Below, in pieces: positions 1 through 64,000 of a stretch of 64,000 bases of DNA (the stretch's first letter is position 1; the number at the start of each line of letters is the position of its first letter). The notes below the pieces were generated by a model. The model had not been told where the DNA came from, did no database searches, and saw only the letters and a program-made list of their open reading frames with translations. The position numbers were made by a program, and so were the translations under genes. Origin of the DNA: Thelephora terrestris. Taxonomy: Eukaryota; Basidiomycota; Agaricomycetes; Thelephorales; Thelephoraceae. The DNA lies in assembly GCA_015956445.1 (NCBI GenBank), contig WIUZ02000009.1:1116001-1180000 (forward strand). The letters are read 5' to 3'.

Positions 1-80
1 CCTCTCCTTTGCCGGAGCTTCCTCTCCTTTGCCGGAGCTTCCTCTCCTTTGCCGGAGCTTCCTCTCCTTTGCCGGAGCTT
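1..80. repeat. Tandem repeat, 20-bp unit, four copies
   Basis: Four exact head-to-tail copies of a 20-bp unit (CCTCTCCTTTGCCGGAGCTT) start at the first base, so the array may extend left of the window. The next 60 bp are a pyrimidine-rich degenerate continuation. Confidence 0.95.
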
Positions 81-572
81 TCTCTTCTTCAGAAGACTTT
101 CCCCTTTGCTTGCTTAGTTCCCCCTTTATGATGACTTTCCCCTTTTCTCCTCTTCCCCTATGACTTCACCATTGCATCATAGGTCCCTATTTCGCAGTTT
201 TCCTCCTTTCTTCTCTGGAACCTTCTCAGAGCAAACCCTAGTATATATATCCTGTACTAGCTACTCTGGAGAAAATTGCGCTCCATCCTATTGAAGTCCA
301 GTCAGCCATGTTCCCCTCCTCCTAGTCTGAAGCTTTGCTCTAGTCCCCTCGTCGTCCCCAGTGTCTTCTTGCTTTCCTCAGTGTCTTCCCCTAGTGTTCT
401 CTGCTCCCCTCGTCGAATCTTCCCTTCGGAACCCCTCGGAACTCTTTCGGAACTCTCGCAATCTCTCTGCTTTTCTTGCTTTGTCTCTAGCTCTCTTCTG
501 GTATCTCCACCTTCGCGCTTTCTTCGCAACTGTTCCCCAGTCGCTGCTTGGAGTTCCTTGACACTGTACAAC
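81..572. other. Pyrimidine-rich stretch without a recognised gene
   Basis: This stretch is strongly C/T-rich on the plus strand. It has a TATATATAT run near 243-251 that could be a plus-strand promoter. It replaces the C-terminal coding part expected for element copy A, so it may be a further insertion or a diverged tail. No end motifs or target duplication could be placed. Open frames here look like composition artefacts. Confidence 0.4.
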
Positions 573-1595
573 CTAGGACCCACCTTCACAGGAACTCTCT
601 GGGCCTTGATCCTCTGCCACCACGGAGGTCCCCCAGAAGACCCCCTGTTCAACGGGACCTTCTTTGCAGTTGCAGGTCTTATCCTGCAAGGACGCGACTT
701 GCGCTGTCAACACGGCCACCACGTCTTCAAGTTGTTCAGTCTAGAAGAAGTCTCTCAGTCATTGCATAAACCTGCAAAGGCTGAAAGCACCTTTTCATCC
801 CTTCTAGCCAAAGCCCCCTTGATGTTGTTGTCCCTGACCTTCAACCCGGCGACCAACTCTTGATGGTTAGCGACCATCACCTCCAACGCCTCGTTTGTCC
901 CCTGCTGGAAGGCGGCCAGAGTCTCCTTCATCAGAAGACCCTCCGCAGACAGACGAAGGACGTCTGCCTTCGCCTCCTTCACCTCGCGCTCCAAACGTTC
1001 AACCTAGGCAGTTTGATTAGTCGAGAGTCATACTCGGATATTCAAACGGAAAACCTACTCGGCTTTCCCCTTCTCGAACGAGCGACCACAACAGCGTAGT
1101 GGAAGCGGTGGCATGACGGACGGCCCGAGGAACAGTTGCTCCGTGCTCCAACAGGTCCTGATCGTAGATTCCCCTCTGCAGGGTGTACCAGAGCTCCTTC
1201 TTGATCGGGTGCTCCAGCTCCCCGAACCTACCCCTCATCTGGAAGATCACCTTCTCGGCAATCATGGACCGGACCCAGAGCTCATCGTCCCAGGTCAATC
1301 CCATCAAATGCAGGATCATCTCCCTGAGACGTTCGGCGTCCACCTTCGTGACGACCTCCAAGATCTAGAAGCTGTTAGTTTGACATCAACGCCTGAAAGA
1401 ACGTGCCTCTACCTAGAGGAAGGCGTTAGTGCTAACACAAGAAGCTCTAGACCTCCCCCATACCTGGTCATCAGTGGTATAGGGAGTTCCTGCCTCACTG
1501 GCGTAGGTCTTGCGGTGGGCGGTACGGCGGTCGATACGGGAGATGGTGGAGATGCCGTTGGCAACTTTGTAGGTGTGGTTGTTTGGGAAAGACAT
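573..1595 (-). pseudogene. Coiled-coil gene of element copy A, aberrant C-terminus
   Basis: Four exons match the homologues in copies C and D: 1595-1464, 1364-1059, 1003-791 and 740-573. Exon 1 begins MSFPNNHTYKVANG. Exon 2 carries the family signature TWDDELW and the segment HPIKKELWYTLQRGIYDQ. Exon 3 is a predicted coiled coil (LEREVKEAKADVLR type). Exon 4 has the conserved KTCNC motif, then diverges and stops after about 30 residues. The long proline/acidic region and the +1-frame C-terminal part seen in C and D are missing. The promoter is cut by the solo LTR and the foldback element. Function is unknown; this copy is probably dead. Confidence 0.75.
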
Positions 1596-1831
1596 GTTGG
1601 TAAGATGATGGGGAAGTTGCTGGTGTTGCTGATCAAGGATGGCTCCAAGAAGACGTCCTTCTTATAGCCTAGATCGGTGATCCCTCATGTGACCTACCTC
1701 GACGAACCTCATTGGTCCGGGTCACATCAACTTCCGCCCCTGTACCATCATCGTTGGCTTACTATATCAAGCTGACACCTCGGCCCGCGGGACGGCCTTG
1801 GAAGAACTTCGTTCCGGAACGCCTAAAACGC

Positions 1832-3412
1832 TGTCGGACCCCTGGATTATCATTATTTATTTTACGATTTTACGCACAATTTATACTTAACAGACTGGTC
1901 AATGGATTATTTAAATGATTTAAATATTGTTTAATCCAGATAAGATTAGATAACAGAAATCTAATTATAATCCATTATAGATAAGATAAGATAAGGACCC
2001 TGAAGATTAGATCAAGAGATCAGATAGCCATGAAAACCATGGAATATCATGGAATCTCCCGGAACATGCTGGAACATGCTGGAAAGTGCTGGAACATTCT
2101 AGAAGGTGACGGAATGTCACAAATGTGATGATTTGTCACACAAAGAACAAGACGGAAACTAATGGAACATGGCGGAATCTTACGGAATACTGTGGAAGGT
2201 GCTGGAATGTTCTAGAACATTCTTGTGTAAAATAGTATATATAGACCTCAACCCCACTTCTAAGAGAAGAACAGGTACCTACTGCTCAGGAGAAAAGCAC
2301 AGTTTGCTCTATCCTCACATCAGCTGAGCATCCTTTTGCTCAGTGTCTCTTTCCCCCCCCACTTTACATCTACCCCCTCTCTCTCTACATCTACCCTCTA
2401 AAGTATCTACCTCAATTCCCTTAGGACTGATTGGTTGAGTGATTTGAGCAATCACATACCATATTTTAGCCCTACCCTCTGTGAGAAGAAGTTCTAAGTC
2501 AGAAGAACTGAATAAGCTTAGTACACTTGAGACGTTGGAATCTTGGTATCTGTAGTACTAAAGTCTGAAACTTTAGGCAGATAACCCCACCTCAGAGAAG
2601 TGACTGACTGAGTGACAGCCAGATTTAGCAGTACCACAAGGACTTACGACATATTTTACGACATAGGTTTATTATCTGAAGATTATTGAAGACATATCAG
2701 TTAGACGTACTAGACGTCATCTGCAGCAAAGTTTAGGGTATCAGTTATACCCTCCCAGTTTTACGACATATCTTGTCACCTTTACAACATATCTAGCACA
2801 GCCCCAGGTGTAAGTGTACACCTTCCCTTTTAGGTCTAGTCACACGACACAGCCTCAACACAGCCTTAGGCATAGCCCTAAGCACAGCATCAATACACAG
2901 CCTCAATACACAGCCTTAGGCACAGCCCTAAGCACAGCCCTAAGCACAGCATCAAAGCACAGCATCAAAGCACAGCCTTAGGAATTCAGCCTCAAACACA
3001 CCCTTTGAGCACCCCCCTCTTTCCCCCTCCCCTTTGGTCTACCTCAGTAGATCATCCCCTCCACTCTTGATCTCCCCTTAGATCAGGAACTCCATTCCCA
3101 TCAAATCACCACCAAACCCCCACATACCAGATAAGCGTCTAATCAAGGAACAGGAACAACTGAGTGATATAGTACGTCTGATTCCCTTGGAATAATACTG
3201 AAGGACACACTCACAGAGTAGATCCCTCAGCGAACTCATCAGGTCCGAGAGCCGGAAAGAGGAACCCCGCTCACCCTGTGGAGTTGTTAGTCGCGTTCAT
3301 AGACTACTCAACCAGCCTGCTTAGCTTCTATACACTTAGTCTCTAAGCGAACCAACTGGGTCTAGTTATCTTCTGTATAGAACATAACACTACACCACCC
3401 ACGAGCACGACA
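1832..3412 (+). mobile_element. Solo LTR, about 1.58 kb, probably Gypsy type
   Basis: The element starts TGTCGGACCCCTGGATTATC and ends CACGACA, so it has TG...CA ends with a short inverted repeat. It is flanked by ACGC (1828-1831 and 3413-3416), or AACGC if the last A is counted as flank. Copies C and D are uninterrupted at this point, which proves an insertion. It contains a TATA box and heat-shock-like GAA/TTC arrays. Positions about 2860-3000 hold degenerate repeats of CACAGCCTTAGG/CACAGCATCAAAG type. There is no internal region, gag or pol, so it is a solo LTR left by recombination. Assignment to Gypsy rests on general resemblance only. Confidence 0.85.
2092..2243 (+). promoter_or_regulatory. 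LTR promoter with heat-shock-element arrays and TATA box
   Basis: Positions 2205-2222 read GAATGTTCTAGAACATTC, a perfect four-unit alternating nGAAn/nTTCn array. A three-unit array lies at 2092-2104 and single GGAA units run from about 2040. TATATATA at 2236-2243 follows 13 bp after the four-unit array. The arrangement matches a heat-shock-factor binding promoter; stress induction is inferred, not shown. Confidence 0.7.
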
Positions 3413-3560
3413 ACGCGTGCGCACTAAAAATAGGTCTCAAGACCCTGATGACCCCTTTATGACATCACGAACCCCTTTTTATGACCCCTCATGACTTTAT
3501 GATTACGATCAACCCTGGACCCTGATCACACACGTGGACAGTCACATCACAGTCTCCTAA

Positions 3561-4503
3561 CACTGGGGACAAGGGCCCACTTACCGACCAGGTACTTTTT
3601 GAATACATTGTAGTTCCATGTCCGATGTACTAACACTTTGCTGGGCAAGAACAAGTTGAGTTCTTTCGGAGTGTACTGAACAATGTAACTACCAATTCCC
3701 AGCTCAGTACATTGTGGAAACATTCAAAAAGTACTGAATCATATGACCAAAATGTCCCTGATCAGTAATCATTCAGTACTTTTTGATTGTCCCAAAGAAA
3801 GTGACCAACAAGTACCTGTGCTGCACATTGTGGTTTCAATTAAAATTTACTGGGTCATGTGACCGCAAAGTACCAAATTGGTGAATGCTGAGTACTTCTA
3901 GAATGTCCTGAGCCCATGTGTCCAAATTTTACATGAGTGGCTCAAAGAAAATGTGATCACAAAGTACTGAGATGAGGTAAATCCTGAGCACTTTTTGAAA
4001 GAAACCAAAATGTACTGAATCATTGCACAGTACTTTTTGAATGATTCAGTACATTTTGGTTTCTTTCAAAAAGTGCTCAGGATTTACCTCATCTCAGTAC
4101 TTTGTGATCACATTTTCTTTGAGCCACTCATGTAAAATTTGGACACATGGGCTCAGGACATTCTAGAAGTACTCAGCATTCACCAATTTGGTACTTTGCG
4201 GTCACATGACCCAGTAAATTTTAATTGAAACCACAATGTGCAGCACAGGTACTTGTTGGTCACTTTCTTTGGGACAATCAAAAAGTACTGAATGATTACT
4301 GATCAGGGACATTTTGGTCATATGATTCAGTACTTTTTGAATGTTTCCACAATGTACTGAGCTGGGAATTGGTAGTTACATTGTTCAGTACACTCCGAAA
4401 GAACTCAACTTGTTCTTGCCCAGCAAAGTGTTAGTACATCGGACATGGAACTACAATGTATTCAAAAAGTACCTGGTCGGTAAGTGGGCCCTTGTCCCCA
4501 GTG
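3561..4503. mobile_element. Foldback (palindromic) CACTG-ended element 1
   Basis: The element is one near-perfect 943-bp palindrome. The left arm starts CACTGGGGACAAGGGCCC and the right arm ends with its reverse complement. The arms meet around 4032 with a loop of only about 15 nt. It is flanked by the 3-bp duplication TAA (3558-3560 and 4504-4506). The uninterrupted sequence CCTAACCG is seen, reversed, in copy D near 37513-37522. CACTG ends and a 3-bp duplication point to a CACTA-type non-autonomous element. It has no coding capacity. Confidence 0.9.
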
Positions 4504-4779
4504 TAACCGGAGGAAGGAATCACCGTTATTCGGAAGGAGTGCCTTAGACTCCTTTTGTTTAGCCCAGCAAATGTGGAAGTAGCCGTTAGCGTGAAACACC
4601 GGCGAATCTGTAATCCCTCATGTCCCATGAGTCTAGGCCTGCGCTCCTCATGTTCGGACGCACGTTGAGGTTGCCACTAGTCCGTGATGCTGTTACCACC
4701 TACAGACAACAAGGGATGTTGTATGGTCTCTATCTTTGGCCTCTCCAAAGGAAGCATCCAAGAAGATTCTCACCTGACC

Positions 4780-5307
4780 CTTGGGTGTGATCCCCAGGTA
4801 CGAACTTTCATGACCCCATGCCCCTTTTTCTTTTAGGACTAGTGTTATCTTTACCCCTATGTTTCATGTGGACATTCGTTATCTTTTATGCAATCCTTCA
4901 CACGCTAGTAAGGCCCTTTGTCCTTTATCTTCCCACGCGTCATATTTGCTCGCTTCCCTTACTTAGCGTTCTCACACTCCTTATCTCCCTTTGTTCGGAC
5001 TTGATAAGGGTATATTAGGGTATTGACGTCATGGCCACTCCTTTAGTATAAGTAGCAACTGTGGCTGTATCGTAGTACCTTAGTTTTGTTACCTCAGGAA
5101 ATCCTCTGCCCTTCTCAGCCCAGTTGCAGTTAAGGACAAGTCAGAGTTTCTTGTTTGATCCAAGACATCCCCATCTGCTCTCCCTCCCACTCTGCGCGTC
5201 AACTGCGCCTCGTAACTATAGAACCCCAGCGTTCATATTAGAACACCTTGAGCGTCCAGTTGATCACCTGGTGGAGTCATCAATCCTGCTGTAGAGATAA
5301 ACCCTTG
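4780..5307 (+). promoter_or_regulatory. Outward promoter of element copy A (TGACGTCA plus TATAAG)
   Basis: TGACGTCA (5024-5031), the consensus CRE/ATF-type palindrome, precedes TATAAG at 5047-5052. The same arrangement occurs at the same distance from the TGTCAGGGCC end in copies C and D. Transcription would run away from the element's gene toward its 5' end. In copy A that path is now blocked by the Plavaka-like insertion at 5308. Confidence 0.55.
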
Positions 5308-5646
5308 CATCAGCAAACTTGTCCCAGCCGGATCTGGCCAGATGGCGAATGCCGGGCCAGATCAGGCCTGACGAACCAAGATGCTGCGCGCGCCTCGCAG
5401 GTCTTGATCCGACGAGGGACCGCGTTCGACCCTTGGTGTGACCCAAGTGTGACCGGAGGGTCAGACAGTCGAGATCACGTGAGACGTGGCCATATCTGGC
5501 GCACACCCTGCAGACCTTCGCAGTCGATGACGGTCGGGCCTCAACTGTACAGTAGTAGTCACGCGTAGTCACACATATATAATTAATAAAACATGAGATA
5601 CCAACACAAGCCTGAGTGCGACTGCCTTCCCATTTCCCCTACAAAA

Positions 5647-6242
5647 ATGCCGGGACTCCCCTTCACCATTCATTTACACCCTACCCGCGATTCCCCCTTC
5701 CAGTGGATGCCCCCCCGCCTGGAGGAAAAATACCTGGAGCAAGCGAGGCTTCAACGCCAACACCAGTGAGTCTGCCATCAATTACTCAATTGAATGTCAT
5801 ACCTGACAGCGCTTCCCATCAGGAACACCTATTTTGACGCGGTCTCCAGGGTTTGCACGCCGAGAGTCCGGACCTTGATCTCGGAACATTGCCGAGGGCG
5901 CCTCGACACGCTCAACGTGGCGGCGGAAGCCGCCATCAAAGAGAATGTGGAAGACGCCGACCCGGAATACGCGATGATGATCAACACCTTCACTCAGCTC
6001 GAGCTGAGTTATTACTTAAGCGAACAGTACCTGTAAGTTTTTTATTTATGTAATGTTCGCCCAGACTGACTCGGCACGTTCCTAGGGAAGTGTACAAGGC
6101 ACTCATCAAAGCCATTGGCATGCCGTTCTTCGACGTCGCCGGAGATCGCCTCAACAAAAAAGACGACTGCAAGGCAACCGAAGAAGAGAGCGAGGCGGAC
6201 ATGTTCTTGTTCCTTGCTCAAGCAGCGGCCATGCACGCATGA
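5647..6242 (+). CDS. Small hypothetical protein, Plavaka-like cargo, paralogue 1
   Basis: Three exons (5647-5765, 5823-6032, 6086-6242) give 486 nt and 161 aa with canonical GT/AG introns of 57 and 53 bp. The N-terminus reads MPGLPFTIHLHPTRDSPFQW. The middle has NTYFDAVSRVCTPRVRTLIS and an acidic helical stretch, and the end has GMPFFDVAGDRLNKK. No domain is recognised. The next gene has the same exon structure, an identical middle-exon length (210 nt) and the pattern FFDxxGDRLN, so the two are a tandem duplication. It lies just inside the transposon's left end. Function is unknown. Confidence 0.7.
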
Positions 6243-6270
6243 ATGAACCGGGTATTTTGACTAGCCGAAA

Positions 6271-6323
6271 ATTTTTTGTATGTTTTTTGTATGTTTTTTG
6301 TATGTTATTTTGTATGTTTTTTT
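6271..6323. repeat. T-rich tandem repeat (TATGTTTTTTG)
   Basis: About four to five degenerate copies of an 11-12 bp TATGTTTTTTG unit lie directly after the stop of the first small cargo gene. They probably fall within its 3' untranslated region. Confidence 0.8.
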
Positions 6324-6495
6324 CAATATAAATCAGTCGCCTAAACTCGACCTCAGGCCCCTGCCAGCCTCAGCTGTATAGTCCGACTTGTAGTCACACA
6401 CGGTCACACAATAATATATATAATTAAAAAACATGAACACTAGTGACAAGTCCGAGCGCCGCCTTCCCCTTTCCTCTACAAAACCGACGAGCACC

Positions 6496-7072
6496 ATGCA
6501 ATACTATCCAATCCGTCCCACCCCCTTCCAGTGGTTGCCCGGCACTCTGGCGGAGGAATTCAGGTCCCGCGACAAACTTCGCGAAGAATTACAGTAAGTT
6601 TGATCAATTACTCAATTAGATCAGTGACGGCCTGACACACCGGCAACTCTTCACATCAGGAATGTTTTTTTTGATGCAGTCTCCCAGGTTTTCACGCCCA
6701 GAGTCCAGGCCATTATCTCGGACCAGTTTGAGGACCGCCTCAAGAAGCTTTGCGAGGCAGCAGAAATTGAGATTAAAAAAAATGTTGCTGTCGCCGAGCC
6801 GCGATATGCGGCCATGATCAACACGAGAACCCAGCTCGAGCTCCTCAACATCTTATGCGAAGACTACCGGTATGTTTTCTTGTTTATGTAATGAGCGCTC
6901 AGACTAACATAATCTCAGGGAAGCGTACTTCCGGCTTATGAAAATCGTCGGCGTGGGACTCTTCGACGTCATCGGAGACCGCCTCAACCAAAGGGAGGGC
7001 CGCAAGGAAACCGAAGACGTGAACCGCCTCAACAGGCTCGGGCGGCTCGCTGAGGCGGCATCTGGGCATTAA
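6496..7072 (+). CDS. Small hypothetical protein, Plavaka-like cargo, paralogue 2
   Basis: Three exons (6496-6593, 6660-6869, 6919-7072) total 462 nt and encode 153 aa. It shares intron positions with its upstream neighbour. Shared motifs are PFQW near the N-terminus, FFDAVSQVFTPRVQ after intron 1, an AAEIEIKKNV-type helix, AAMINTRTQLEL, and GVGLFDVIGDRLNQ near the end. The ATG at 6496 was chosen because it aligns with paralogue 1. The 5' leaders of both genes are also alike (TAATTAA(A)AAACATGA). No known domain is recognised. Retention of both frames argues that they are translated. Confidence 0.7.
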
Positions 7073-8947
7073 ATTAGCCGAGTTGATTTGTCGTACGGCA
7101 GCAGGAATTTTGACTTTGAAGTTGTACCTGATATGTTTTTTCTCATGTTTTTTATGTAACGCATATAGTCCAAGAAATATTGAATGTATTGCGTCAGGCT
7201 TTTACAGAAAAATCGTTACTTGTATCGAGGGAGTAGTAATATGTGTGTTGCTAAGCGTCCGCCAAACCATATGAGTCGTACTCGAGATCTGAGGAAATCT
7301 CGTCGGAGTTGTCATCCAGTGCATCATCGCTTGAGCCACTCTTGGACGGCGCGTGGTCTTCGTCGTCTGACCCCTCTGAGCCCTCACAGTCGTCGTTGCC
7401 TAAGGGGCCTGTTGTTGGATTGATAGCCACGGGGTCCTGGGAGTCCGAGTCGTTGTCGCTGTCGTGGTTGCCGGCCATGTCGTTGATGGTACTGTCACGG
7501 TTGGTTTGAGGTATTCCAGGAGGCTCGTGACGAGAGGTTTGTTTGCCATGCAGGCGGACTCGGAACATATTCTCGTGCGTCGTCTCAATGTCCCGCATGT
7601 ACTTGTGCCCGACACCGCCTCCGCGATAGCGCATGAACATATCGCGGTCGACGAACCTGAAATACGGAGGTTAGGTAATGGTCCCTCTGTCGACTGCCAA
7701 AAAACTTACTGGTTGACGTAGTAGGCCTCCCAATCAGACTCCGGCTTGGGATCCCACTCACTCGCAGGAGCGGCTGGAGAGAGTACCCTGTGTCCACGAA
7801 CAAACCCGGGGATGAGATGGGACCCGCGAACAATGTCATTCGGGTCAAGAAAGCCGAATGCGCCGTCCTCAAGGGGTGGAATGAACCTGAGTCGATAGAG
7901 CCGTTTGGCTTTCCACCCTGCCCGGTGAGTCTCGTCGATCTTGAACCAGCGAACCCAGATGACGTCCATCCTGACTTCGTCCGGCGTTGTTGGCCCGTGG
8001 AGAACATCGACCTTGAAGATACCGAGGACATGGGCATAGGCGTATGGGTGGTGTCCGTCGTGTGAGAGAGTCATGACGTGTGCGCGGTTCTTCATGTTCA
8101 CCCGGTCCTTGCCACACCGAAGGTCGTAGGTAGTGTAATAGACGTTGATCCCGTAGCGTTGTTCGAGGCGATCCTCGGATATGTAGAGTTGGTTGCGGTC
8201 CTCCTCGGTGAATAGGGGTGGTTCGGCGTCGTACTGCTTATTGAGAATGCGAGCAAGCAGGTGGTCCTTGAGCAGGGTGGCAAAATCCTATTGAATGACA
8301 TCAGTACGGCGGTTGATATGGTGGGAGGGCTACAGGTTACCTTTAGCGCAGGGTCGCCGGGATGCTTGTTCGACAGGGCGTAAAGGTCCACGTGGTCCCT
8401 GTCCTTCTTTGCCATCGAGTGATGTTGCTGCGGCGCCGAACTCACAACACCATCCGTGGATGGACCAGGTCGAGATGTTGTTTGTCAGGGCCACTTTTCG
8501 CCCTTCAGGTACCAGTGCTGTTGGTGAGTCGCAACTCCAACCAACAAGAAACAATGGGGCAAAGGGGGAACGACTTCCCTATATCCACCCAAAGTCTACG
8601 TGGTCCAAAACGCGATGGACGAGCGTTCTCCGGTAGGTTGTCCGAATTCACAGCAGGAGTGCCGAGCCTCTATCAGGTAAACCCCTATCGTCTTCTGAGG
8701 GCGGATACAAGAGCCCGAGGATGGTGCCTCAAACTGGTGCTTGATTAAGAGAGCGGCGAGGAACTCCTTTTCGTAAGCGCGTTCGCCGATTCTTAACGCA
8801 AGGCTGAGAGAGAGAGGAGAGCGAACGTGTTCAGAGAGTTACTCGATAAGCTCTTCAGTGGCCTACAGCAAATACACCGATGCTGCAAGGAGAAGAGGAC
8901 TTCCCGAGATATCAAAGATGGGGAGTCCTCAGCTACTCTACTGGTAC

Positions 8948-8955
8948 CTATATAG
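8948..8955 (-). promoter_or_regulatory. Outward TATA-like motif in element copy B
   Basis: CTATATAG lies about 465 bp from the TGTCAGGGCCAC end. That is the position of the outward TATA boxes in copies A, C and D, and a GTGGCC context next to it is also shared. The motif is a palindrome, so direction is taken from the homologous copies. Confidence 0.45.
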
Positions 8956-9401
8956 GAGAGTGGCCGGGACATAGATAATCCTATCTAATAATAACTCGGA
9001 GCAGAGAAGGGCCGAGAGTAAGCTAGAACAGTAAGCGGCCCGGGTTATAGAATAGAAATAATAAAGGAATGACTAATGGGTCAGGGTTCGTGAGAGAATA
9101 AGAAAGGGGTCATGACGTCGTGTGGGAAAGGAATGACAAAGGATAATATCACATGCGAAGACTGACCAATAAGAGGACGACGCGTCAGCTCGTCCGATCG
9201 GGACAACAAAAGACCGAGTGGGGCTTGAATGTCGAGGGCGAATTGTATGGGGAGTCTGGACCGGTGAAACGATGGACCGATCCAATGGCGAATAGGGCGC
9301 GAGCGCTATTGGTGGTCGGATAAAGCGTAGTGCAAACCGGCCGTTGGATCCATCAAACTCCCTTCTTCCAAGCCAACACTTCCACCAACCAACTACTCAT
9401 C

Positions 9402-11153
9402 ATGCCCATGATCTCTGACCGTGTCTTCCGTGCTGATAACAGCACTGCTACCATCGAGTCCGCGGATCCTCAGTCCGTGCAGAACAAGAGTTACTTCCTG
9501 CCGAACGCCAATGTGGTGTACCCCAGCTATCGCGAGGTGCGACGTCACGTGTCGCCGCTTGCTGGCAACGACTGACATCGCATTTGCAGATCTTCGCGGT
9601 GGCCGACAAGGTGGACGCTCGTCAACTGGAGGCAACGATCGTCAAGCCTCCCAGTTACCTGACCATGGACGACGAGTTGTGGTATCACAACTTGATCGAC
9701 CACAAGCTGCAAGAGTTGATGCGAGGGGTAACGTTCAACACCGAGTTACGCATGCCGTATGAGACTCCGGTGGCTTCGTCGCTGTGGGGGCTTCTACGGA
9801 TGGGGATCTACGATCTGGGGAATGGAGAAGGAAGATGGCCTGGAGCGACTCGCTCCCAACACTATACAGCAGCCGTCGGTCACCGCCTTTGGTTCCTTCT
9901 GAGGACGGAACAGAAAGCGGTGAGTCGATCTGTGCATCCCGCTTGTGGGATAACACTGATGGACTTATAGAATGAGCGGCTGAAGCGTGAGGTGAAGGAA
10001 GCGAAGGACGACGCCCGTAGGATGTACTCGGAGGCGTTGGACATGAAGAAAACGCTCCTCCTGATGAACGATACGCTCCGCGTGACATTTGAGAGCGAGA
10101 TGCTGGCGATGCGCGAAGAACACAACCGATTGGTCGAGTCCTTGAAGGAACGAGACGACACCATTCAGCGGGACCTGATCGAGGTCGACCGACGGCTTAA
10201 CCGTCACAGAAGGGCTCTTAATGAGCTCGACACCAAGGTTGGTGCGACTTCTCCTGGTCTTTACCCAAGAGAGCTCACGCCACTTCTAGGTTGACACGTT
10301 GGACGACGCCTTGCCGTTGCTGGGCGCTCGGGTCGAGTCCATGAGCGAGCGGTTGTGCCACTGCCGCACTCGTTCGGTGGCTGCGATTCGCGACGAGTCC
10401 GGAGACGAGTCGATTCCTGATCGGATGGCTTCTCCCATAGGTGGGATGTCGGTTGACATATTTGGCTTGTCCACTGACGTCCCTTCTTAGCTTCCGATGG
10501 GTCGTACCGCACACCTGCGCATACTGATGGCGGGGAGGAGGTCGTCCACGAGACGTCCGAGGAGACGGCGGTTAACCCGGTCAGCAGTTCTCCGGAGTTG
10601 GAGTATGCGGGGGAGAACGAGGTGGCTGTTCCGATTCCGCCTCCGTCGATCTCGCCGGTGCGTGGGCAACGTTCTATCCGTGCTCGTCGATGGGTTCCTT
10701 ATCGTGGGGCACTTCGTCCAGCCCATCGCATGCGGCCCAGTAATCCAGATGCTGTCCGCCAGGGTGGAGACATCGAGTCCACCGTCCTATTCCGATGCGA
10801 CGATGTTACAGTGTCGCGTGGATCACGGCGAGCTGATTCCGGTGGAGTCCGTCGACGTGAACGGCTTAACCGACCTTACGCTCTTGTCGGTCCAGCGTGC
10901 AGCGGAGGCCGTTCGCCTGGTGGCTCAACTGACCGAGAGAGTGGAGGGCTGGTCAGTCCAGAGGACTCTGGATCAGACTATGGTCGATTCAGCGAGGAAC
11001 CGCCTGCGCGCCGAGGTTCAGCTGGCCGTCGCTCATCGTCTGGAGGAAGCTCGGGTCGTTGAGATGGTAGACGAGGAAGTCGTCGAGAGTGCCTCGGAGG
11101 GGACGGAGGAGGAGATTGCCAGTGCTGAGGAGTACTGGCAAACCAGGTCTTGA
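9402..11153 (+). CDS. Coiled-coil DDELW-family protein of element copy B
   Basis: Exons 9402-9536, 9590-9919, 9971-10237, 10290-10440 and 10491 onward follow GT/AG rules. Exon 2 holds MDDELWYHNLIDHKLQ and SLWGLLRMGIYD. Exon 3 is a coiled coil (LKREVKEAKDDARRMY, then MREEHNRLVESLKERDDTI). Exon 4 has RLCHCRT, the family CxC. The last exon continues with PELEYAGENEV, like FELEYADEVV in copy C, and reaches a stop at 11062. A second frame, +1 relative to it, is open to 11153 and encodes an acidic helical tail (RLEEARVVEMVDEEVVES). No enzyme domain is recognised. A structural, Gag-like or regulatory role is possible but unproven. Confidence 0.7.
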
Positions 11154-14100
11154 CGACTGGAGTCGATGCTCGTTAGTCTCTGTCCATAGGGTCGGTGCGG
11201 ATTCAACTCCGTTGGCCATTCGTCTTGTGTTTTCGTTGCGGGTTCGCCCGCTGTAATATCATCGGTGCTTTGTCTGTGTTTCTTGATGGCGTGTGAGTCG
11301 TGATAAGGAAACAGATAAGATAAGAAAGGGGTATGGGTAAGGAAAGTGGGCGAAAGTTGGGTATGAAAATGGTTTAAAAAGAGGGTGAAATTCAGCACGC
11401 TGACATTGTTCTTCCGCCGGTTTTGTTCCTCAGGGCATTGACGTACTTCCGATAGTGGTGTTCGATTCGCTCGTGCTTGGCAATCTGCCGCTCAAACCGC
11501 ACCTTGTTGGTTCGCTTGTAAAACCTCTTGACGCGGCGGTGTTCGAGCTCACCCTGTTTGGCCAGTGACAACGGATGAGTGCGAGGAGGATCGGCGACGA
11601 TACAGAACAAACCTGCTGTGTAGAAAAACAGTCCGTTGGGCCAAACTGCTCGATGTTGTCTGCATAATCCCCGAGTGCGTGAATCTTGTATGTTTCCAGA
11701 TTGAACCCGGACCCTTTTGGTACCTTCGGTTTTAGGTTCTGCTTCTTGGGTTGTTCGGAAGCACCGGGAGCAACCTTCTTGGTTTTCGCAGGCCCTGGGG
11801 GGGCAGCCGGTTTGATTTTGGCAGCCCGGCGGCGATAAGCGGCGGCAGCTTCACCTGGCAATGGTTTCGTCGCATACTTTGGACACAGCTTGTTGGCATA
11901 GCAATGAAGCTGACATCCAAGTTCTTTCGTCTGCGAACGAAGGGACTTGATGGTATGTGTTGTGTGCATTCAGAGCTTGGCATAAGCGTGCCATGTGGCA
12001 AGATCAAAGGCGAGATCAAGAAGGAGGCGGTTGTCATTCGAGTCAGGTAGTATACCTTCGAGGACCGGGATCCAACACTAATAGGAGGGCATCTCGGGAA
12101 GTGGACGTGATCAGGATGATGTAGCTACCTACCTGCATGATATCCTCGAAGTCTCGACCTGCGAGCTTTTTCATCGCGGAGACGCTACCCCCAAACCTGC
12201 GGATGGTGTCACAGCCAAAGGTGGGGACTTGGCGGAATCTGGAGGAGAGAGGAGTTAGCCGGTGGAGAGGAGTGGCCACGAAATCAGGTTCTCACCGTGT
12301 GTCAAAGGTGTTGACCGCTCCCTGGCCGAGCGCGTGTAAGATTCTGATGTTGTGTGTGACCACACCCTTCCCGAAACCGAGTTCACAATCATGGAGGATG
12401 TCGACCGGCATGATCGTGGCCGGGTTGACACCAAGCTCAGTGTGGTACGCGTTCTAGGAGAAGGTCAGTTACAGAACATGCGGGCGTAGAGAGAGATTGC
12501 ATTACCCTGGTAGGAATCAGCGATCCTTGCTTCAGAATCTCCAAATCACCACCGACACTCCTCCCAAGATCAAAGATAAGCCTTCGCGCACATTCTACAC
12601 GGCCGGCGGCATCGTTGGCGTAGTCGCGAAGGAGATGACGTATGCTGTGGTCACAATTCATGCCGATTTTGGGAACACGTCCCTTGACGACCAGGCAGCG
12701 GGGGCAGAGGAACAACCCTAAGCTTTTGATCGTTGCTAACGTTGACCTGGATAGGACTCAGTATCATTCTCGTGAGGTTGGTGAAAAAAACTTACTTCTC
12801 TTTGTAATCCGCCGAGTGCAGAAGAAGTTCAAGGAGCCAGCGGCGCAAAATCCCATCCCCACATTTGACCTTTCGAAGGTTCTTATGAGCCTCCGCAAAC
12901 GAGCCGGCTAAGATTAGACGCAGGACCCCGTGAGTCAGCTCGCGTCCCAAGTAGGTGAGCATCTCTGAGCTGGGTTCCTTTTTGTAGTGTTCGCGGTAGA
13001 ACTCCTTGATGGTATCAGGGAGCTGCCGATCGTTGATCAGTTACATTGGGACAACGTTAGAGATGGAATTATTATTGACACACCGTGGGAATGTAGGCGA
13101 TGTGGTGGGCAGAGAAAGATGATGGCTTCGAGCGAGTGTATTTTGAGACGTTGCCGAGAAATAGATAGATTGGCCACAGGGAAGCGGTCCCAAAGGAGGC
13201 AAGGTGGGTAGAATCCGAATAGAGGAGTGCCGACATGACGAAAGTCTCCAGATTGTCCTCGCCGTGCGCCATCGCAGCGCTCAAATTGTCTCGCATCCTC
13301 TTATCGGCCTCAAGCATTGCGTCGGAGTTGTAGATCTCAGAGTATATGCGAACGGGATCTTCGTCCGGGCCTGGACTCCACATTTCCTTAAACGGAGCGA
13401 CGTGTATGTCGTTGAAGGCATCGGGGTCCTCCAGCTCGGCCGTAATCACTTCAACAGGATCCCGATAGAGGATCCCAGTTACAACGAACTCAGGTGCATC
13501 ACATTCCTTCTGTTCCACGCCTGTACAGGGCACCCGTATGCTCACTGAACCTTCCTTCCACCCATCGCCTACCGCGAGTCCAGCGCCAGAGAAGTGTTTT
13601 CGCTCGAAACGCCGGATCGCGGTCACAGCATTGAAGTCTTCGAGTTCCGAAGGTTGGAACTCAGGATGCATGATGACGTTGTGGACAAGGTCGTTGATTC
13701 CTGCGGGGGTGTTTCCTGGTCCTGTCGCCATCCACGAGAGGATAAGGTCAGATGAAAGGTTTGTTGAGTTGGTGAGGGAGCGGTGTTCTGATTCTGGAGG
13801 GGGGGCGACCATCAAACCAGATCCGATGGATTGGGAGGCGGGAAGACTCGGTTGAGCATCCACGTAGACGTCTGCGTTGCGAGGGTTGTGGGAGGAAACA
13901 GCGGGGTACTCTCGGAACACCCCGAAAGAGTTGGCGTTCGTCACGGTGATAGCAGGGGCGCGGTTTGAGGTTTCAGTAGAGGTGTCGAGTCCACTATCGT
14001 GCAGTGGATTGGAATCGAGAGAGGCAAGAGGTTCGGTTTCCTTTTCAGGACAAGTATTGCGTGCCGTGGCACGTGGTACAGGTGCTGGCAGCGAGTCGCG

Positions 14101-14643
14101 GAAACGCACCGGAAGACGCCGCGTTCTCACCGAACGTTGAAGTCCAGCATCAACAGCTCGTTCAAACAGCGGGACCTATATAAGGTGAGTTAATCTCCTG
14201 CTCTATAACAGGTACATGACTCTCACCGGTGGCAACTCAGGTTCACGGTGTGCAGCTTCAAATGCTAGCCGGACTTCCAGATCTCGCCTTCGGCGGTCTT
14301 CCTCCTCGTCCGCATCGCGCTTGCGCTTCAACGATCTTGCAATTGCGAGGGTCGTTTCTTCATCTGGAGTGTCCTCGTGAGTTCTTAACCAATGTTGATG
14401 GAGTCCGCGAGCTGATGAGAAGACCTGCCGCTTTTTGCTGGTGGCGCAGGTTCCCTCGTAGCATACATGAGACATAGTTTGGTGGCCCAATGCCGCCTTG
14501 TTTGGGAATGGTATGATGATGATGACGATAAAAGACTTATGGCCAAAGCCGAAGCGGATCCATCGACATCTGAACTCGGCACCGTGATCAAACAAAATCC
14601 TGCAGCAGGGAGTAACCCCTATCAACTCGTTCCTCTCCTGACC

Positions 14644-16195
14644 ATGGCAACTGTGACCCAACCCGTCGACAACTCTCAAAGGTATGGTCTAATCGCACGC
14701 CCATGGATGTCCACACCATGCTCATTTGTGATGGCGGCCCCCTCTGACAGCGAACCCGTGCTTACTCCCCAGGAGACAGAAGCCATCAAAGACAAAGTGA
14801 GATGGCTTTGTCGTGTAGCTAACCCTTTCGCAGATTTCTACGTCATCGTCGCCATCGGTGCTGCTGGTTCTCCGACGGTCACTGAAGCGGCCCGAAGGCA
14901 TGGAGACAAGCAAACGCGAACTCACGCCAAGGACCTGTATGTCCAGCTCATATCTGAGTCTGCGCGCGGGTCAAGATGGACTAACTACAGCTCTTACAGC
15001 ACGCCAACTCAACTCCAAGTTTATGTTGAGGACTTCGACGAGATCATTTACCACCTTCCGTTCCTCAAGCATCGCCTCGAGTCCGATGTGCCATCCAAAT
15101 TCATTCGAAAGACCTTAAACTACGTACGTCCCGCTTACATCAGATCCCGCCCATGACAGCTCAAAGAGAAACAGGTTCAGTCACTTGCATCGCAAGCGAG
15201 GCAAATGGACACCAAGACTATCAAGCAGTCTACCGTCTCGCTTATCCCGCAAAAGTACTTCCCACACGGTGCAGACAGCAATGCGGCCGTGAACCCACAC
15301 GAGTTTATCAAGGTCCTGAACCCGGGTGCCACCAAGTCCTGGCGTGGGTGGGGAAATATCGTCACGGCCAGGTTGCTGTGCCCGATCGACAACCTTAGCG
15401 AGTTCATTGCAGACCCAGAGAGGCAAGTAGCAGCATATCCACCCACACCCTTGCTGATCAGGCATGCCCACCCTCCAGTACCAGGGCGAAGCTGCGCGAT
15501 GGGAAAATCAAGCTGATCGACAGTGCGGGAGATCCAAAACTACCTGCTTTTCTGTACGACGAAGACATGACGGACGGCTCTCTCGCCCAGGGTCTCTTCC
15601 GTGGGCCTCTTTTGTTGGCGGTGAGTTCCACTGCTCGAGTCTCACGCGATAGGGCGCCACTGAGCATCAACCCTAGGTATACACCCACATATTCATCGCG
15701 CCTTCTGCTGCCACCCTCGGTGCAAAGGTTTCGCTGAAACCCGGGAATGCAAAAATCCACGGTATGATGAAAGTTCTCCCACCAACGATCTGTTACGCGG
15801 CGATACAGGTATCCGTGGATGCATCAGCCCTCCCGCTATCTCTCACACCCCTCACCCTCCAGGCATACATCACGTTGTGTTGCAGCAAGGAATGGAAGGA
15901 ACAATGGAAGGGTATCCAGTTTCCGCGGCTCTACATCCTCCTTCGCGAGCAATTCGCTCACTCGGATGACCCCTGGCGCGCTGAAACTCTCAAGTGGTGG
16001 GACGAGTATGTATTGTGTTCATCCCCTCCTACACTCATGTGCTCACAATATCCTAGGAAAATATTTGGCGGGGCGCCTGATACGGATGAAGAATTGCAGG
16101 AGGAAGAGCGGGAGACACAGGGACCATCCATGCGCTCTCGCATGGAGAACGAGCGACTCGCGAGGATCCAAGCAGCGAGTCAGGCTGCAGTGTAG
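14644..16195 (+). CDS. DUF6698-family protein, cargo of the Plavaka-like element
   Basis: Seven exons (14644-14936, 15000-15123, 15160-15422, 15485-15620, 15677-15808, 15863-16005, 16057-16195) sum to 1,230 nt and encode 409 aa. Recognisable family blocks are RWLCRVANPFADFYVIVAIG, YVEDFDEIIYHLPFLKHRL, ITARLLCP-like VTARLLCPIDNLSEF, FLYDEDMTDGSLAQGLFRG, VYTHIFIAPSAATLG, ICYAAIQAYITLC and ETLKWWDEKIFGG. Intron 3 appears to use a GC donor (AG|GCAAGT). DUF6698 proteins are fungal and of unknown function. A further intron in exon 1 (14680-14748) is possible and would keep the frame. The gene is divergent from the transposase, whose start is at 14475. Confidence 0.85.
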
Positions 16196-16910
16196 CAAGG
16201 ACGTTCGATTCACACCACTGGCTCGGAGACGGCATCCCTGTTCCACGACGATTGTAAATTTAAATAAGCCACATGAGATTTTGAATGTAAAAATCTTTTT
16301 CTCCTGTCGCTTAACACAACTTTGGCGCGGCCGCCGCGCGGCGATGTCTCAGCAAGCCGCCGATTTGAATTCCTCCTGGTGTTGTCTCCAGATCTCCCTA
16401 TGTCTCGTTCTCAGGAGGTTGGATCCGTCGAAATACCTCACTGGACGCCACCCGCCGGTCACACTGCGTCACACGAAAAAAAAACATATATCTTGGGGCG
16501 AGGATGGTGCCAGCGGCCGCATTCAACTTCCGGGCACTCTTGCCACGCACAACGTCTCTTCCCTCCCATCTCCAACTTGAAGTCCCTCGCGATGGTTTCC
16601 TCTCCGAACAGCCGTGACTGCCCGATCCTCTCCGCTGGCAAATTTACGGTCAGGTGTGAATCTCCACCTTCTGTCTGCTGGACCGCTGCTCACGACCTGT
16701 TGTTTCGAGCAATCGCAGCTCTTACGCAACATCACGTTTTGAGTCTGTCGTTTCTCGATTAAAGGTATCTATTAAATATCATTGTTTTTTAATTTGACAC
16801 TTTAGAGCTAAATACCTGCTCTCCGCAGTCTGCACCTCCGCCAGCAACTAACCCGCTTTCAGATTTCGGCACCCCGCCCGCACTTTCAGGGCCGATCGTG
16901 CGGGATACAT

Positions 16911-17186
16911 GTGGATCCCTGTTTCAGTACGTCGCTTTGTTTTTCATGCCTACCGACACTAATCCACTCCCAGGTTGCTCCGCAGCGCCGTGCCTCGCCT
17001 GTCCCGTTCCCTTTCCCAGGCAACACCAACAACAGTGGCGACGTCCCTCCTCTCCCGCACGCCGGTGATGATGGCGAGATACCTCCCTTCGTGGATGCCG
17101 ACGACGATCACGAGATCCCTCCCCTTGAGCACACCGACGATCGCGACAACGGCGATACCCCCCTCCTCGTTTCCGAATCTCACTGA
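16911..17186 (+). CDS. Doubtful short acidic-repeat ORF near the transposon's right end
   Basis: The frame encodes a degenerate internal repeat (GDVPPL, GEIPPF, HEIPPL, GDTPLL separated by acidic spacers) and ends at 17186. Upstream frames at 16351-16765 could supply exons, but no convincing join was found. The repeat pattern is regular enough to note; the gene itself is uncertain. From 17187 to 17668 the sequence is AT-rich and then holds the subterminal repeats of the transposon. Confidence 0.25.
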   Translation: MDPCFSTSLCFSCLPTLIHSQVAPQRRASPVPFPFPGNTNNSGDVPPLPHAGDDGEIPPFVDADDDHEIPPLEHTDDRDNGDTPLLVSESH

Positions 17187-17862
17187 TCTATACTACTCAC
17201 CCCACTACTCTTCCCCCGCTGGTTTTCAGGCCGTTCCCTGTACATCAGCATCTCTCTGCGTCTACGTCCGTACATATCTGTTACTCACTGATCTGGCAAT
17301 TCCATGTTTTTTATTTTCTGCCATGTTTTCTGCAAACGACCAAAATAAATTGGGATTTCATTATGGCGGGGTTTGATTTATGGATAATGAATATTTCTAT
17401 TTGAATTTACGATCCAATTTCGGAATATAAAAATTGAAAAGAAAAATATACCGCCTGACCCTGATGGGGAGATCTGGCCTGATACTATCGAGGCCGCAAA
17501 AGATCTGGCCGGCTCAAAATAAGGTGAGGGCAGATCTTATGCCGCAAGTCACGGATCTGCTTTCGTCTGCCAAGAGATTACCTGCCGAACTTCGAATGGC
17601 CAGACGGCCCACGTCTGGACATTTGTTGGGAGATCCGGCAAGATCTTTCCCGGACAAGTTTGCTGATGTGTGTGTTAAACCGAACGACGTACGGTTTAGG
17701 TTGGGTTTCTCTTTGGGATTTCGACCTGACTTGTAGTGACCTCGGACAACCTACCAGAAGAATAGAGACGTGATCGTTCTCTCACAAGCTAGTTGGACTA
17801 GTGAGTACTCTGCGGAGTCGGCTCAGTGCACTGGTAGTTGTTGGGGTAGAGTGGCCCTGACA

Positions 17863-18202
17863 TGACCATACTTTTTGATTCAGCTTAAGGCGGCACTGGA
17901 GGAATGGGCAGAGGGCAAGCATGTCATGTCACCATTCACAGTGTCAAGCAATAGCGAGGCCTATGGAAACCACCTCAAGTTAATGGCAAAGATCAAAGAA
18001 GGCAACAAGGGCGACTCGAGATACGCATGGATGATGTCAGAGATTTACAAACAAACGGTGTAGGTTTCCTGGTTAAATCCATTCCATTGCCTACTGATTA
18101 GTGGTTCAGTCTGATGGCTAACAAGCCAAATACTGTCAAGACTAATGCGGCGGCAGCAGACACCGAGTCCGCTGATGTGGACTTTGATGGGATGGAAGAG
18201 TA
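17863..18202 (+). pseudogene. 3' fragment of an unknown gene cut by element copy A
   Basis: A frame open from the junction encodes LKAALEEWAEGKH, SNSEAYGNHLKLMAKIKEGN and SRYAWMMSEIYKQTV. A GT/AG intron (18060-18112) then leads to a second exon with an Ala/Asp-rich tail ending VDFDGMEE at 18202. There is no start codon with family support, and the frame begins exactly where element A starts. It therefore looks like the surviving last exons of a host gene. Family is not recognised. Confidence 0.5.
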
Positions 18203-18567
18203 GACGTAGTACGAGCTTATTTGATGAACTACCCAAATAGACGAATTATCCCCATGAGTTACCTATGCTGAAACTACAACACGCCTACACGAAAACTAAA
18301 TGACATCTGTACTGGAGTTATGGACCAATCATATGAAAGCTAGGCGATATATCGGAGGTATGAACCGATTGTGCGAGAAGTGGCCCTAGGTGAACGCTAT
18401 GGATGCACCATGGTCCTATTTGGAAGCTAGGGAGTTGCTAGCCGGCGGTGGCGCGTGTAGGAGGATTCCTAAAGTATGCGCTAAAAGCCCTACGTGAATA
18501 TCATCGGTTAAAGCGAACATAGCATCATTTAGCATCGCTTACCGGCAGAGATTTTTCCAGATCAATA
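18203..18567. other. Intergenic sequence, nothing recognised
   Basis: No open frame with family resemblance, repeat or RNA gene is seen. This is the unduplicated flank to the left of the segmental duplication, whose similarity to unit 2 begins near 18568. Confidence 0.6.
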
Positions 18568-18569
18568 TG

Positions 18570-19700
18570 GTAGGTGAACGAGAAGGACACGACGGTCACA
18601 CTGATGATACAATTTGACCATGGGACAGGAAACGAAGATGGCACGAGCACGGCAAGAAACGCAGAGAGCAAAGGCCACAAAATGCTCGGCACACGTTCGG
18701 GGAAAGGCATTGGTTGCCCAGTCGCACCGATGGCAGCCGGAAATGTTTCTCTCCCATGTATGGGAGTAGATTAACAGCCGCTTTTTGTTGAAATGGAGGT
18801 TTCCTGAAAAGGATGTGGTCCCGCCGCTCAGGTACCTTCAATGTCGCTGTCGCCTTTAGGTCTTCTATAACGCTTGACGCCTCTCCTCCTTTTGGAATCC
18901 AGAGATGCGCGTTCACATTTCCATCCACAGCGAGGATGGGGAGACGCAGCCAGAGCTATGGATATTTAATGAAATCCAGACGCGGTGCAACACAGTTAAG
19001 ATGTCACGAACGCAGGCACATAGAGGTGATCAATTGATGGAAACGCACAAAATTACTGACAGTGGGGTCTTGAATGGAAGGTTGTAGAACAGAGCGGCAG
19101 GACAGACAATGAACAGTAGAGGAGAAGATCGAATGCAGCGAAACCAACAACGACTAAGCGGACGACGTTGTCGGTGGTGAACAGGTAGTTGAAGAGAGGT
19201 CACAACCAACGAGGGGTGCAGCTTGAGGCAAAGAACTTTTGTGACGATGTTGGAGTGCCAGGTGGCGTCGTTCATCTTGCACCATCCTGCGCCGCCTGTG
19301 TTGATCACGGTCAACGATAGATCCACGTTGCTCGACCTTGATGTAACGCGTGAGCCACCGTTCAGCATAGTAGCGATGAACGCGGCAAAGAGGGGAATGG
19401 TCAAAGTGGCATCAAGTATGGCTCCAAGGCGGATGATGGTGGTATCGGAGCCACTTCGCCGAGGCAACACGGGATTGAGGTCGGCTGGGGGCCCCGCAAT
19501 GGATTCTGACGATGGTGTCGCTGGATTGGGTGGAATTCGGTTTGAGCCGGGTCTTATCGTTGACATTAATGGGAGCAGATGTGACGGAAAAAAACCGGGC
19601 TGTTCCCCCAGAAAATTCAAATCAACATCTATCACGACCACAAAGAGAGATATGATAATCTGTACCTTGTATAGTTTGCTTCGTAAAGGACATGCAGCGA
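18570..19700 (-). pseudogene. DUF6535 pseudogene 1 (unit 1)
   Basis: Frames on the minus strand keep the N-terminal membrane domain in broken form. PPADLNPVLPR matches PPADLNSVLPQ of the intact gene, and LGAILDATLTIPLFAAFIATML matches VEAILYASLAASLLAAFVAML. The tract after it, corresponding to WHFDLVMESLPLMLQAALLLLGY, survives only out of frame. The C-terminal half is absent. The second copy is at 44508-45720. Confidence 0.7.
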
Positions 19701-19925
19701 ATCTGCCTTAATCCCGTGCCCTGCTTTTTTTATCCCTACCCACATTGCCACAGGACCCCACGGCATTGGTGCGGGTCTGAACCCGGACGTTGGACCCAAG
19801 GTGCGTTCCGTTCATGGACCGATTCAGTCTATCTGATCACCCCACCAGGGTCAAACGGTGGCAGAGGATTCAAGATTGTAAATCGAGACATCGGTGGTTT
19901 GAATCGAGATCAGCGTATCCCCTCT
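19690..19925 (+). pseudogene. Relic of a NACHT-WD40 gene 5' region
   Basis: The stretch TTTTTATCCCTACCCACAT through GGTTTGAATCG matches the 5' region of the intact NACHT-WD40 gene at 26765-26945. It includes CCCGGACGTTGG, GGTGCGTTCCGTTCAT and ATTGTAAATCGAG. The body of the gene is gone, and the C-terminal end of a minus-strand DUF6535 pseudogene follows at once. This is the convergent order of the intact pairs with the receptor body deleted. Confidence 0.6.
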
Positions 19926-22600
19926 TCAAAGTGAACAAAACGGTCGTTGCTTGTTGAATTCTGTGGACCTTTGCCTTGAGGGCGAAGGCAGCCGAGTTGA
20001 TGGACAGAGGATTGTGCTGAGCCAACGCGCTTTCAGCTTTCCCCAACCCCCAGCTCCCGAGGTCTGTTCTCTTCCTACGCTGAGTAACCCCTTTGTCACC
20101 ACTCCCAACCGCACACGGACTTCAGAGGTCAACTCGCTTTACTTCAACCGCAGAACCGCCAACCAAAGAGCCTTAAATACCGTATTTCCCACGTTCAAGA
20201 TCGCTTCTGCCAATCCTGGGTTGTAGAGCCTCCTCAAAAGCTGAGAGGAACCGACGTGCTCTATTCCAAAAAGGTTCCATTCCTCCGCGACAGCATGAGA
20301 GCACTGGTGGGAAAGATTTTTTCATCCCGAAGAGTAGCGCCAGAATAACTTTACAAGCGTCGTACATGTGTTCGATACCGTCGACTACTGACGCCCAGTT
20401 CGAGCGCAAGCTCTGCATTCAATGGTCGGGCTCGATGATGGGTCCAGCCATGTTGGACCACCTGTCGCCAGTGAGTGGAACGAAGGACGCAGCTGCCTCG
20501 CGAAGCTGGGAAGGGCTGCTGTCCTGGTGAGTGTAGCAGACGCCCCGGGCGAAGGACGGTTTGATCAGGCCAAATTTCCTGTGGGCCTCAATCGTGACGG
20601 GGCCAGAGGCGTAAAGCAGAGCGCGCGAGGCGTCCTTGATCGGCGGGTCGGGTCAGGAGGCCAAGTCGAAGTGGTGGTACATAAAGATCGTATCTTTGGG
20701 ATCCTCAACACATGGTAAGAACATGCGCGCAGTGCACGGCAAGCCGAGAAGCCTCCCGTTTCTTCTCTTCTCGGTGTAGGGATAAGAGAGGGGAGCTCGC
20801 ACAATGACGCGGAATAGGTTGTGGCTCTTCATGGCGGTTCTCGGAGAGTGGTGCGATGGGTTTTGTGTTTTCCAGGGCTCAGTAGGTCTCTTCGATGGTA
20901 GCGGTGGAGACGTGCCTCCCGTCGATCCTGTTGGCCTGCAGGATCTGTCCGTTACTACAAAACTCCATTGAGTTTCATAAGAGAAGAAACTGTTATGTGA
21001 CATTACCTCTTCTCGATGACCAACAAGCCGTCGATGTGCAACGTGATTCCGGAGACCAGACGAATGATGGACAGGCAGTTCGCTCCGATCAGCAAACGAG
21101 AGGAAGGCTTGGGTCGAAGAAATTAGAGAACTCCATCGGGTCAAGGTCCACCGTTCCTGAAGGCACCCCAGGCACGGCAAAGGATGTGACCCATCCATGT
21201 ATGGCAAGGGACAGAAATCGAGACGATTGCCAGTGCGTATAATCGAAACCACCAAGGACGCGGTCGACGATGCCGAGAGTGGACTCGTATAAATCCGATG
21301 ATCTGATGTCGGCTTGAGATAGATTTGTTGGATTCGTGATCTATGCATTGGCGCTAGAATCCTGGATGGAGAGGTGGAGGGGTAATTGGCACCGGTCTGT
21401 TCGTGACTCAGGCTTGGGATCACCACGGGGTGTCCGGATGAGCGGCCGAAGCATTCGAGGACGGAGTCGTGAACTCTCCCCAGCGGGGTGGCTCTGATGC
21501 CGGCGTGGCAAGCGACCTCGGGGATGAACCCCATGATAGCACACCGATCGCACCCATCTATACGTCGAACGTCCAGGCGAGTTAGTTCGAGTCTGACACA
21601 TAACCACGAAAAATCGGTTTCTGTGTCGAACGGAGGAGCTCGCCTTGCTGGTCGGCACCAGCCGTTGCCGATTCGAGGTGGCCACTATCCGTATTCGCAT
21701 CGGACGTGTTGAACGCCCGAACCACTTCCCGGTTCTCCTGTGGTACTTCTTGAGTTCTTCGTCGAAGCGAATCATGGAGCGGATGATGATGGGGAGTGGG
21801 ATCAGGAAGTTGTGGAATGGAGTAACAGCAGATCGAATGAACGGGTAGAGGAGGAGAACAAATACGGAGAGATCTACGATGGCCACAGTAAGAGTGTTGT
21901 CGATAACGCAGTTGAAGAGACAATAACCGAGGAGGAGGGGAGGAGCTTGGTCATCGAAGGAAGACTTTCAACAACAAGGCCGAAGTGCCATCGCCATGCC
22001 TTTCATCTTGCGCTATTGGTGTCGACTAACAGATTCACGCGTTTTGCCATTGCATAACGGGGTGACGGGTGAAGCTAGTGAAGCACTGCGTTTCCACCAC
22101 GGCAATGAACGCGACGGGAAGGGAAGCAACAAATCTCGCATAAGGACTGATCTAACGCGGGCGATGGTAGGATCGGGATAGTCCACTGGGGCAAAACGGC
22201 ATTGAGGTCGGCTGGCAGGTGCTCGAGAACGACGTTGGCCAGAGTCGTGAGGGCGGTATAACTGGGTTGGGTGAAATCCGGTTGGAGCTGGGTAACACGA
22301 ACATACAAGGGGAAATAACTCACGAAGGGCAAGGTGGTGAAAAAATCTTGACCGTAGAAGTCGCAATCACGTTCGTCGGCTTCGCGTTGGAGCTTGTCAC
22401 TTGAACTCAACGGGAGCGCACAGATCTATCCAAGTCCGTCCAAGGCGGTGTGTGAAGAGGGTTGGCATGCGTTGAGACGGAGTTAGGTAATCAACTTGGT
22501 TCGGGCGCGGACCTCGCGAACCACTGTCTTCATGTGGCTGCCAATTCATCGCTCCCACTGCTCCCCTCGGTATTGCTGATGTAGACCGGCACAAGATTCA
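19926..22600 (-). pseudogene. DUF6535 pseudogene 2 (unit 1), full-length but decayed
   Basis: Homology to the intact 919-aa gene runs from the N-terminus (YVRVTQLQPDFTQPSYTALTTLANVVLEHLPADLNAVLPQW near 22210-22330) to the C-terminal helices (20132-19926). Intermediate blocks are IPEVACHAGIRATPLGRVHDSVLECFGRSSGHPVVIP near 21530-21420, VEDPKDTI near 20700, and WASVVDGIEHMYDACKVILALLFGMK near 20395. Multiple frameshifts and stops separate them. It is divergent from pseudogene 3. Confidence 0.75.
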
Positions 22601-22689
22601 TGATGTTCACATCAACCAGCAAACGACGGTGCGGCATGTGGATACCACGGAACGCGCTGCATATTTTAGTCCTAGCTCGCGGCCACTCC

Positions 22690-23935
22690 ATCCGCGTCTC
22701 AGATCCCAATTCCGGCGAACCTGGTATGTACCTCCAACCAATATATGACGGGTCTTTCGCCCATCCTTTTCCACCCGTCCCCTTATGCTTTGTTCTTCTC
22801 GGTTCCACAGTTACGGCGACTCGCGAAGAAGGTTCCGACAGGATTGACCACGTCCATTATCAGACGATGGCAAGCTCGGAGAACCCCACACCCTTCAAAC
22901 CCACGAGTCCGTGTCGAGTTCTACAACACGTTCAAGCGTGAAGCCGACGGGTATGACAGCGCTTTCGCATCAGGAGGTATGGTGACGAGGCAATCATTGC
23001 GTTAATCTTCGTAAGTTCTCTGCTGCGTCCTCGCTTGTTCTGCTACCAAGGTTAACCTTGGCGATAGGCTGGTTTTTCCTCTGCGGTCACGTCTGTTTTC
23101 ATCATCAACATTCAGGGCAAGCTCCAACCCGATTACACACCAATGAACTACGCCCTCCTTTCAATCATCGCTCATGCCACACTCGGGAAGTTCCCATTGC
23201 TCCTGACGCCGCATTCCCACAATGGACTGGCCCAGATCCCACCTTCGTCCACGTTCAAGCCATTGAGTGCTTCGCTTCTCGCCGCGTTCATCGCTGTGTC
23301 GGCCAAGCAATGGATCAATCGTTACTCCCGGGCTGAGATGTCCGTGTCTACCATTGATCGTATCCGACACCGACAGCGCACGACGAAGGGTATGGTGACC
23401 TGGCACTTCGACTCCCTCGTGGAAAGTCTTCCTCTCCTGCTCCAAGCTGCTCTACTCCTCCTCGGTCATGCCCTCTCCGACTACCTCTTCACCATCAACA
23501 GCGTCGTCGCTGGGGTCGTCGTCGGTGTACTCTTCTACCTGCTCATTCGTTCCGCTGCCACTCTATCCTACAACTGTCCGTTCCAGGTCCCTGTCTCGTT
23601 CGTGTCCCGTTCCATGATCCGCTTCGACGACGAACACTGAAAGTTCCTCAGAAGAACCAGTAATTGGTTCGAGTGCACGTTCACGTTCTCCAACAAAAAG
23701 TAAGGGTCGAGGCAAAAGAGTGCGGGACCCAACTCTTTCGGGAGTTTGGACACGTCCGATGCGAACACGATTGGTGTTCCCACCGAGTTGTTAATGGTTG
23801 ATGCTGACCACCAAGCTCCTCTGTTCGACAAGGAAACCGATTGGCGTGGTTACGTGTTGGACGCGAACTTTCGAGTTTGCTCCAACTGAGGCCCGAAGCT
23901 GGCATTCATTTCAGATCTCGGGGTAGGGAATGAGG
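22690..23935 (+). pseudogene. DUF6535 pseudogene 3 (unit 1), N-terminal part
   Basis: Plus-strand frames give VRVEFYNTFKREADGYDSAF (first exon block) and, from 23143 to 23640, a clean 165-aa frame covering most of the membrane domain (PLSASLLAAFIAVSAKQWINRY, SLPLLLQAALLLLGHALSDYLFT, VLFYLLIRSAATLSYNCPFQ). That frame ends at a stop just after RSMIRFDDEH, where the intact gene continues. Sequence up to about 23935 is still related, then homology ends, so the C-terminal two thirds are missing. A truncated membrane protein could still be made. A TATA-like AATATATG is at 22740. Confidence 0.7.
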
Positions 23936-24039
23936 ACAAACATCGGTTTGCCCATGGTATCGATTCCAATGTTTCTCTGCTAAGAGACTTTGGTGTCATT
24001 AACGACTTCCAACCAGAAAATTACGGCTGCACGCGCAAT

Positions 24040-25600
24040 GAGCAGATTCGCAAACCTTATTCAGAATTGAGAGAACGCGACCAGTTAAAGAAGGAAGGTG
24101 GACAAGAAGGACGTAGATTAGAGAAGGTTACCACGGGATTGGAAACAAACATGCCACGAGCGCGCACGGAGAGAAGGGTGAGCACGTAGTGACAGAACGA
24201 GGTGCCAGGATCGAGCGGAGGCCAGAGAGTGCTCGGCACACTTTCTGGAAAGGGGTTTGTTTGCCGATAAATGGCCGCAAGAAATATCTCTCCCCATATG
24301 CGAGCGCAAGGTGACCTCGGAAAAATAGCGGTTGCCTGAAATGGATGTGGGGTCCCCCTGCCCAATTGGCTCCAACGTCGTTGTCGCCTTTTCATTCTTC
24401 TACGACGCCTCTCCTTGAACTGTCATATATTCATTCAAAGCGATGCAGTCATCAGATCCTCATTCTTGTGCTCATTTCTCTGTTCTTCATTGTTGTACAA
24501 GGATGGGTGCACTTCACTAACGAAATACAGTCTGGTTGTGGCGACTACTTCCAACCCGAAAATCGCGGCGGCGCAGGCAACGGGCAGATTCAACGATCAG
24601 GGCAGCATCCGATATACATGGCCTGAGGTTTTTCATCTGATAGGGAGACCGCAACCAAAACCGTGGATATATAGAGGGCTACAGACACCGTACGGCACAG
24701 ACGAGGTGAAGTGAGACGAGAAAAAAATCTCACAAACGCAGACACAAGGTATATGGTTGACAGGAACGCACGAAGCGACCGAAAGCAGGGTCTGGAAAGA
24801 ACGGTCATAGGACAGAGGCGCAGGGGAGTCAATGAGCAGATAGAGGAAGATCAGGTGCAGTGAAACAAGGGCGGCCCCAGCGACGACGTTGTCGATGGTG
24901 GTCAGTAGTTGAAGGCGGCGCAACCGATGGGGAGTGCAGTTTGGGGCATCGAAAGAACTTCCGTGGCGAGTTCGAAGTGCCAGGTGGTCCTTTCGTTCAT
25001 CCTGCGCGGTCCTGAGCCGTCTGTGGATTACAGTCAACAATGGTCTCATGGTAACGGGTGTACAGGTAAGCCACCGCTAGCTGTTTGTCACCATGAACGC
25101 AGCGGGAAGCGAAACGGCCAAACTGGCATACAGGATAGCTTCAACGTGGACGATGGTGGGATCGGTCCTAGTTGACTGGGGCAAAACGAAATTGAGGTCA
25201 GCTGGGGTGTCCGAGAGATATTTTGCCGATAATGGTGTCACTGGGTTGGGGGAAATACAACTGAAGCTGGGTCACATCGTTGACAATGTGAGCGGATGTG
25301 ACGGCGGAAAACAAACCCCCAGAACATTCAGATCAACATCACGACCACAAAGAGAGAGAGAGAGAGAAAACACACGAAGTATAAGGTGTCCAAATATCCA
25401 CCGTGTTTCTTCGCAAAGTCGCGGTCACGGTTGCGTCGGAAGTAGAACTCGGCGGAAGCGTTGCTGGTCGGTGAACGGAGGTGTAGAAAAACGGGTGGGA
25501 ATGTCTCGAGCATTGGGTCTGAGAGAGAAACGGGACAGGGCGAAGATTCCATGGGTTGTCTCGGGTTTCCCCATGATGTAGAACGAAGAGCTGAGGGAAG
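24040..25600 (-). pseudogene. DUF6535 pseudogene 4 (unit 1)
   Basis: The N-terminal exon block near 25530-25400 reads PPVFLHLRSPTSNASAEFYFRRNRDRDFAKK, matching LPTLFPHLLGMASGARVEFYDKFQREADEYDRDF of the intact gene. A membrane-domain remnant (DERKDHLALR, LYLLIDSPAPLSYDRSFQTLLSV) lies at 25049-24770. Frames are broken and the C-terminal half is missing. Copy 2 is at 49930-51560. Confidence 0.65.
25351..25368. repeat. (AG)n microsatellite
   Basis: Nine AG dinucleotides lie in the intron-like part of DUF6535 pseudogene 4. The matching place in unit 2 (51281-51292) has only AGAGAGGGAG, so length differs between the copies. Confidence 0.7.
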
Positions 25601-25659
25601 ACTCAATCGGCTGCTGCCACGAAGCTGTGGGGTGACGCGCAACGCCTTCTTCGTTCACA

Positions 25660-26998
25660 CACCTCCGTCTTGAAAACCAAGCAGTACCAAACCCCCGAAT
25701 ATATGGCGGTAGCTTCGTATGGGCGATTTCCCCCCAAACCCCAACGATCTGTCGAAACTAATCTGCGATGATTCTTCCACCGTTTCCCGGGTTTTCATCA
25801 GGGATCGATGACCACGTCGGCCTCCCTTCCTCTGCGCCCCACTCAACGCTCCATTTTTCTATCGCCATGGATTTAATACTACTCACACCGCGTCGCGTCA
25901 CGATAACAGCGCGTGCCGTCTCGATTCGAACGGAGGACCAACCCGGACTTTGGTGCATCTGAGGCGTCATCTACTCGGAATAGGAGCCTTCCGCATGTGC
26001 GTCTCCAGAACTCGCAACTTCCCATGCGATAAATCCAATGACCACCGGCAACTCTCACACCCTCGCCTTCTATCTAGCCATTCGTCATCAACACACTCCC
26101 CTTTCATGCTCTCATCCCATCAACTGCCAATGTGATAAAATGCTAAACTTATCGTTCGGGCGTGATGGTCATGAACACTGATATTGCACCAGCTCGCGCT
26201 CCCTCAGACGATTTACGAAGTTTCACCCGCACCGTTGACCGTGGATGTTTTCTAAGCCCCGCCGTGCAGTAAACTTCAGGCTGTATCCCCGACCAACGTT
26301 CACGAACACGAAGTCATTGGATCGACTTCCGTCTTTGAAACTGATCACAACTTTACCTTGTCGAAATAGGCACGCCGGAGCCCACGTCCAGGGCTCATCG
26401 ATATTTCCTATCGGGTGAAAGGAAGGAATCATACGTTGTGGAATGGATAGGATGAGGAATTGCAGCAACCCAGTTTTCAGCTGTGGCGGATTCAGGCATC
26501 AGTGTACCTAAGTCATAGTTCACGGGCTTGATCCGCCCCAACCGTGTAGAAAATCGAGTCGCGAACTTGACAATCTGTACCTTGCATTGTTCGCTCCGCT
26601 AAAGACCAGCAAATCCGGCCGAATCCTGTGGCACTTAGCCAATCGTGTCAACATAATCCACCAAGGCACGTGGTCGGGCGCTGCGACACTTCATCCCGAA
26701 CGTCTCCACAACAATGCCGTGGTACAAAAAATCCAAGAAATCTTTTCAACCTTCTCAAACCTTTGCTTTTTTCATCCCTACCCACATCGCCGCAGGACCC
26801 CTCGGCATCGGTGCGGAGCTAAACCCGGACGTTGGGCCCGAAGGTGCGTTCCGTTCATAGGTCGATTCGGTCTATCTGATCATCCCAACAGGGTCAAATG
26901 GCGGGGGAGGATTCACGATTGTAAATCGAGGGATCGTGAGTCGGCAACCCGAACCATCGGGTGTATCGACCGCGACTCCCGGATTCGAGGATACTATT
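25660..26998. other. Upstream region of NACHT-WD40 gene 1, highly similar to 51590-52945
   Basis: No intact gene is recognised. The region is near-identical to its copy in unit 2. It probably holds the promoter and 5' leader of the receptor gene, including alternative upstream exon sequence ending in GGGGFTIVNRGIVS (26900-26940, in frame with the proposed start but without a start codon of its own). A conserved minus-strand frame at 26223-26468 is listed separately. Confidence 0.5.
26223..26468 (-). pseudogene. Conserved minus-strand ORF, possible gene relic (unit 1)
   Basis: The frame encodes DEPWTWAPACLFRQGKVVIS and FKDGSRSNDFVFVNVGRG. It is kept in the same frame at 52200-52415 with a handful of substitutions. 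The pattern (charged strand, KDGSRSxDF, FVxVxxGxG) looks like a protein domain rather than random sequence. It has no start context or partner exons, so it is treated as a relic. Confidence 0.3.
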
Positions 26999-29900
26999 AT
27001 GGGTGAGTCCATTCTGCTGCGACTGATAAGGCCAATGCCTGCGATCCTGATAACGACACACGACACAGAACATCAGAGAGAAGTCCCCTTGGACAGACCG
27101 AACGAGCGATCCGGTCTGATCGCCCGCGATCTCTCCCTCGTCGGTCAGAGGAAGCCAGAGGTTCGAAACGAGGAGGACAACCAAGATCGAGGAAATCTCG
27201 CTGAGCGACCGCCGCAGGCACCTGTTGAAAATAAGTCTCAAGTTGTTCACCCTGGCGAAAACGCGCAGGAGACCGCTCAGTCGGGTGGATCTAAGGGTGA
27301 GCGCCGAGTCTCTTGCCGTCTTCTGATTTGTACTAAAATCTGCCAGCCGCGGGAAGAGACTGGAAGAACACGGCCATCGGGGTAGTCGGGATTGCATCCG
27401 ACATTGCCATGGGTGTTGCCGAAGCTTTTAGCCCCCTCAAAGCCACCCTAGCGACCATCTCCGCCGTCTATGCTCAATACCAGGCTCGTCCACCATGCTC
27501 CTTCGGAAATTCGTTCTGACATATCTTCATTCAGGGAACCGCCGCCGTCAAGGACAAAATCGAATCCCTCGCTTTACGCATCGCTACGCTGGAGAAGGTT
27601 TTCGCGAAGTCCACCGATGATGAGGCTGAAAAAACACGCCGCGAAGAAATACAAACGTGTGTAGCTGGAACGAATCTTCACTCCACCCGAGTGCTGATAG
27701 TTTTATAGAAAATTCACCACCATTGAGGAAACATTGCGGTCGTTTTCCCAGAAGTCTTTAATCTCACGCGTTGCCGATCACGTCAAGGACAATGAAGATG
27801 TTTCTGGGCTGCTTGAAGATTTGCGGGAGGCTATCAACGACTATCAGGTTTGTTCGCGACCTCAGCACTAATCTCAATGTTGACAATGACTGCAGATGGT
27901 GCAACAAATGGCAATTTACGACCAAGGGTGCAAACTAATTGTATGTGTTCACCTCTTGGTCCCTCTTCTGAAAATTAACCTCTCTTGACAGGATGCAGGT
28001 CAGAACACATTCCGCTTTTGGCAACCGGTCCTGACATGAGACACTTGTAGCTGAGAGGGCAACCCTCAACACTTTCCGCCAGGCCCAGGGGGCAGAGTAC
28101 CGACATGTGGGCCGCAAAGGGTGTTTGAAGGGAACCCGCAGGACAGTGCTCGACGAGATTGAGCTGTGGGCAAGGGACTTTGCAAAGCTGCCTGTCTACT
28201 GGTTGAACGGCTTGGCTGGGACAGGAAAGAGCACCATCGCACAGACAATCGCAGAGAGGATGTTTGCAGAGGGACAGCTTGGCGCCTCCTTCTTCTGCTC
28301 ACGGGGCTTTGAAGACCGGAGCACCCTCCACTTCATCTTCCCTACCATCGCCATCCAGCTTGCCCGCAAGTACCCCGAATTCCGATCGGTTTTTGTCCCA
28401 CTGGTACAGTCTGATCCAGGCATTGCCTATGAATCACTGTACAACCAGATGGACAAACTGATTGTTGGGCCACTCAAGAAATCTTCCATTTCAATCACCA
28501 TTGTTATTGATGCCCTGGATGAATGTAAGGATGAGGAGCCCGCTTCGGCAATCCTCTCTGTCCTTGCACGATTTGTAACCCAGGTGCCAAAGGTCAAATT
28601 CTTCCTTACTGGCCGCCCAGAACCACGAATTCGAGAGGGCTTTCGCCTCCCCCTGTTGGTGGATGCAACAAACACCTTTGTTCTCCATGAAGTCCAGACA
28701 AATGAAATCAATAGCGACATACAGCAATTCTTTGAAAGCAGCTTCTTGGAACTTGCCTTCCGTCATACTGGGCTGGACAACTGGCCTACCAAAGAGCAAT
28801 TGAACCTCCTTTGCAAGAGGGCAGCAGGGTTGTTTGTGTATGCTGTGGCAACAGTCAAGTTCATCAACACTCAGAGTTTTCACCCCAGAGATCGGCTGGA
28901 TCTCCTTCTGCAGTTGCCAGACAGCACTGTTCATGAGGGAAAGACCAAATTCAATCCAAGCACATCCCTGGATTCACTGTATAGATCAATTCTCCAGGAG
29001 GCGTTTAGTCATGCTGGTGCAGAAGGCGACCCCAGAATCCATTCTATCCTTAGTGCTGTCATCCTTGCTGCCAATCCTCTTTCCCCATCTGCCATTTCCA
29101 CACTCCTTGGAATTAATCCTGATTATGTGACTCCCCCCTTGTTGTCAATCCACTCCCTCCTCATCCTTCATGAGGACATCAATAAACCTGTTCAACCCTT
29201 CCATAAATCCTTTCCTGACTTCATCACTGATCCCACCCGGTGTACCAATCAGAGGTTTTATATCTCTTCCTCTCACCACCTGGAGCTGTTGGTCTGTTGC
29301 TTAAACCTTATGAACAATACCCTGGAGAAAAATATGTGCCAACTCCCAGGGGCTGTCAACAACTCTGAGGTACATGACTTGCAGGAGAGGGCAGACAAGA
29401 AGATCAGCCAGGCTTTACAATATGCATGCAGGTCATGGTACAAGCACCTTGTCAATGAGCCTACAGCCAACAGACATGAAATCACTTCTGCTCTCTGTTG
29501 CTTCCTGGAGAAGAAGTTCTTGTTCTGGTTGGAAGTGCTTAGTGTCCTTGGTGCTCTGAGGAATGCAGTTGATGCATTGAAAATTGTTGCAGAGTGGCTG
29601 GAGGTGAGCTGATTTTGTGTTTAGTGCATTGTAAAAAATTTGCTAACTTGAACTAGGAGCTGCCGCTTCTTGACCTCACCAATGACTGCTTTAGATTTGT
29701 TGTGGGGTTTTTTGAAGTTATCAGCACATCTGCCCTGCATGTCTATCACACTGCATTGGTTCTATCCCCCAAGGAATCCATGGTGCAAAAACACTATGGA
29801 TCAAAGTTTGAACCACTGGCAACAGTCATTTCTGGGGTTCCAACTTTATGGGATCCTAACATTGCAAATTCAAAGTTTCCAGATCAAATTTGTACCACTG

Positions 29901-31543
29901 GATGGTCACCCTGCAGCAAGTTCTTTGCAGTTGCTTGGAGATGGTCCCCTAAAATAGCGATTTTGGATGCAGTGACTCTCAACCAACTCTACACCATGCA
30001 TCCCCAGAGCAGGGAACATAGCTGGGGAAAGGTTGTATTCTCCTCCAATAGCCATTTTCTAGCAGGGCACTCTCAGTGGTTTGGTTGCATTGTCACTTGG
30101 GACCTTCAGACAGGTGGTGTAATTGGTGACATTGAGGCATTCGGAACTGGTCCTTGCAAGTCAATGTCATTTTCTGAATGTGGGACAATGCTTGGGGGTC
30201 TATTTGATCAGAATTTTATCAGGACCTACAATATTCTCTCCAATACATGCATATCCTCCCATCGACTTCAAGGACATGCTGTTGATAACATTTGGACCTG
30301 TGGTGAATACCTTCAGTTTGCCACTGTTGACTCAGCATCTATTATCATATGGCAAATCAGCTTCACCTCGGGTGATGTACCAACAAGAGTTGGCTCTTTG
30401 TCCACTCCAGAAAATTTCTCCTCCAAAAGACTTGTTCTGCTCCCTACCCTCTCATGGCTTGCATTTATTGACGAGAGCAAAGTGGTAGTATGGGACACTC
30501 AACACCACAAAGTTCTCCTAAATTCTGCAGATGCTGAGGAGCCCAGAGCTATGTCCTTCTCCTCTGATGGTCAGTTTTTCATCTGTGGAACCAAGGGCAC
30601 AAAATCCTACCTCTGGAAGAAATCTCCTGATGGCTATCTTCCTCATCAAAAGCTTGTGTCCAGTGGTACTCAGAACCACCTGCTGGTTTCCCCAAATGGG
30701 GAGTCAGTTATCTCATCCCCATCTGGTGGAACAATGATTCAGCTGTGGCACATAGCAAATGCTCCCACCTCCTTCTCTGGCATCCCTGGACAAGTTTCCA
30801 AAGATTTCCTTGTAGATTTTTCTGCTGATGAATCACTCATTGCAGTTGCAGAGAAGAACAGCCATACAGTCACCATCTTTTCCATCAAGTCTGGTGCTCC
30901 TAGGTTGGTCATTGATGCAGAGACAGTGATTTGTGGTGTGAGGATCACAAAGGATGAAACCATTGTCATTGGTGATGGAAAGATTGTCACTTGGAACTTA
31001 TCTGCAAGGGATGGTAACTTTTATGCTGATAGGGCCCAGACAGTTGCCATCCAACATCCAGGATATGTTGAGGATCTATGGGCATCTGTAGCACCTAACC
31101 TTAACTATCTTGCCATTGGAAATTATACACCATCAAAGGAAGCTCTATGTATTTATAACATGCATAATGGTGAAAAGCTTGCAGTTGCCAGCTCAGGAGG
31201 GTGGATACCAGGGTTTACTCCAGATAGTTGCGGGGTCTGGATTTCAAGAGATGATGGTCAAGTGGACCAGTGGACAATTGTTGAAGAAGGTGGATCCAAT
31301 GTCATCAAGCTACAGCAAGTTGAAAAGGCTATAACTCCACAGGATGGTTTCCCCTGGCACTCATCCTGTGGCTACCGACTCACAGATGATGGAAGAATAC
31401 TCTCCTCCACTGGAAAGCAGCTCTTATGGCTACCCCATCATTGGCAACCAGATGAAAAGTTACAAGTGAGGTGGAGTGGCAATATTCTGGTGGTATGGAA
31501 TCACAAACTGCCAGCTCCCATCATCTTGAAGCTAGAAGTGTAA
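26999..31543 (+). CDS. NACHT-WD40 STAND (NLR-like) protein 1
   Basis: Exons 26999-27002, 27069-27296, 27347-27483, 27535-27656, 27709-27847, 27896-27940, 27992-27998, 28051-29603 and 29657-31543 sum to 4,122 nt and encode 1,373 aa. After a disordered, charged N-terminus comes a helical adaptor (IGVVGIASDIAMGVAEAFSP to about KLI) like the four-helix N-domains of fungal NLRs. The NACHT NTPase has Walker A GLAGTGKSTIAQTIAER (about 28210), Walker B VIDALDECKD (about 28508) and the sensor stretch VKFFLTGRPEPRIR. Then come helical domains, the family block NDCFRFVVGFFEVISTSALHVYHTAL and a degenerate WD40 propeller to the C-terminus. Such proteins are thought to sense non-self and trigger cell death. 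The start may lie upstream. Exon 7 is a 7-nt micro-exon, and intron 3 has a GC donor. Confidence 0.9.
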
Positions 31544-32157
31544 CTTTGATTGTTTCTATCCCTTTCATGCCTTTATCTTCATTTTGCATTCTATTGTGTA
31601 CAATGCTCTGAACCAACCTGTTCCTTCCTCCACTTCTTAAATTTCCCCAGTCTCCTTGTTCTTTATACTAAAAGATCAGAACCTTGATATACTTGTGAAT
31701 GTGAAATATGCTTTTCTCTTGTGGTGAACATGAAGGCTCTGTTCATTTACTTTGTATTATATATGTTTTTCACACATGTGGAAAAATGATGGTCATTAGA
31801 ATGCAAATAAGTGATAACACTGTACTCTTTCATCAAACCTGGGAGCTACTGTTATCCTTCACACCCTCACTGAATTGTGGCAATGGCTTCCAAACGACAA
31901 GTTATAGTGGCACATGCGATGAGCAGAGCTATATATTAGGGGGTAACATCCCACACACAGATAATACATGGTAAAATCATAACCAGAAACAAAATGAAAA
32001 TGTGGGCCAACAAAGAAAGAAAAGGACAGACACAGGGACATGACATGACATGAGGTTAGGCAAGATGGGGTCACAAGCACACACAAAAACACAAACAGAG
32101 AAATGAATGAATGAGAAAGCACAAGGTGAGAGCCAGTAGATTAAACCAAGATCAATG
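31544..32157. other. Convergent intergenic region, receptor 3' end to DUF6535 3' end (unit 1)
   Basis: These 614 bp separate the two stop codons. No gene is seen. The sequence is related to 57504-58132 but visibly more diverged than the coding parts. It must hold both 3' untranslated regions. Confidence 0.7.
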
Positions 32158-33645
32158 TTAACCTCTCTTTAACGCAAGCAAAGCAACCCTTGCTTGTTGA
32201 AGGTTATGCACCTTCATCCTAAGAGCGATGGCTGCCGGGTCAACAGACCAAGTGTTGTGCTGACCCAATGCCGTCTCAGCCTTTGCCAACTCTGAGTCCA
32301 TCACTGACATGTACATATCCAGGTCTGTCCGCCTTGTCCCCTGAGCAAGCCTCTTTGTGATCTCCTCCAGCTGCTCCCGGACTGGAGGAATCAACTCGTT
32401 GTGCTTCAGCCATAGGATAGCCAAAGAACCATCGCCGTCAGGTCGTTCACCTCCGAAATCACGTCAGTCACCTCCGGGTTGTCAAGACACCGCTTCAACG
32501 GCTGCGAGTTGTCAGGTACTGATGCAAAGTACTCAAGGAGCTTCCATTTCTCAGTGACGATGTGATGGTGCCAGTGAGGAGAGTTAATCATGCCAAAGAG
32601 GACCGCAAGCGTGGCCTTCTGAACGTCATGCATGTGTTCGATGCCATCAACGGCCAATGCCCTGTCTACACACAGGCTTCGCATTTGATCGGGCTCCATG
32701 ATAGGTTTGGCAATGTTGAACCATCTGTCGCTGATGAGTGGAAGGAAGAAGAGGGAGACCTTGCAGAGCTGGAATGGCTTGTTGTCCTGGTAGACATAGC
32801 AGATACCCCGGACGAAGGATGGTTCGGTCAGGTTGAAGAGCTTGAGGGCTTTGATCATAACGGGACCTGAGGCGTAAGCGAGAGCGCGCAGAGCGTTCTG
32901 TATTGGCTTGTCGTGATTTTCATCAAGCCGAGTAGCCAAGTTGAAGTGGTGATCCAGGAACGCCAAGATGTCCTTCCGATCCTCGACCCACGGCAAGAAC
33001 TTGTCCCACTTGTAGGCGCCGTGCATGGTGAGACGAGAGGCATCCCATTTCTTCTGCTGGGTGTAGGTCTCAGAGAGTGGAGCCTGCATGAGCACGTGGA
33101 AGAGGTTGTAGCTCTTCGTGGCAATGTCGTTCTTGGACAAGGGCGCGATTAGCTCCATGGTTGCCAGCGCGCGGTCAATCTCTTCAGTGGTGGCGGTTGT
33201 CAGGGCCACTCTACCCCAACAACTACCAGTGCACTGAGCCGACTCCGCAGAGTACTCACTAGTCCAACTAGCTTGTGATTGGATGGTCACACCAATATTC
33301 TTCCGGTAGGTTGTCCGAGGTCACTACAAGTCAAGTCGAAATCCTAAAGAGAAACCCAACCTAAACCTATCTTCGAAAGGTTTAACCAACAAGGGTTTAT
33401 CCCTACAACAGGATTGATGACTCCACCAGGTGTTTGGCTGGACGATCAAGGTATTCTATATGGAGAACGCTCGGGTTCGATAGTTATGAGGAGCAGCCAA
33501 AGGCGCAGAGCGGGAGGGAGAGCAGATGGGTTGTGATGGATTCCAACAGAAAACTCTGACTTGACCTTAACTGCAACTGGGCTGAGAAGGGCAGAGGATT
33601 TCCTGAGGTAACAAAACTAAGGTACTACGATACAGCCATAATCTA

Positions 33646-33676
33646 CTTATATACTACTAGAGTGGCCATGACGTCA
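33646..33676 (-). promoter_or_regulatory. Outward promoter of element copy D (TGACGTCA plus TATATAAG)
   Basis: On the minus strand TGACGTCA (33676-33669) is followed by TATATAAG (33653-33646), the best TATA box of the four copies. Transcription would leave the element at 33198 and enter the 3' half of the disrupted DUF6535 gene in its sense direction. Confidence 0.6.
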
Positions 33677-34269
33677 GTATCTTAATTTACCCTTATAAAT
33701 ACAGAACAAAAGAGTGTGGGAACACTAAGTAAGGGAAGAGAACAAGTATGACGCGTGGGAGAATAAAGGACAAAGGGCCTTACTAGCGTGTGAAGGATTG
33801 CATAAAAGATAAGAGATGTCCGCATGAAACATAGGGGTAAAGATAACACTAGTCCTAAAAGAAATAGGGGCATAGGGTTCATTAAAGTTCGTACCTGGGG
33901 ATCACACCCAAGGGTCAGGTGGAAACGTCTCGTTGCTTCGTGCAATTTCGAGCAGCTCCGAGATCAGGGACCATACAGCATCCCTTGTTGTCTGTAGGCG
34001 GTAACAGCATCACGGACTAGTGGCAACCTTAATGCGGCTCCGGACATGAGGAGGTAGGCCTAGACTCATGGGAGATAAGGGATTACTGTCAGGAACATGG
34101 TATTTTTAAACTTTTTATAACACGCTCTTTCTTTGAACTCTTCTTACCACTTCTTATGTTTTGAATGCTTCACACTCCTTATCCTTCATATCAATCATTC
34201 AAAACACACACACGCGCGTACTATTCCCAGCGAATCCACAACGAGCTATACAAGTGCTGTCCAATCCTA

Positions 34270-36009
34270 TCAAAAGTCGACTCTATCGACGGCAGGCCTG
34301 AAGGTCATCAACTGTCCATCCCGGAGATCGTAGTGCTGGCCCCTCCTTGCTAGGACCTCCCCGAACATAGCGTCACCATCTTCGGCACTCAGCTGAACGA
34401 CTAGTTCAAGCCGATAGGAAGAGATGCCTTCGAGCGGACCGATCAGCCTCCCAGATGTCACCGAACTCTGGAACACCTGGTCCCACATCTCCATCACCGG
34501 GTGACTGCTCGACAGTACTGTCGACGTAGTCGGCAAGCGACCCTCCGTCTCCCTCATCGGACCCCTGGGCGGAATCCTGCCTTGCGAGGCGAAGCTGGTG
34601 TCGGAGTTGAATCTCGGACTCGACCTGTCAGTAAGGACGGTGGACCCGATATCGGAATCCTCGCTCCTCACCTCGACCAGATTGGTCACCATCTGACTCG
34701 ACTGGTCGAGGGTAAGGATTAGCCGACGCGGTCATACGATGGGCGGGACGGCGTCGAGAGCGCTTGCAACGTTGCCCCTTAGTCACTGGACGTACCTCGG
34801 CAACCCTCGGAGCCTCTTCGGCTCGGTCTACCTCCATGACCGCATCCTCGATCTTGACCAGCTGACTGATCGGCTGCAAGACGCAGCGCCCACAGTTCTC
34901 CTTGTCGGAAGCAGCCAAGGTGGAAGCCGGACCTGGAGTTGGAACGGGAACCGCGTTCTCGATCGGAGGCGTCGCATAGGACGACGGGTTAGGCGATTGA
35001 AGTACCACCTCGTCGGCGTACTCCAACTCGAACGGAACATCGGCTGTCCCCTGACCAACCAATTTGGGACCCTCCTTGCAGTTGCAGGTCTTATCCTGCA
35101 AGGACTCGACCTGCGCTGTCAACACGGCCACCACGTTCTCGAGTTCTTCAGTCTAGGAAATGTCAGCTTCCATCATTCTAAGCAAATGATGAAAGCGGCA
35201 TTACCTTTTCATCCCTCCTGGCCAACGCCCCCTTGATGTTGTTATCCCTAACCTTCAACCCGGCGATCAACTCTTGATGGTTGGCGACCATTGCCTCCAA
35301 CGCCTCGTTCGTCCCTTGCTGGAAGGCAGCCAAGGTCTCCTTCATTGCGAGACCCTCCACTGACAGACGAAGGACGTCTGCCTTCGCCTCCTTCACCTCG
35401 CGCTCCAATCGTTCAACCTAGGCAGTCTGATTAGTCGAGAGTCATACTCGAATATTCAGACAGAAAACCTACCCGGCTTTCTCCTTCCCGAACGAGCGAC
35501 CACGGGAGACTAGTGGAAGCGGTAGCATGGCGGACGGCCCGAGGAACAGTCGCTCCGTGCTCCAATAGGTCCTGATCGTAGATCCCCCTCTGCAGGGTAT
35601 ACCAGAGCTCCTTCTTGATCGGATGCTCCAGCTCCCCGAACCTACCCCTCATCTGGAAGGCCACCTTCTCGGCAATGATCGTGCGGACCCAGAGCTCATC
35701 GTCCCAGGTCAACCCCATCAAATGAGGCATCGTCTCCCTGAGACGTTCGGCGTCCACTTCCGTGATGACCTCCAAGATCTAGAAGCCGTTAGCTGGACAT
35801 CAACGCCCAAAAGAACGTTCCTCTACCTAGAGGAAGGCGTTAGTGCTAACACACGAAGCTCTAGGTCTCCCCCATACCTGGTCATCCGTGGTATAGGGAG
35901 TCCCAGCCGCACAAGCATAGGTTTTGCGGTTGGCGGCACGACGGTCGATGCGAGAGATGGTAGAGATGCCGTTGGCGACTTTGTAGGTATGGTTGTTGGG
36001 GAAGGACAT
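34270..36009 (-). CDS. Coiled-coil DDELW-family protein of element copy C
   Basis: Exons are 36009-35878, 35778-35473, 35417-35205 and 35152 onward. Exon 1 encodes MSFPNNHTYKVANGISTISR. Exon 2 carries LTWDDELWVRTIIAEKVAFQ and ELEHPIKKELWYTLQRGIYD. Exon 3 is a heptad-rich coiled coil. Exon 4 has ESLQDKTCNCKEG, VPFELEYADEVVLQSPNPSS, ASDKENCGRC and a basic stretch GQRCKRSRRRPAHRM that could be a nuclear signal. The frame stops at about 34628. The +1 frame then continues to 34270 with SSVTSGRLIGP and SSYRLELVVQLSAEDGD, conserved in copy D. No transposase, integrase, protease or reverse transcriptase motif is visible. Function is unknown. Confidence 0.75.
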
Positions 36010-36931
36010 GTTTTGGTACGATGATGGGAAAGTTGCTGGTGTTGCTGATCAAGGATGGCTCCAAGAAGACGTCCTTCTTATAGCCTAGATCGGTGATCCT
36101 TCACGTGACCTACCTCGACGAACCTCATTGGTCCGGGTCACATCAACTTCCGCCCCTGTACCATCATCGTTGGCTTACTGTATCAAGCTGACACCTCAGC
36201 CCGCGGGACGGCCTTGGAAGAACTTCGTTCCGGAACGCCTAGAACGCGCGCGCACTAAAAATAGGTCTCAAGACCCTGATGACCCCTTCATGACATCACG
36301 AACCCCTTTACGACCCCTCATGACTTTACGATTACGATCAACCCTGGACCCTGGAACACACACGTGGGCACGGGGTATCAACAATTGGACACTGTGCTTC
36401 TAATCGGATAGTAACCCTATCTGATCTAGTTGTGCTTTGGAAGCAGAGTAGGCCCGAGCCGAGAACGGCGGCCGAAGAATATAATCCCTGGTGCCACTTA
36501 GGAAGAACGATATTCCCAGGTGCTATGCCTAATCAAGACTGGGTCTGATCAAGCGATTACGGCTGCAACTCCCAGGTTACTGCCTGTCCGTTGGTATCAT
36601 ACCACCTACCGACAACAAGGGATGTGTAGAGTTCCTTCGATCTCTAGCCAATCACAGAAGCTCAGAGACGGTGCTCACCTGACCCTTGGGTGTGGTCTAG
36701 ATTCAGGTACGAACTTTCATGACCCATGCCCCTTTTTCTTTTAGGACTAGTGTTATCTTTACCCCTATGTTTCATGCGGACATTCGTTATCTTTTATGCA
36801 ATCCTTCACACGCTAGTAAGGCCCTTTGTCCTTTATTCTCCCACGCGTCATATTTGTTCGCTTCCCTTACTTAGCGTTCTCACACTCCTTATCTCCCTTT
36901 GTTCGGACTTGATAAGGGTATATTAGGGTAT

Positions 36932-36960
36932 TGACGTCATGGCCACTCCTTTAGTATAAG
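36932..36960 (+). promoter_or_regulatory. Outward promoter of element copy C
   Basis: TGACGTCA (36932-36939) and TATAAG (36955-36960) lie 451 bp from the TGTCAGGGCC end, in the orientation that would transcribe outward into copy D. Confidence 0.55.
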
Positions 36961-37897
36961 TAGCAACTGTGGCTGTATCGTAGTACCTTAGTTTTGTTAC
37001 CTCAGGAAATCCTCTTCCCTTCTCAGCCCAGTTGCAGTTAAGGACAAGTCAGAGTTTCTTGTTTGATCCAAGACACCCCCTATCTGCTCTCCCTCCCGCT
37101 CTGCGCATCAACTGCGCCTCGTAACTATAGACTCCCAGCAGTCATATTAGAACACCTCGAGCGTCCAGTCGATCAACTGGTGGAGTCATCAATCCTGTTG
37201 TAGGGATAAACCCTTGCGTGTTAAACCGAACGAAGTACGGTTTAGGTTGGGTTTCTCTTTAGGATTTCGATCTGACTTGTAGTGACCTCGGACAACCTAC
37301 CGGAAGAATAGAGACGTGATCGTTCTCTCACAAGCTAGTTGGACTAGTGAGTACTCTGCGGAGTTGGCTCAGTGCACTGGTAGTAGTTGGGGTAGAGTGG
37401 CCCTGACAATTACATGCTTCGCCGGCGTTTCGTGCTAGCGGCTACTTCCACATTCACCGGCTGCCCAATAGGATCCAAAGGCGATCCTTCCGAGTAGCGG
37501 CGAGTCCTTCCTTCGGTTAGGAAGACTGTGATGTGACTGTCCACGTGTGTGATCAGGGTCCAGGGTTGGTCGTTATCGTGATGTCATAAATGAGTCATCA
37601 GGGGTCGTAAAGGAGGTTCGTAATAGAGTCGTCAAGGTCATGAGACCTATTTTTGTGCGCGCGTGTTAAAGGCGTTCTGGAACGAAGTTCTTCCAAGGCC
37701 GTCCTGCGGGCCGAGGTGTCAGCTTGATGTAGTAAGCCAACGATGCTGGTACAGTGGCGGAAGTTGATATGACCCGGACCAATGAGGTGCGTCGAGGGTA
37801 GGTCATGTGTGGATCACCGATCTAGGCTATAAGAAGGACGCCTTCTTGGAGCCATCCTTGATCAGCAACACCAACAACTTCCCCACTACTTACCAAC

Positions 37898-39632
37898 ATG
37901 TCTTTCCCCAACAACCACACCTTCCAGGTCGCCCAAGGTATTGCTACCATCGCCCGTACCAACCGCCGCACCGCCGAGTCCAAGAAGTACGCTGCCGAGG
38001 CGGGGAAACCGTATGTGACCGACAAAAAGGTAGATCTTTTCTTGATAGTTCAATCAAGAAAGGGGTCTAACTTTTCTAGATTTTAGAGGTTATCCAGCAG
38101 GTGGATGCCGAACGTTTCTGTAAGACGTTGCCGAAGACTCCCGCGTTGACCTGGGACGATGAACTGTGGTTCCGTTCCATCATCTCGGAGAAGGTACTGC
38201 AGCAGATGCGAGGACACTTTGGGGAGCTCGAGCATCCCATCAAGAGAGAGCTGTGGTATGCCCTTAAGCGAGGGGTCTACGATCAGGGGCTATTGGAGCA
38301 CGGCTCGACCGTTCCTAGGGCCATCCGCCACGCCACCTCCGCCACCATGCTGTTGTGGTCTCTTGTTCATGAAGGAGATAGCAAGGTGGGTTGCTAGGTT
38401 GTTCCGAGTATGACTCTCGGTTAACCATAGCTTCCATAGGTGGAACGTCTGGAAAGGGAGGTGAAAGAAGCGAAGGCCGATGCTCTTCGTGCATCGTCCC
38501 AGTGCTTGGAGATGAAGGAAATGATGGCTGAGTTCCAAATCCAGACCAATGAGGCGTTGGAGGCAATGGTTGCCAACCATAGGGAGTTGATCGCAGGGTT
38601 GGGCGTTCGGGATACCAACGTGAAGGGTGCCTTGAATGCGAGGGACGACTGCCTGGATAGGCACTCTAAGAAGATCGGGGATGACAGCAGTAGGGTAATC
38701 GCTGCCTTCTTCTTTCAGTTGTGAAAGATGATTGCTAACGATTATCTAGGTCGACGAACTAGAGGATAGGGTAGAGGTTCTGACAGCCATGATCGAGTCC
38801 TTACAGGACAAGACTTGTCGCTGTGGCAAGTCACCTCAATTGGTGGGACAAGGGTCCACCGATGTTCCGTTCGAGTTGGAGTACACCGATGATGAGGTGG
38901 TACTCCCGTCACCTAACCCGTCATCCTACGCCACCCCTCTGGTAGAGAACGCCGCTCCTATCCCAACTCCGGCTCCAGCTTCCGTTGTGGAGGCGTCCGA
39001 CAAGGAGAACTGTGGACGTTGTCCAATTACGCCGCGCCTTCCATTGGGTCAGTTGGTTCCCATCGAGGAGATGTCTGTTGACCGGGCCGAGGATGCACCG
39101 AGGACTGCCGAGGTACGTCCGGCTGTTACTGGGCAGCGTTGCAAACGCTCCAAGTTCAGTCGCGTGGGTTGTATGGCGGCCTCAAATCCTTACCCGCTTC
39201 CAGATGAGTCGAGTGGTGATGAGACTAGTGGAGATGGTGCTCGACGATTCAAGTACCGAGTCAATCAAGGGTACCGCAACGTCGCCTCGGAGATCGAGCT
39301 CCGTTGGAACCTCCGCCTCGCTCATGAGCAACCAGGAGATGCCTCCGCCGAGGGGGATGGAGGTTCGCTCGCCAACTACGTCGAGAGTGCTGCCGAGCAA
39401 TCACCTGGTCCTGGAGATGTTAAACCAGGTGTGGAGGAGTTCGGTGACATCTGGGAGGCTAGTGGGACCTTACAACGGTATCTCTTCCTATCGGCTTGAG
39501 CTGGTAGTCGTGCTGAGCGCAGAGGACGGGGACACCCTGGTAGGAGAGATGTTGCCAAGGAGGGACCACTGGGTGAACCGGGATGGTCAGCACGAACATT
39601 GGGTGCCTCTTGAGGATCAAGTCGACTTCTGA
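37898..39632 (+). CDS. Coiled-coil DDELW-family protein of element copy D
   Basis: Exons are 37898-38029, 38080-38385, 38440-38694 and 38750 onward, with short GT/AG introns at the same places as copy C. Exon 2 has LTWDDELWFRSIISEKVLQQ and HPIKRELWYALKRGVYDQ. Exon 3 begins VERLEREVKEAKADALRASS and is longer than in A or C (255 against 213 nt). Exon 4 holds DKTCRCGKS, VPFELEYTDDEVVLPSPNPS and KENCGRC. The first frame is open to 39499. The +1 frame, conserved with copy C (RSSVTSGRLVGP, SSYRLELVVVLSAEDGD), runs to 39632. The signature motifs show no visible lesion. No known domain. Confidence 0.75.
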
Positions 39633-39941
39633 ATGGACTTATATAGCACTTTGAATAACCTTGTAGTTCCGTATTGTCTTGAACGTTATGCGCGTTGGGT
39701 GTTTGTGAATAATGGAGTGAAGAATAAGGAGTGTGAAGTGTTCGAACATAAGAAAAGATAAGAAAGTTCGAGGAAAGAGTGTTGTTATAAAAGTTTTAAA
39801 AATACCATGTTCCTGACAGCGGTCGGGTTGCTGAATGTCTCGACAAGCTTCTTGTAGATCCTCTCTACTTGCTGGTTTTTTCGTGACTATGACAAACGAT
39901 TGAGCTTTATCCAAGATGAACACATAGAAAATGTTACCTCT

Positions 39942-40885
39942 CACTAGGGGCAAGGGGTCAAATACCCGGTGGGTACATGCTGAACACATTGTGATCACAG
40001 TCAACAAGTGATCACAATGTGCCCAGTGGGGAAAATTTAAATACATTCAAAATGTACCAGGCAATGTGAATCCAATGTGCCCAGTGGGCACATTTTGATT
40101 GCGATCACAATGTACCCATCAATGTGATTTCAATGTACCCACTGGGGACATTTTGATTGCGATCACAATGTACACATCAATGTGATCTCAATGTGCCTGC
40201 TGTGCACATTTTAATTTCTTTCACAATGTTCCCATCAATGTGTTCACAATGTACCCAGCTCATTACATAATGGTTTCTTTCACAATGTTGTCCACAATGT
40301 GTCCAGCATGTGGCTGAGCCACTCATTCAGACTTCTTTCACAAAGTATCCAGTGATGTGTCTAGAATGTGTACAGCCATATACATAGTGATTTCTTTGAG
40401 AGTTCATGGTGAAATTGAACAATATTGTGATTACATTGTGATTACTACCCCCTGGGGACATTATGGACACATCACTGGATAATCTTTGAAAAAAGTTTGA
40501 ATGAGTGGCTCAGCCACATGCTGGACACATTGTGGACAACATTGTGAAAGAAACCATTATGTAATGAGCTGGGTACATTGTGAACACATTGATGGGAACA
40601 TTGTGAAAGAAATTAAAATGTGCACAGCAGGCACATTGAGATCACATTGATGTGTACATTGTGATCGCAATCAAAATGTCCCCAGTGGGTACATTGAAAT
40701 CACATTGATGGGTACATTGTGATCGCAATCAAAATGTGCCCACTGGGCACATTGGATTCACATTGCCTGGTACATTTTGAATGTATTTAAATTTTCCCCA
40801 CTGGGCACATTGTGATCACTTGTTGACTGTGATCACAATGTGTTCAGCATGTACCCACCGGGTATTTGACCCCTTGCCCCCAGTG
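39942..40885. mobile_element. Foldback (palindromic) CACTA-ended element 2
   Basis: A 944-bp palindrome with arms starting CACTAGGGGCAAGGGGTC (left) and CACTGGGGGCAAGGGGTC (right, inverted). It has an unpaired centre of about 100 bp around 40356-40455. It is flanked by TCT (39939-39941 and 40886-40888). The intact paralogue reads ACCTCTTGTCAATGACC at 59290-59306, giving the empty site. The arms are built of repeated ACATTGTGATCACA-like blocks. No coding capacity. It is similar in size and design to element 1 but different in sequence. Confidence 0.92.
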
Positions 40886-41094
40886 TCTTGTCAATGACCA
40901 ACAGGTTGTTGATGTACAGCTTGATTCCAAGGACCAGGCCGATGATGAATAGACAGTCTGTTACAATCAGTGCGGGAGGGGGAGGCTCGAGTCCAAGCGA
41001 ATAAAGGACAAATTCTTTGACATCATCGGGCAGAGGCTGGTCTTTCCTAAGGATTTCCCAGGCATGATAAAGTAGAATATGACCCATCCAGGCA

Positions 41095-42274
41095 CATCAG
41101 CAAAACCGATCGGCGGCTGTGGCCCTGGAGTGGGCGTTTAGTTACCTCTCGATCATCTGTTGCACTGTCACGCTGTGGTATCTGCTGGGAGTCTGGGATG
41201 CTGGAGTGCTGTGGCAGTTGATACTTTTCCCGCAAAGGTCTACCCGGAAGTTGCCGATACCTGGGAATTTGGACTTTAACAAATGCGACATGTCCTCTTC
41301 GTTTACTTCTCTTTTGCGATGGCAGGCCCCTCCCACACATTCCAAACCTCAAGGTTTTTCTGAATATTTAGTGTGCGTGTATGTGTTTTATTTCATTTGG
41401 CATATTGATTCACCGTGGGCCACAGGCCATTTACTCATTCCACAGACCTCCGTTCAGCGTCTCCGTCAAATGCCCCCACTCAACATCTCCATCAAACACC
41501 TCTTTTCAACGTCTCCGTCGAATATCTCCATCCAGCATCCCCAATATCCCTGGCACCAAACATTCTGGTCCAAGACACTCCCATTCTGTATCTCCGCCGG
41601 ACACCTCAGTCACCCCACACATCCGTTCGGTGTCTTTGGTCTCTCTGTTCCGCCTTTCCATTCAACACCTATGGTTTGCGTTCCTTGCCTGAGTGACATA
41701 CTTTAAGGCTACTAGGGGGGATGTGAACACTAATGTCTGGGCTACCCTCTCAATCACCTCAAATTTGCCCTCTCCGCAAGCATCTGGCTGACTGCTCCAG
41801 TTCCCAGGCAAGGGAAAGGTAATCAATTCCCGCCCTCTTTCATAACTGTTTGGTGGCTGATGATACCCATAGCGTGCTCACTCAGGATCTCCCAGATCAA
41901 ACCCTCATGGATGGTGCATCCTTCAATGTTTACCATACCACAACTCCCTCTTTTCACCGCACCTTTGTCCTTCAATGTTAACTGAATTGGGCAACCCTAC
42001 TATTATATAGGACAATTATTTAGAGTACCATACATGCTTTGAATATAGCCGATGCTTTTTTTATTATCAAAACCCAAGTCCACTGCCCCCTGAAAAAATC
42101 ACCCAACCCTCAACATACGGCATACAACACCACAGGTGCCACAGCGACCCAGCAACCCATTTAGCCGAGCTGCTGTGGTGCTGTGACCATCCTGTGGAGG
42201 GGGGGGATGTCCCTGTGACGATCGATCGCCACAGCACCACAGAGCCGCACAGCGGCCGATCGGTTTTGCTGATG
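41095..42274. mobile_element. Non-autonomous Plavaka-like element, 1,180 bp
   Basis: The terminal inverted repeat CATCAGCAAAACCGATCGGC (20 bp) is at both ends, flanked by CA (41093-41094 and 42275-42276). The intact paralogue has CATCCAGGCATGGTGAGG at 59493-59510 without the insertion. The first ten bases are those of the 12.36-kb Plavaka-like element, and the duplication is likewise 2 bp. Subterminal GCTGTGGTGCTGTGG-type repeats are present. The interior has no transposase frame. Confidence 0.92.
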
Positions 42275-43790
42275 CATGGTGAGGAACAGAGAACGAGAAG
42301 GTCTGCCAGTGCATGTCTTCGAAATCGCCAAAGACACAATCGATAATACCGAGAGTTGACTCCAGGTCCGAATCTCCCTCGTAACGCCTAAACCCGATGA
42401 TCGAGTACCGGCTCGAGATGGATTTGAAGACGGCCGTGTCAGATTCGCCACCAATGCATTGGCGCTGGATGGCGAGGTGGAGGAGGGCCTTGGCGCTGAG
42501 ATAACCTTTATTCTTGAGCTTGGGGACCACCACGGGCCGCCCAGATGACCGGTCAAAGCACTCGAGGACCGTATCGTAAACACGTTCAAGCGGCGTGGTC
42601 CGGATACCGGCATGCCAAACGATCTCAGGGATAAACTTCATGATAGCTAGCATAACGTCCGCGTCCATTGACATCTCGAACAGCCAAGCGACGCAATTCA
42701 AGTCCAGCACGTAGTCATGCCAATCAGTTTCCTTGTTGAACAACGGGGCCTGTTGGTCAGCGCCAGCCAACGCCAACTCAATGTGATCACCAATCGTGCT
42801 CGCGTCGAACGTGTTGAAGCTGCCCAAGTTGTAAGGCCCGGTCGACTTGGGTCTCTGCTGCTGCCTTTTCTTTCTGAAAGTGCGCCTGAACCACTTCCTG
42901 AACCTCTTGAGGTACCTTCTGTGTTCGTCGCCGAAGCGAAGCATGAAGCGGATGATAAGAGATCTGGAATGGGCAGTTGTATGATAGGGTCGCGGCAGAA
43001 ACGATGAGCAGATAGAAAAGGACACCAAACAAGGTGAAACCGATGACGACCCCGGCGAGGACGTTGTTGATAGTGAATAGGTAGTCGGAGAGGGCGTAAC
43101 CGAGGAGGAGAAGTGCAGCTTGGAGCATAAGAGGAAGGCTCTCCATGACGAGGTCGAAGTGCCAGGTGACCATCCCGTTCATCTTGCGCTGTCGGTGTCG
43201 GCTGCGATCGATGACGGGCCCGCGCATCTCAGTCTGGCTGTAACGGTTGAGCCACTGCTTGCCGAGCATGACAACAAACGCGGCGAGAAGAGAAGCAGCC
43301 AGACTTGCATAAAGAATGGCTTCAACGCGGACGATGGTATGATTGGGGAAAAACGGAATTGAGGTCGGCTGGGGGGTTGCCGAGAGAGATGTTGGCGAGG
43401 ATCGTGAGCACGGTGTAGCTCGATTGGGTGAACTTTGGTCGGAGCTGACTCTCGACATCGACGATGAAGGCAGACGAGACTGCGGAGAACAAACCGGCCT
43501 GGTTCCCCTAGAAGATTGAAATCAACATCACGAAGAGAGAGGGAGGAAACGCACGAAGATCAAGTAGTATTCAGATCTTCGTCAAATTCCTCATGAAGTC
43601 GCAGTCATACTCGCCGGCCTCACGTTGGAACTTGTCGTAGAATTCGACGCGGGCACCACTGGTCATTCCAAGGAGGTGGGGAAAGAGGGTCGGCATTGCC
43701 TTAAGCATCGCATCCTCCAACTTGAGAACGTAAAACGCGCTCAGAAGGGTTCAGGGACAAAGTAATGATCACACCTACTGTTTTTGTTTC

Positions 43791-44507
43791 CCCAGTGACC
43801 TACGGAGGGCTGGGGAAGGATGTTTTTCGGGCCAAGGGAAGCCGGAGTTAAGACGGCGTCAAGATGAGTGGACGGGAGGGAATCAAGAACAATGCCGAAC
43901 GTCGGTAAGGAACGAAGTGGATGGAGCATATTTAGGCGCCGATGACAAGTTCGGAAGAACGAATTCGAATGGGCGGATCGAGCTGCTGTGTTGCTCCTTT
44001 TTCGTCGGCGGAATTCCAAGCGGCACACCACGATGGTGTACATCTTCGAGGCCGTGTTCACCTGACGTGTAACCCAGTGCTTTGTAATGTACAAATACAA
44101 CACTCATCTGTCTGGAATCCGTAAGGTTCCGACCAGTAGTGCAAGAGCGGGACAGCTTCATGTTGTGCCACTCCGCGCCATTACGCCCTCAAGTGTGCTG
44201 CGGTCGAAACTATTTAAAGGTAACACGGCTCCATCTTTCGCGAGAAAAATGGGATTGTGCCGGAGACCGAAACCCGTTCGACCCGCCGATCGCTGCGTCG
44301 GACGAGGAGAAGGAGCGTCTTCTTTGAGAGCGTTTGCTCCAACAGATGCTGGTATTCTGAGATCCTGGGGTTGGGATTTAGGACGGTACCTCCAACGTTC
44401 CTCTGTAGAGAGTATTTGATGTGATTGACAGCTTCGAACCGGTAAGTTACAGTTGCCCATGCATAGACACCACTCAGAATTGAACCAACGCGGCCAAAGA
44501 AAACATA
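43791..44507. other. Junction between duplication units
   Basis: Up to about 43990 the sequence matches the upstream region of the intact DUF6535 gene (61060-61270), but the TATA box there is not preserved. From about 43990 to 44507 no match in the window and no gene were found. This interval should contain the duplication breakpoint. Confidence 0.55.
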
Positions 44508-45720
44508 TGGTAGGTGAACGATAAGGGCACGACGGCAACGCTCATGATACAGGGTGACCATGGGACAGAAACCAAAACACCACGAGCACCACGAGCACCA
44601 CGAGCACCACGAGCACCACGAGCACCACGAGCACCACGAGCACCACGAGCACCACGAGCGCCACGAGCACCACGAGCACCACGAGCACCACGAGCACCAC
44701 GAGCACCACGAGCGCCACGACAAATGCAGAGAGCGGAGGCCACAGAATGCTCTACACGCTTTCTGGGAAAGGTATCGGTTGCCCAGTCGCACCAATGGCA
44801 GCGAGAAATGTTTCTCTCTCCATGTACGGGAGCAAGGTAACAACCGCTTTTCGTTAACATGAAGGTTTCCCGAAACGGATGTGTGGTCCCGCTGCTCAAG
44901 TACCTTCAACGTCGCTGTTGCCTTTAGGTCTTCTGTAACGCTTGGCGCCTCTCCTCCTTTGGAATCCGGAGATGCGCGTTCAAATTTCCTTCCAAAGCGA
45001 GAATGAAGAGACCACGGACAGAGCCATAGATACGCAATGGAATCCAGACGCGGTGCAACACAAATAGACGAGAGAAGATGTCACAAACGCAGAAACACAG
45101 AAGAGATTGATTAACGGAAACAGACAAAGCGACCAATAGTGGGGTCTGGAATGGACGGTTGTAGGACAAAGCCGCAGGGGGACAATGAGGAGAAGATCGA
45201 ATGCGACAAAACCGACGACGTTGTCGGTGGTGTCCAGGTAGTTGAAGAGAGGGCACAACCGGTGAGAAGTGTAGCTTGAGGCAAAGAACTTTCTTGACGA
45301 TGTCTGAGTGCCAGGCGGCTTCGTTCATCTTGTGCCATCCTGCGCCGTCTGTGTCGATCACGGTCAACGATAGATCCACGTTGCTCAACCGCAATGTAAC
45401 GCGTGAGCCACCGTTTGCTCAGCATGAAGATGAACGCGGCAAAAGGGGAAATGGCCAAAGTGGTATCAAGTATGGCTTCAAGCTTCAACACGGACGATGG
45501 TGGGATCGGAGCCACTTCACCGAGGCAACCCGGGATTGAGGTCGGCTGGGGGGGCCGCAATGGATTCTGACGATGATTGTCAGTACGGTGTCGCTGGATT
45601 GGGTGAAATTCAGTTTGAGCCGGGTCTCATCGTTGACATTAGTGAGAGCGGATGTGACGGAAACAAACCGGGCCGCTCCCCCAGAAAATTCGAATCAACA
45701 TCACGACCACAAAGAGAAAT
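44508..45720 (-). pseudogene. DUF6535 pseudogene 1 (unit 2)
   Basis: Broken frames keep VLKLEAILDTTLAISPFAAFIFMLSKRWLTRY (45480-45385) and surrounding pieces of the membrane domain. The 3' end has expanded into a 9-bp minisatellite. The C-terminal half is missing, as in unit 1. Confidence 0.7.
44578..44722. repeat. 9-bp minisatellite (GAGCACCAC), about 15-16 copies
   Basis: Head-to-tail GAGCACCAC units with two GAGCGCCAC variants near 44660 and 44710. The corresponding site in unit 1 (about 18635-18650) has only GCACGAGCACGG, so the expansion happened after the duplication. All six frames through it are open because 9 is a multiple of 3; the resulting frames are not evidence of a gene. Confidence 0.95.
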
Positions 45721-45860
45721 ATGAGAATCTGTACCTTGTATATTTCGCTCCGTAAAAGACGTACAGCGAATCTGCCTGACTCCCGTGGCGCTCAGCCAAA
45801 TTATCCTTGAGGCACGTGTCGGGCGATGCAGACACTTCCTCCCGAACGTCTACACGACAA
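45720..45860 (+). pseudogene. Relic of a NACHT-WD40 gene upstream region (unit 2)
   Basis: ATCTGTACCTTGTATATTTCGCTCCG through CCCGAACGTCTACACGACAATGCC matches 26570-26720 and 52520-52665, upstream of the two intact receptors. The part kept here differs from the part kept in unit 1, so the two relics lost different pieces. It abuts the C-terminal end of DUF6535 pseudogene 2. Confidence 0.55.
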
Positions 45861-48500
45861 TGCCATGCTGAGCCAACGCGCTTTCAGCCTTCCCCAACTC
45901 CCAGCTCCCGAGATCCGTTCTCCTCCTACGCCAAGTGACCCCTTTGTCACCACTCCCAACCGCACACGGACCTCAGCGGTCAACTCGCTATACTTCAAAG
46001 TTCAACCACAGAACCGCCAACCGAAGAGCCTTAAATACCATATGTCCCACGTTAGATTGATTCCGCCAATCCTGGGTTATAGAGGCTCCTCGAAAGTTGA
46101 GATGAACCGGCGTGGTGTATACAAAAAAGTGACATTCCTCCGCGACGGCATGAGAGCACTGGTGGGAAAGATTTTTTCATACCGAAGAGTAGCGCCAGAG
46201 TAACTTTACAGGCGTTGTACATGTGTTCGATACCGTCGACTGCTGACGCCCAGTCGACGCACAAGCTCTGCATTTGATCGGGCTCCATGATGGGTTCAGC
46301 CGTGTTGAACCACATGCCGCCAGGGGGTGGAAGGAAGGACACAGCTGCCTTGCAAAGCTGGAAAGCATTATTATTCTGGTAGGTGTAGCAGATGCCCCGG
46401 ATGAAGGACATTCGATCGGGTCGAATTTTTTGAGGGCCTCAATCGTGACGGGGCGCAAACCAGAGCACGCGAGGCGTCTTAGATCGTTGCGTCGGACCAG
46501 GTGGCCAGGTTGGAGCTGTGCTCTAAGAAGGCCATGATGTCTTTAGGATCCTCGACCCACAGTAGGAGCGTGCGTGCAGTAGACGAGAAGCCTCCCATTT
46601 CTTCTTGGTGTAGGGATAAGAGAGGGGATTTCGCACAACGACGCAGAATAGGCTGTGGCTCTTTGTAACGGTTCTCGGAGGGGGGTGCAATGAATTTCAT
46701 GCATTCCAGGGCCCACTCTGTCTCTTCAGTGGTAGCGGTGGGATTCCCTGAAGTCCTGACGTGCCTCTCGTTGATTCTGGTCGCCCACAGGTTCTGTTGG
46801 TTGGTAAGAAGGTCAGTTGAGTTTCAAATGAGAAAAAGGTTATACCACATTACCTCTTGTCGATGACCGACGAGCCGTCGATGGGCAGCTTGATTCCGGG
46901 GACCAGAAGGATGATGAACGGACAGTTTGCTCCGATCAACGCAAGAGAGGGAGGCTTGAGTCGAGGAGATTAGGGAACGCCATCGGGTGAAGGCCAGACT
47001 TTCCTGAAGGCAGCCCAACGCGGTATAGGAGGACGTGAGCCATTCGTGCATAGTAAGGAACATAAATCGAGAGGATTGTTAATGCATATCTCCGAAATCG
47101 TCAAGGACGCGGTCGACGATACCTAGAGTGGACTCCGGGTCCGAATCTCCCTTGTAACGTTTGAATCCGATGATTTGATGTCGGCTCGAGATAGATTTGT
47201 AGGATTCGTGATCTATTCATTGGCGCTGGATGGAGAGGTGGAGAGGGTCTTGGCACCGGTATAGGCCTTGTTTGTAGGCTTACGGGATCACCACGGAGTG
47301 TCCGGATGAGCGGCCGAACCATTCGAGGACGAAGTCGTGAACTCTTTCCAGCAGGGTGATTCTTATGCCGGCGTGCCAAGCGACCTCGGGGATGAACCTC
47401 ATGATAGCACACCGATCGCACCCATCTATACGTTGAACGTCCAGGCGATATAGCTCGAGTCTGACACATGACCTTGAAAATCGGTTTCCATGTCAAACGG
47501 AGGAACTCGCCTTGGCTGGTCGGCACCAGCCGTTGCAAATTCGAGGTGGCCACTATCCGTATTTGCGTCGGACATGTCGAACACCCAAACCACTTCCCGG
47601 TTCTCCTGAGGTACTTCTTGAGTTCGTCGAAGCGAATCATGGGGCGGATGATGATGGGGAGTGGGATCAGGATGTTGTAGGATGGAGTAGCAACAGAAAA
47701 AATGAGCAGGTAGAAGAGGAGACCAGATACGGTGAGATCAACGATAGCCCCAGTAGCAATTTTTTCAATAACAAATGGGCAGTCGGAGAGGGAAGTAGCG
47801 ATGGGGGGAGAGGAGCTTGAGGCATCAGACGAAGAGTCCCAACAACGAGGCCGAAGTGCCAGGTGACCATACCGTTCATCTTCCGCTGTTGGTGTCAACG
47901 AACAGATCCGCGCGTTTTAACCTTGCAGTACGGGGTGGACCACTGATTCCCCACCATGGCGATGAACGCGACGAGAAGGAAAACAAGAAAACTCGCATGA
48001 GGATTGTTCCAGCGTGGGCGATGGTAGGATCGGGGCCAGAGGGGGATTGAGGTGGGCTGGCAGGTGCTCGAGAGATATGTTGGCCAGAATCGTGAGGGCG
48101 GTATAACTGGGTTGGGTGAAATCCGGTTGGAGCTCGGTAACACGAACATAGAAGGGGAAATAACTCACGAAGGGCAAGGTGGCGATGAAATCTTGACCGT
48201 AGAAGTCGCAATCACGCTCGCCGGCTTCAACGCGTTGGAAATTTTCGCTTCAGCTCAACGGGGCGCCACAGGTCGATCCAATCATGTTGAGACGGAGGTG
48301 TTGTCCATTGATCAACTTGATGACGCGGACCATCTTCATGTTGCTGCCAATTCTTCACTCCCACTGCTCCCCCAGTGCCTCGACTCTCAGCCCGGCGAAA
48401 TTGACCAAATGCACGGGAACGCAAGCTTCGTATCAGCTCCACATCTCAAGCCAAGTCTAGAAGCTCATCGTCGCGGTATTGCTGATGTAGGCCGGCACAA
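45861..48500 (-). pseudogene. DUF6535 pseudogene 2 (unit 2)
   Basis: Collinear with 19926-22600. Blocks include SFIRGICYTYQNNNAFQLCKAAVSFLP and WASAVDGIEHMYNACKVTLALLFGMK (46411-46200), YGHLALRPRCWDS (47860), and VRVTELQPDFTQPSYTALTILANISLEHLPAHLNPPLAP near 48150-48030. Several frameshifts are present. The C-terminal part is better kept than in unit 1. Confidence 0.7.
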
Positions 48501-48619
48501 GATTCATGATGTTCAGGTCAACCAGCAAGCGAGGGTGCGGCGTGTGGTTGCGGAACGCGATGCATATTTTAGGCCTGGGCTCGCGAGCATTCCATCCGTG
48601 TCTCAATTCCGGGCGAACT

Positions 48620-49840
48620 TGCTATGTACCTCAACCTAATATATGACAGGTCTTTCGCCCATCCTTTTCCACCCATCCCCTTATGCTTTGTTTTTCTCGG
48701 TTCCGCAATTACATGGCAAGCAAAGAAGATTTCGACAGGATTGACCGCGTCCAATACCAGACGATGGCAAGCTCGGAGAGCCCCACACCCTTCAAACCCA
48801 CGAGCTCGTGTCGAGTTCTACAATACGTTCGAGCGCGAAGCCGACGGGTATGACAACGCTTTCATCAGGAGGTACTATGACGAGGCAACCACCGCGTTAG
48901 TCTTCGTAAGTTCTCTGCTGCGTCCTTGCTTGTTCTGCTACCAATATTAACCTTGGCAACAGGCTGGTTTTTTTCTGTGGTCACGTCCATTTTCATAGTC
49001 AACATTCAGGGCAAGCTCCAACCCAATTATACACCAATGAACTACGCCCTCCTTACGACTATCGCTCGTGCCACACTCAGGGAAGTTTCCACTGGTCCTG
49101 ACGCCGCATTCCCACAATAGACTGGCCCAGATCCCACCGTCGTTTACGTTCAAGCCATTCCCTACTCGAGCTTGAGTGCTCCGCTTCTCGCCGCGTTCAT
49201 CGCTGTGTTGGCCAAGCAATGGATCAATCATAGATGTGCGGGTCTACCATTGTTCCTATCCGACACCGACACCGAAAGACGAAGGGTATGGTGACCTGGC
49301 ACTTTTACTCCCTCATGGAAAGTCTTCCTCTCATGCTCCAAGCTGCTCTACTCCTCCTCGGTTACGCCCTCTCCAACTACCTCTTTACCATCAACAACGT
49401 CGTCGCTGGGGTCTTCGTCGGTGTCACCGCATTTGGTGTACTCCTCTACCTGCTCGTTTGTTCCGCTGCCACTCTACCCACAACCGTCCGTTCCGGGTCC
49501 CTGTCTCCTTCGCGATCCGCTCTATGATCCGATTCAACAACGAACACCAAAAGTACCCCAGGAGAACCAGGATTTGGTTCGCGCGTAGGTTCACGTTCGT
49601 TCTCCAAAAGAAAGCAAGGGCCGAGGCAAAAGAGCGCGGGACCCGACGCTTTCGGGAGTTTGGACACGTCCGACACGAACACGATTGGTGGTCCCATCGA
49701 GTTGGTAATGGTTGGTGCTGACCAGCAAGTTCCTCTGTTCAACGAGGAAAGCGATTGATGTGGTTACTTGTTGGACGCGAACTGTCGGGTTTGGGAGGCC
49801 CGAAGATATCCAGTTCAGATCTTGGGGTAGGGAACGAGGA
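48620..49840 (+). pseudogene. DUF6535 pseudogene 3 (unit 2)
   Basis: The plus-strand first block RVEFYNTFEREADGYDNAFIRRYYDEATTALVF is nearly complete (48800-48910). A 97-aa frame at 49234-49527 keeps GMVTWHFYSLMESLPLMLQAALLLLGYALSNYLFT and GVLLYLLVCSAATL. A frameshift before SYNCPFQ and loss of the C-terminal part make it non-functional. It is divergent from pseudogene 2. Confidence 0.7.
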
Positions 49841-49929
49841 AAAACATCGGTTTGCCCATGGTATCGATTCCAATGTTTCTCTGCTAAGAGACTTTGGTGT
49901 CATTAACGACCTCTAACCAGAAAATTACG

Positions 49930-51560
49930 GCTACACGTGCAATGAACAAATTTGCAAACATTGTTCAGAATTAAGAGAACGCGACCCGAGAAAAAAAGGA
50001 AGGTGGACAAGAAGGACGTATCTGAGAATGCAACGTAGATTAGACAAGGTTACCACGGGACTGGAAACAAACATGCCACGAGCGCACACGGAGAGAAGGG
50101 TGAGCACGGGGTGACAGAACGAGATGCGAGGATCGAGCGAGAAACGCAGAGAGCGGATGCCAGAGAGTGCTCGGCACACTTTCTGGAAAGGGGTTTGTTT
50201 GCCAATAAATGGCCGCAAGAAATATCTCCCCCCATATTCGAGTGCAAGGTGATCTCGGAAAAATAGCGGTTGCACGAAGTGGATGTGTGGTTAAAGTAGC
50301 TTCAACGTCGTTGTCGCCTTTCCAATCTTCTACGACGCCGCTCCTTGAACTGTCATATTTTCATTCAAAGCGAGCGATGCATTCATCAACTCCTCGTTCT
50401 TGTGCTCATTTGTCTGTTCCCCATCGCTTTGTACAAGGATGGGTATGCTTCACTAACGAAATACGATGGGGCTGTGCTGAATTGCGGCAACTATTTCCGA
50501 CCCAGAAAGTCGCGGTGATGCAGGCAACGGGCAGATTTATAGATGATGGCGGCATCCGATATACATGCCCTGAGGTTTTTCATCCGATAGGGAGACCGCA
50601 ACCAAAACTGTAGATATACAGAGGGATACAGACACCGTACGGCACAGACGAGGTGAAGTGAGACGAGAGAAAAATCTCACAAACGCAGACACAAGGTATA
50701 TGGTTAACAGGAACGCACAAAGCGACCGACAGCAGGGTCTGGAAAGAACGGTCATAGGACAGAGCCGCAGGGGAGTCAATGAGCAGATAGAAGATCAGAT
50801 GCAGTGAAACCAAGGGCAGCCCAGCGACGACGTCGTCGCTGGTAGTCAGGTAGTTGAAGGCGGCACAACCGATGAGGAGGAGTCCAGTTTGGGGCATCGG
50901 AAGAACTTCCGTGGCGATTTCGAAGTGCCAGGTGGTCCTTTCGTTCATCCTGGGCGGTCAAAAATGATCTCATGGTAAGGGGTACAGGTAAGGCACCGCT
51001 TGCCCAGTTTAGCGATGAACTCGGCGGGAAGTAAAACGGCGAAACTGGCTTGGAGGATAGCTTCAAAAAGTGGACGATGGTGGTTGCGGCGCTAGTTCAT
51101 CAGGGCAAGACGGATCGAGATCGGCTGGGGGGTGTCGAGAGAGATTTTGTCGATAATCGTGAGCACGGTGTCACTGGGTTGGGTGGAGTGCAACTGGAGC
51201 TGGGTCTCATCGTTTACAATGTGAGCGGAAGTGACGGCGGAAAACAAGCACCCAGAAAATTCAAATCAACATCACGACCACAAAGAGAGGGAGAAAACAC
51301 ACTAAGGATAAGGTGTCCAAGTATCCACCGTGTCCCTTCGCAGTCATGGTCGCGTCGGAATTAGAATTCGATGGGAGCGTCATGCTAGTCGGTCCAAGGA
51401 GGTGTAAAAAGAGGGGTGGAAATGTCTCGAGCATTGAGTACTTGGGTCTGAGAGAGAAACGGGACGAAGCAAAGATGTCCACGGATTGTGTCTGGTTCCC
51501 ATGATGTGGAACGAAGAGCTGAGGGAAGACTCGATCGGCTGCTGCGTAGCTGTGGTGACT
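49930..51560 (-). pseudogene. DUF6535 pseudogene 4 (unit 2)
   Basis: Matches 24040-25600 along its length, with the membrane-domain remnant at 50948-50580 (NERTTWHFEIATEVLPMPQTGLLLIG, FYLLIDSPAALSYDRSFQ) and the N-terminal block near 51460-51340. Frames are broken and there is no C-terminal half. Confidence 0.65.
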
Positions 51561-51589
51561 CGGAGGGGGACGCGCAACCCCTTCTTCGT

Positions 51590-52945
51590 TCACACATCTC
51601 CGTCTTTATAATCAAGCAGTACCAAACCCCCGAATATATGGCGGTAGCTTCGTATGGGCGATTTCCCCCCAAACCCCAATGATCTGCCGAAACTAATCTG
51701 CGATGATTCCTCCACCATTTTCCGAGCTTTCGTCAGTGATTGAAGACCACGTCGGCCGGAATCCCTTCTTTTACGCCCCACTCAACGCTCAATTCTTCCA
51801 TCGCCATGCATTTAATACTACTCGCACCGCGTCGCGTCACGATAACAGCGCGTGCCGTCTCGATTCGAATGGAGGACCAACCCGGAGTTTGGTGCATCTG
51901 AGGCGTCACCTACTCGGAATAGGAGCCTTCCGCATGTGCGTCTCCAGCACTCACAACTTCCCATGCGATAAATCCAATGACCATCGGCAACTCTCACACC
52001 CTCGCCTTCTACTCGGCCATTCGTCATCAACACACTCCCCTTTCATGCTCTCATCCCATCAACTGCCAATCTGATCAAATGCTAAACTTATCGTTCGGGC
52101 GTGATGGTCATGGCTGCACGAACGCTGATATTGCACCAGCTCGCGTCCCATCAGACAATTTACGACGTTTCACCCGCACCGTTGACCGTGGATGTTTTCT
52201 CAGCCCCGCCGTGCAGTAAAATTCGAGCTGTATTCCCGACCAACGTTCACGAACACGAAGTCATTGGATCGACCTCCGTCCTTGAAATTGATCACGGCTT
52301 TACCCTGTCGAAATAGGCACGCCGGAGCCCGCGTCCAGGGTTCGTCGATTTTTTCTATCGGGTGAAAGGATGGAATCATACGTTGTGGAATGGATAGGAT
52401 GAGGAATTGCAGCAACCCAGTTTTCAGCTGTGACGGATTCAGGCATCAGTGTACCTAAGTCATATTTCACGGGCTTGATCCGCCCCGACCGTGTAGAAAA
52501 TCGAGTCGCAAACTTGACAATCTGTACCTTGCATTGTTCGCTCCGCTAAAGACCAGCAAATCCAGCTGAATCCTGTGGCGCTTAGCCAATCGTGTCAACA
52601 TAATCCACCAAGGCACGTGGTCGGGCGCTGCGACACTTCATCCCGAACGTCTACACAACAATGCCGTGGTTCAAAAAATCCAAGAAATCTTTTCAACCTT
52701 CTCAAACCTTTGCTTTTTTCATCCCTACCCACATCGCCGCAGGACCCCTCGGCATCGGTGTGGAGCTAAACCCGGACGTTGGGCCCGAAGGTGCGTTCCG
52801 TTCATAGGTCGATTCGGTCTATCTGATCATCCCAACAGGGTCAAACGGCGGGAGAGGATTCACGATTGTAAATCGAGGGATCGTGAGTCGGCAACCCGAA
52901 CCATCGGGTGTATCGACCGCGACTCCCGGATTCGAGGATACTATT
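51590..52945. other. Upstream region of NACHT-WD40 gene 2
   Basis: Near-identical to 25660-26998. It probably holds the promoter and leader of receptor 2. No intact gene is recognised apart from the conserved minus-strand frame at 52200-52415. Confidence 0.5.
52200..52415 (-). pseudogene. Conserved minus-strand ORF, possible gene relic (unit 2)
   Basis: Counterpart of 26223-26468, with ACLFRQGKAVINFKDGGRSN and FVFVNVGRE. Most differences are single-base substitutions and the frame stays open, though it starts and ends at different stops. Confidence 0.3.
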
Positions 52946-55900
52946 ATGGGTGAGTCCATTCTGCTGCGACTGATAAGGCCAATGCCTGCGATCCTGATAA
53001 CGACACACGACACAGAACATCAGAGAGAAGTCCCCTTGGACAGACCGAACGAGCGATCCGGTCTGATCGCCCGCGATCTCTCCCTCGTCGGTCAGAGGAA
53101 GCCAGAGGTTCGAAACGAGGAGGACAACCAAGATCGAGGAAATCTCGCTGAGCGACCGCCGCAGGCACCTGTTGAAAATAAGTCTCAAGTTGTTCACCCT
53201 GGCGAAAACGCGCAGGAGACCGCTCAGTCGGGTGGATCTAAGGGTGAGCGCCGAGTCTCTTGCCGTCTTCTGATTTGTACTAAAATCTGCCAGCCGCGGG
53301 AAGAGACTGGAAGGACACGGCCATCGGGGTAGTCGGGATTGCATCCGACATTGCCATGGGTGTTGCCGAAGCTTTTAGCCCCCTCAAAGCCACCCTAGCG
53401 ACCATCTCCGCCGTCTATGCTCAATACCAGGCTCGTCCACCATGCTCCTTCGGAAATTCGTTCTGACATATCTTCATTCAGGGAACCGCCGCCGTCAAGG
53501 ACAAAATCGAATCCCTCGCTTTACGCATCGCTACGCTGGAGAAGGTTTTCGTGAAGTCCACAGATGATGAGGCTGAAAAAACACGCCGCGAAGAACTACA
53601 AACGTGTGTAGCTGGAACGAATCTTCACTCCACCCGAGTGCTGATAGTTTTATAGAAAATTCACCACCATTGAGGAAACATTGCGGTCGTTTTCCCAGAA
53701 GTCTTTAATCTCACGCGTTGCCGATCACGTCAAGGACAATGAAGATGTTTCTGGGCTGCTTGAAGATTTGCGGGAGGCTATCAACGACTATCAGGTTTGT
53801 TCGCGACCTCAGCACTAATCTCAATGTTGACAATGACTGCAGATGGTGCAACAAATGGCAATTTACGACCAAGGGTGCAAACTAATTGTATGTGTTCACC
53901 TCTTGGTCCCTCTTCTGAAAATTAACCTCTCTTGACAGGATGCAGGTCAGAACACATTCCACTTTTGGCAACCGGTCCTGACATGAGACACTTGTAGCTG
54001 AGAGGGCAACCCTCAACACTTTCCGCCAGGCCCAGGGGGCGGAGTACCGACATGTGGGCCGCAAAGGGTGTTTGAAGGGAACCCGCAGGACAGTGCTCGA
54101 CGAGATTGAGCTGTGGGCAAGGGACTTTGCAAAGCTGCCTGTCTACTGGTTGAACGGCTTGGCTGGGACAGGAAAGAGCACCATCGCACAGACAATCGCA
54201 GAGAGGATGTTCGCAGAGGGACAGCTTGGCGCCTCCTTCTTCTGCTCACGAGACTTTGAGGATCGGAGCAACCTCCAGTTCATCTTCCCCACCATCGCCA
54301 TCCAGCTTGCCCACAAGTACCCCGAATTCCGATCGGTTTTTGTCCCACTGGTACAGCCTGATCCGGGTATTGCCTATGAATCGCTGTACAACCAGATGGA
54401 CAAGCTGATTGTTGGGCCACTCAAGAAATCTCCCATTCCAATTTCAACCATTATCATCATTGATGCCCTGGATGAGTGTAAGGACAAGGAGTCCACTTCA
54501 GCTATCCTTTCTGTCCTTGCACGATTTGTATCTCAGGTGCCAAATGTCAAATTCTTCCTTACTGGCCGTCCAGAACCACGTATCCGGAAAGGCTTCCGCC
54601 TCCCCCTGTTGATGAAAGCAACAGATATCTTTCTTCTCCATGAGGTCAAGTCAGATCAAGTCAACAGCGATATCAGACAATTCTTCAAGGAGAGCCTCCT
54701 GGAACTGGCCAATAATTCTGGACTAGATCACTGGCCTGCCAAAGAACAGATGGACCTCCTTTGTGAGAGGGCAGCAGGGCTGTTTGTGTATGCTGTAGCA
54801 ACAGTCAAGTTCATTGATAGCCAGAACTATCCCCCCAAAAAACGGCTGGAACTCCTTCTGCAGTCTCCAGGGAGCAGTGTTCATGTGGGGGGCACCGAGT
54901 TTGATGAAAACACATCCCTGGATTCACTGTATAGATTGATTCTTCAGGGAGCATTTGGTGGTGATGGTGCTGAAGATGATTCCAAAGTCCACTCTGTTCT
55001 CGCTGCCATTGTCCTTGCTGCCAATCCCCTCTCTCCATCCGCCATTGCTACACTCCTTGGAATTGATCCTGAGGAAGTGACTCCCCTTTTGTTATCAATC
55101 CACTCCCTCCTTATCCTTCATGAAGACATCAGTAAACCTGTCCAACCATTCCATAAATCTTTTCCCGACTTTATCACCAATCCTGCCAGGTGTACCAACC
55201 AGAAGCTTTGCATCTCTCCCTCCCATCACCTGGGGCTTTTGGTCCATTGCTTGAACCTTATGAACAATACACTGGAGAAGAATATGTGTCAACTCCCAGA
55301 GGCTATTGCCAACTCTGAGGTCCATGACTTGCAGGAGAGGGCAGACAAAAACATCAGCCAAGCTTTACAATATGCATGCAGGTCATGGCACAAGCACCTT
55401 GTCAATGAGCCTACAGCCAACAGAAATGAGATCACTTCTGCTCTCTGTTGCTTCCTGGAGAAGAAGTTCTTGTTCTGGTTGGAAGTGCTTAGTGTCCTTG
55501 GTGCTCTGAGGAATGCAGTTGATGCCTTGAAAGTTATTGCAGAGTGGTCAGAGGTAAGCTCAATTCTTGTGTTTAGTTCATCACAAACATTTGCTGACTT
55601 GAACTAGGAGACATCACTTCTTGACCTCACCAATGACTGCTTTAGATTCATTGTGGGGTTTTTTGAAGTTATAAGCACATCTGCCCTGGATGTCTATCAC
55701 ACTGCCCTAGTTCTATCCCCCAAGGAATCCATGGTGCAAAAACAATATGGATCAAAGTTTGAACCACTGGCAACAGTCATCCATGGAGTTCCTGCTGTAT
55801 GGGATCCTAGCATTGCAAATGGAAAGTTTCCAGAGGAGATTACAGCCACTGGATGGTCACCTTGCAGCAAGTTCTTTGCAGTTGCTTTGTATTACTCTCC

Positions 55901-57503
55901 TAAAATAGCAATTCTGGATGCAGTGACTCTCAAACAACTCTACACTGTGTACCCCCAGAGCAGGGGAAGTAGGTGGAGAAGGGTTGTATTCTCCTCAGAT
56001 AGCCATTTGTTAGCAGGCCACTCTTGGTGGAATGATTGCATTGTCACTTGGGACCTTCAGACAGGTGGTGTAATTGGTGACATCAGCACACAAGAAGATG
56101 TTCATTGCAACTCAATGTCATTTTCTGAGTGTGGAACAATGCTTGGGGTTATATTTGATCAGAAAACCATCATGGTCTACAATATTCTCTCCAACACATG
56201 CATATCCTCCCATCCAGTTCAAGAACCTGCTGTTGATACCATTTGGACCTGTGGTGAATATCTTCAGTTTGCCACTGTTGACCCAGGGTCTATCATCATA
56301 TGGCAAGTCAGCTTCACCTCAGGTCATACACCAACAAAGGTTGGCTCTTTGTCCACTCCAGAAAATTTCTCCTCCAAAAGTCTTGTTCTGCTCCCTGCCC
56401 TCTCTCAGCTTGCCTTTGTTGTTGAGGGCAGAGTGGTAGTATGGGATGCTCAACACCACAAGGCTCTCCTAAATTCTGTAGATGCTGAGAAGCCTGAGAC
56501 TATGTCCTTTTCCTCTGATGGACAGTTTTTCATCTGTGGAACTGAGGGGACAGAATCCTACCTCTGGAAGAAATCTCCTGATGGCTATCTTACTCATCAA
56601 AAGCTTGTGTGCAGTGGTACCCAGAACCACCCATTTGTTTCCCCAAATGGGGAGTCAGTTATCTCATTCCCATCTGATGGAACCATGATTCAGCTGTGGC
56701 ACATAGCAAATGCTCCCACCTCCTTCTCCAGTGTTTCTGCACAAGCTTCCCACCATCATGAAGATTTCCTTGTAGACTTTTCTGCTGATGAATCACTCAT
56801 TGCAGTTTCAAAGAGGAAAAGCCACACAGTCACCATCTTGGCCATCAAGTCTGGTGCCGCTCTGTTGGTCATTAAAGCAGATACAGAGATTTGCGGTGTG
56901 AAGATCACAAAGGATAAAATCATTGTCATTGGTGATGGAAAGATGGTCACTTGGAACTTATCTGGAAGGGATGGTGATCTCCATGCTAATAGGGTTCAGA
57001 CAATTGCCTTCCAACATACAGGAGATGTTGAGAAGCTATGGGCATCTGTGGCATCTAACCTCAACTATCTTGCCATTGGAAATGTGAAGGAATCAGAAGA
57101 AGATCTATGTGTTTATAACATGCATAATGGGGAAAAGCTTGCGTTTGCCGAGTCAGTAGGGTGGATACCAGGATTTACTCCAGATAGCTGTGGGGTCTGG
57201 AGTTCAAACAAGAATGGTAGAGTGGACCAGTGGACAATTGTTGAAGAAGCTGGATCCAATGGCATCAAGCTACAGCAAGTTGCAAAGGCCATAACTCCAC
57301 AGGATGGTTTCCCCTGGCACTCATCCTGTGGCTACCAACTCACAGATGATGGAAGAATACTCTCCCCCAGTGGAAAGCCGCTCTTATGGCTACCCCATCA
57401 TTGGCGACCAGATTACAAGTTACAAGTGAGGTGGAGTAGAAATATTCTGGTGGTATGGAATGAGAACCTACCAGATCCCATCATCTTGAAGCTAGAAGTG
57501 TAA
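52946..57503 (+). CDS. NACHT-WD40 STAND (NLR-like) protein 2
   Basis: The exon plan equals protein 1 shifted by 25,947 bp up to 53998-55553, then 55608-57503. Total 4,134 nt and 1,377 aa, in frame throughout. It has the same helical N-domain, Walker A GLAGTGKSTIAQTIAER, Walker B IIIDALDECKDKE, VKFFLTGRPEPRIR, the linker block NDCFRFIVGFFEVISTSALDVYHTAL and a degenerate WD40 propeller (for example FSSDGQFFICGTEGTESYLW and FSADESLIAVSKRKSHTVTI). Its first 1.3 kb is almost identical to protein 1, but the NACHT and WD40 parts differ at many sites. The role is inferred as intracellular sensing that triggers a death or defence response. It is convergent with the intact DUF6535 gene. Confidence 0.9.
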
Positions 57504-58132
57504 CTTTGAGTGTTTCTGTCCCTCCTATGCCTTTATCTCCATTTTGCATTCTGTTGTGTACAATACTTTGAACTAACCTGTTTCTTTTCTCCACTTCCTC
57601 AATTTCTCCAGTCTCGTTGCTCTTTGTACTAAAGATAAAAAACTTGATATGCTTGTGAATGCAAAATATGCTTTTCTCCTGTCATGGACATGTAGGCTCT
57701 GTTTATGTACTTGAAACTACATTCTTTCTTCACACATGTGTGAGTATGATGGTCAGTAGAATGCAAATAATTCATAACACTGTACTCTTTCATCAAACCT
57801 GGGAGCTACCAACAGACTTCACACTCTCATTGAGTTGTGGCAACACCTTCCAAACAACAAGTTGTGGTGGCACATGCAATGAGCAGAGCTATATATTAGG
57901 CCCACATATGAGAGGTATATGAGAGGTACATGGGAAAACCATAGCCAGAGACAAAACAAAAATGTGGGCCAACATTAAAGAAGAAAAGAGATAGACACAA
58001 TGCAACATAGATGAGATGAGATGAGGAAAGGTTAGGTGAGATGGAGTCAAAAACACACAGTACACAAACACTGGGAAGAGAATGAACATGAAAGCACAAA
58101 GTGAGAGCCAGCAGATTAAACCAAGATCAATT
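57504..58132. other. Convergent intergenic region (unit 2)
   Basis: These 629 bp separate the receptor stop and the DUF6535 stop. No gene is seen. They are alignable with 31544-32157. Confidence 0.7.
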
Positions 58133-61050
58133 TTAACCCCTCTTCAATGCAAGCAAAGCAACCCGTGCTTGTTGGAGGTTATGCACCTTCATCCTAAGAG
58201 CAACAGCCGCCGGGTCAACAGACCAAGTGTTGTGCTGACCCAACGCCGTCTCAGCCTTTGCCAACTCCGAGTCCATCACTGACATGTACATATCCAGGTC
58301 CGTCCTCCTTGTCCCCTGAGCGAGCCTCTTTGTGATCTCCTCCAGCTGCTCCCGGACCTGAGGAATCAACTCGTTGTACTTCAACCATAGGATCGCCAGC
58401 CAAAGCACCATCGCCGTCGGGTCGTTCACCTCCGAGATCACGTCAGTCACCTCCGGGTTGTCGAGACACCGCTTCAATGGCTGAGAGTCGTCAGGGACCG
58501 ATGCGAAGTACTCCAGCAGCTTCCATTTCTCCGTGACGATGTGGGGGCGCCAGTGAGGAGAGTTGATCATTCCAAAGAGGACCGCAAGCGTGGCCTTCTG
58601 AACGTCGTGCGTGTGTTCGATGCCGTCGACGGCCGACGCCCAGTCCACGCACAAGCTCCGCATCTGATCGGGCTCCATGATCGGTTCGGCCGTGTTGAAC
58701 CACCTGTCGCCAATGAGTGGAAGGAAGAAGAGGGCAGCCTTGCGAAGCTGGAATGGTTTGTTGTCCTGGTAAACGTAGCAAATACCCCGGACGAAGGAGG
58801 GTTCGGTCGGGTTGAAGAGCTTGAGGGCTTCGATCGTAACGGGACCAGAGGCGTAAGCGAGAGCACGCAGAGCATTCTGGATCGGCTCGTCATGATTTTC
58901 GTCCAGCCGAGTAGCCAAGTCAAAGTGGTGATCCAGGAACGCCAAGATATCCTTCGGATCCTCGACCCACGGCAAGAACTTGTCCCACTTGTAGGCACCG
59001 TGCATGGCGAGGCGAGAGGCGTCCCATTTCTTCTGCTGGGTGTAGGTCTCAGAGAGCGGAGCCTGCATGAGGACGTGGAAGAGGTTGTAGCTCTTCGTGG
59101 CGATGTCGTTCTCGGACAAAGGCGCGATTAGCTCCATAGTTGCCAGTGCGCGGTCGATCTCTTCGGTGGTGGCGGTCGGGTTGCTGAACGTCTCGACGAG
59201 CTTCTCGTAGATCCTCTCTACTTGCTGGTTTTTCTCGTGACTATGACAAACAATTGAGCTTTATGCAAGATGAACATATAGAAAATGTTACCTCTTGTCA
59301 ATGACCAACAAGTCGTCGATGTGCAGCTTGATTCCAAGGACCAGGCCAATGATGAACAGACAGTCCGTTACAATCGGCGCGGGAGGGGGAGGCTCGAGTC
59401 CAAGCGAATAAAGGACAAATTCTTTGACGTCATCGGGCAGAGGCTGGTCTTTCCGAAGGACGTCCCAGGCGCGATAAAGTAGAATATGACCCATCCAGGC
59501 ATGGTGAGGAACAGAGAAGGAGAAGGTCTGCCAGTGCATGTCTTCGAAATCGCCGAAGACGCGATCGATGATACCCAGAGTTGACTCGAGGTCCGAATCT
59601 CCCTCGTAACGTCTGAAGCCGATAATCGGGTGCCGGCTCGAGATGGATTTGAAGACGGCCGTGTCGGATTCGTCACCAATGCATTGGCGCTGGATGGCGA
59701 GGTGGAGGAGGGCCTTGGCGCTGAGATAGGCCTTGTTTTTGAGCTTGGGGATCACCACGGGCCGCCCAGATGACCGGTCAAAGCACTCGAGGACCGTGTC
59801 ATAAACTCGTTCCAGCGGCGTGGTCCGGATACCGGCATGCCAAACGACCTCGGGGATAAACTTCATAATAGCTAGCATAACGTCCGCGTCCATCGACATC
59901 TCGAACAGCCAGGCGACGCAGTTCGAGTCCAGCACGTAGCCTTGCCAATCAGTTTCCTTGTTGAACAACGGGGCCTGTTGGTCAGCGCCAGCCAACGCCA
60001 ATTCGATATGATCGCCGATCGTGCTCGCGTCGAACGTGTTGAAGCTTCCCAAGTTGTAAGGCCCGGTCGACTTCGGTCTCGGCTGCTGCCTTTTCTTTCT
60101 GAAAGTACGCCTGAACCACTTCCTGAACCTCTTGAGGTACTTTCTGTGTTCGTCGTCGAAGCGAAGCATGAAGCGGATGATAAGAGAGATGGGAGTCTGG
60201 AACGGGCAGTTGTATGATAGGGTCGCGGCGGAAACGATGAGCAGATAGAAAAGGACACCGAACGAGGTGAAACCGATGACGACCCCGGCGAGGACGTTGT
60301 CAATGGTGAATAGGTAGTCAGAGAGGGCGTAACCGAGGAGGAGAAGTGCAGCTTGGAGCATAAGAGGAAGGCTCTCCATGACGAGGTCGAAGTGCCATGT
60401 CACCATCCCGTTCATCTTGCGCTGCCGGTGTCGGCTGCGATCGATGACGGACCCGCGCATCTCCGCCTGGGTGTAACGGTTGAGCCACTGCTTGCCGAGC
60501 ATGGCAACGAACGCGGCGAGAAGGGAGGCAGCCAGACTTGCATAGAGAATGGCTTCAACGCGGACGATGTTAGGACTGGGGCCAGCCCACTGGGGCAAAA
60601 CGGAATTGAGGTCGGCTGGCGGGTGGCCGAGAGAGATGTTGGCGAGGATCGTGAGCACGGTGTAGCTCGACTGGGTGTAGTTCGGTTGGAGCTGACTCTC
60701 GACATCGACGATGAAGGCGGACGTGACTGCTGAGAACAAACCGGCCTGGTTCCCCATTAAAATTGAAATCAGTATTGCAAAGAGAGAGGACGCACGAAGA
60801 TCAAGGTGGTATTCAGATCTTCGTCATATTTCCTCATGAAGTCGCGGTCATACTCGTCGGCTTCGCGTTGGAACTTGTCGTAGAACTCAACGCGAGCACC
60901 ACTGGCCATTCCAAGGAGGTGTGGAAAGAGGGTCGGCAATGCCTTAAGCATCGCGTCCTCCAACCTGAGAACGAAAAACGCGGTTAGAAATGGTCAGTTA
61001 CAAAGTCATGATCGCACTCACTGTTTCGGATTGATGACTGCCTCCCCCAT
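58133..61050 (-). CDS. DUF6535-domain membrane protein (intact copy)
   Basis: Exons 61050-61022, 60964-60796, 60745-59292 and 59240-58133 sum to 2,760 nt and encode 919 aa. The N-terminus has the family signature VEFYDKFQREADEYDRDF, then NTTLIFAGLFSAVTSAFIVDV. Predicted membrane helices are AGLFSAVTSAFIV, ILYASLAASLLAAFVAML, LPLMLQAALLLLGYALSDYLF and GVVIGFTSFGVLFYLLIVSAATL. The rest is a large soluble helical region (FIPEVVWHAGIRTTPLERVY, ATMELIAPLSENDIATKSYN) ending LQQARVALLALKRG. The family is fungal, abundant in agaricomycetes and of unknown function. It is the only DUF6535 gene in the window without visible lesions. Its 3' end faces the receptor gene. Confidence 0.92.
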
Positions 61051-61193
61051 GATCTAAGAAGGGCCGAGGGGGATACTTTTTTCTCGCTCGATGCTGGGAG
61101 AACTGAGACGGGGTCGAGAGGAGTGGACGGAAGGAGGTAGGGACGACGCCCAAGGTCGGCAAGAGAGTGAAATCAGTGACAATCAGAACAGGG

Positions 61194-61202
61194 TATATAT
61201 AA
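61194..61202 (-). promoter_or_regulatory. TATA box of the intact DUF6535 gene
   Basis: On the minus strand CTTATATATACC lies about 145 bp upstream of the start codon at 61050. The matching place in unit 1 reads GCATATTTAGG and is degraded. Confidence 0.5.
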
Positions 61203-61290
61203 GAATTACGTACGAGAGCAAGGCGCTGAGCGCTGATATCCGGATTGGAAGAACGATGGGCGAAACAGCCGAATGCTGACAGGGACCACA

Positions 61291-63680
61291 CCAAAATGTG
61301 ATGGACAACGGTGCCTTTGCTCGCAATCTGAGTTCGCGCTACTCGTGTGTCTCGTGGTAGATGAGTTGCGCACTGGGTGCTGAAACGCCCATAATGAAAT
61401 TGCACCACCGACGCACAGAATGGCGGATGCGCTCACACGATGACATCGGAGCAGAGGTAGAAGATCCAAAGAAGTAGCCGGGGGTACTAGACGCTGCTCT
61501 AACCGACTGAATTCGAGAGCGGGTCAGAACTCAAGGTGCTCGTTACAGTACGTATCCTTCAACCTTACTGCACCAACGAACCGCTCAACCTTGCCTACAT
61601 ATGTATGTAATGAAGTCGCAAGTATCCCACAAGCCGAAACACACTGAGACTCCCCCTCAGTTCATCAGAATCTGCGCCCATCCGGCGTCCCACATTCACG
61701 ATTCTTTACCAAATTTGGACACAACAACAGAACGGATCACATCGATCTTCTCACGATGAAAATGTTCCTGACTCATGAATTTCACAGGCCAAGTGGCTGG
61801 GTTTTGGGGGTATCGACTGACGAGGAGCAAATAACGCGATGCCGAGTCCACCTTGGGCGTGATGGCCAAGACGATATACGCACAGCGCCGTGGAAACTGG
61901 TGGAGGAAAAGAGGGAGCGAGGGACAAAGCGAGCGTAACTCAGGCAACCGTCGTCGTCCTCTCTTCTCAAATCTCTACTCGACCATGGGAGGGCTGCTGC
62001 TTGCTCTCGCAGTAACCCTCGTTACCAATCAAAGCTAGTTACATTCCTCAGTACGTGGGGAAGACCGACACCCGCTTATTCGCCATGATCATCATCCTGC
62101 GTGTTACAAATTTGATCCCGCAGTTGGTTCCGAGGCCTCTCCTCCAGAGAATGGTAAAACAGGTCTTCTGTGGCGATGCCTTTGCGTCAGATTGCCGACA
62201 CCTCAACATACAGCTGATATTCTATGCGGTGCAAGGGCGAACGATGACCTACATGGAGCAACGGCCCACTCGGTCAAGCGCTCATCATCAAACGTTACAA
62301 AGGTTTGTTCGCCTCTTCGGACGCATCCGCACAGAGTCTGAGCAGACGCCTGCGTTTGCGAAACCCTATCAGCAGGTTGCCACCGCTCCACGGGAGGGAA
62401 AGGAGCCTCCGTTAATCTGACACTTCCTGTGTTCCAGGAACGTATTCTTCTGTGCGTCTGTTCGTTTCCAAATATTACAAACATCAATAACCCCAACCCT
62501 AGAAACCCGGTACACCTTGAGGACAAAAGCGCAGGAAATTTTTAATCCGGCGATGGAAGAGCGGACTTCGAGCCCGAGATGGAGGACAATCGGTGGCTGT
62601 TGGGTGGCACAAACCCGACCCCCTTCGTGGCGTCCACCCCCTTCCGCCCCCCACGCCACAAGTCAGCACTGCAGCTTCAGTGGCCAGTTGAATGGCAAAA
62701 ACGTCCATTCTTGAACGTTGAACCACAATTTACGGAATTTGAAATCCTATTCAAAGTATCCACAGGCTTGAGAGCCCACCCATCATTCAGCGAACCAAGA
62801 TGATCCACGTTTCGGTGTACGTCCTGATCACGACCCCCCAGTATGTAAATACAGAAAACCCAAATATAACGTCCCAGCCACCCCTTTACGTCCTCCAAAG
62901 TTCAAAACGTTGAATCCTGCAATGCCTGCCAAATGCTGAAATTTTCTGATCTCGACATCCTTGTCAGCCGATACGGGCCATAACCTTATTTTGCATACCC
63001 CATCGTCCCAGCCGTGTGGAGTCGCCAGCGACTAGCTCGTACCTGACATATGCACTCAGAATGACGTATGCAGAACAGGTATAGGTACAATCCGGTCAGG
63101 AGCGAGAACGAGCGATGAAGTAAACAGTACAGAACAAACGCCAATCCACGGCGAACAAGAAAGGTTATCGGAAAACCAACACCGAACGAGATTTGCAGAA
63201 CAAGCGAGGGAGGGGAAGCGATTCTGTGTAAGGGTATGACATTAATATAACCGAGCGACCCAATGAGAGGATAAAAGAACCGTCCAGAAAATACCAACTG
63301 ACTCAGGTGAAAAAAGAAATGAAAGCACACCCTCAGGGACCAGTGTGAGTCGATCGAGGAAGCGCGAGCCCCGGCGTATTACAAAACACGATGCCTGGTG
63401 TGAATTCCCAAAACTGCGCACCTGAATGAGACAAGGCGAAATGAAGGCGGGATGCTGGGAAATTCCAGGAAATTCCCCTCGGCGGTGATCAACTGTCACC
63501 GGATCCTGCCGGGGAGGGAAATGAGCAAAGCACAAGCATGAGGATCAGGGGTGGTGACGATCGACGTGGACCCGCCGTAAAGTTTCGGGAGATGAACGGT
63601 TCCAAGATTAGGACACCTCGGGTTTCCTCGTGCCGATGCCGGATGCGTGGAAGGAGGGTGAGCGATAGGATCCTAGGATC
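61291..63680. other. Long intergenic region without a recognised gene
   Basis: Several open frames of 60-120 codons exist (for example 62055-62420 on plus and 62986-63330 on minus), but none has recognisable motifs, convincing exon partners or a duplicate for comparison. No mobile-element ends, RNA genes or tandem repeats were found. Confidence 0.5.
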
Positions 63681-64000
63681 CTAGAACAGAGTCTCCTCAT
63701 CCGCCCCCACCGCTTTCTCCTCCTTCACCCCCTTCAACGCCTCCAAACCCTTCTCCAACTCCATCATCCATCCCTCCTTCTCCTTCGTACTCTCCCCGAA
63801 ATCCTTACACCTCCTTATAACCCTCCTCACCTCTTCCATCTTGTAACCCATTACTTCTTCAAACTCGTTTAGATCCGCAGAATGTCTTGCCTTCGTCGCC
63901 CTCGTCCGATCCACCAGCGTTCGACGAGAAGGGTCGTCCAGGACGTGCCAGTGCCTCCAAGACGCCTTCAACCACCCCTTGACAGCATCCCGGTTCTCCG
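63681..64000 (-). CDS. 3' end of an unknown gene running off the window
   Basis: The frame is open from the right edge to a stop at 63681 (about 106 codons). It encodes WRHWHVLDDPSRRTLVDRTR, ADLNEFEEVMGYKMEEVRRV and a charged helical C-terminus ending EKAVGADEETLF. Codon use and the amphipathic helical character look like real protein. Family is not recognised. The start and most of the gene lie beyond 64000. Confidence 0.6.
   Translation of the reverse strand, partial: ENRDAVKGWLKASWRHWHVLDDPSRRTLVDRTRATKARHSADLNEFEEVMGYKMEEVRRVIRRCKDFGESTKEKEGWMMELEKGLEALKGVKEEKAVGADEETLF

Follow-up and report, generated by a model that had tools for sequence, protein, structure and literature searches.

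An LTR that carries a protein gene is known from the vertebrate retrovirus MMTV, whose sag gene is read in sense orientation. Passages of PMC11963269 and PMC7264820 describe a conserved extra gene antisense to gag-pol in the plant elements Retand, Grande and RIRE2, and the passages and reference titles that mention Botrytis Boty give its brtn as an antisense extra ORF. Self-priming of the Tf1 type is described in part of PMC2864245, where an LTR of 440 bp is quoted for one element. Antisense extra ORFs as such are already published; the locus reported here has its antisense gene inside the LTR. A search of open-licence papers found no description of this element, nor of a comparable gene located in the LTR of any fungal element.

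The window (the whole stretch of Thelephora terrestris DNA analysed, 64,000 nucleotides) was searched for TGTCAGGGCCAC, which was found four times without mismatch. At one mismatch or fewer 0.48 occurrences were expected, and four were reached in 1 of 100 shuffles. These four sites are the common start that a first-pass annotation had given to copies A, B, C and D. Three units in the window have the form TGTCAG...CTGACA and lie between perfect 5-bp flanking repeats, confirming the CTGACA ends and the duplications TTGTT (B), ATTAC (C) and GCGGT (D). The start of copy A is at 17862 on the minus strand, and this copy is fragmented. The units are arranged as follows.

34087..37408, + strand (gag-pol sense): copy C, a solo LTR of 3322 bp; the same repeat flanks gag-pol in three full-length elements
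34082..34086, no strand: TSD ATTAC of copy C, left
37409..37413, no strand: TSD ATTAC of copy C, right
8483..11405, - strand: copy B, a solo LTR of a related family, 2923 bp, TSD TTGTT
33198-39818, - strand: whole span of copy D, TSD GCGGT, interrupted by copy C, own length about 3294 bp
33198..34086, - strand (LTR sense): copy D, piece 1, TSD GCGGT outside
37414..39818, - strand: copy D, piece 2, beyond the copy C insertion
654..17862, + strand: copy A, four LTR fragments (17862-17669, 5308-4694, 3540-3412 and 1831-654) separated by later insertions

Thelephora terrestris harbours a Ty3/Gypsy retrotransposon with a chromodomain, and the sequence at 34087-37408 is one of its solo LTRs. Copy C is a single LTR between matching TSDs and full-length copies with the same LTR are present in the genome; because that repeat bounds gag-pol regions in the full-length elements, it is an LTR and copy C a solo LTR. 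Three full-length elements were read piecewise in the same genome.

Element C56: both LTRs, 100.0% identical, TSD CTGCC
Element C12: both LTRs, 100.0% identical, TSD GTGCA
Element C4: one LTR and both outer ends read, TSD ATCAC

The internal regions of C56, C12 and C4 are 5997, 6017 and 5079 bp long, and Pfam searches of their ORFs identified a gag zinc knuckle, reverse transcriptase, RNase H, integrase, SH3_Tf2-1 and a chromodomain in the three copies, with an aspartyl protease detected in two of them. Protease, reverse transcriptase, RNase H and integrase follow in the order of the chromoviruses and are accompanied by the chromodomain, the class being set by the Pfam domains of the internal ORFs, while the paired TG...CA LTRs, short TSD and polypurine tract are those of Ty3/Gypsy elements. 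Some LTR copies are paired on the same strand 8-9 kb apart, and the parent element consists of an LTR of 3.3 kb, a gag-pol region of about 6 kb and a second LTR. A pair suspected on C1 from its spacing (3260118, 3269278) was rejected, its first member being a solo LTR with TSD CTTCC.

The first-pass annotation had proposed an undescribed element family with its own unfamiliar mobility protein, and this did not hold: the unit is the LTR of a Ty3/Gypsy chromovirus with full-length copies in the same genome. Reverse transcriptase and integrase sit in the internal region, which a solo LTR lacks, and this accounts for the absence of both and of a second direct repeat from the unit; that no direct repeat links its two ends was correctly noted and is expected of a solo LTR. 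The other proposal, that the unit moves in trans with the gene as a passenger, was right in that the DNA is mobile and its mobility proteins come from elsewhere (gag-pol), but "passenger" is too weak a word since the gene is under purifying selection.

Two features of the LTR bear on transcription and priming.

36955..36963, + strand: TATA-like box TATAAGTAG, putative gag-pol promoter, beginning 34 nt before the predicted R start
36989..37000, + strand: TAGTTTTGTTAC, putative self-primer and R start, complementary to the bases after the 5' LTR, a length reached in 4 of 1000 shuffles

We infer a U3 of about 2.9 kb (34087-36988), with R beginning at 36989. The primer complementarity is a 12-mer in the C family and an 11-mer in the B family, where the site was taken from the C23 element. 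It lies 34 and 36 nt, respectively, past the start of the TATA-like box and its letters differ between the families; the shuffle controls for its length gave 4, 1 and 4 of 1000. The complementarity fits self-priming of the Tf1 type, which the parent element probably uses. Inspection by eye after the LTR end revealed no tRNA primer site. A purine-rich tract lies upstream of the LTR, and in C12 pol ends 20 nt upstream of the 3' LTR.

When copy C was used as the query against its own genome, at least 75 matching places were obtained, these counts being lower bounds as 40 of 636 candidates were scored. Among them 17 were full-length, C itself included, and 15 of the 17 had perfect 5-bp TSDs. LTR starts with at most one mismatch numbered 208 + 207 = 415, compared to 0 for a backward-pattern control, and eight LTR-internal junctions were matched one to one by eight internal-LTR junctions. 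In a search that scored 36 of 162 candidates, this family was represented by eight pol copies at 99-100%, one of them containing a TGA; three more matched at 62% (one with a TGA) and the remainder at 34% or less. One of the 62% copies is flanked by a B-type LTR pair on C23 with outer TSD ATGTC. Two internal regions on C23 share a middle LTR by their coordinates, an arrangement that LTR-LTR recombination can leave. The exon-2 motif of the antisense gene occurs 375 times in the genome, and the 21-base LTR start of the B family 173 times at up to two mismatches, a few of which may belong to other families. A further 26 C-type starts, all exact matches, were sampled (17 of the 21 listed on C1 and nine of the first 11 on C2), to the exclusion of copies already collected or within known full-length elements and of one more start. 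Of these, 15 proved to be single LTRs, complete and with a matching TSD; the other 11 were interrupted or truncated.

The excess of single units over full-length copies, far more numerous and with perfect TSDs, could be taken as the mark of a new mobile class in which the 3.3-kb block moves alone with the gene product as its own mobility protein, and all 17 full-length matches to C fall in one LTR length class and none of the 17 lies at the eight internal regions. The latter is unsurprising with just eight full-length elements among about 400. The same repeat bounds elements with complete gag-pol genes and TSDs, the unit resembles an LTR in its ends, its TSD length, its polypurine tract and its primer complementarity, and no transposase family is recognised in the protein, so that such a class is highly improbable.

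The gene in copy C has five exons and encodes 479 aa on the minus strand, opposite to gag-pol. Its structure is given below with those of D and B.

35878..36009, - strand: antisense gene of C, exon 1, ATG at 36009
35473..35778, - strand: antisense gene of C, exon 2, DDELW
35205..35417, - strand: antisense gene of C, exon 3, coiled coil
34796..35152, - strand: antisense gene of C, exon 4, CxC motif and proline/acidic stretch
34702..34795, - strand: antisense gene of C, intron 4, can be read through in the frame of exon 4
34270..34701, - strand: antisense gene of C, exon 5, TGA at 34270-34272, shares part of its length with the read-through frame
37898..39632, + strand: antisense gene of D, exons 37898-38029, 38080-38385, 38440-38694, 38750-39112 and 39204-39632, 494 aa, open
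9402..11153, + strand: antisense gene of B, exons 9402-9536, 9590-9919, 9971-10237, 10290-10440, 10491-10657 and 10722-11153, 493 aa, open

As reported in the first-pass annotation, B, C and D each contain a single gene, in which DDELW, a coiled coil and a CxC motif are present. The matching intron positions were upheld for introns 1-3, which are the same in position and phase, but B has one extra intron. The gene is also open in one more B-family copy. Forty-two LTR copies, all required to have both ends, were then compared; 27 had been picked by similarity to C and 15 came from the sampled starts. The start, stop, frame and every GT/AG were kept in all 42, two of which showed in-frame length differences (490-491 aa). 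The flanks identified 35 as solo LTRs with TSD, five as parts of the three full-length elements and two (L008, L013) as lacking a matching TSD. Among the 11 interrupted copies five were too partial for scoring; of the six scored, L061 was open and five were not by projected exon limits, although some of these may be misjudged because the same projection fails on D, which is open with its own splice sites. Damaged insertions seem to decay; the simplest account of the intact copies is that they inserted recently and that the differences between them arose in working lineages.

Divergence was measured on 39 copies, after L008, L023 and L026 had been dropped as twins of copies that were retained. 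Pairwise dN/dS was 0.146 over 741 pairs and 0.116 over nearest neighbours, and divergence at the three codon positions was 0.049, 0.044 and 0.162. Apart from two or three copies, exon lengths were constant; among the introns, 1 and 3 were variable and 2 and 4 constant. On these measures the antisense gene is under protein-level purifying selection, less strongly than pol, for which pN/pS was 0.019-0.033 at pS 0.17-0.19 in three copies. Open frames could also be a by-product of base composition or of constraint on the sense strand of U3, and U3 and R/U5 are indeed constrained too (divergence 0.027 on the R/U5 side). This has a negligible probability given that the other phases of exons 2-4 contain stops in all 39 copies (exon 1 has stops in one phase and none in the other), that third positions are 3-4 times more divergent than first and second, and that splice sites are retained in 42 of 42 copies. 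The antisense transcript is complementary to U3 by construction and might act as RNA, forming dsRNA with the U3 of the genomic RNA while the protein is irrelevant; part of PMC7264820 discusses a role of this type for antisense transcripts of plant elements. The codon-position pattern and dN/dS indicate selection at the protein level, with which an RNA role may coexist, and an exclusive RNA function is very unlikely. The combined interpretation, a solo LTR of a Ty3/Gypsy chromovirus with a selected antisense gene within it, is in our judgement very probable.

The 300 singleton changes comprised 142 synonymous and 158 nonsynonymous changes and no stops, where neutrality predicts an N/S of 2.4-3.1 and about 3% stops (about 9-10 of 300), while variants present in 6-12 copies were 93 synonymous to 35 not. 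Constraint is weaker on singletons than on older variants, making some neutral drift after insertion likely. Linkage over 316 common biallelic sites fell from an r2 of 0.44 within 20 bp to 0.04-0.05 beyond 500 bp, indicating that copies exchange pieces, perhaps by template switching. The lack of stops among singletons is compatible with selection on solo LTRs as host genes, a family spread and used by the fungus, and 36 of the 39 copies behind the dN/dS value lie outside the full-length elements read and yet show strong constraint. Host use is nevertheless unlikely: the antisense gene was never found outside an LTR in this analysis, older or interrupted copies seem to decay, singletons are less constrained than older variants, and recent insertion from selected element lineages accounts for the same data.

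In its read-through frame intron 4 has the look of coding sequence. Its divergence by codon position of the read-through frame was 0.064, 0.039 and 0.182 (3 of 5000 shuffles), while intron 1, the control, had no periodic pattern (3623 of 5000). Beyond the intron the read-through frame overlaps exon 5 in a different frame. Within the overlap the spliced frame loses its excess at third positions (0.055, 0.099, 0.076; 2559 of 5000 shuffles), the read-through frame has a weak excess (114 of 5000) and the third frame has stops in 39 of 39 copies; past the read-through stop the spliced-frame excess is back (0.050, 0.045, 0.133). The read-through frame is open to a common end, at the position of 34406, in 33 of the 39 copies, with an early stop in copy C among the other six. 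It is open in copy D, with 249 codons from exon 4, and shorter in copy B, with 189 codons from exon 5 (211 in L072). The intron-coded peptide of B, with hand-chosen limits, resembled that of C (1 of 5000 shuffles) but not that of D (508 of 5000). The gene is thus predicted to have, probably, two C-terminal isoforms, one spliced and one with intron 4 retained. Against the two-form reading count the six copies with a broken read-through frame, the weakness of its excess in the overlap, and intron 2, whose length is no more variable than that of intron 4.

Profile searches of the antisense-gene protein against Pfam and NCBIfam gave no domain above cutoff and only sub-cutoff matches of coiled-coil type; bZIP_1 was matched at E 0.52 with 10.9 bits against a cutoff of 27.6. 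The best match among PDB sequences had an E of 0.46. These profile and PDB sequence searches agree with the earlier statement that the product has no reverse transcriptase, integrase or transposase family. An origin as a DNA transposon was rejected, there being no transposase family among the Pfam/NCBIfam matches, as was derivation from gag, since BLASTP of the copy C protein (P0007) against the element's own gag gave chance matches (best E 2.3). A helix was predicted at 126-241 with a well supported middle, the rest being mostly of low confidence. The structure model was poor (mean pLDDT 49.4, pTM 0.24), and the fold search made with it, with 46 matches at E <= 10 and none at <= 0.001, therefore says little. 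Three protein searches, in which the best 8000, 8000 and 7998 candidates were scored, gave at least 81, 93 and 6 relatives, and the matches listed were all from T. terrestris or environmental contigs. Identity to P0007 was 66% for D and 36% for a piece of B. The database clusters concerned, annotated as "hypothetical proteins", have up to 40 members of C type and 51 of B type.

These properties suggest how the element may propagate its gene. The antisense gene would lie in the predicted 2.9-kb U3, head to head with the gag-pol promoter over about 1 kb and possibly sharing a promoter region with it. Its introns would survive each retrotransposition cycle because the genomic RNA carries the gene backwards and so does not splice it. 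Lying in the LTR, the gene is doubled in each full copy, and it is left complete in each solo LTR, which would arise by recombination of the two LTRs of an element. A shift of the polypurine tract might have made an antisense gene beyond pol part of U3. The end of pol at the LTR border fits such a shift without proving it.

Our guess is that the element makes the protein for its own benefit, as a trans-acting accessory regulator. A helper or anti-silencing function comes a little short of an even chance; it is preferred over repression because selection among element copies favours products that aid their bearers. Repression like that of HBZ, with copy-number control, is rather unlikely, and the rest of the probability belongs to some other function or to host use. 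As a whole scenario, put forward tentatively and at less than even probability, this lineage took an antisense regulatory gene into its LTR, perhaps by a polypurine-tract shift to the end of pol. Each insertion would double the gene and each LTR-LTR recombination would leave one complete intron-containing gene, and the solo LTRs, likely hundreds, would form a dispersed bank of a trans-acting protein, in two forms with overlapping frames, for the few remaining full-length elements. Solo LTRs are usually seen as inert scraps or stray promoters; here, if this is true, they would be whole genes and a natural setting in which to ask whether an LTR-encoded protein controls copy number or allows escape from silencing. 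The layout would explain the persistence of a spliced gene in a retroelement and parallels the antisense genes of retroviruses. For annotation, it implies that many "hypothetical proteins" of T. terrestris are LTR genes.

Compared with known systems, MMTV sag and the Thelephora gene both lie in an LTR, sag in sense and the Thelephora gene in antisense orientation. The parent element shares with the fungal Ty3/Gypsy chromoviruses the TG...CA ends, 5-bp TSD, gag zinc knuckle, PR-RT-RH-IN order, SH3_Tf2-1 and chromodomain, and differs in its LTR of 3.3 kb with a gene inside, the comparison being with the one 440-bp LTR quoted in part of PMC2864245. Its putative self-primer lies inside the LTR, at a predicted transcript start, as would be expected of Tf1-type self-priming. 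A conserved antisense extra gene is a likeness to Retand, Grande, RIRE2 and Boty as far as the cited passages describe them. In those elements the gene belongs to the internal region and in most cases sits between pol and the 3' LTR, whereas the Thelephora gene is located outside that interval, in both LTRs, and persists in solo LTRs; the TRP28 domain typical of their antisense extra ORFs is absent from the Thelephora protein. HTLV-1 HBZ, as described in part of PMC10186651, is likewise encoded in antisense, occurs in spliced and unspliced forms and is a protein of coiled-coil type. HBZ is a bZIP protein with only its promoter in the LTR and its forms differ at the N-terminus (passages of PMC10186651), while in Thelephora the whole gene lies in the predicted U3, bZIP_1 is below cutoff and the predicted forms differ at the C-terminus.

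Variant linkage among the LTR copies collected from the same genome was found to fall off within ~500 bp (39 distinct copies of L001-L066), which indicates extensive recombination of the copies with each other. Two of the collected copies, L007 and L008, lie 40 kb apart on the same contig (C59) and are 100.0% identical LTRs. The ten bases to their left are identical and the bases to their right differ; the pair has perhaps arisen by local duplication.

LTR copy A of the window is split by later insertions and contains two features:

5309-17668, insertion of ~12.4 kb, with inverted CATCAGCAAACTTGTCC at both bounds
3560-4504, perfect inverted repeat with two 465-base arms and a spacer of 15 bases

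The larger also contains LTR copy B, and its ORF at 13072-14130 gave a match to Plavaka transposase; the insertion is probably a large DNA transposon. The ends of the inverted repeat are of the CACTGGGG type. A second long inverted repeat lies a short way past copy D (39942-40885; 428-base arms, 98% complementary, spacer of 88 bases).

The window also contains repeated blocks, with the following ORFs within or near them:

24555-33000 and 50500-59000, repeated blocks, ~26 kb apart
28107-29612, NACHT/NPHP3_N ORF, in the repeated-block region
29702-31543 and 55653-57503, WD40-type ORFs, in the repeated-block region
59288-60757, DUF6535 ORF, near the blocks

The two blocks look like a duplicated NLR-like cluster.
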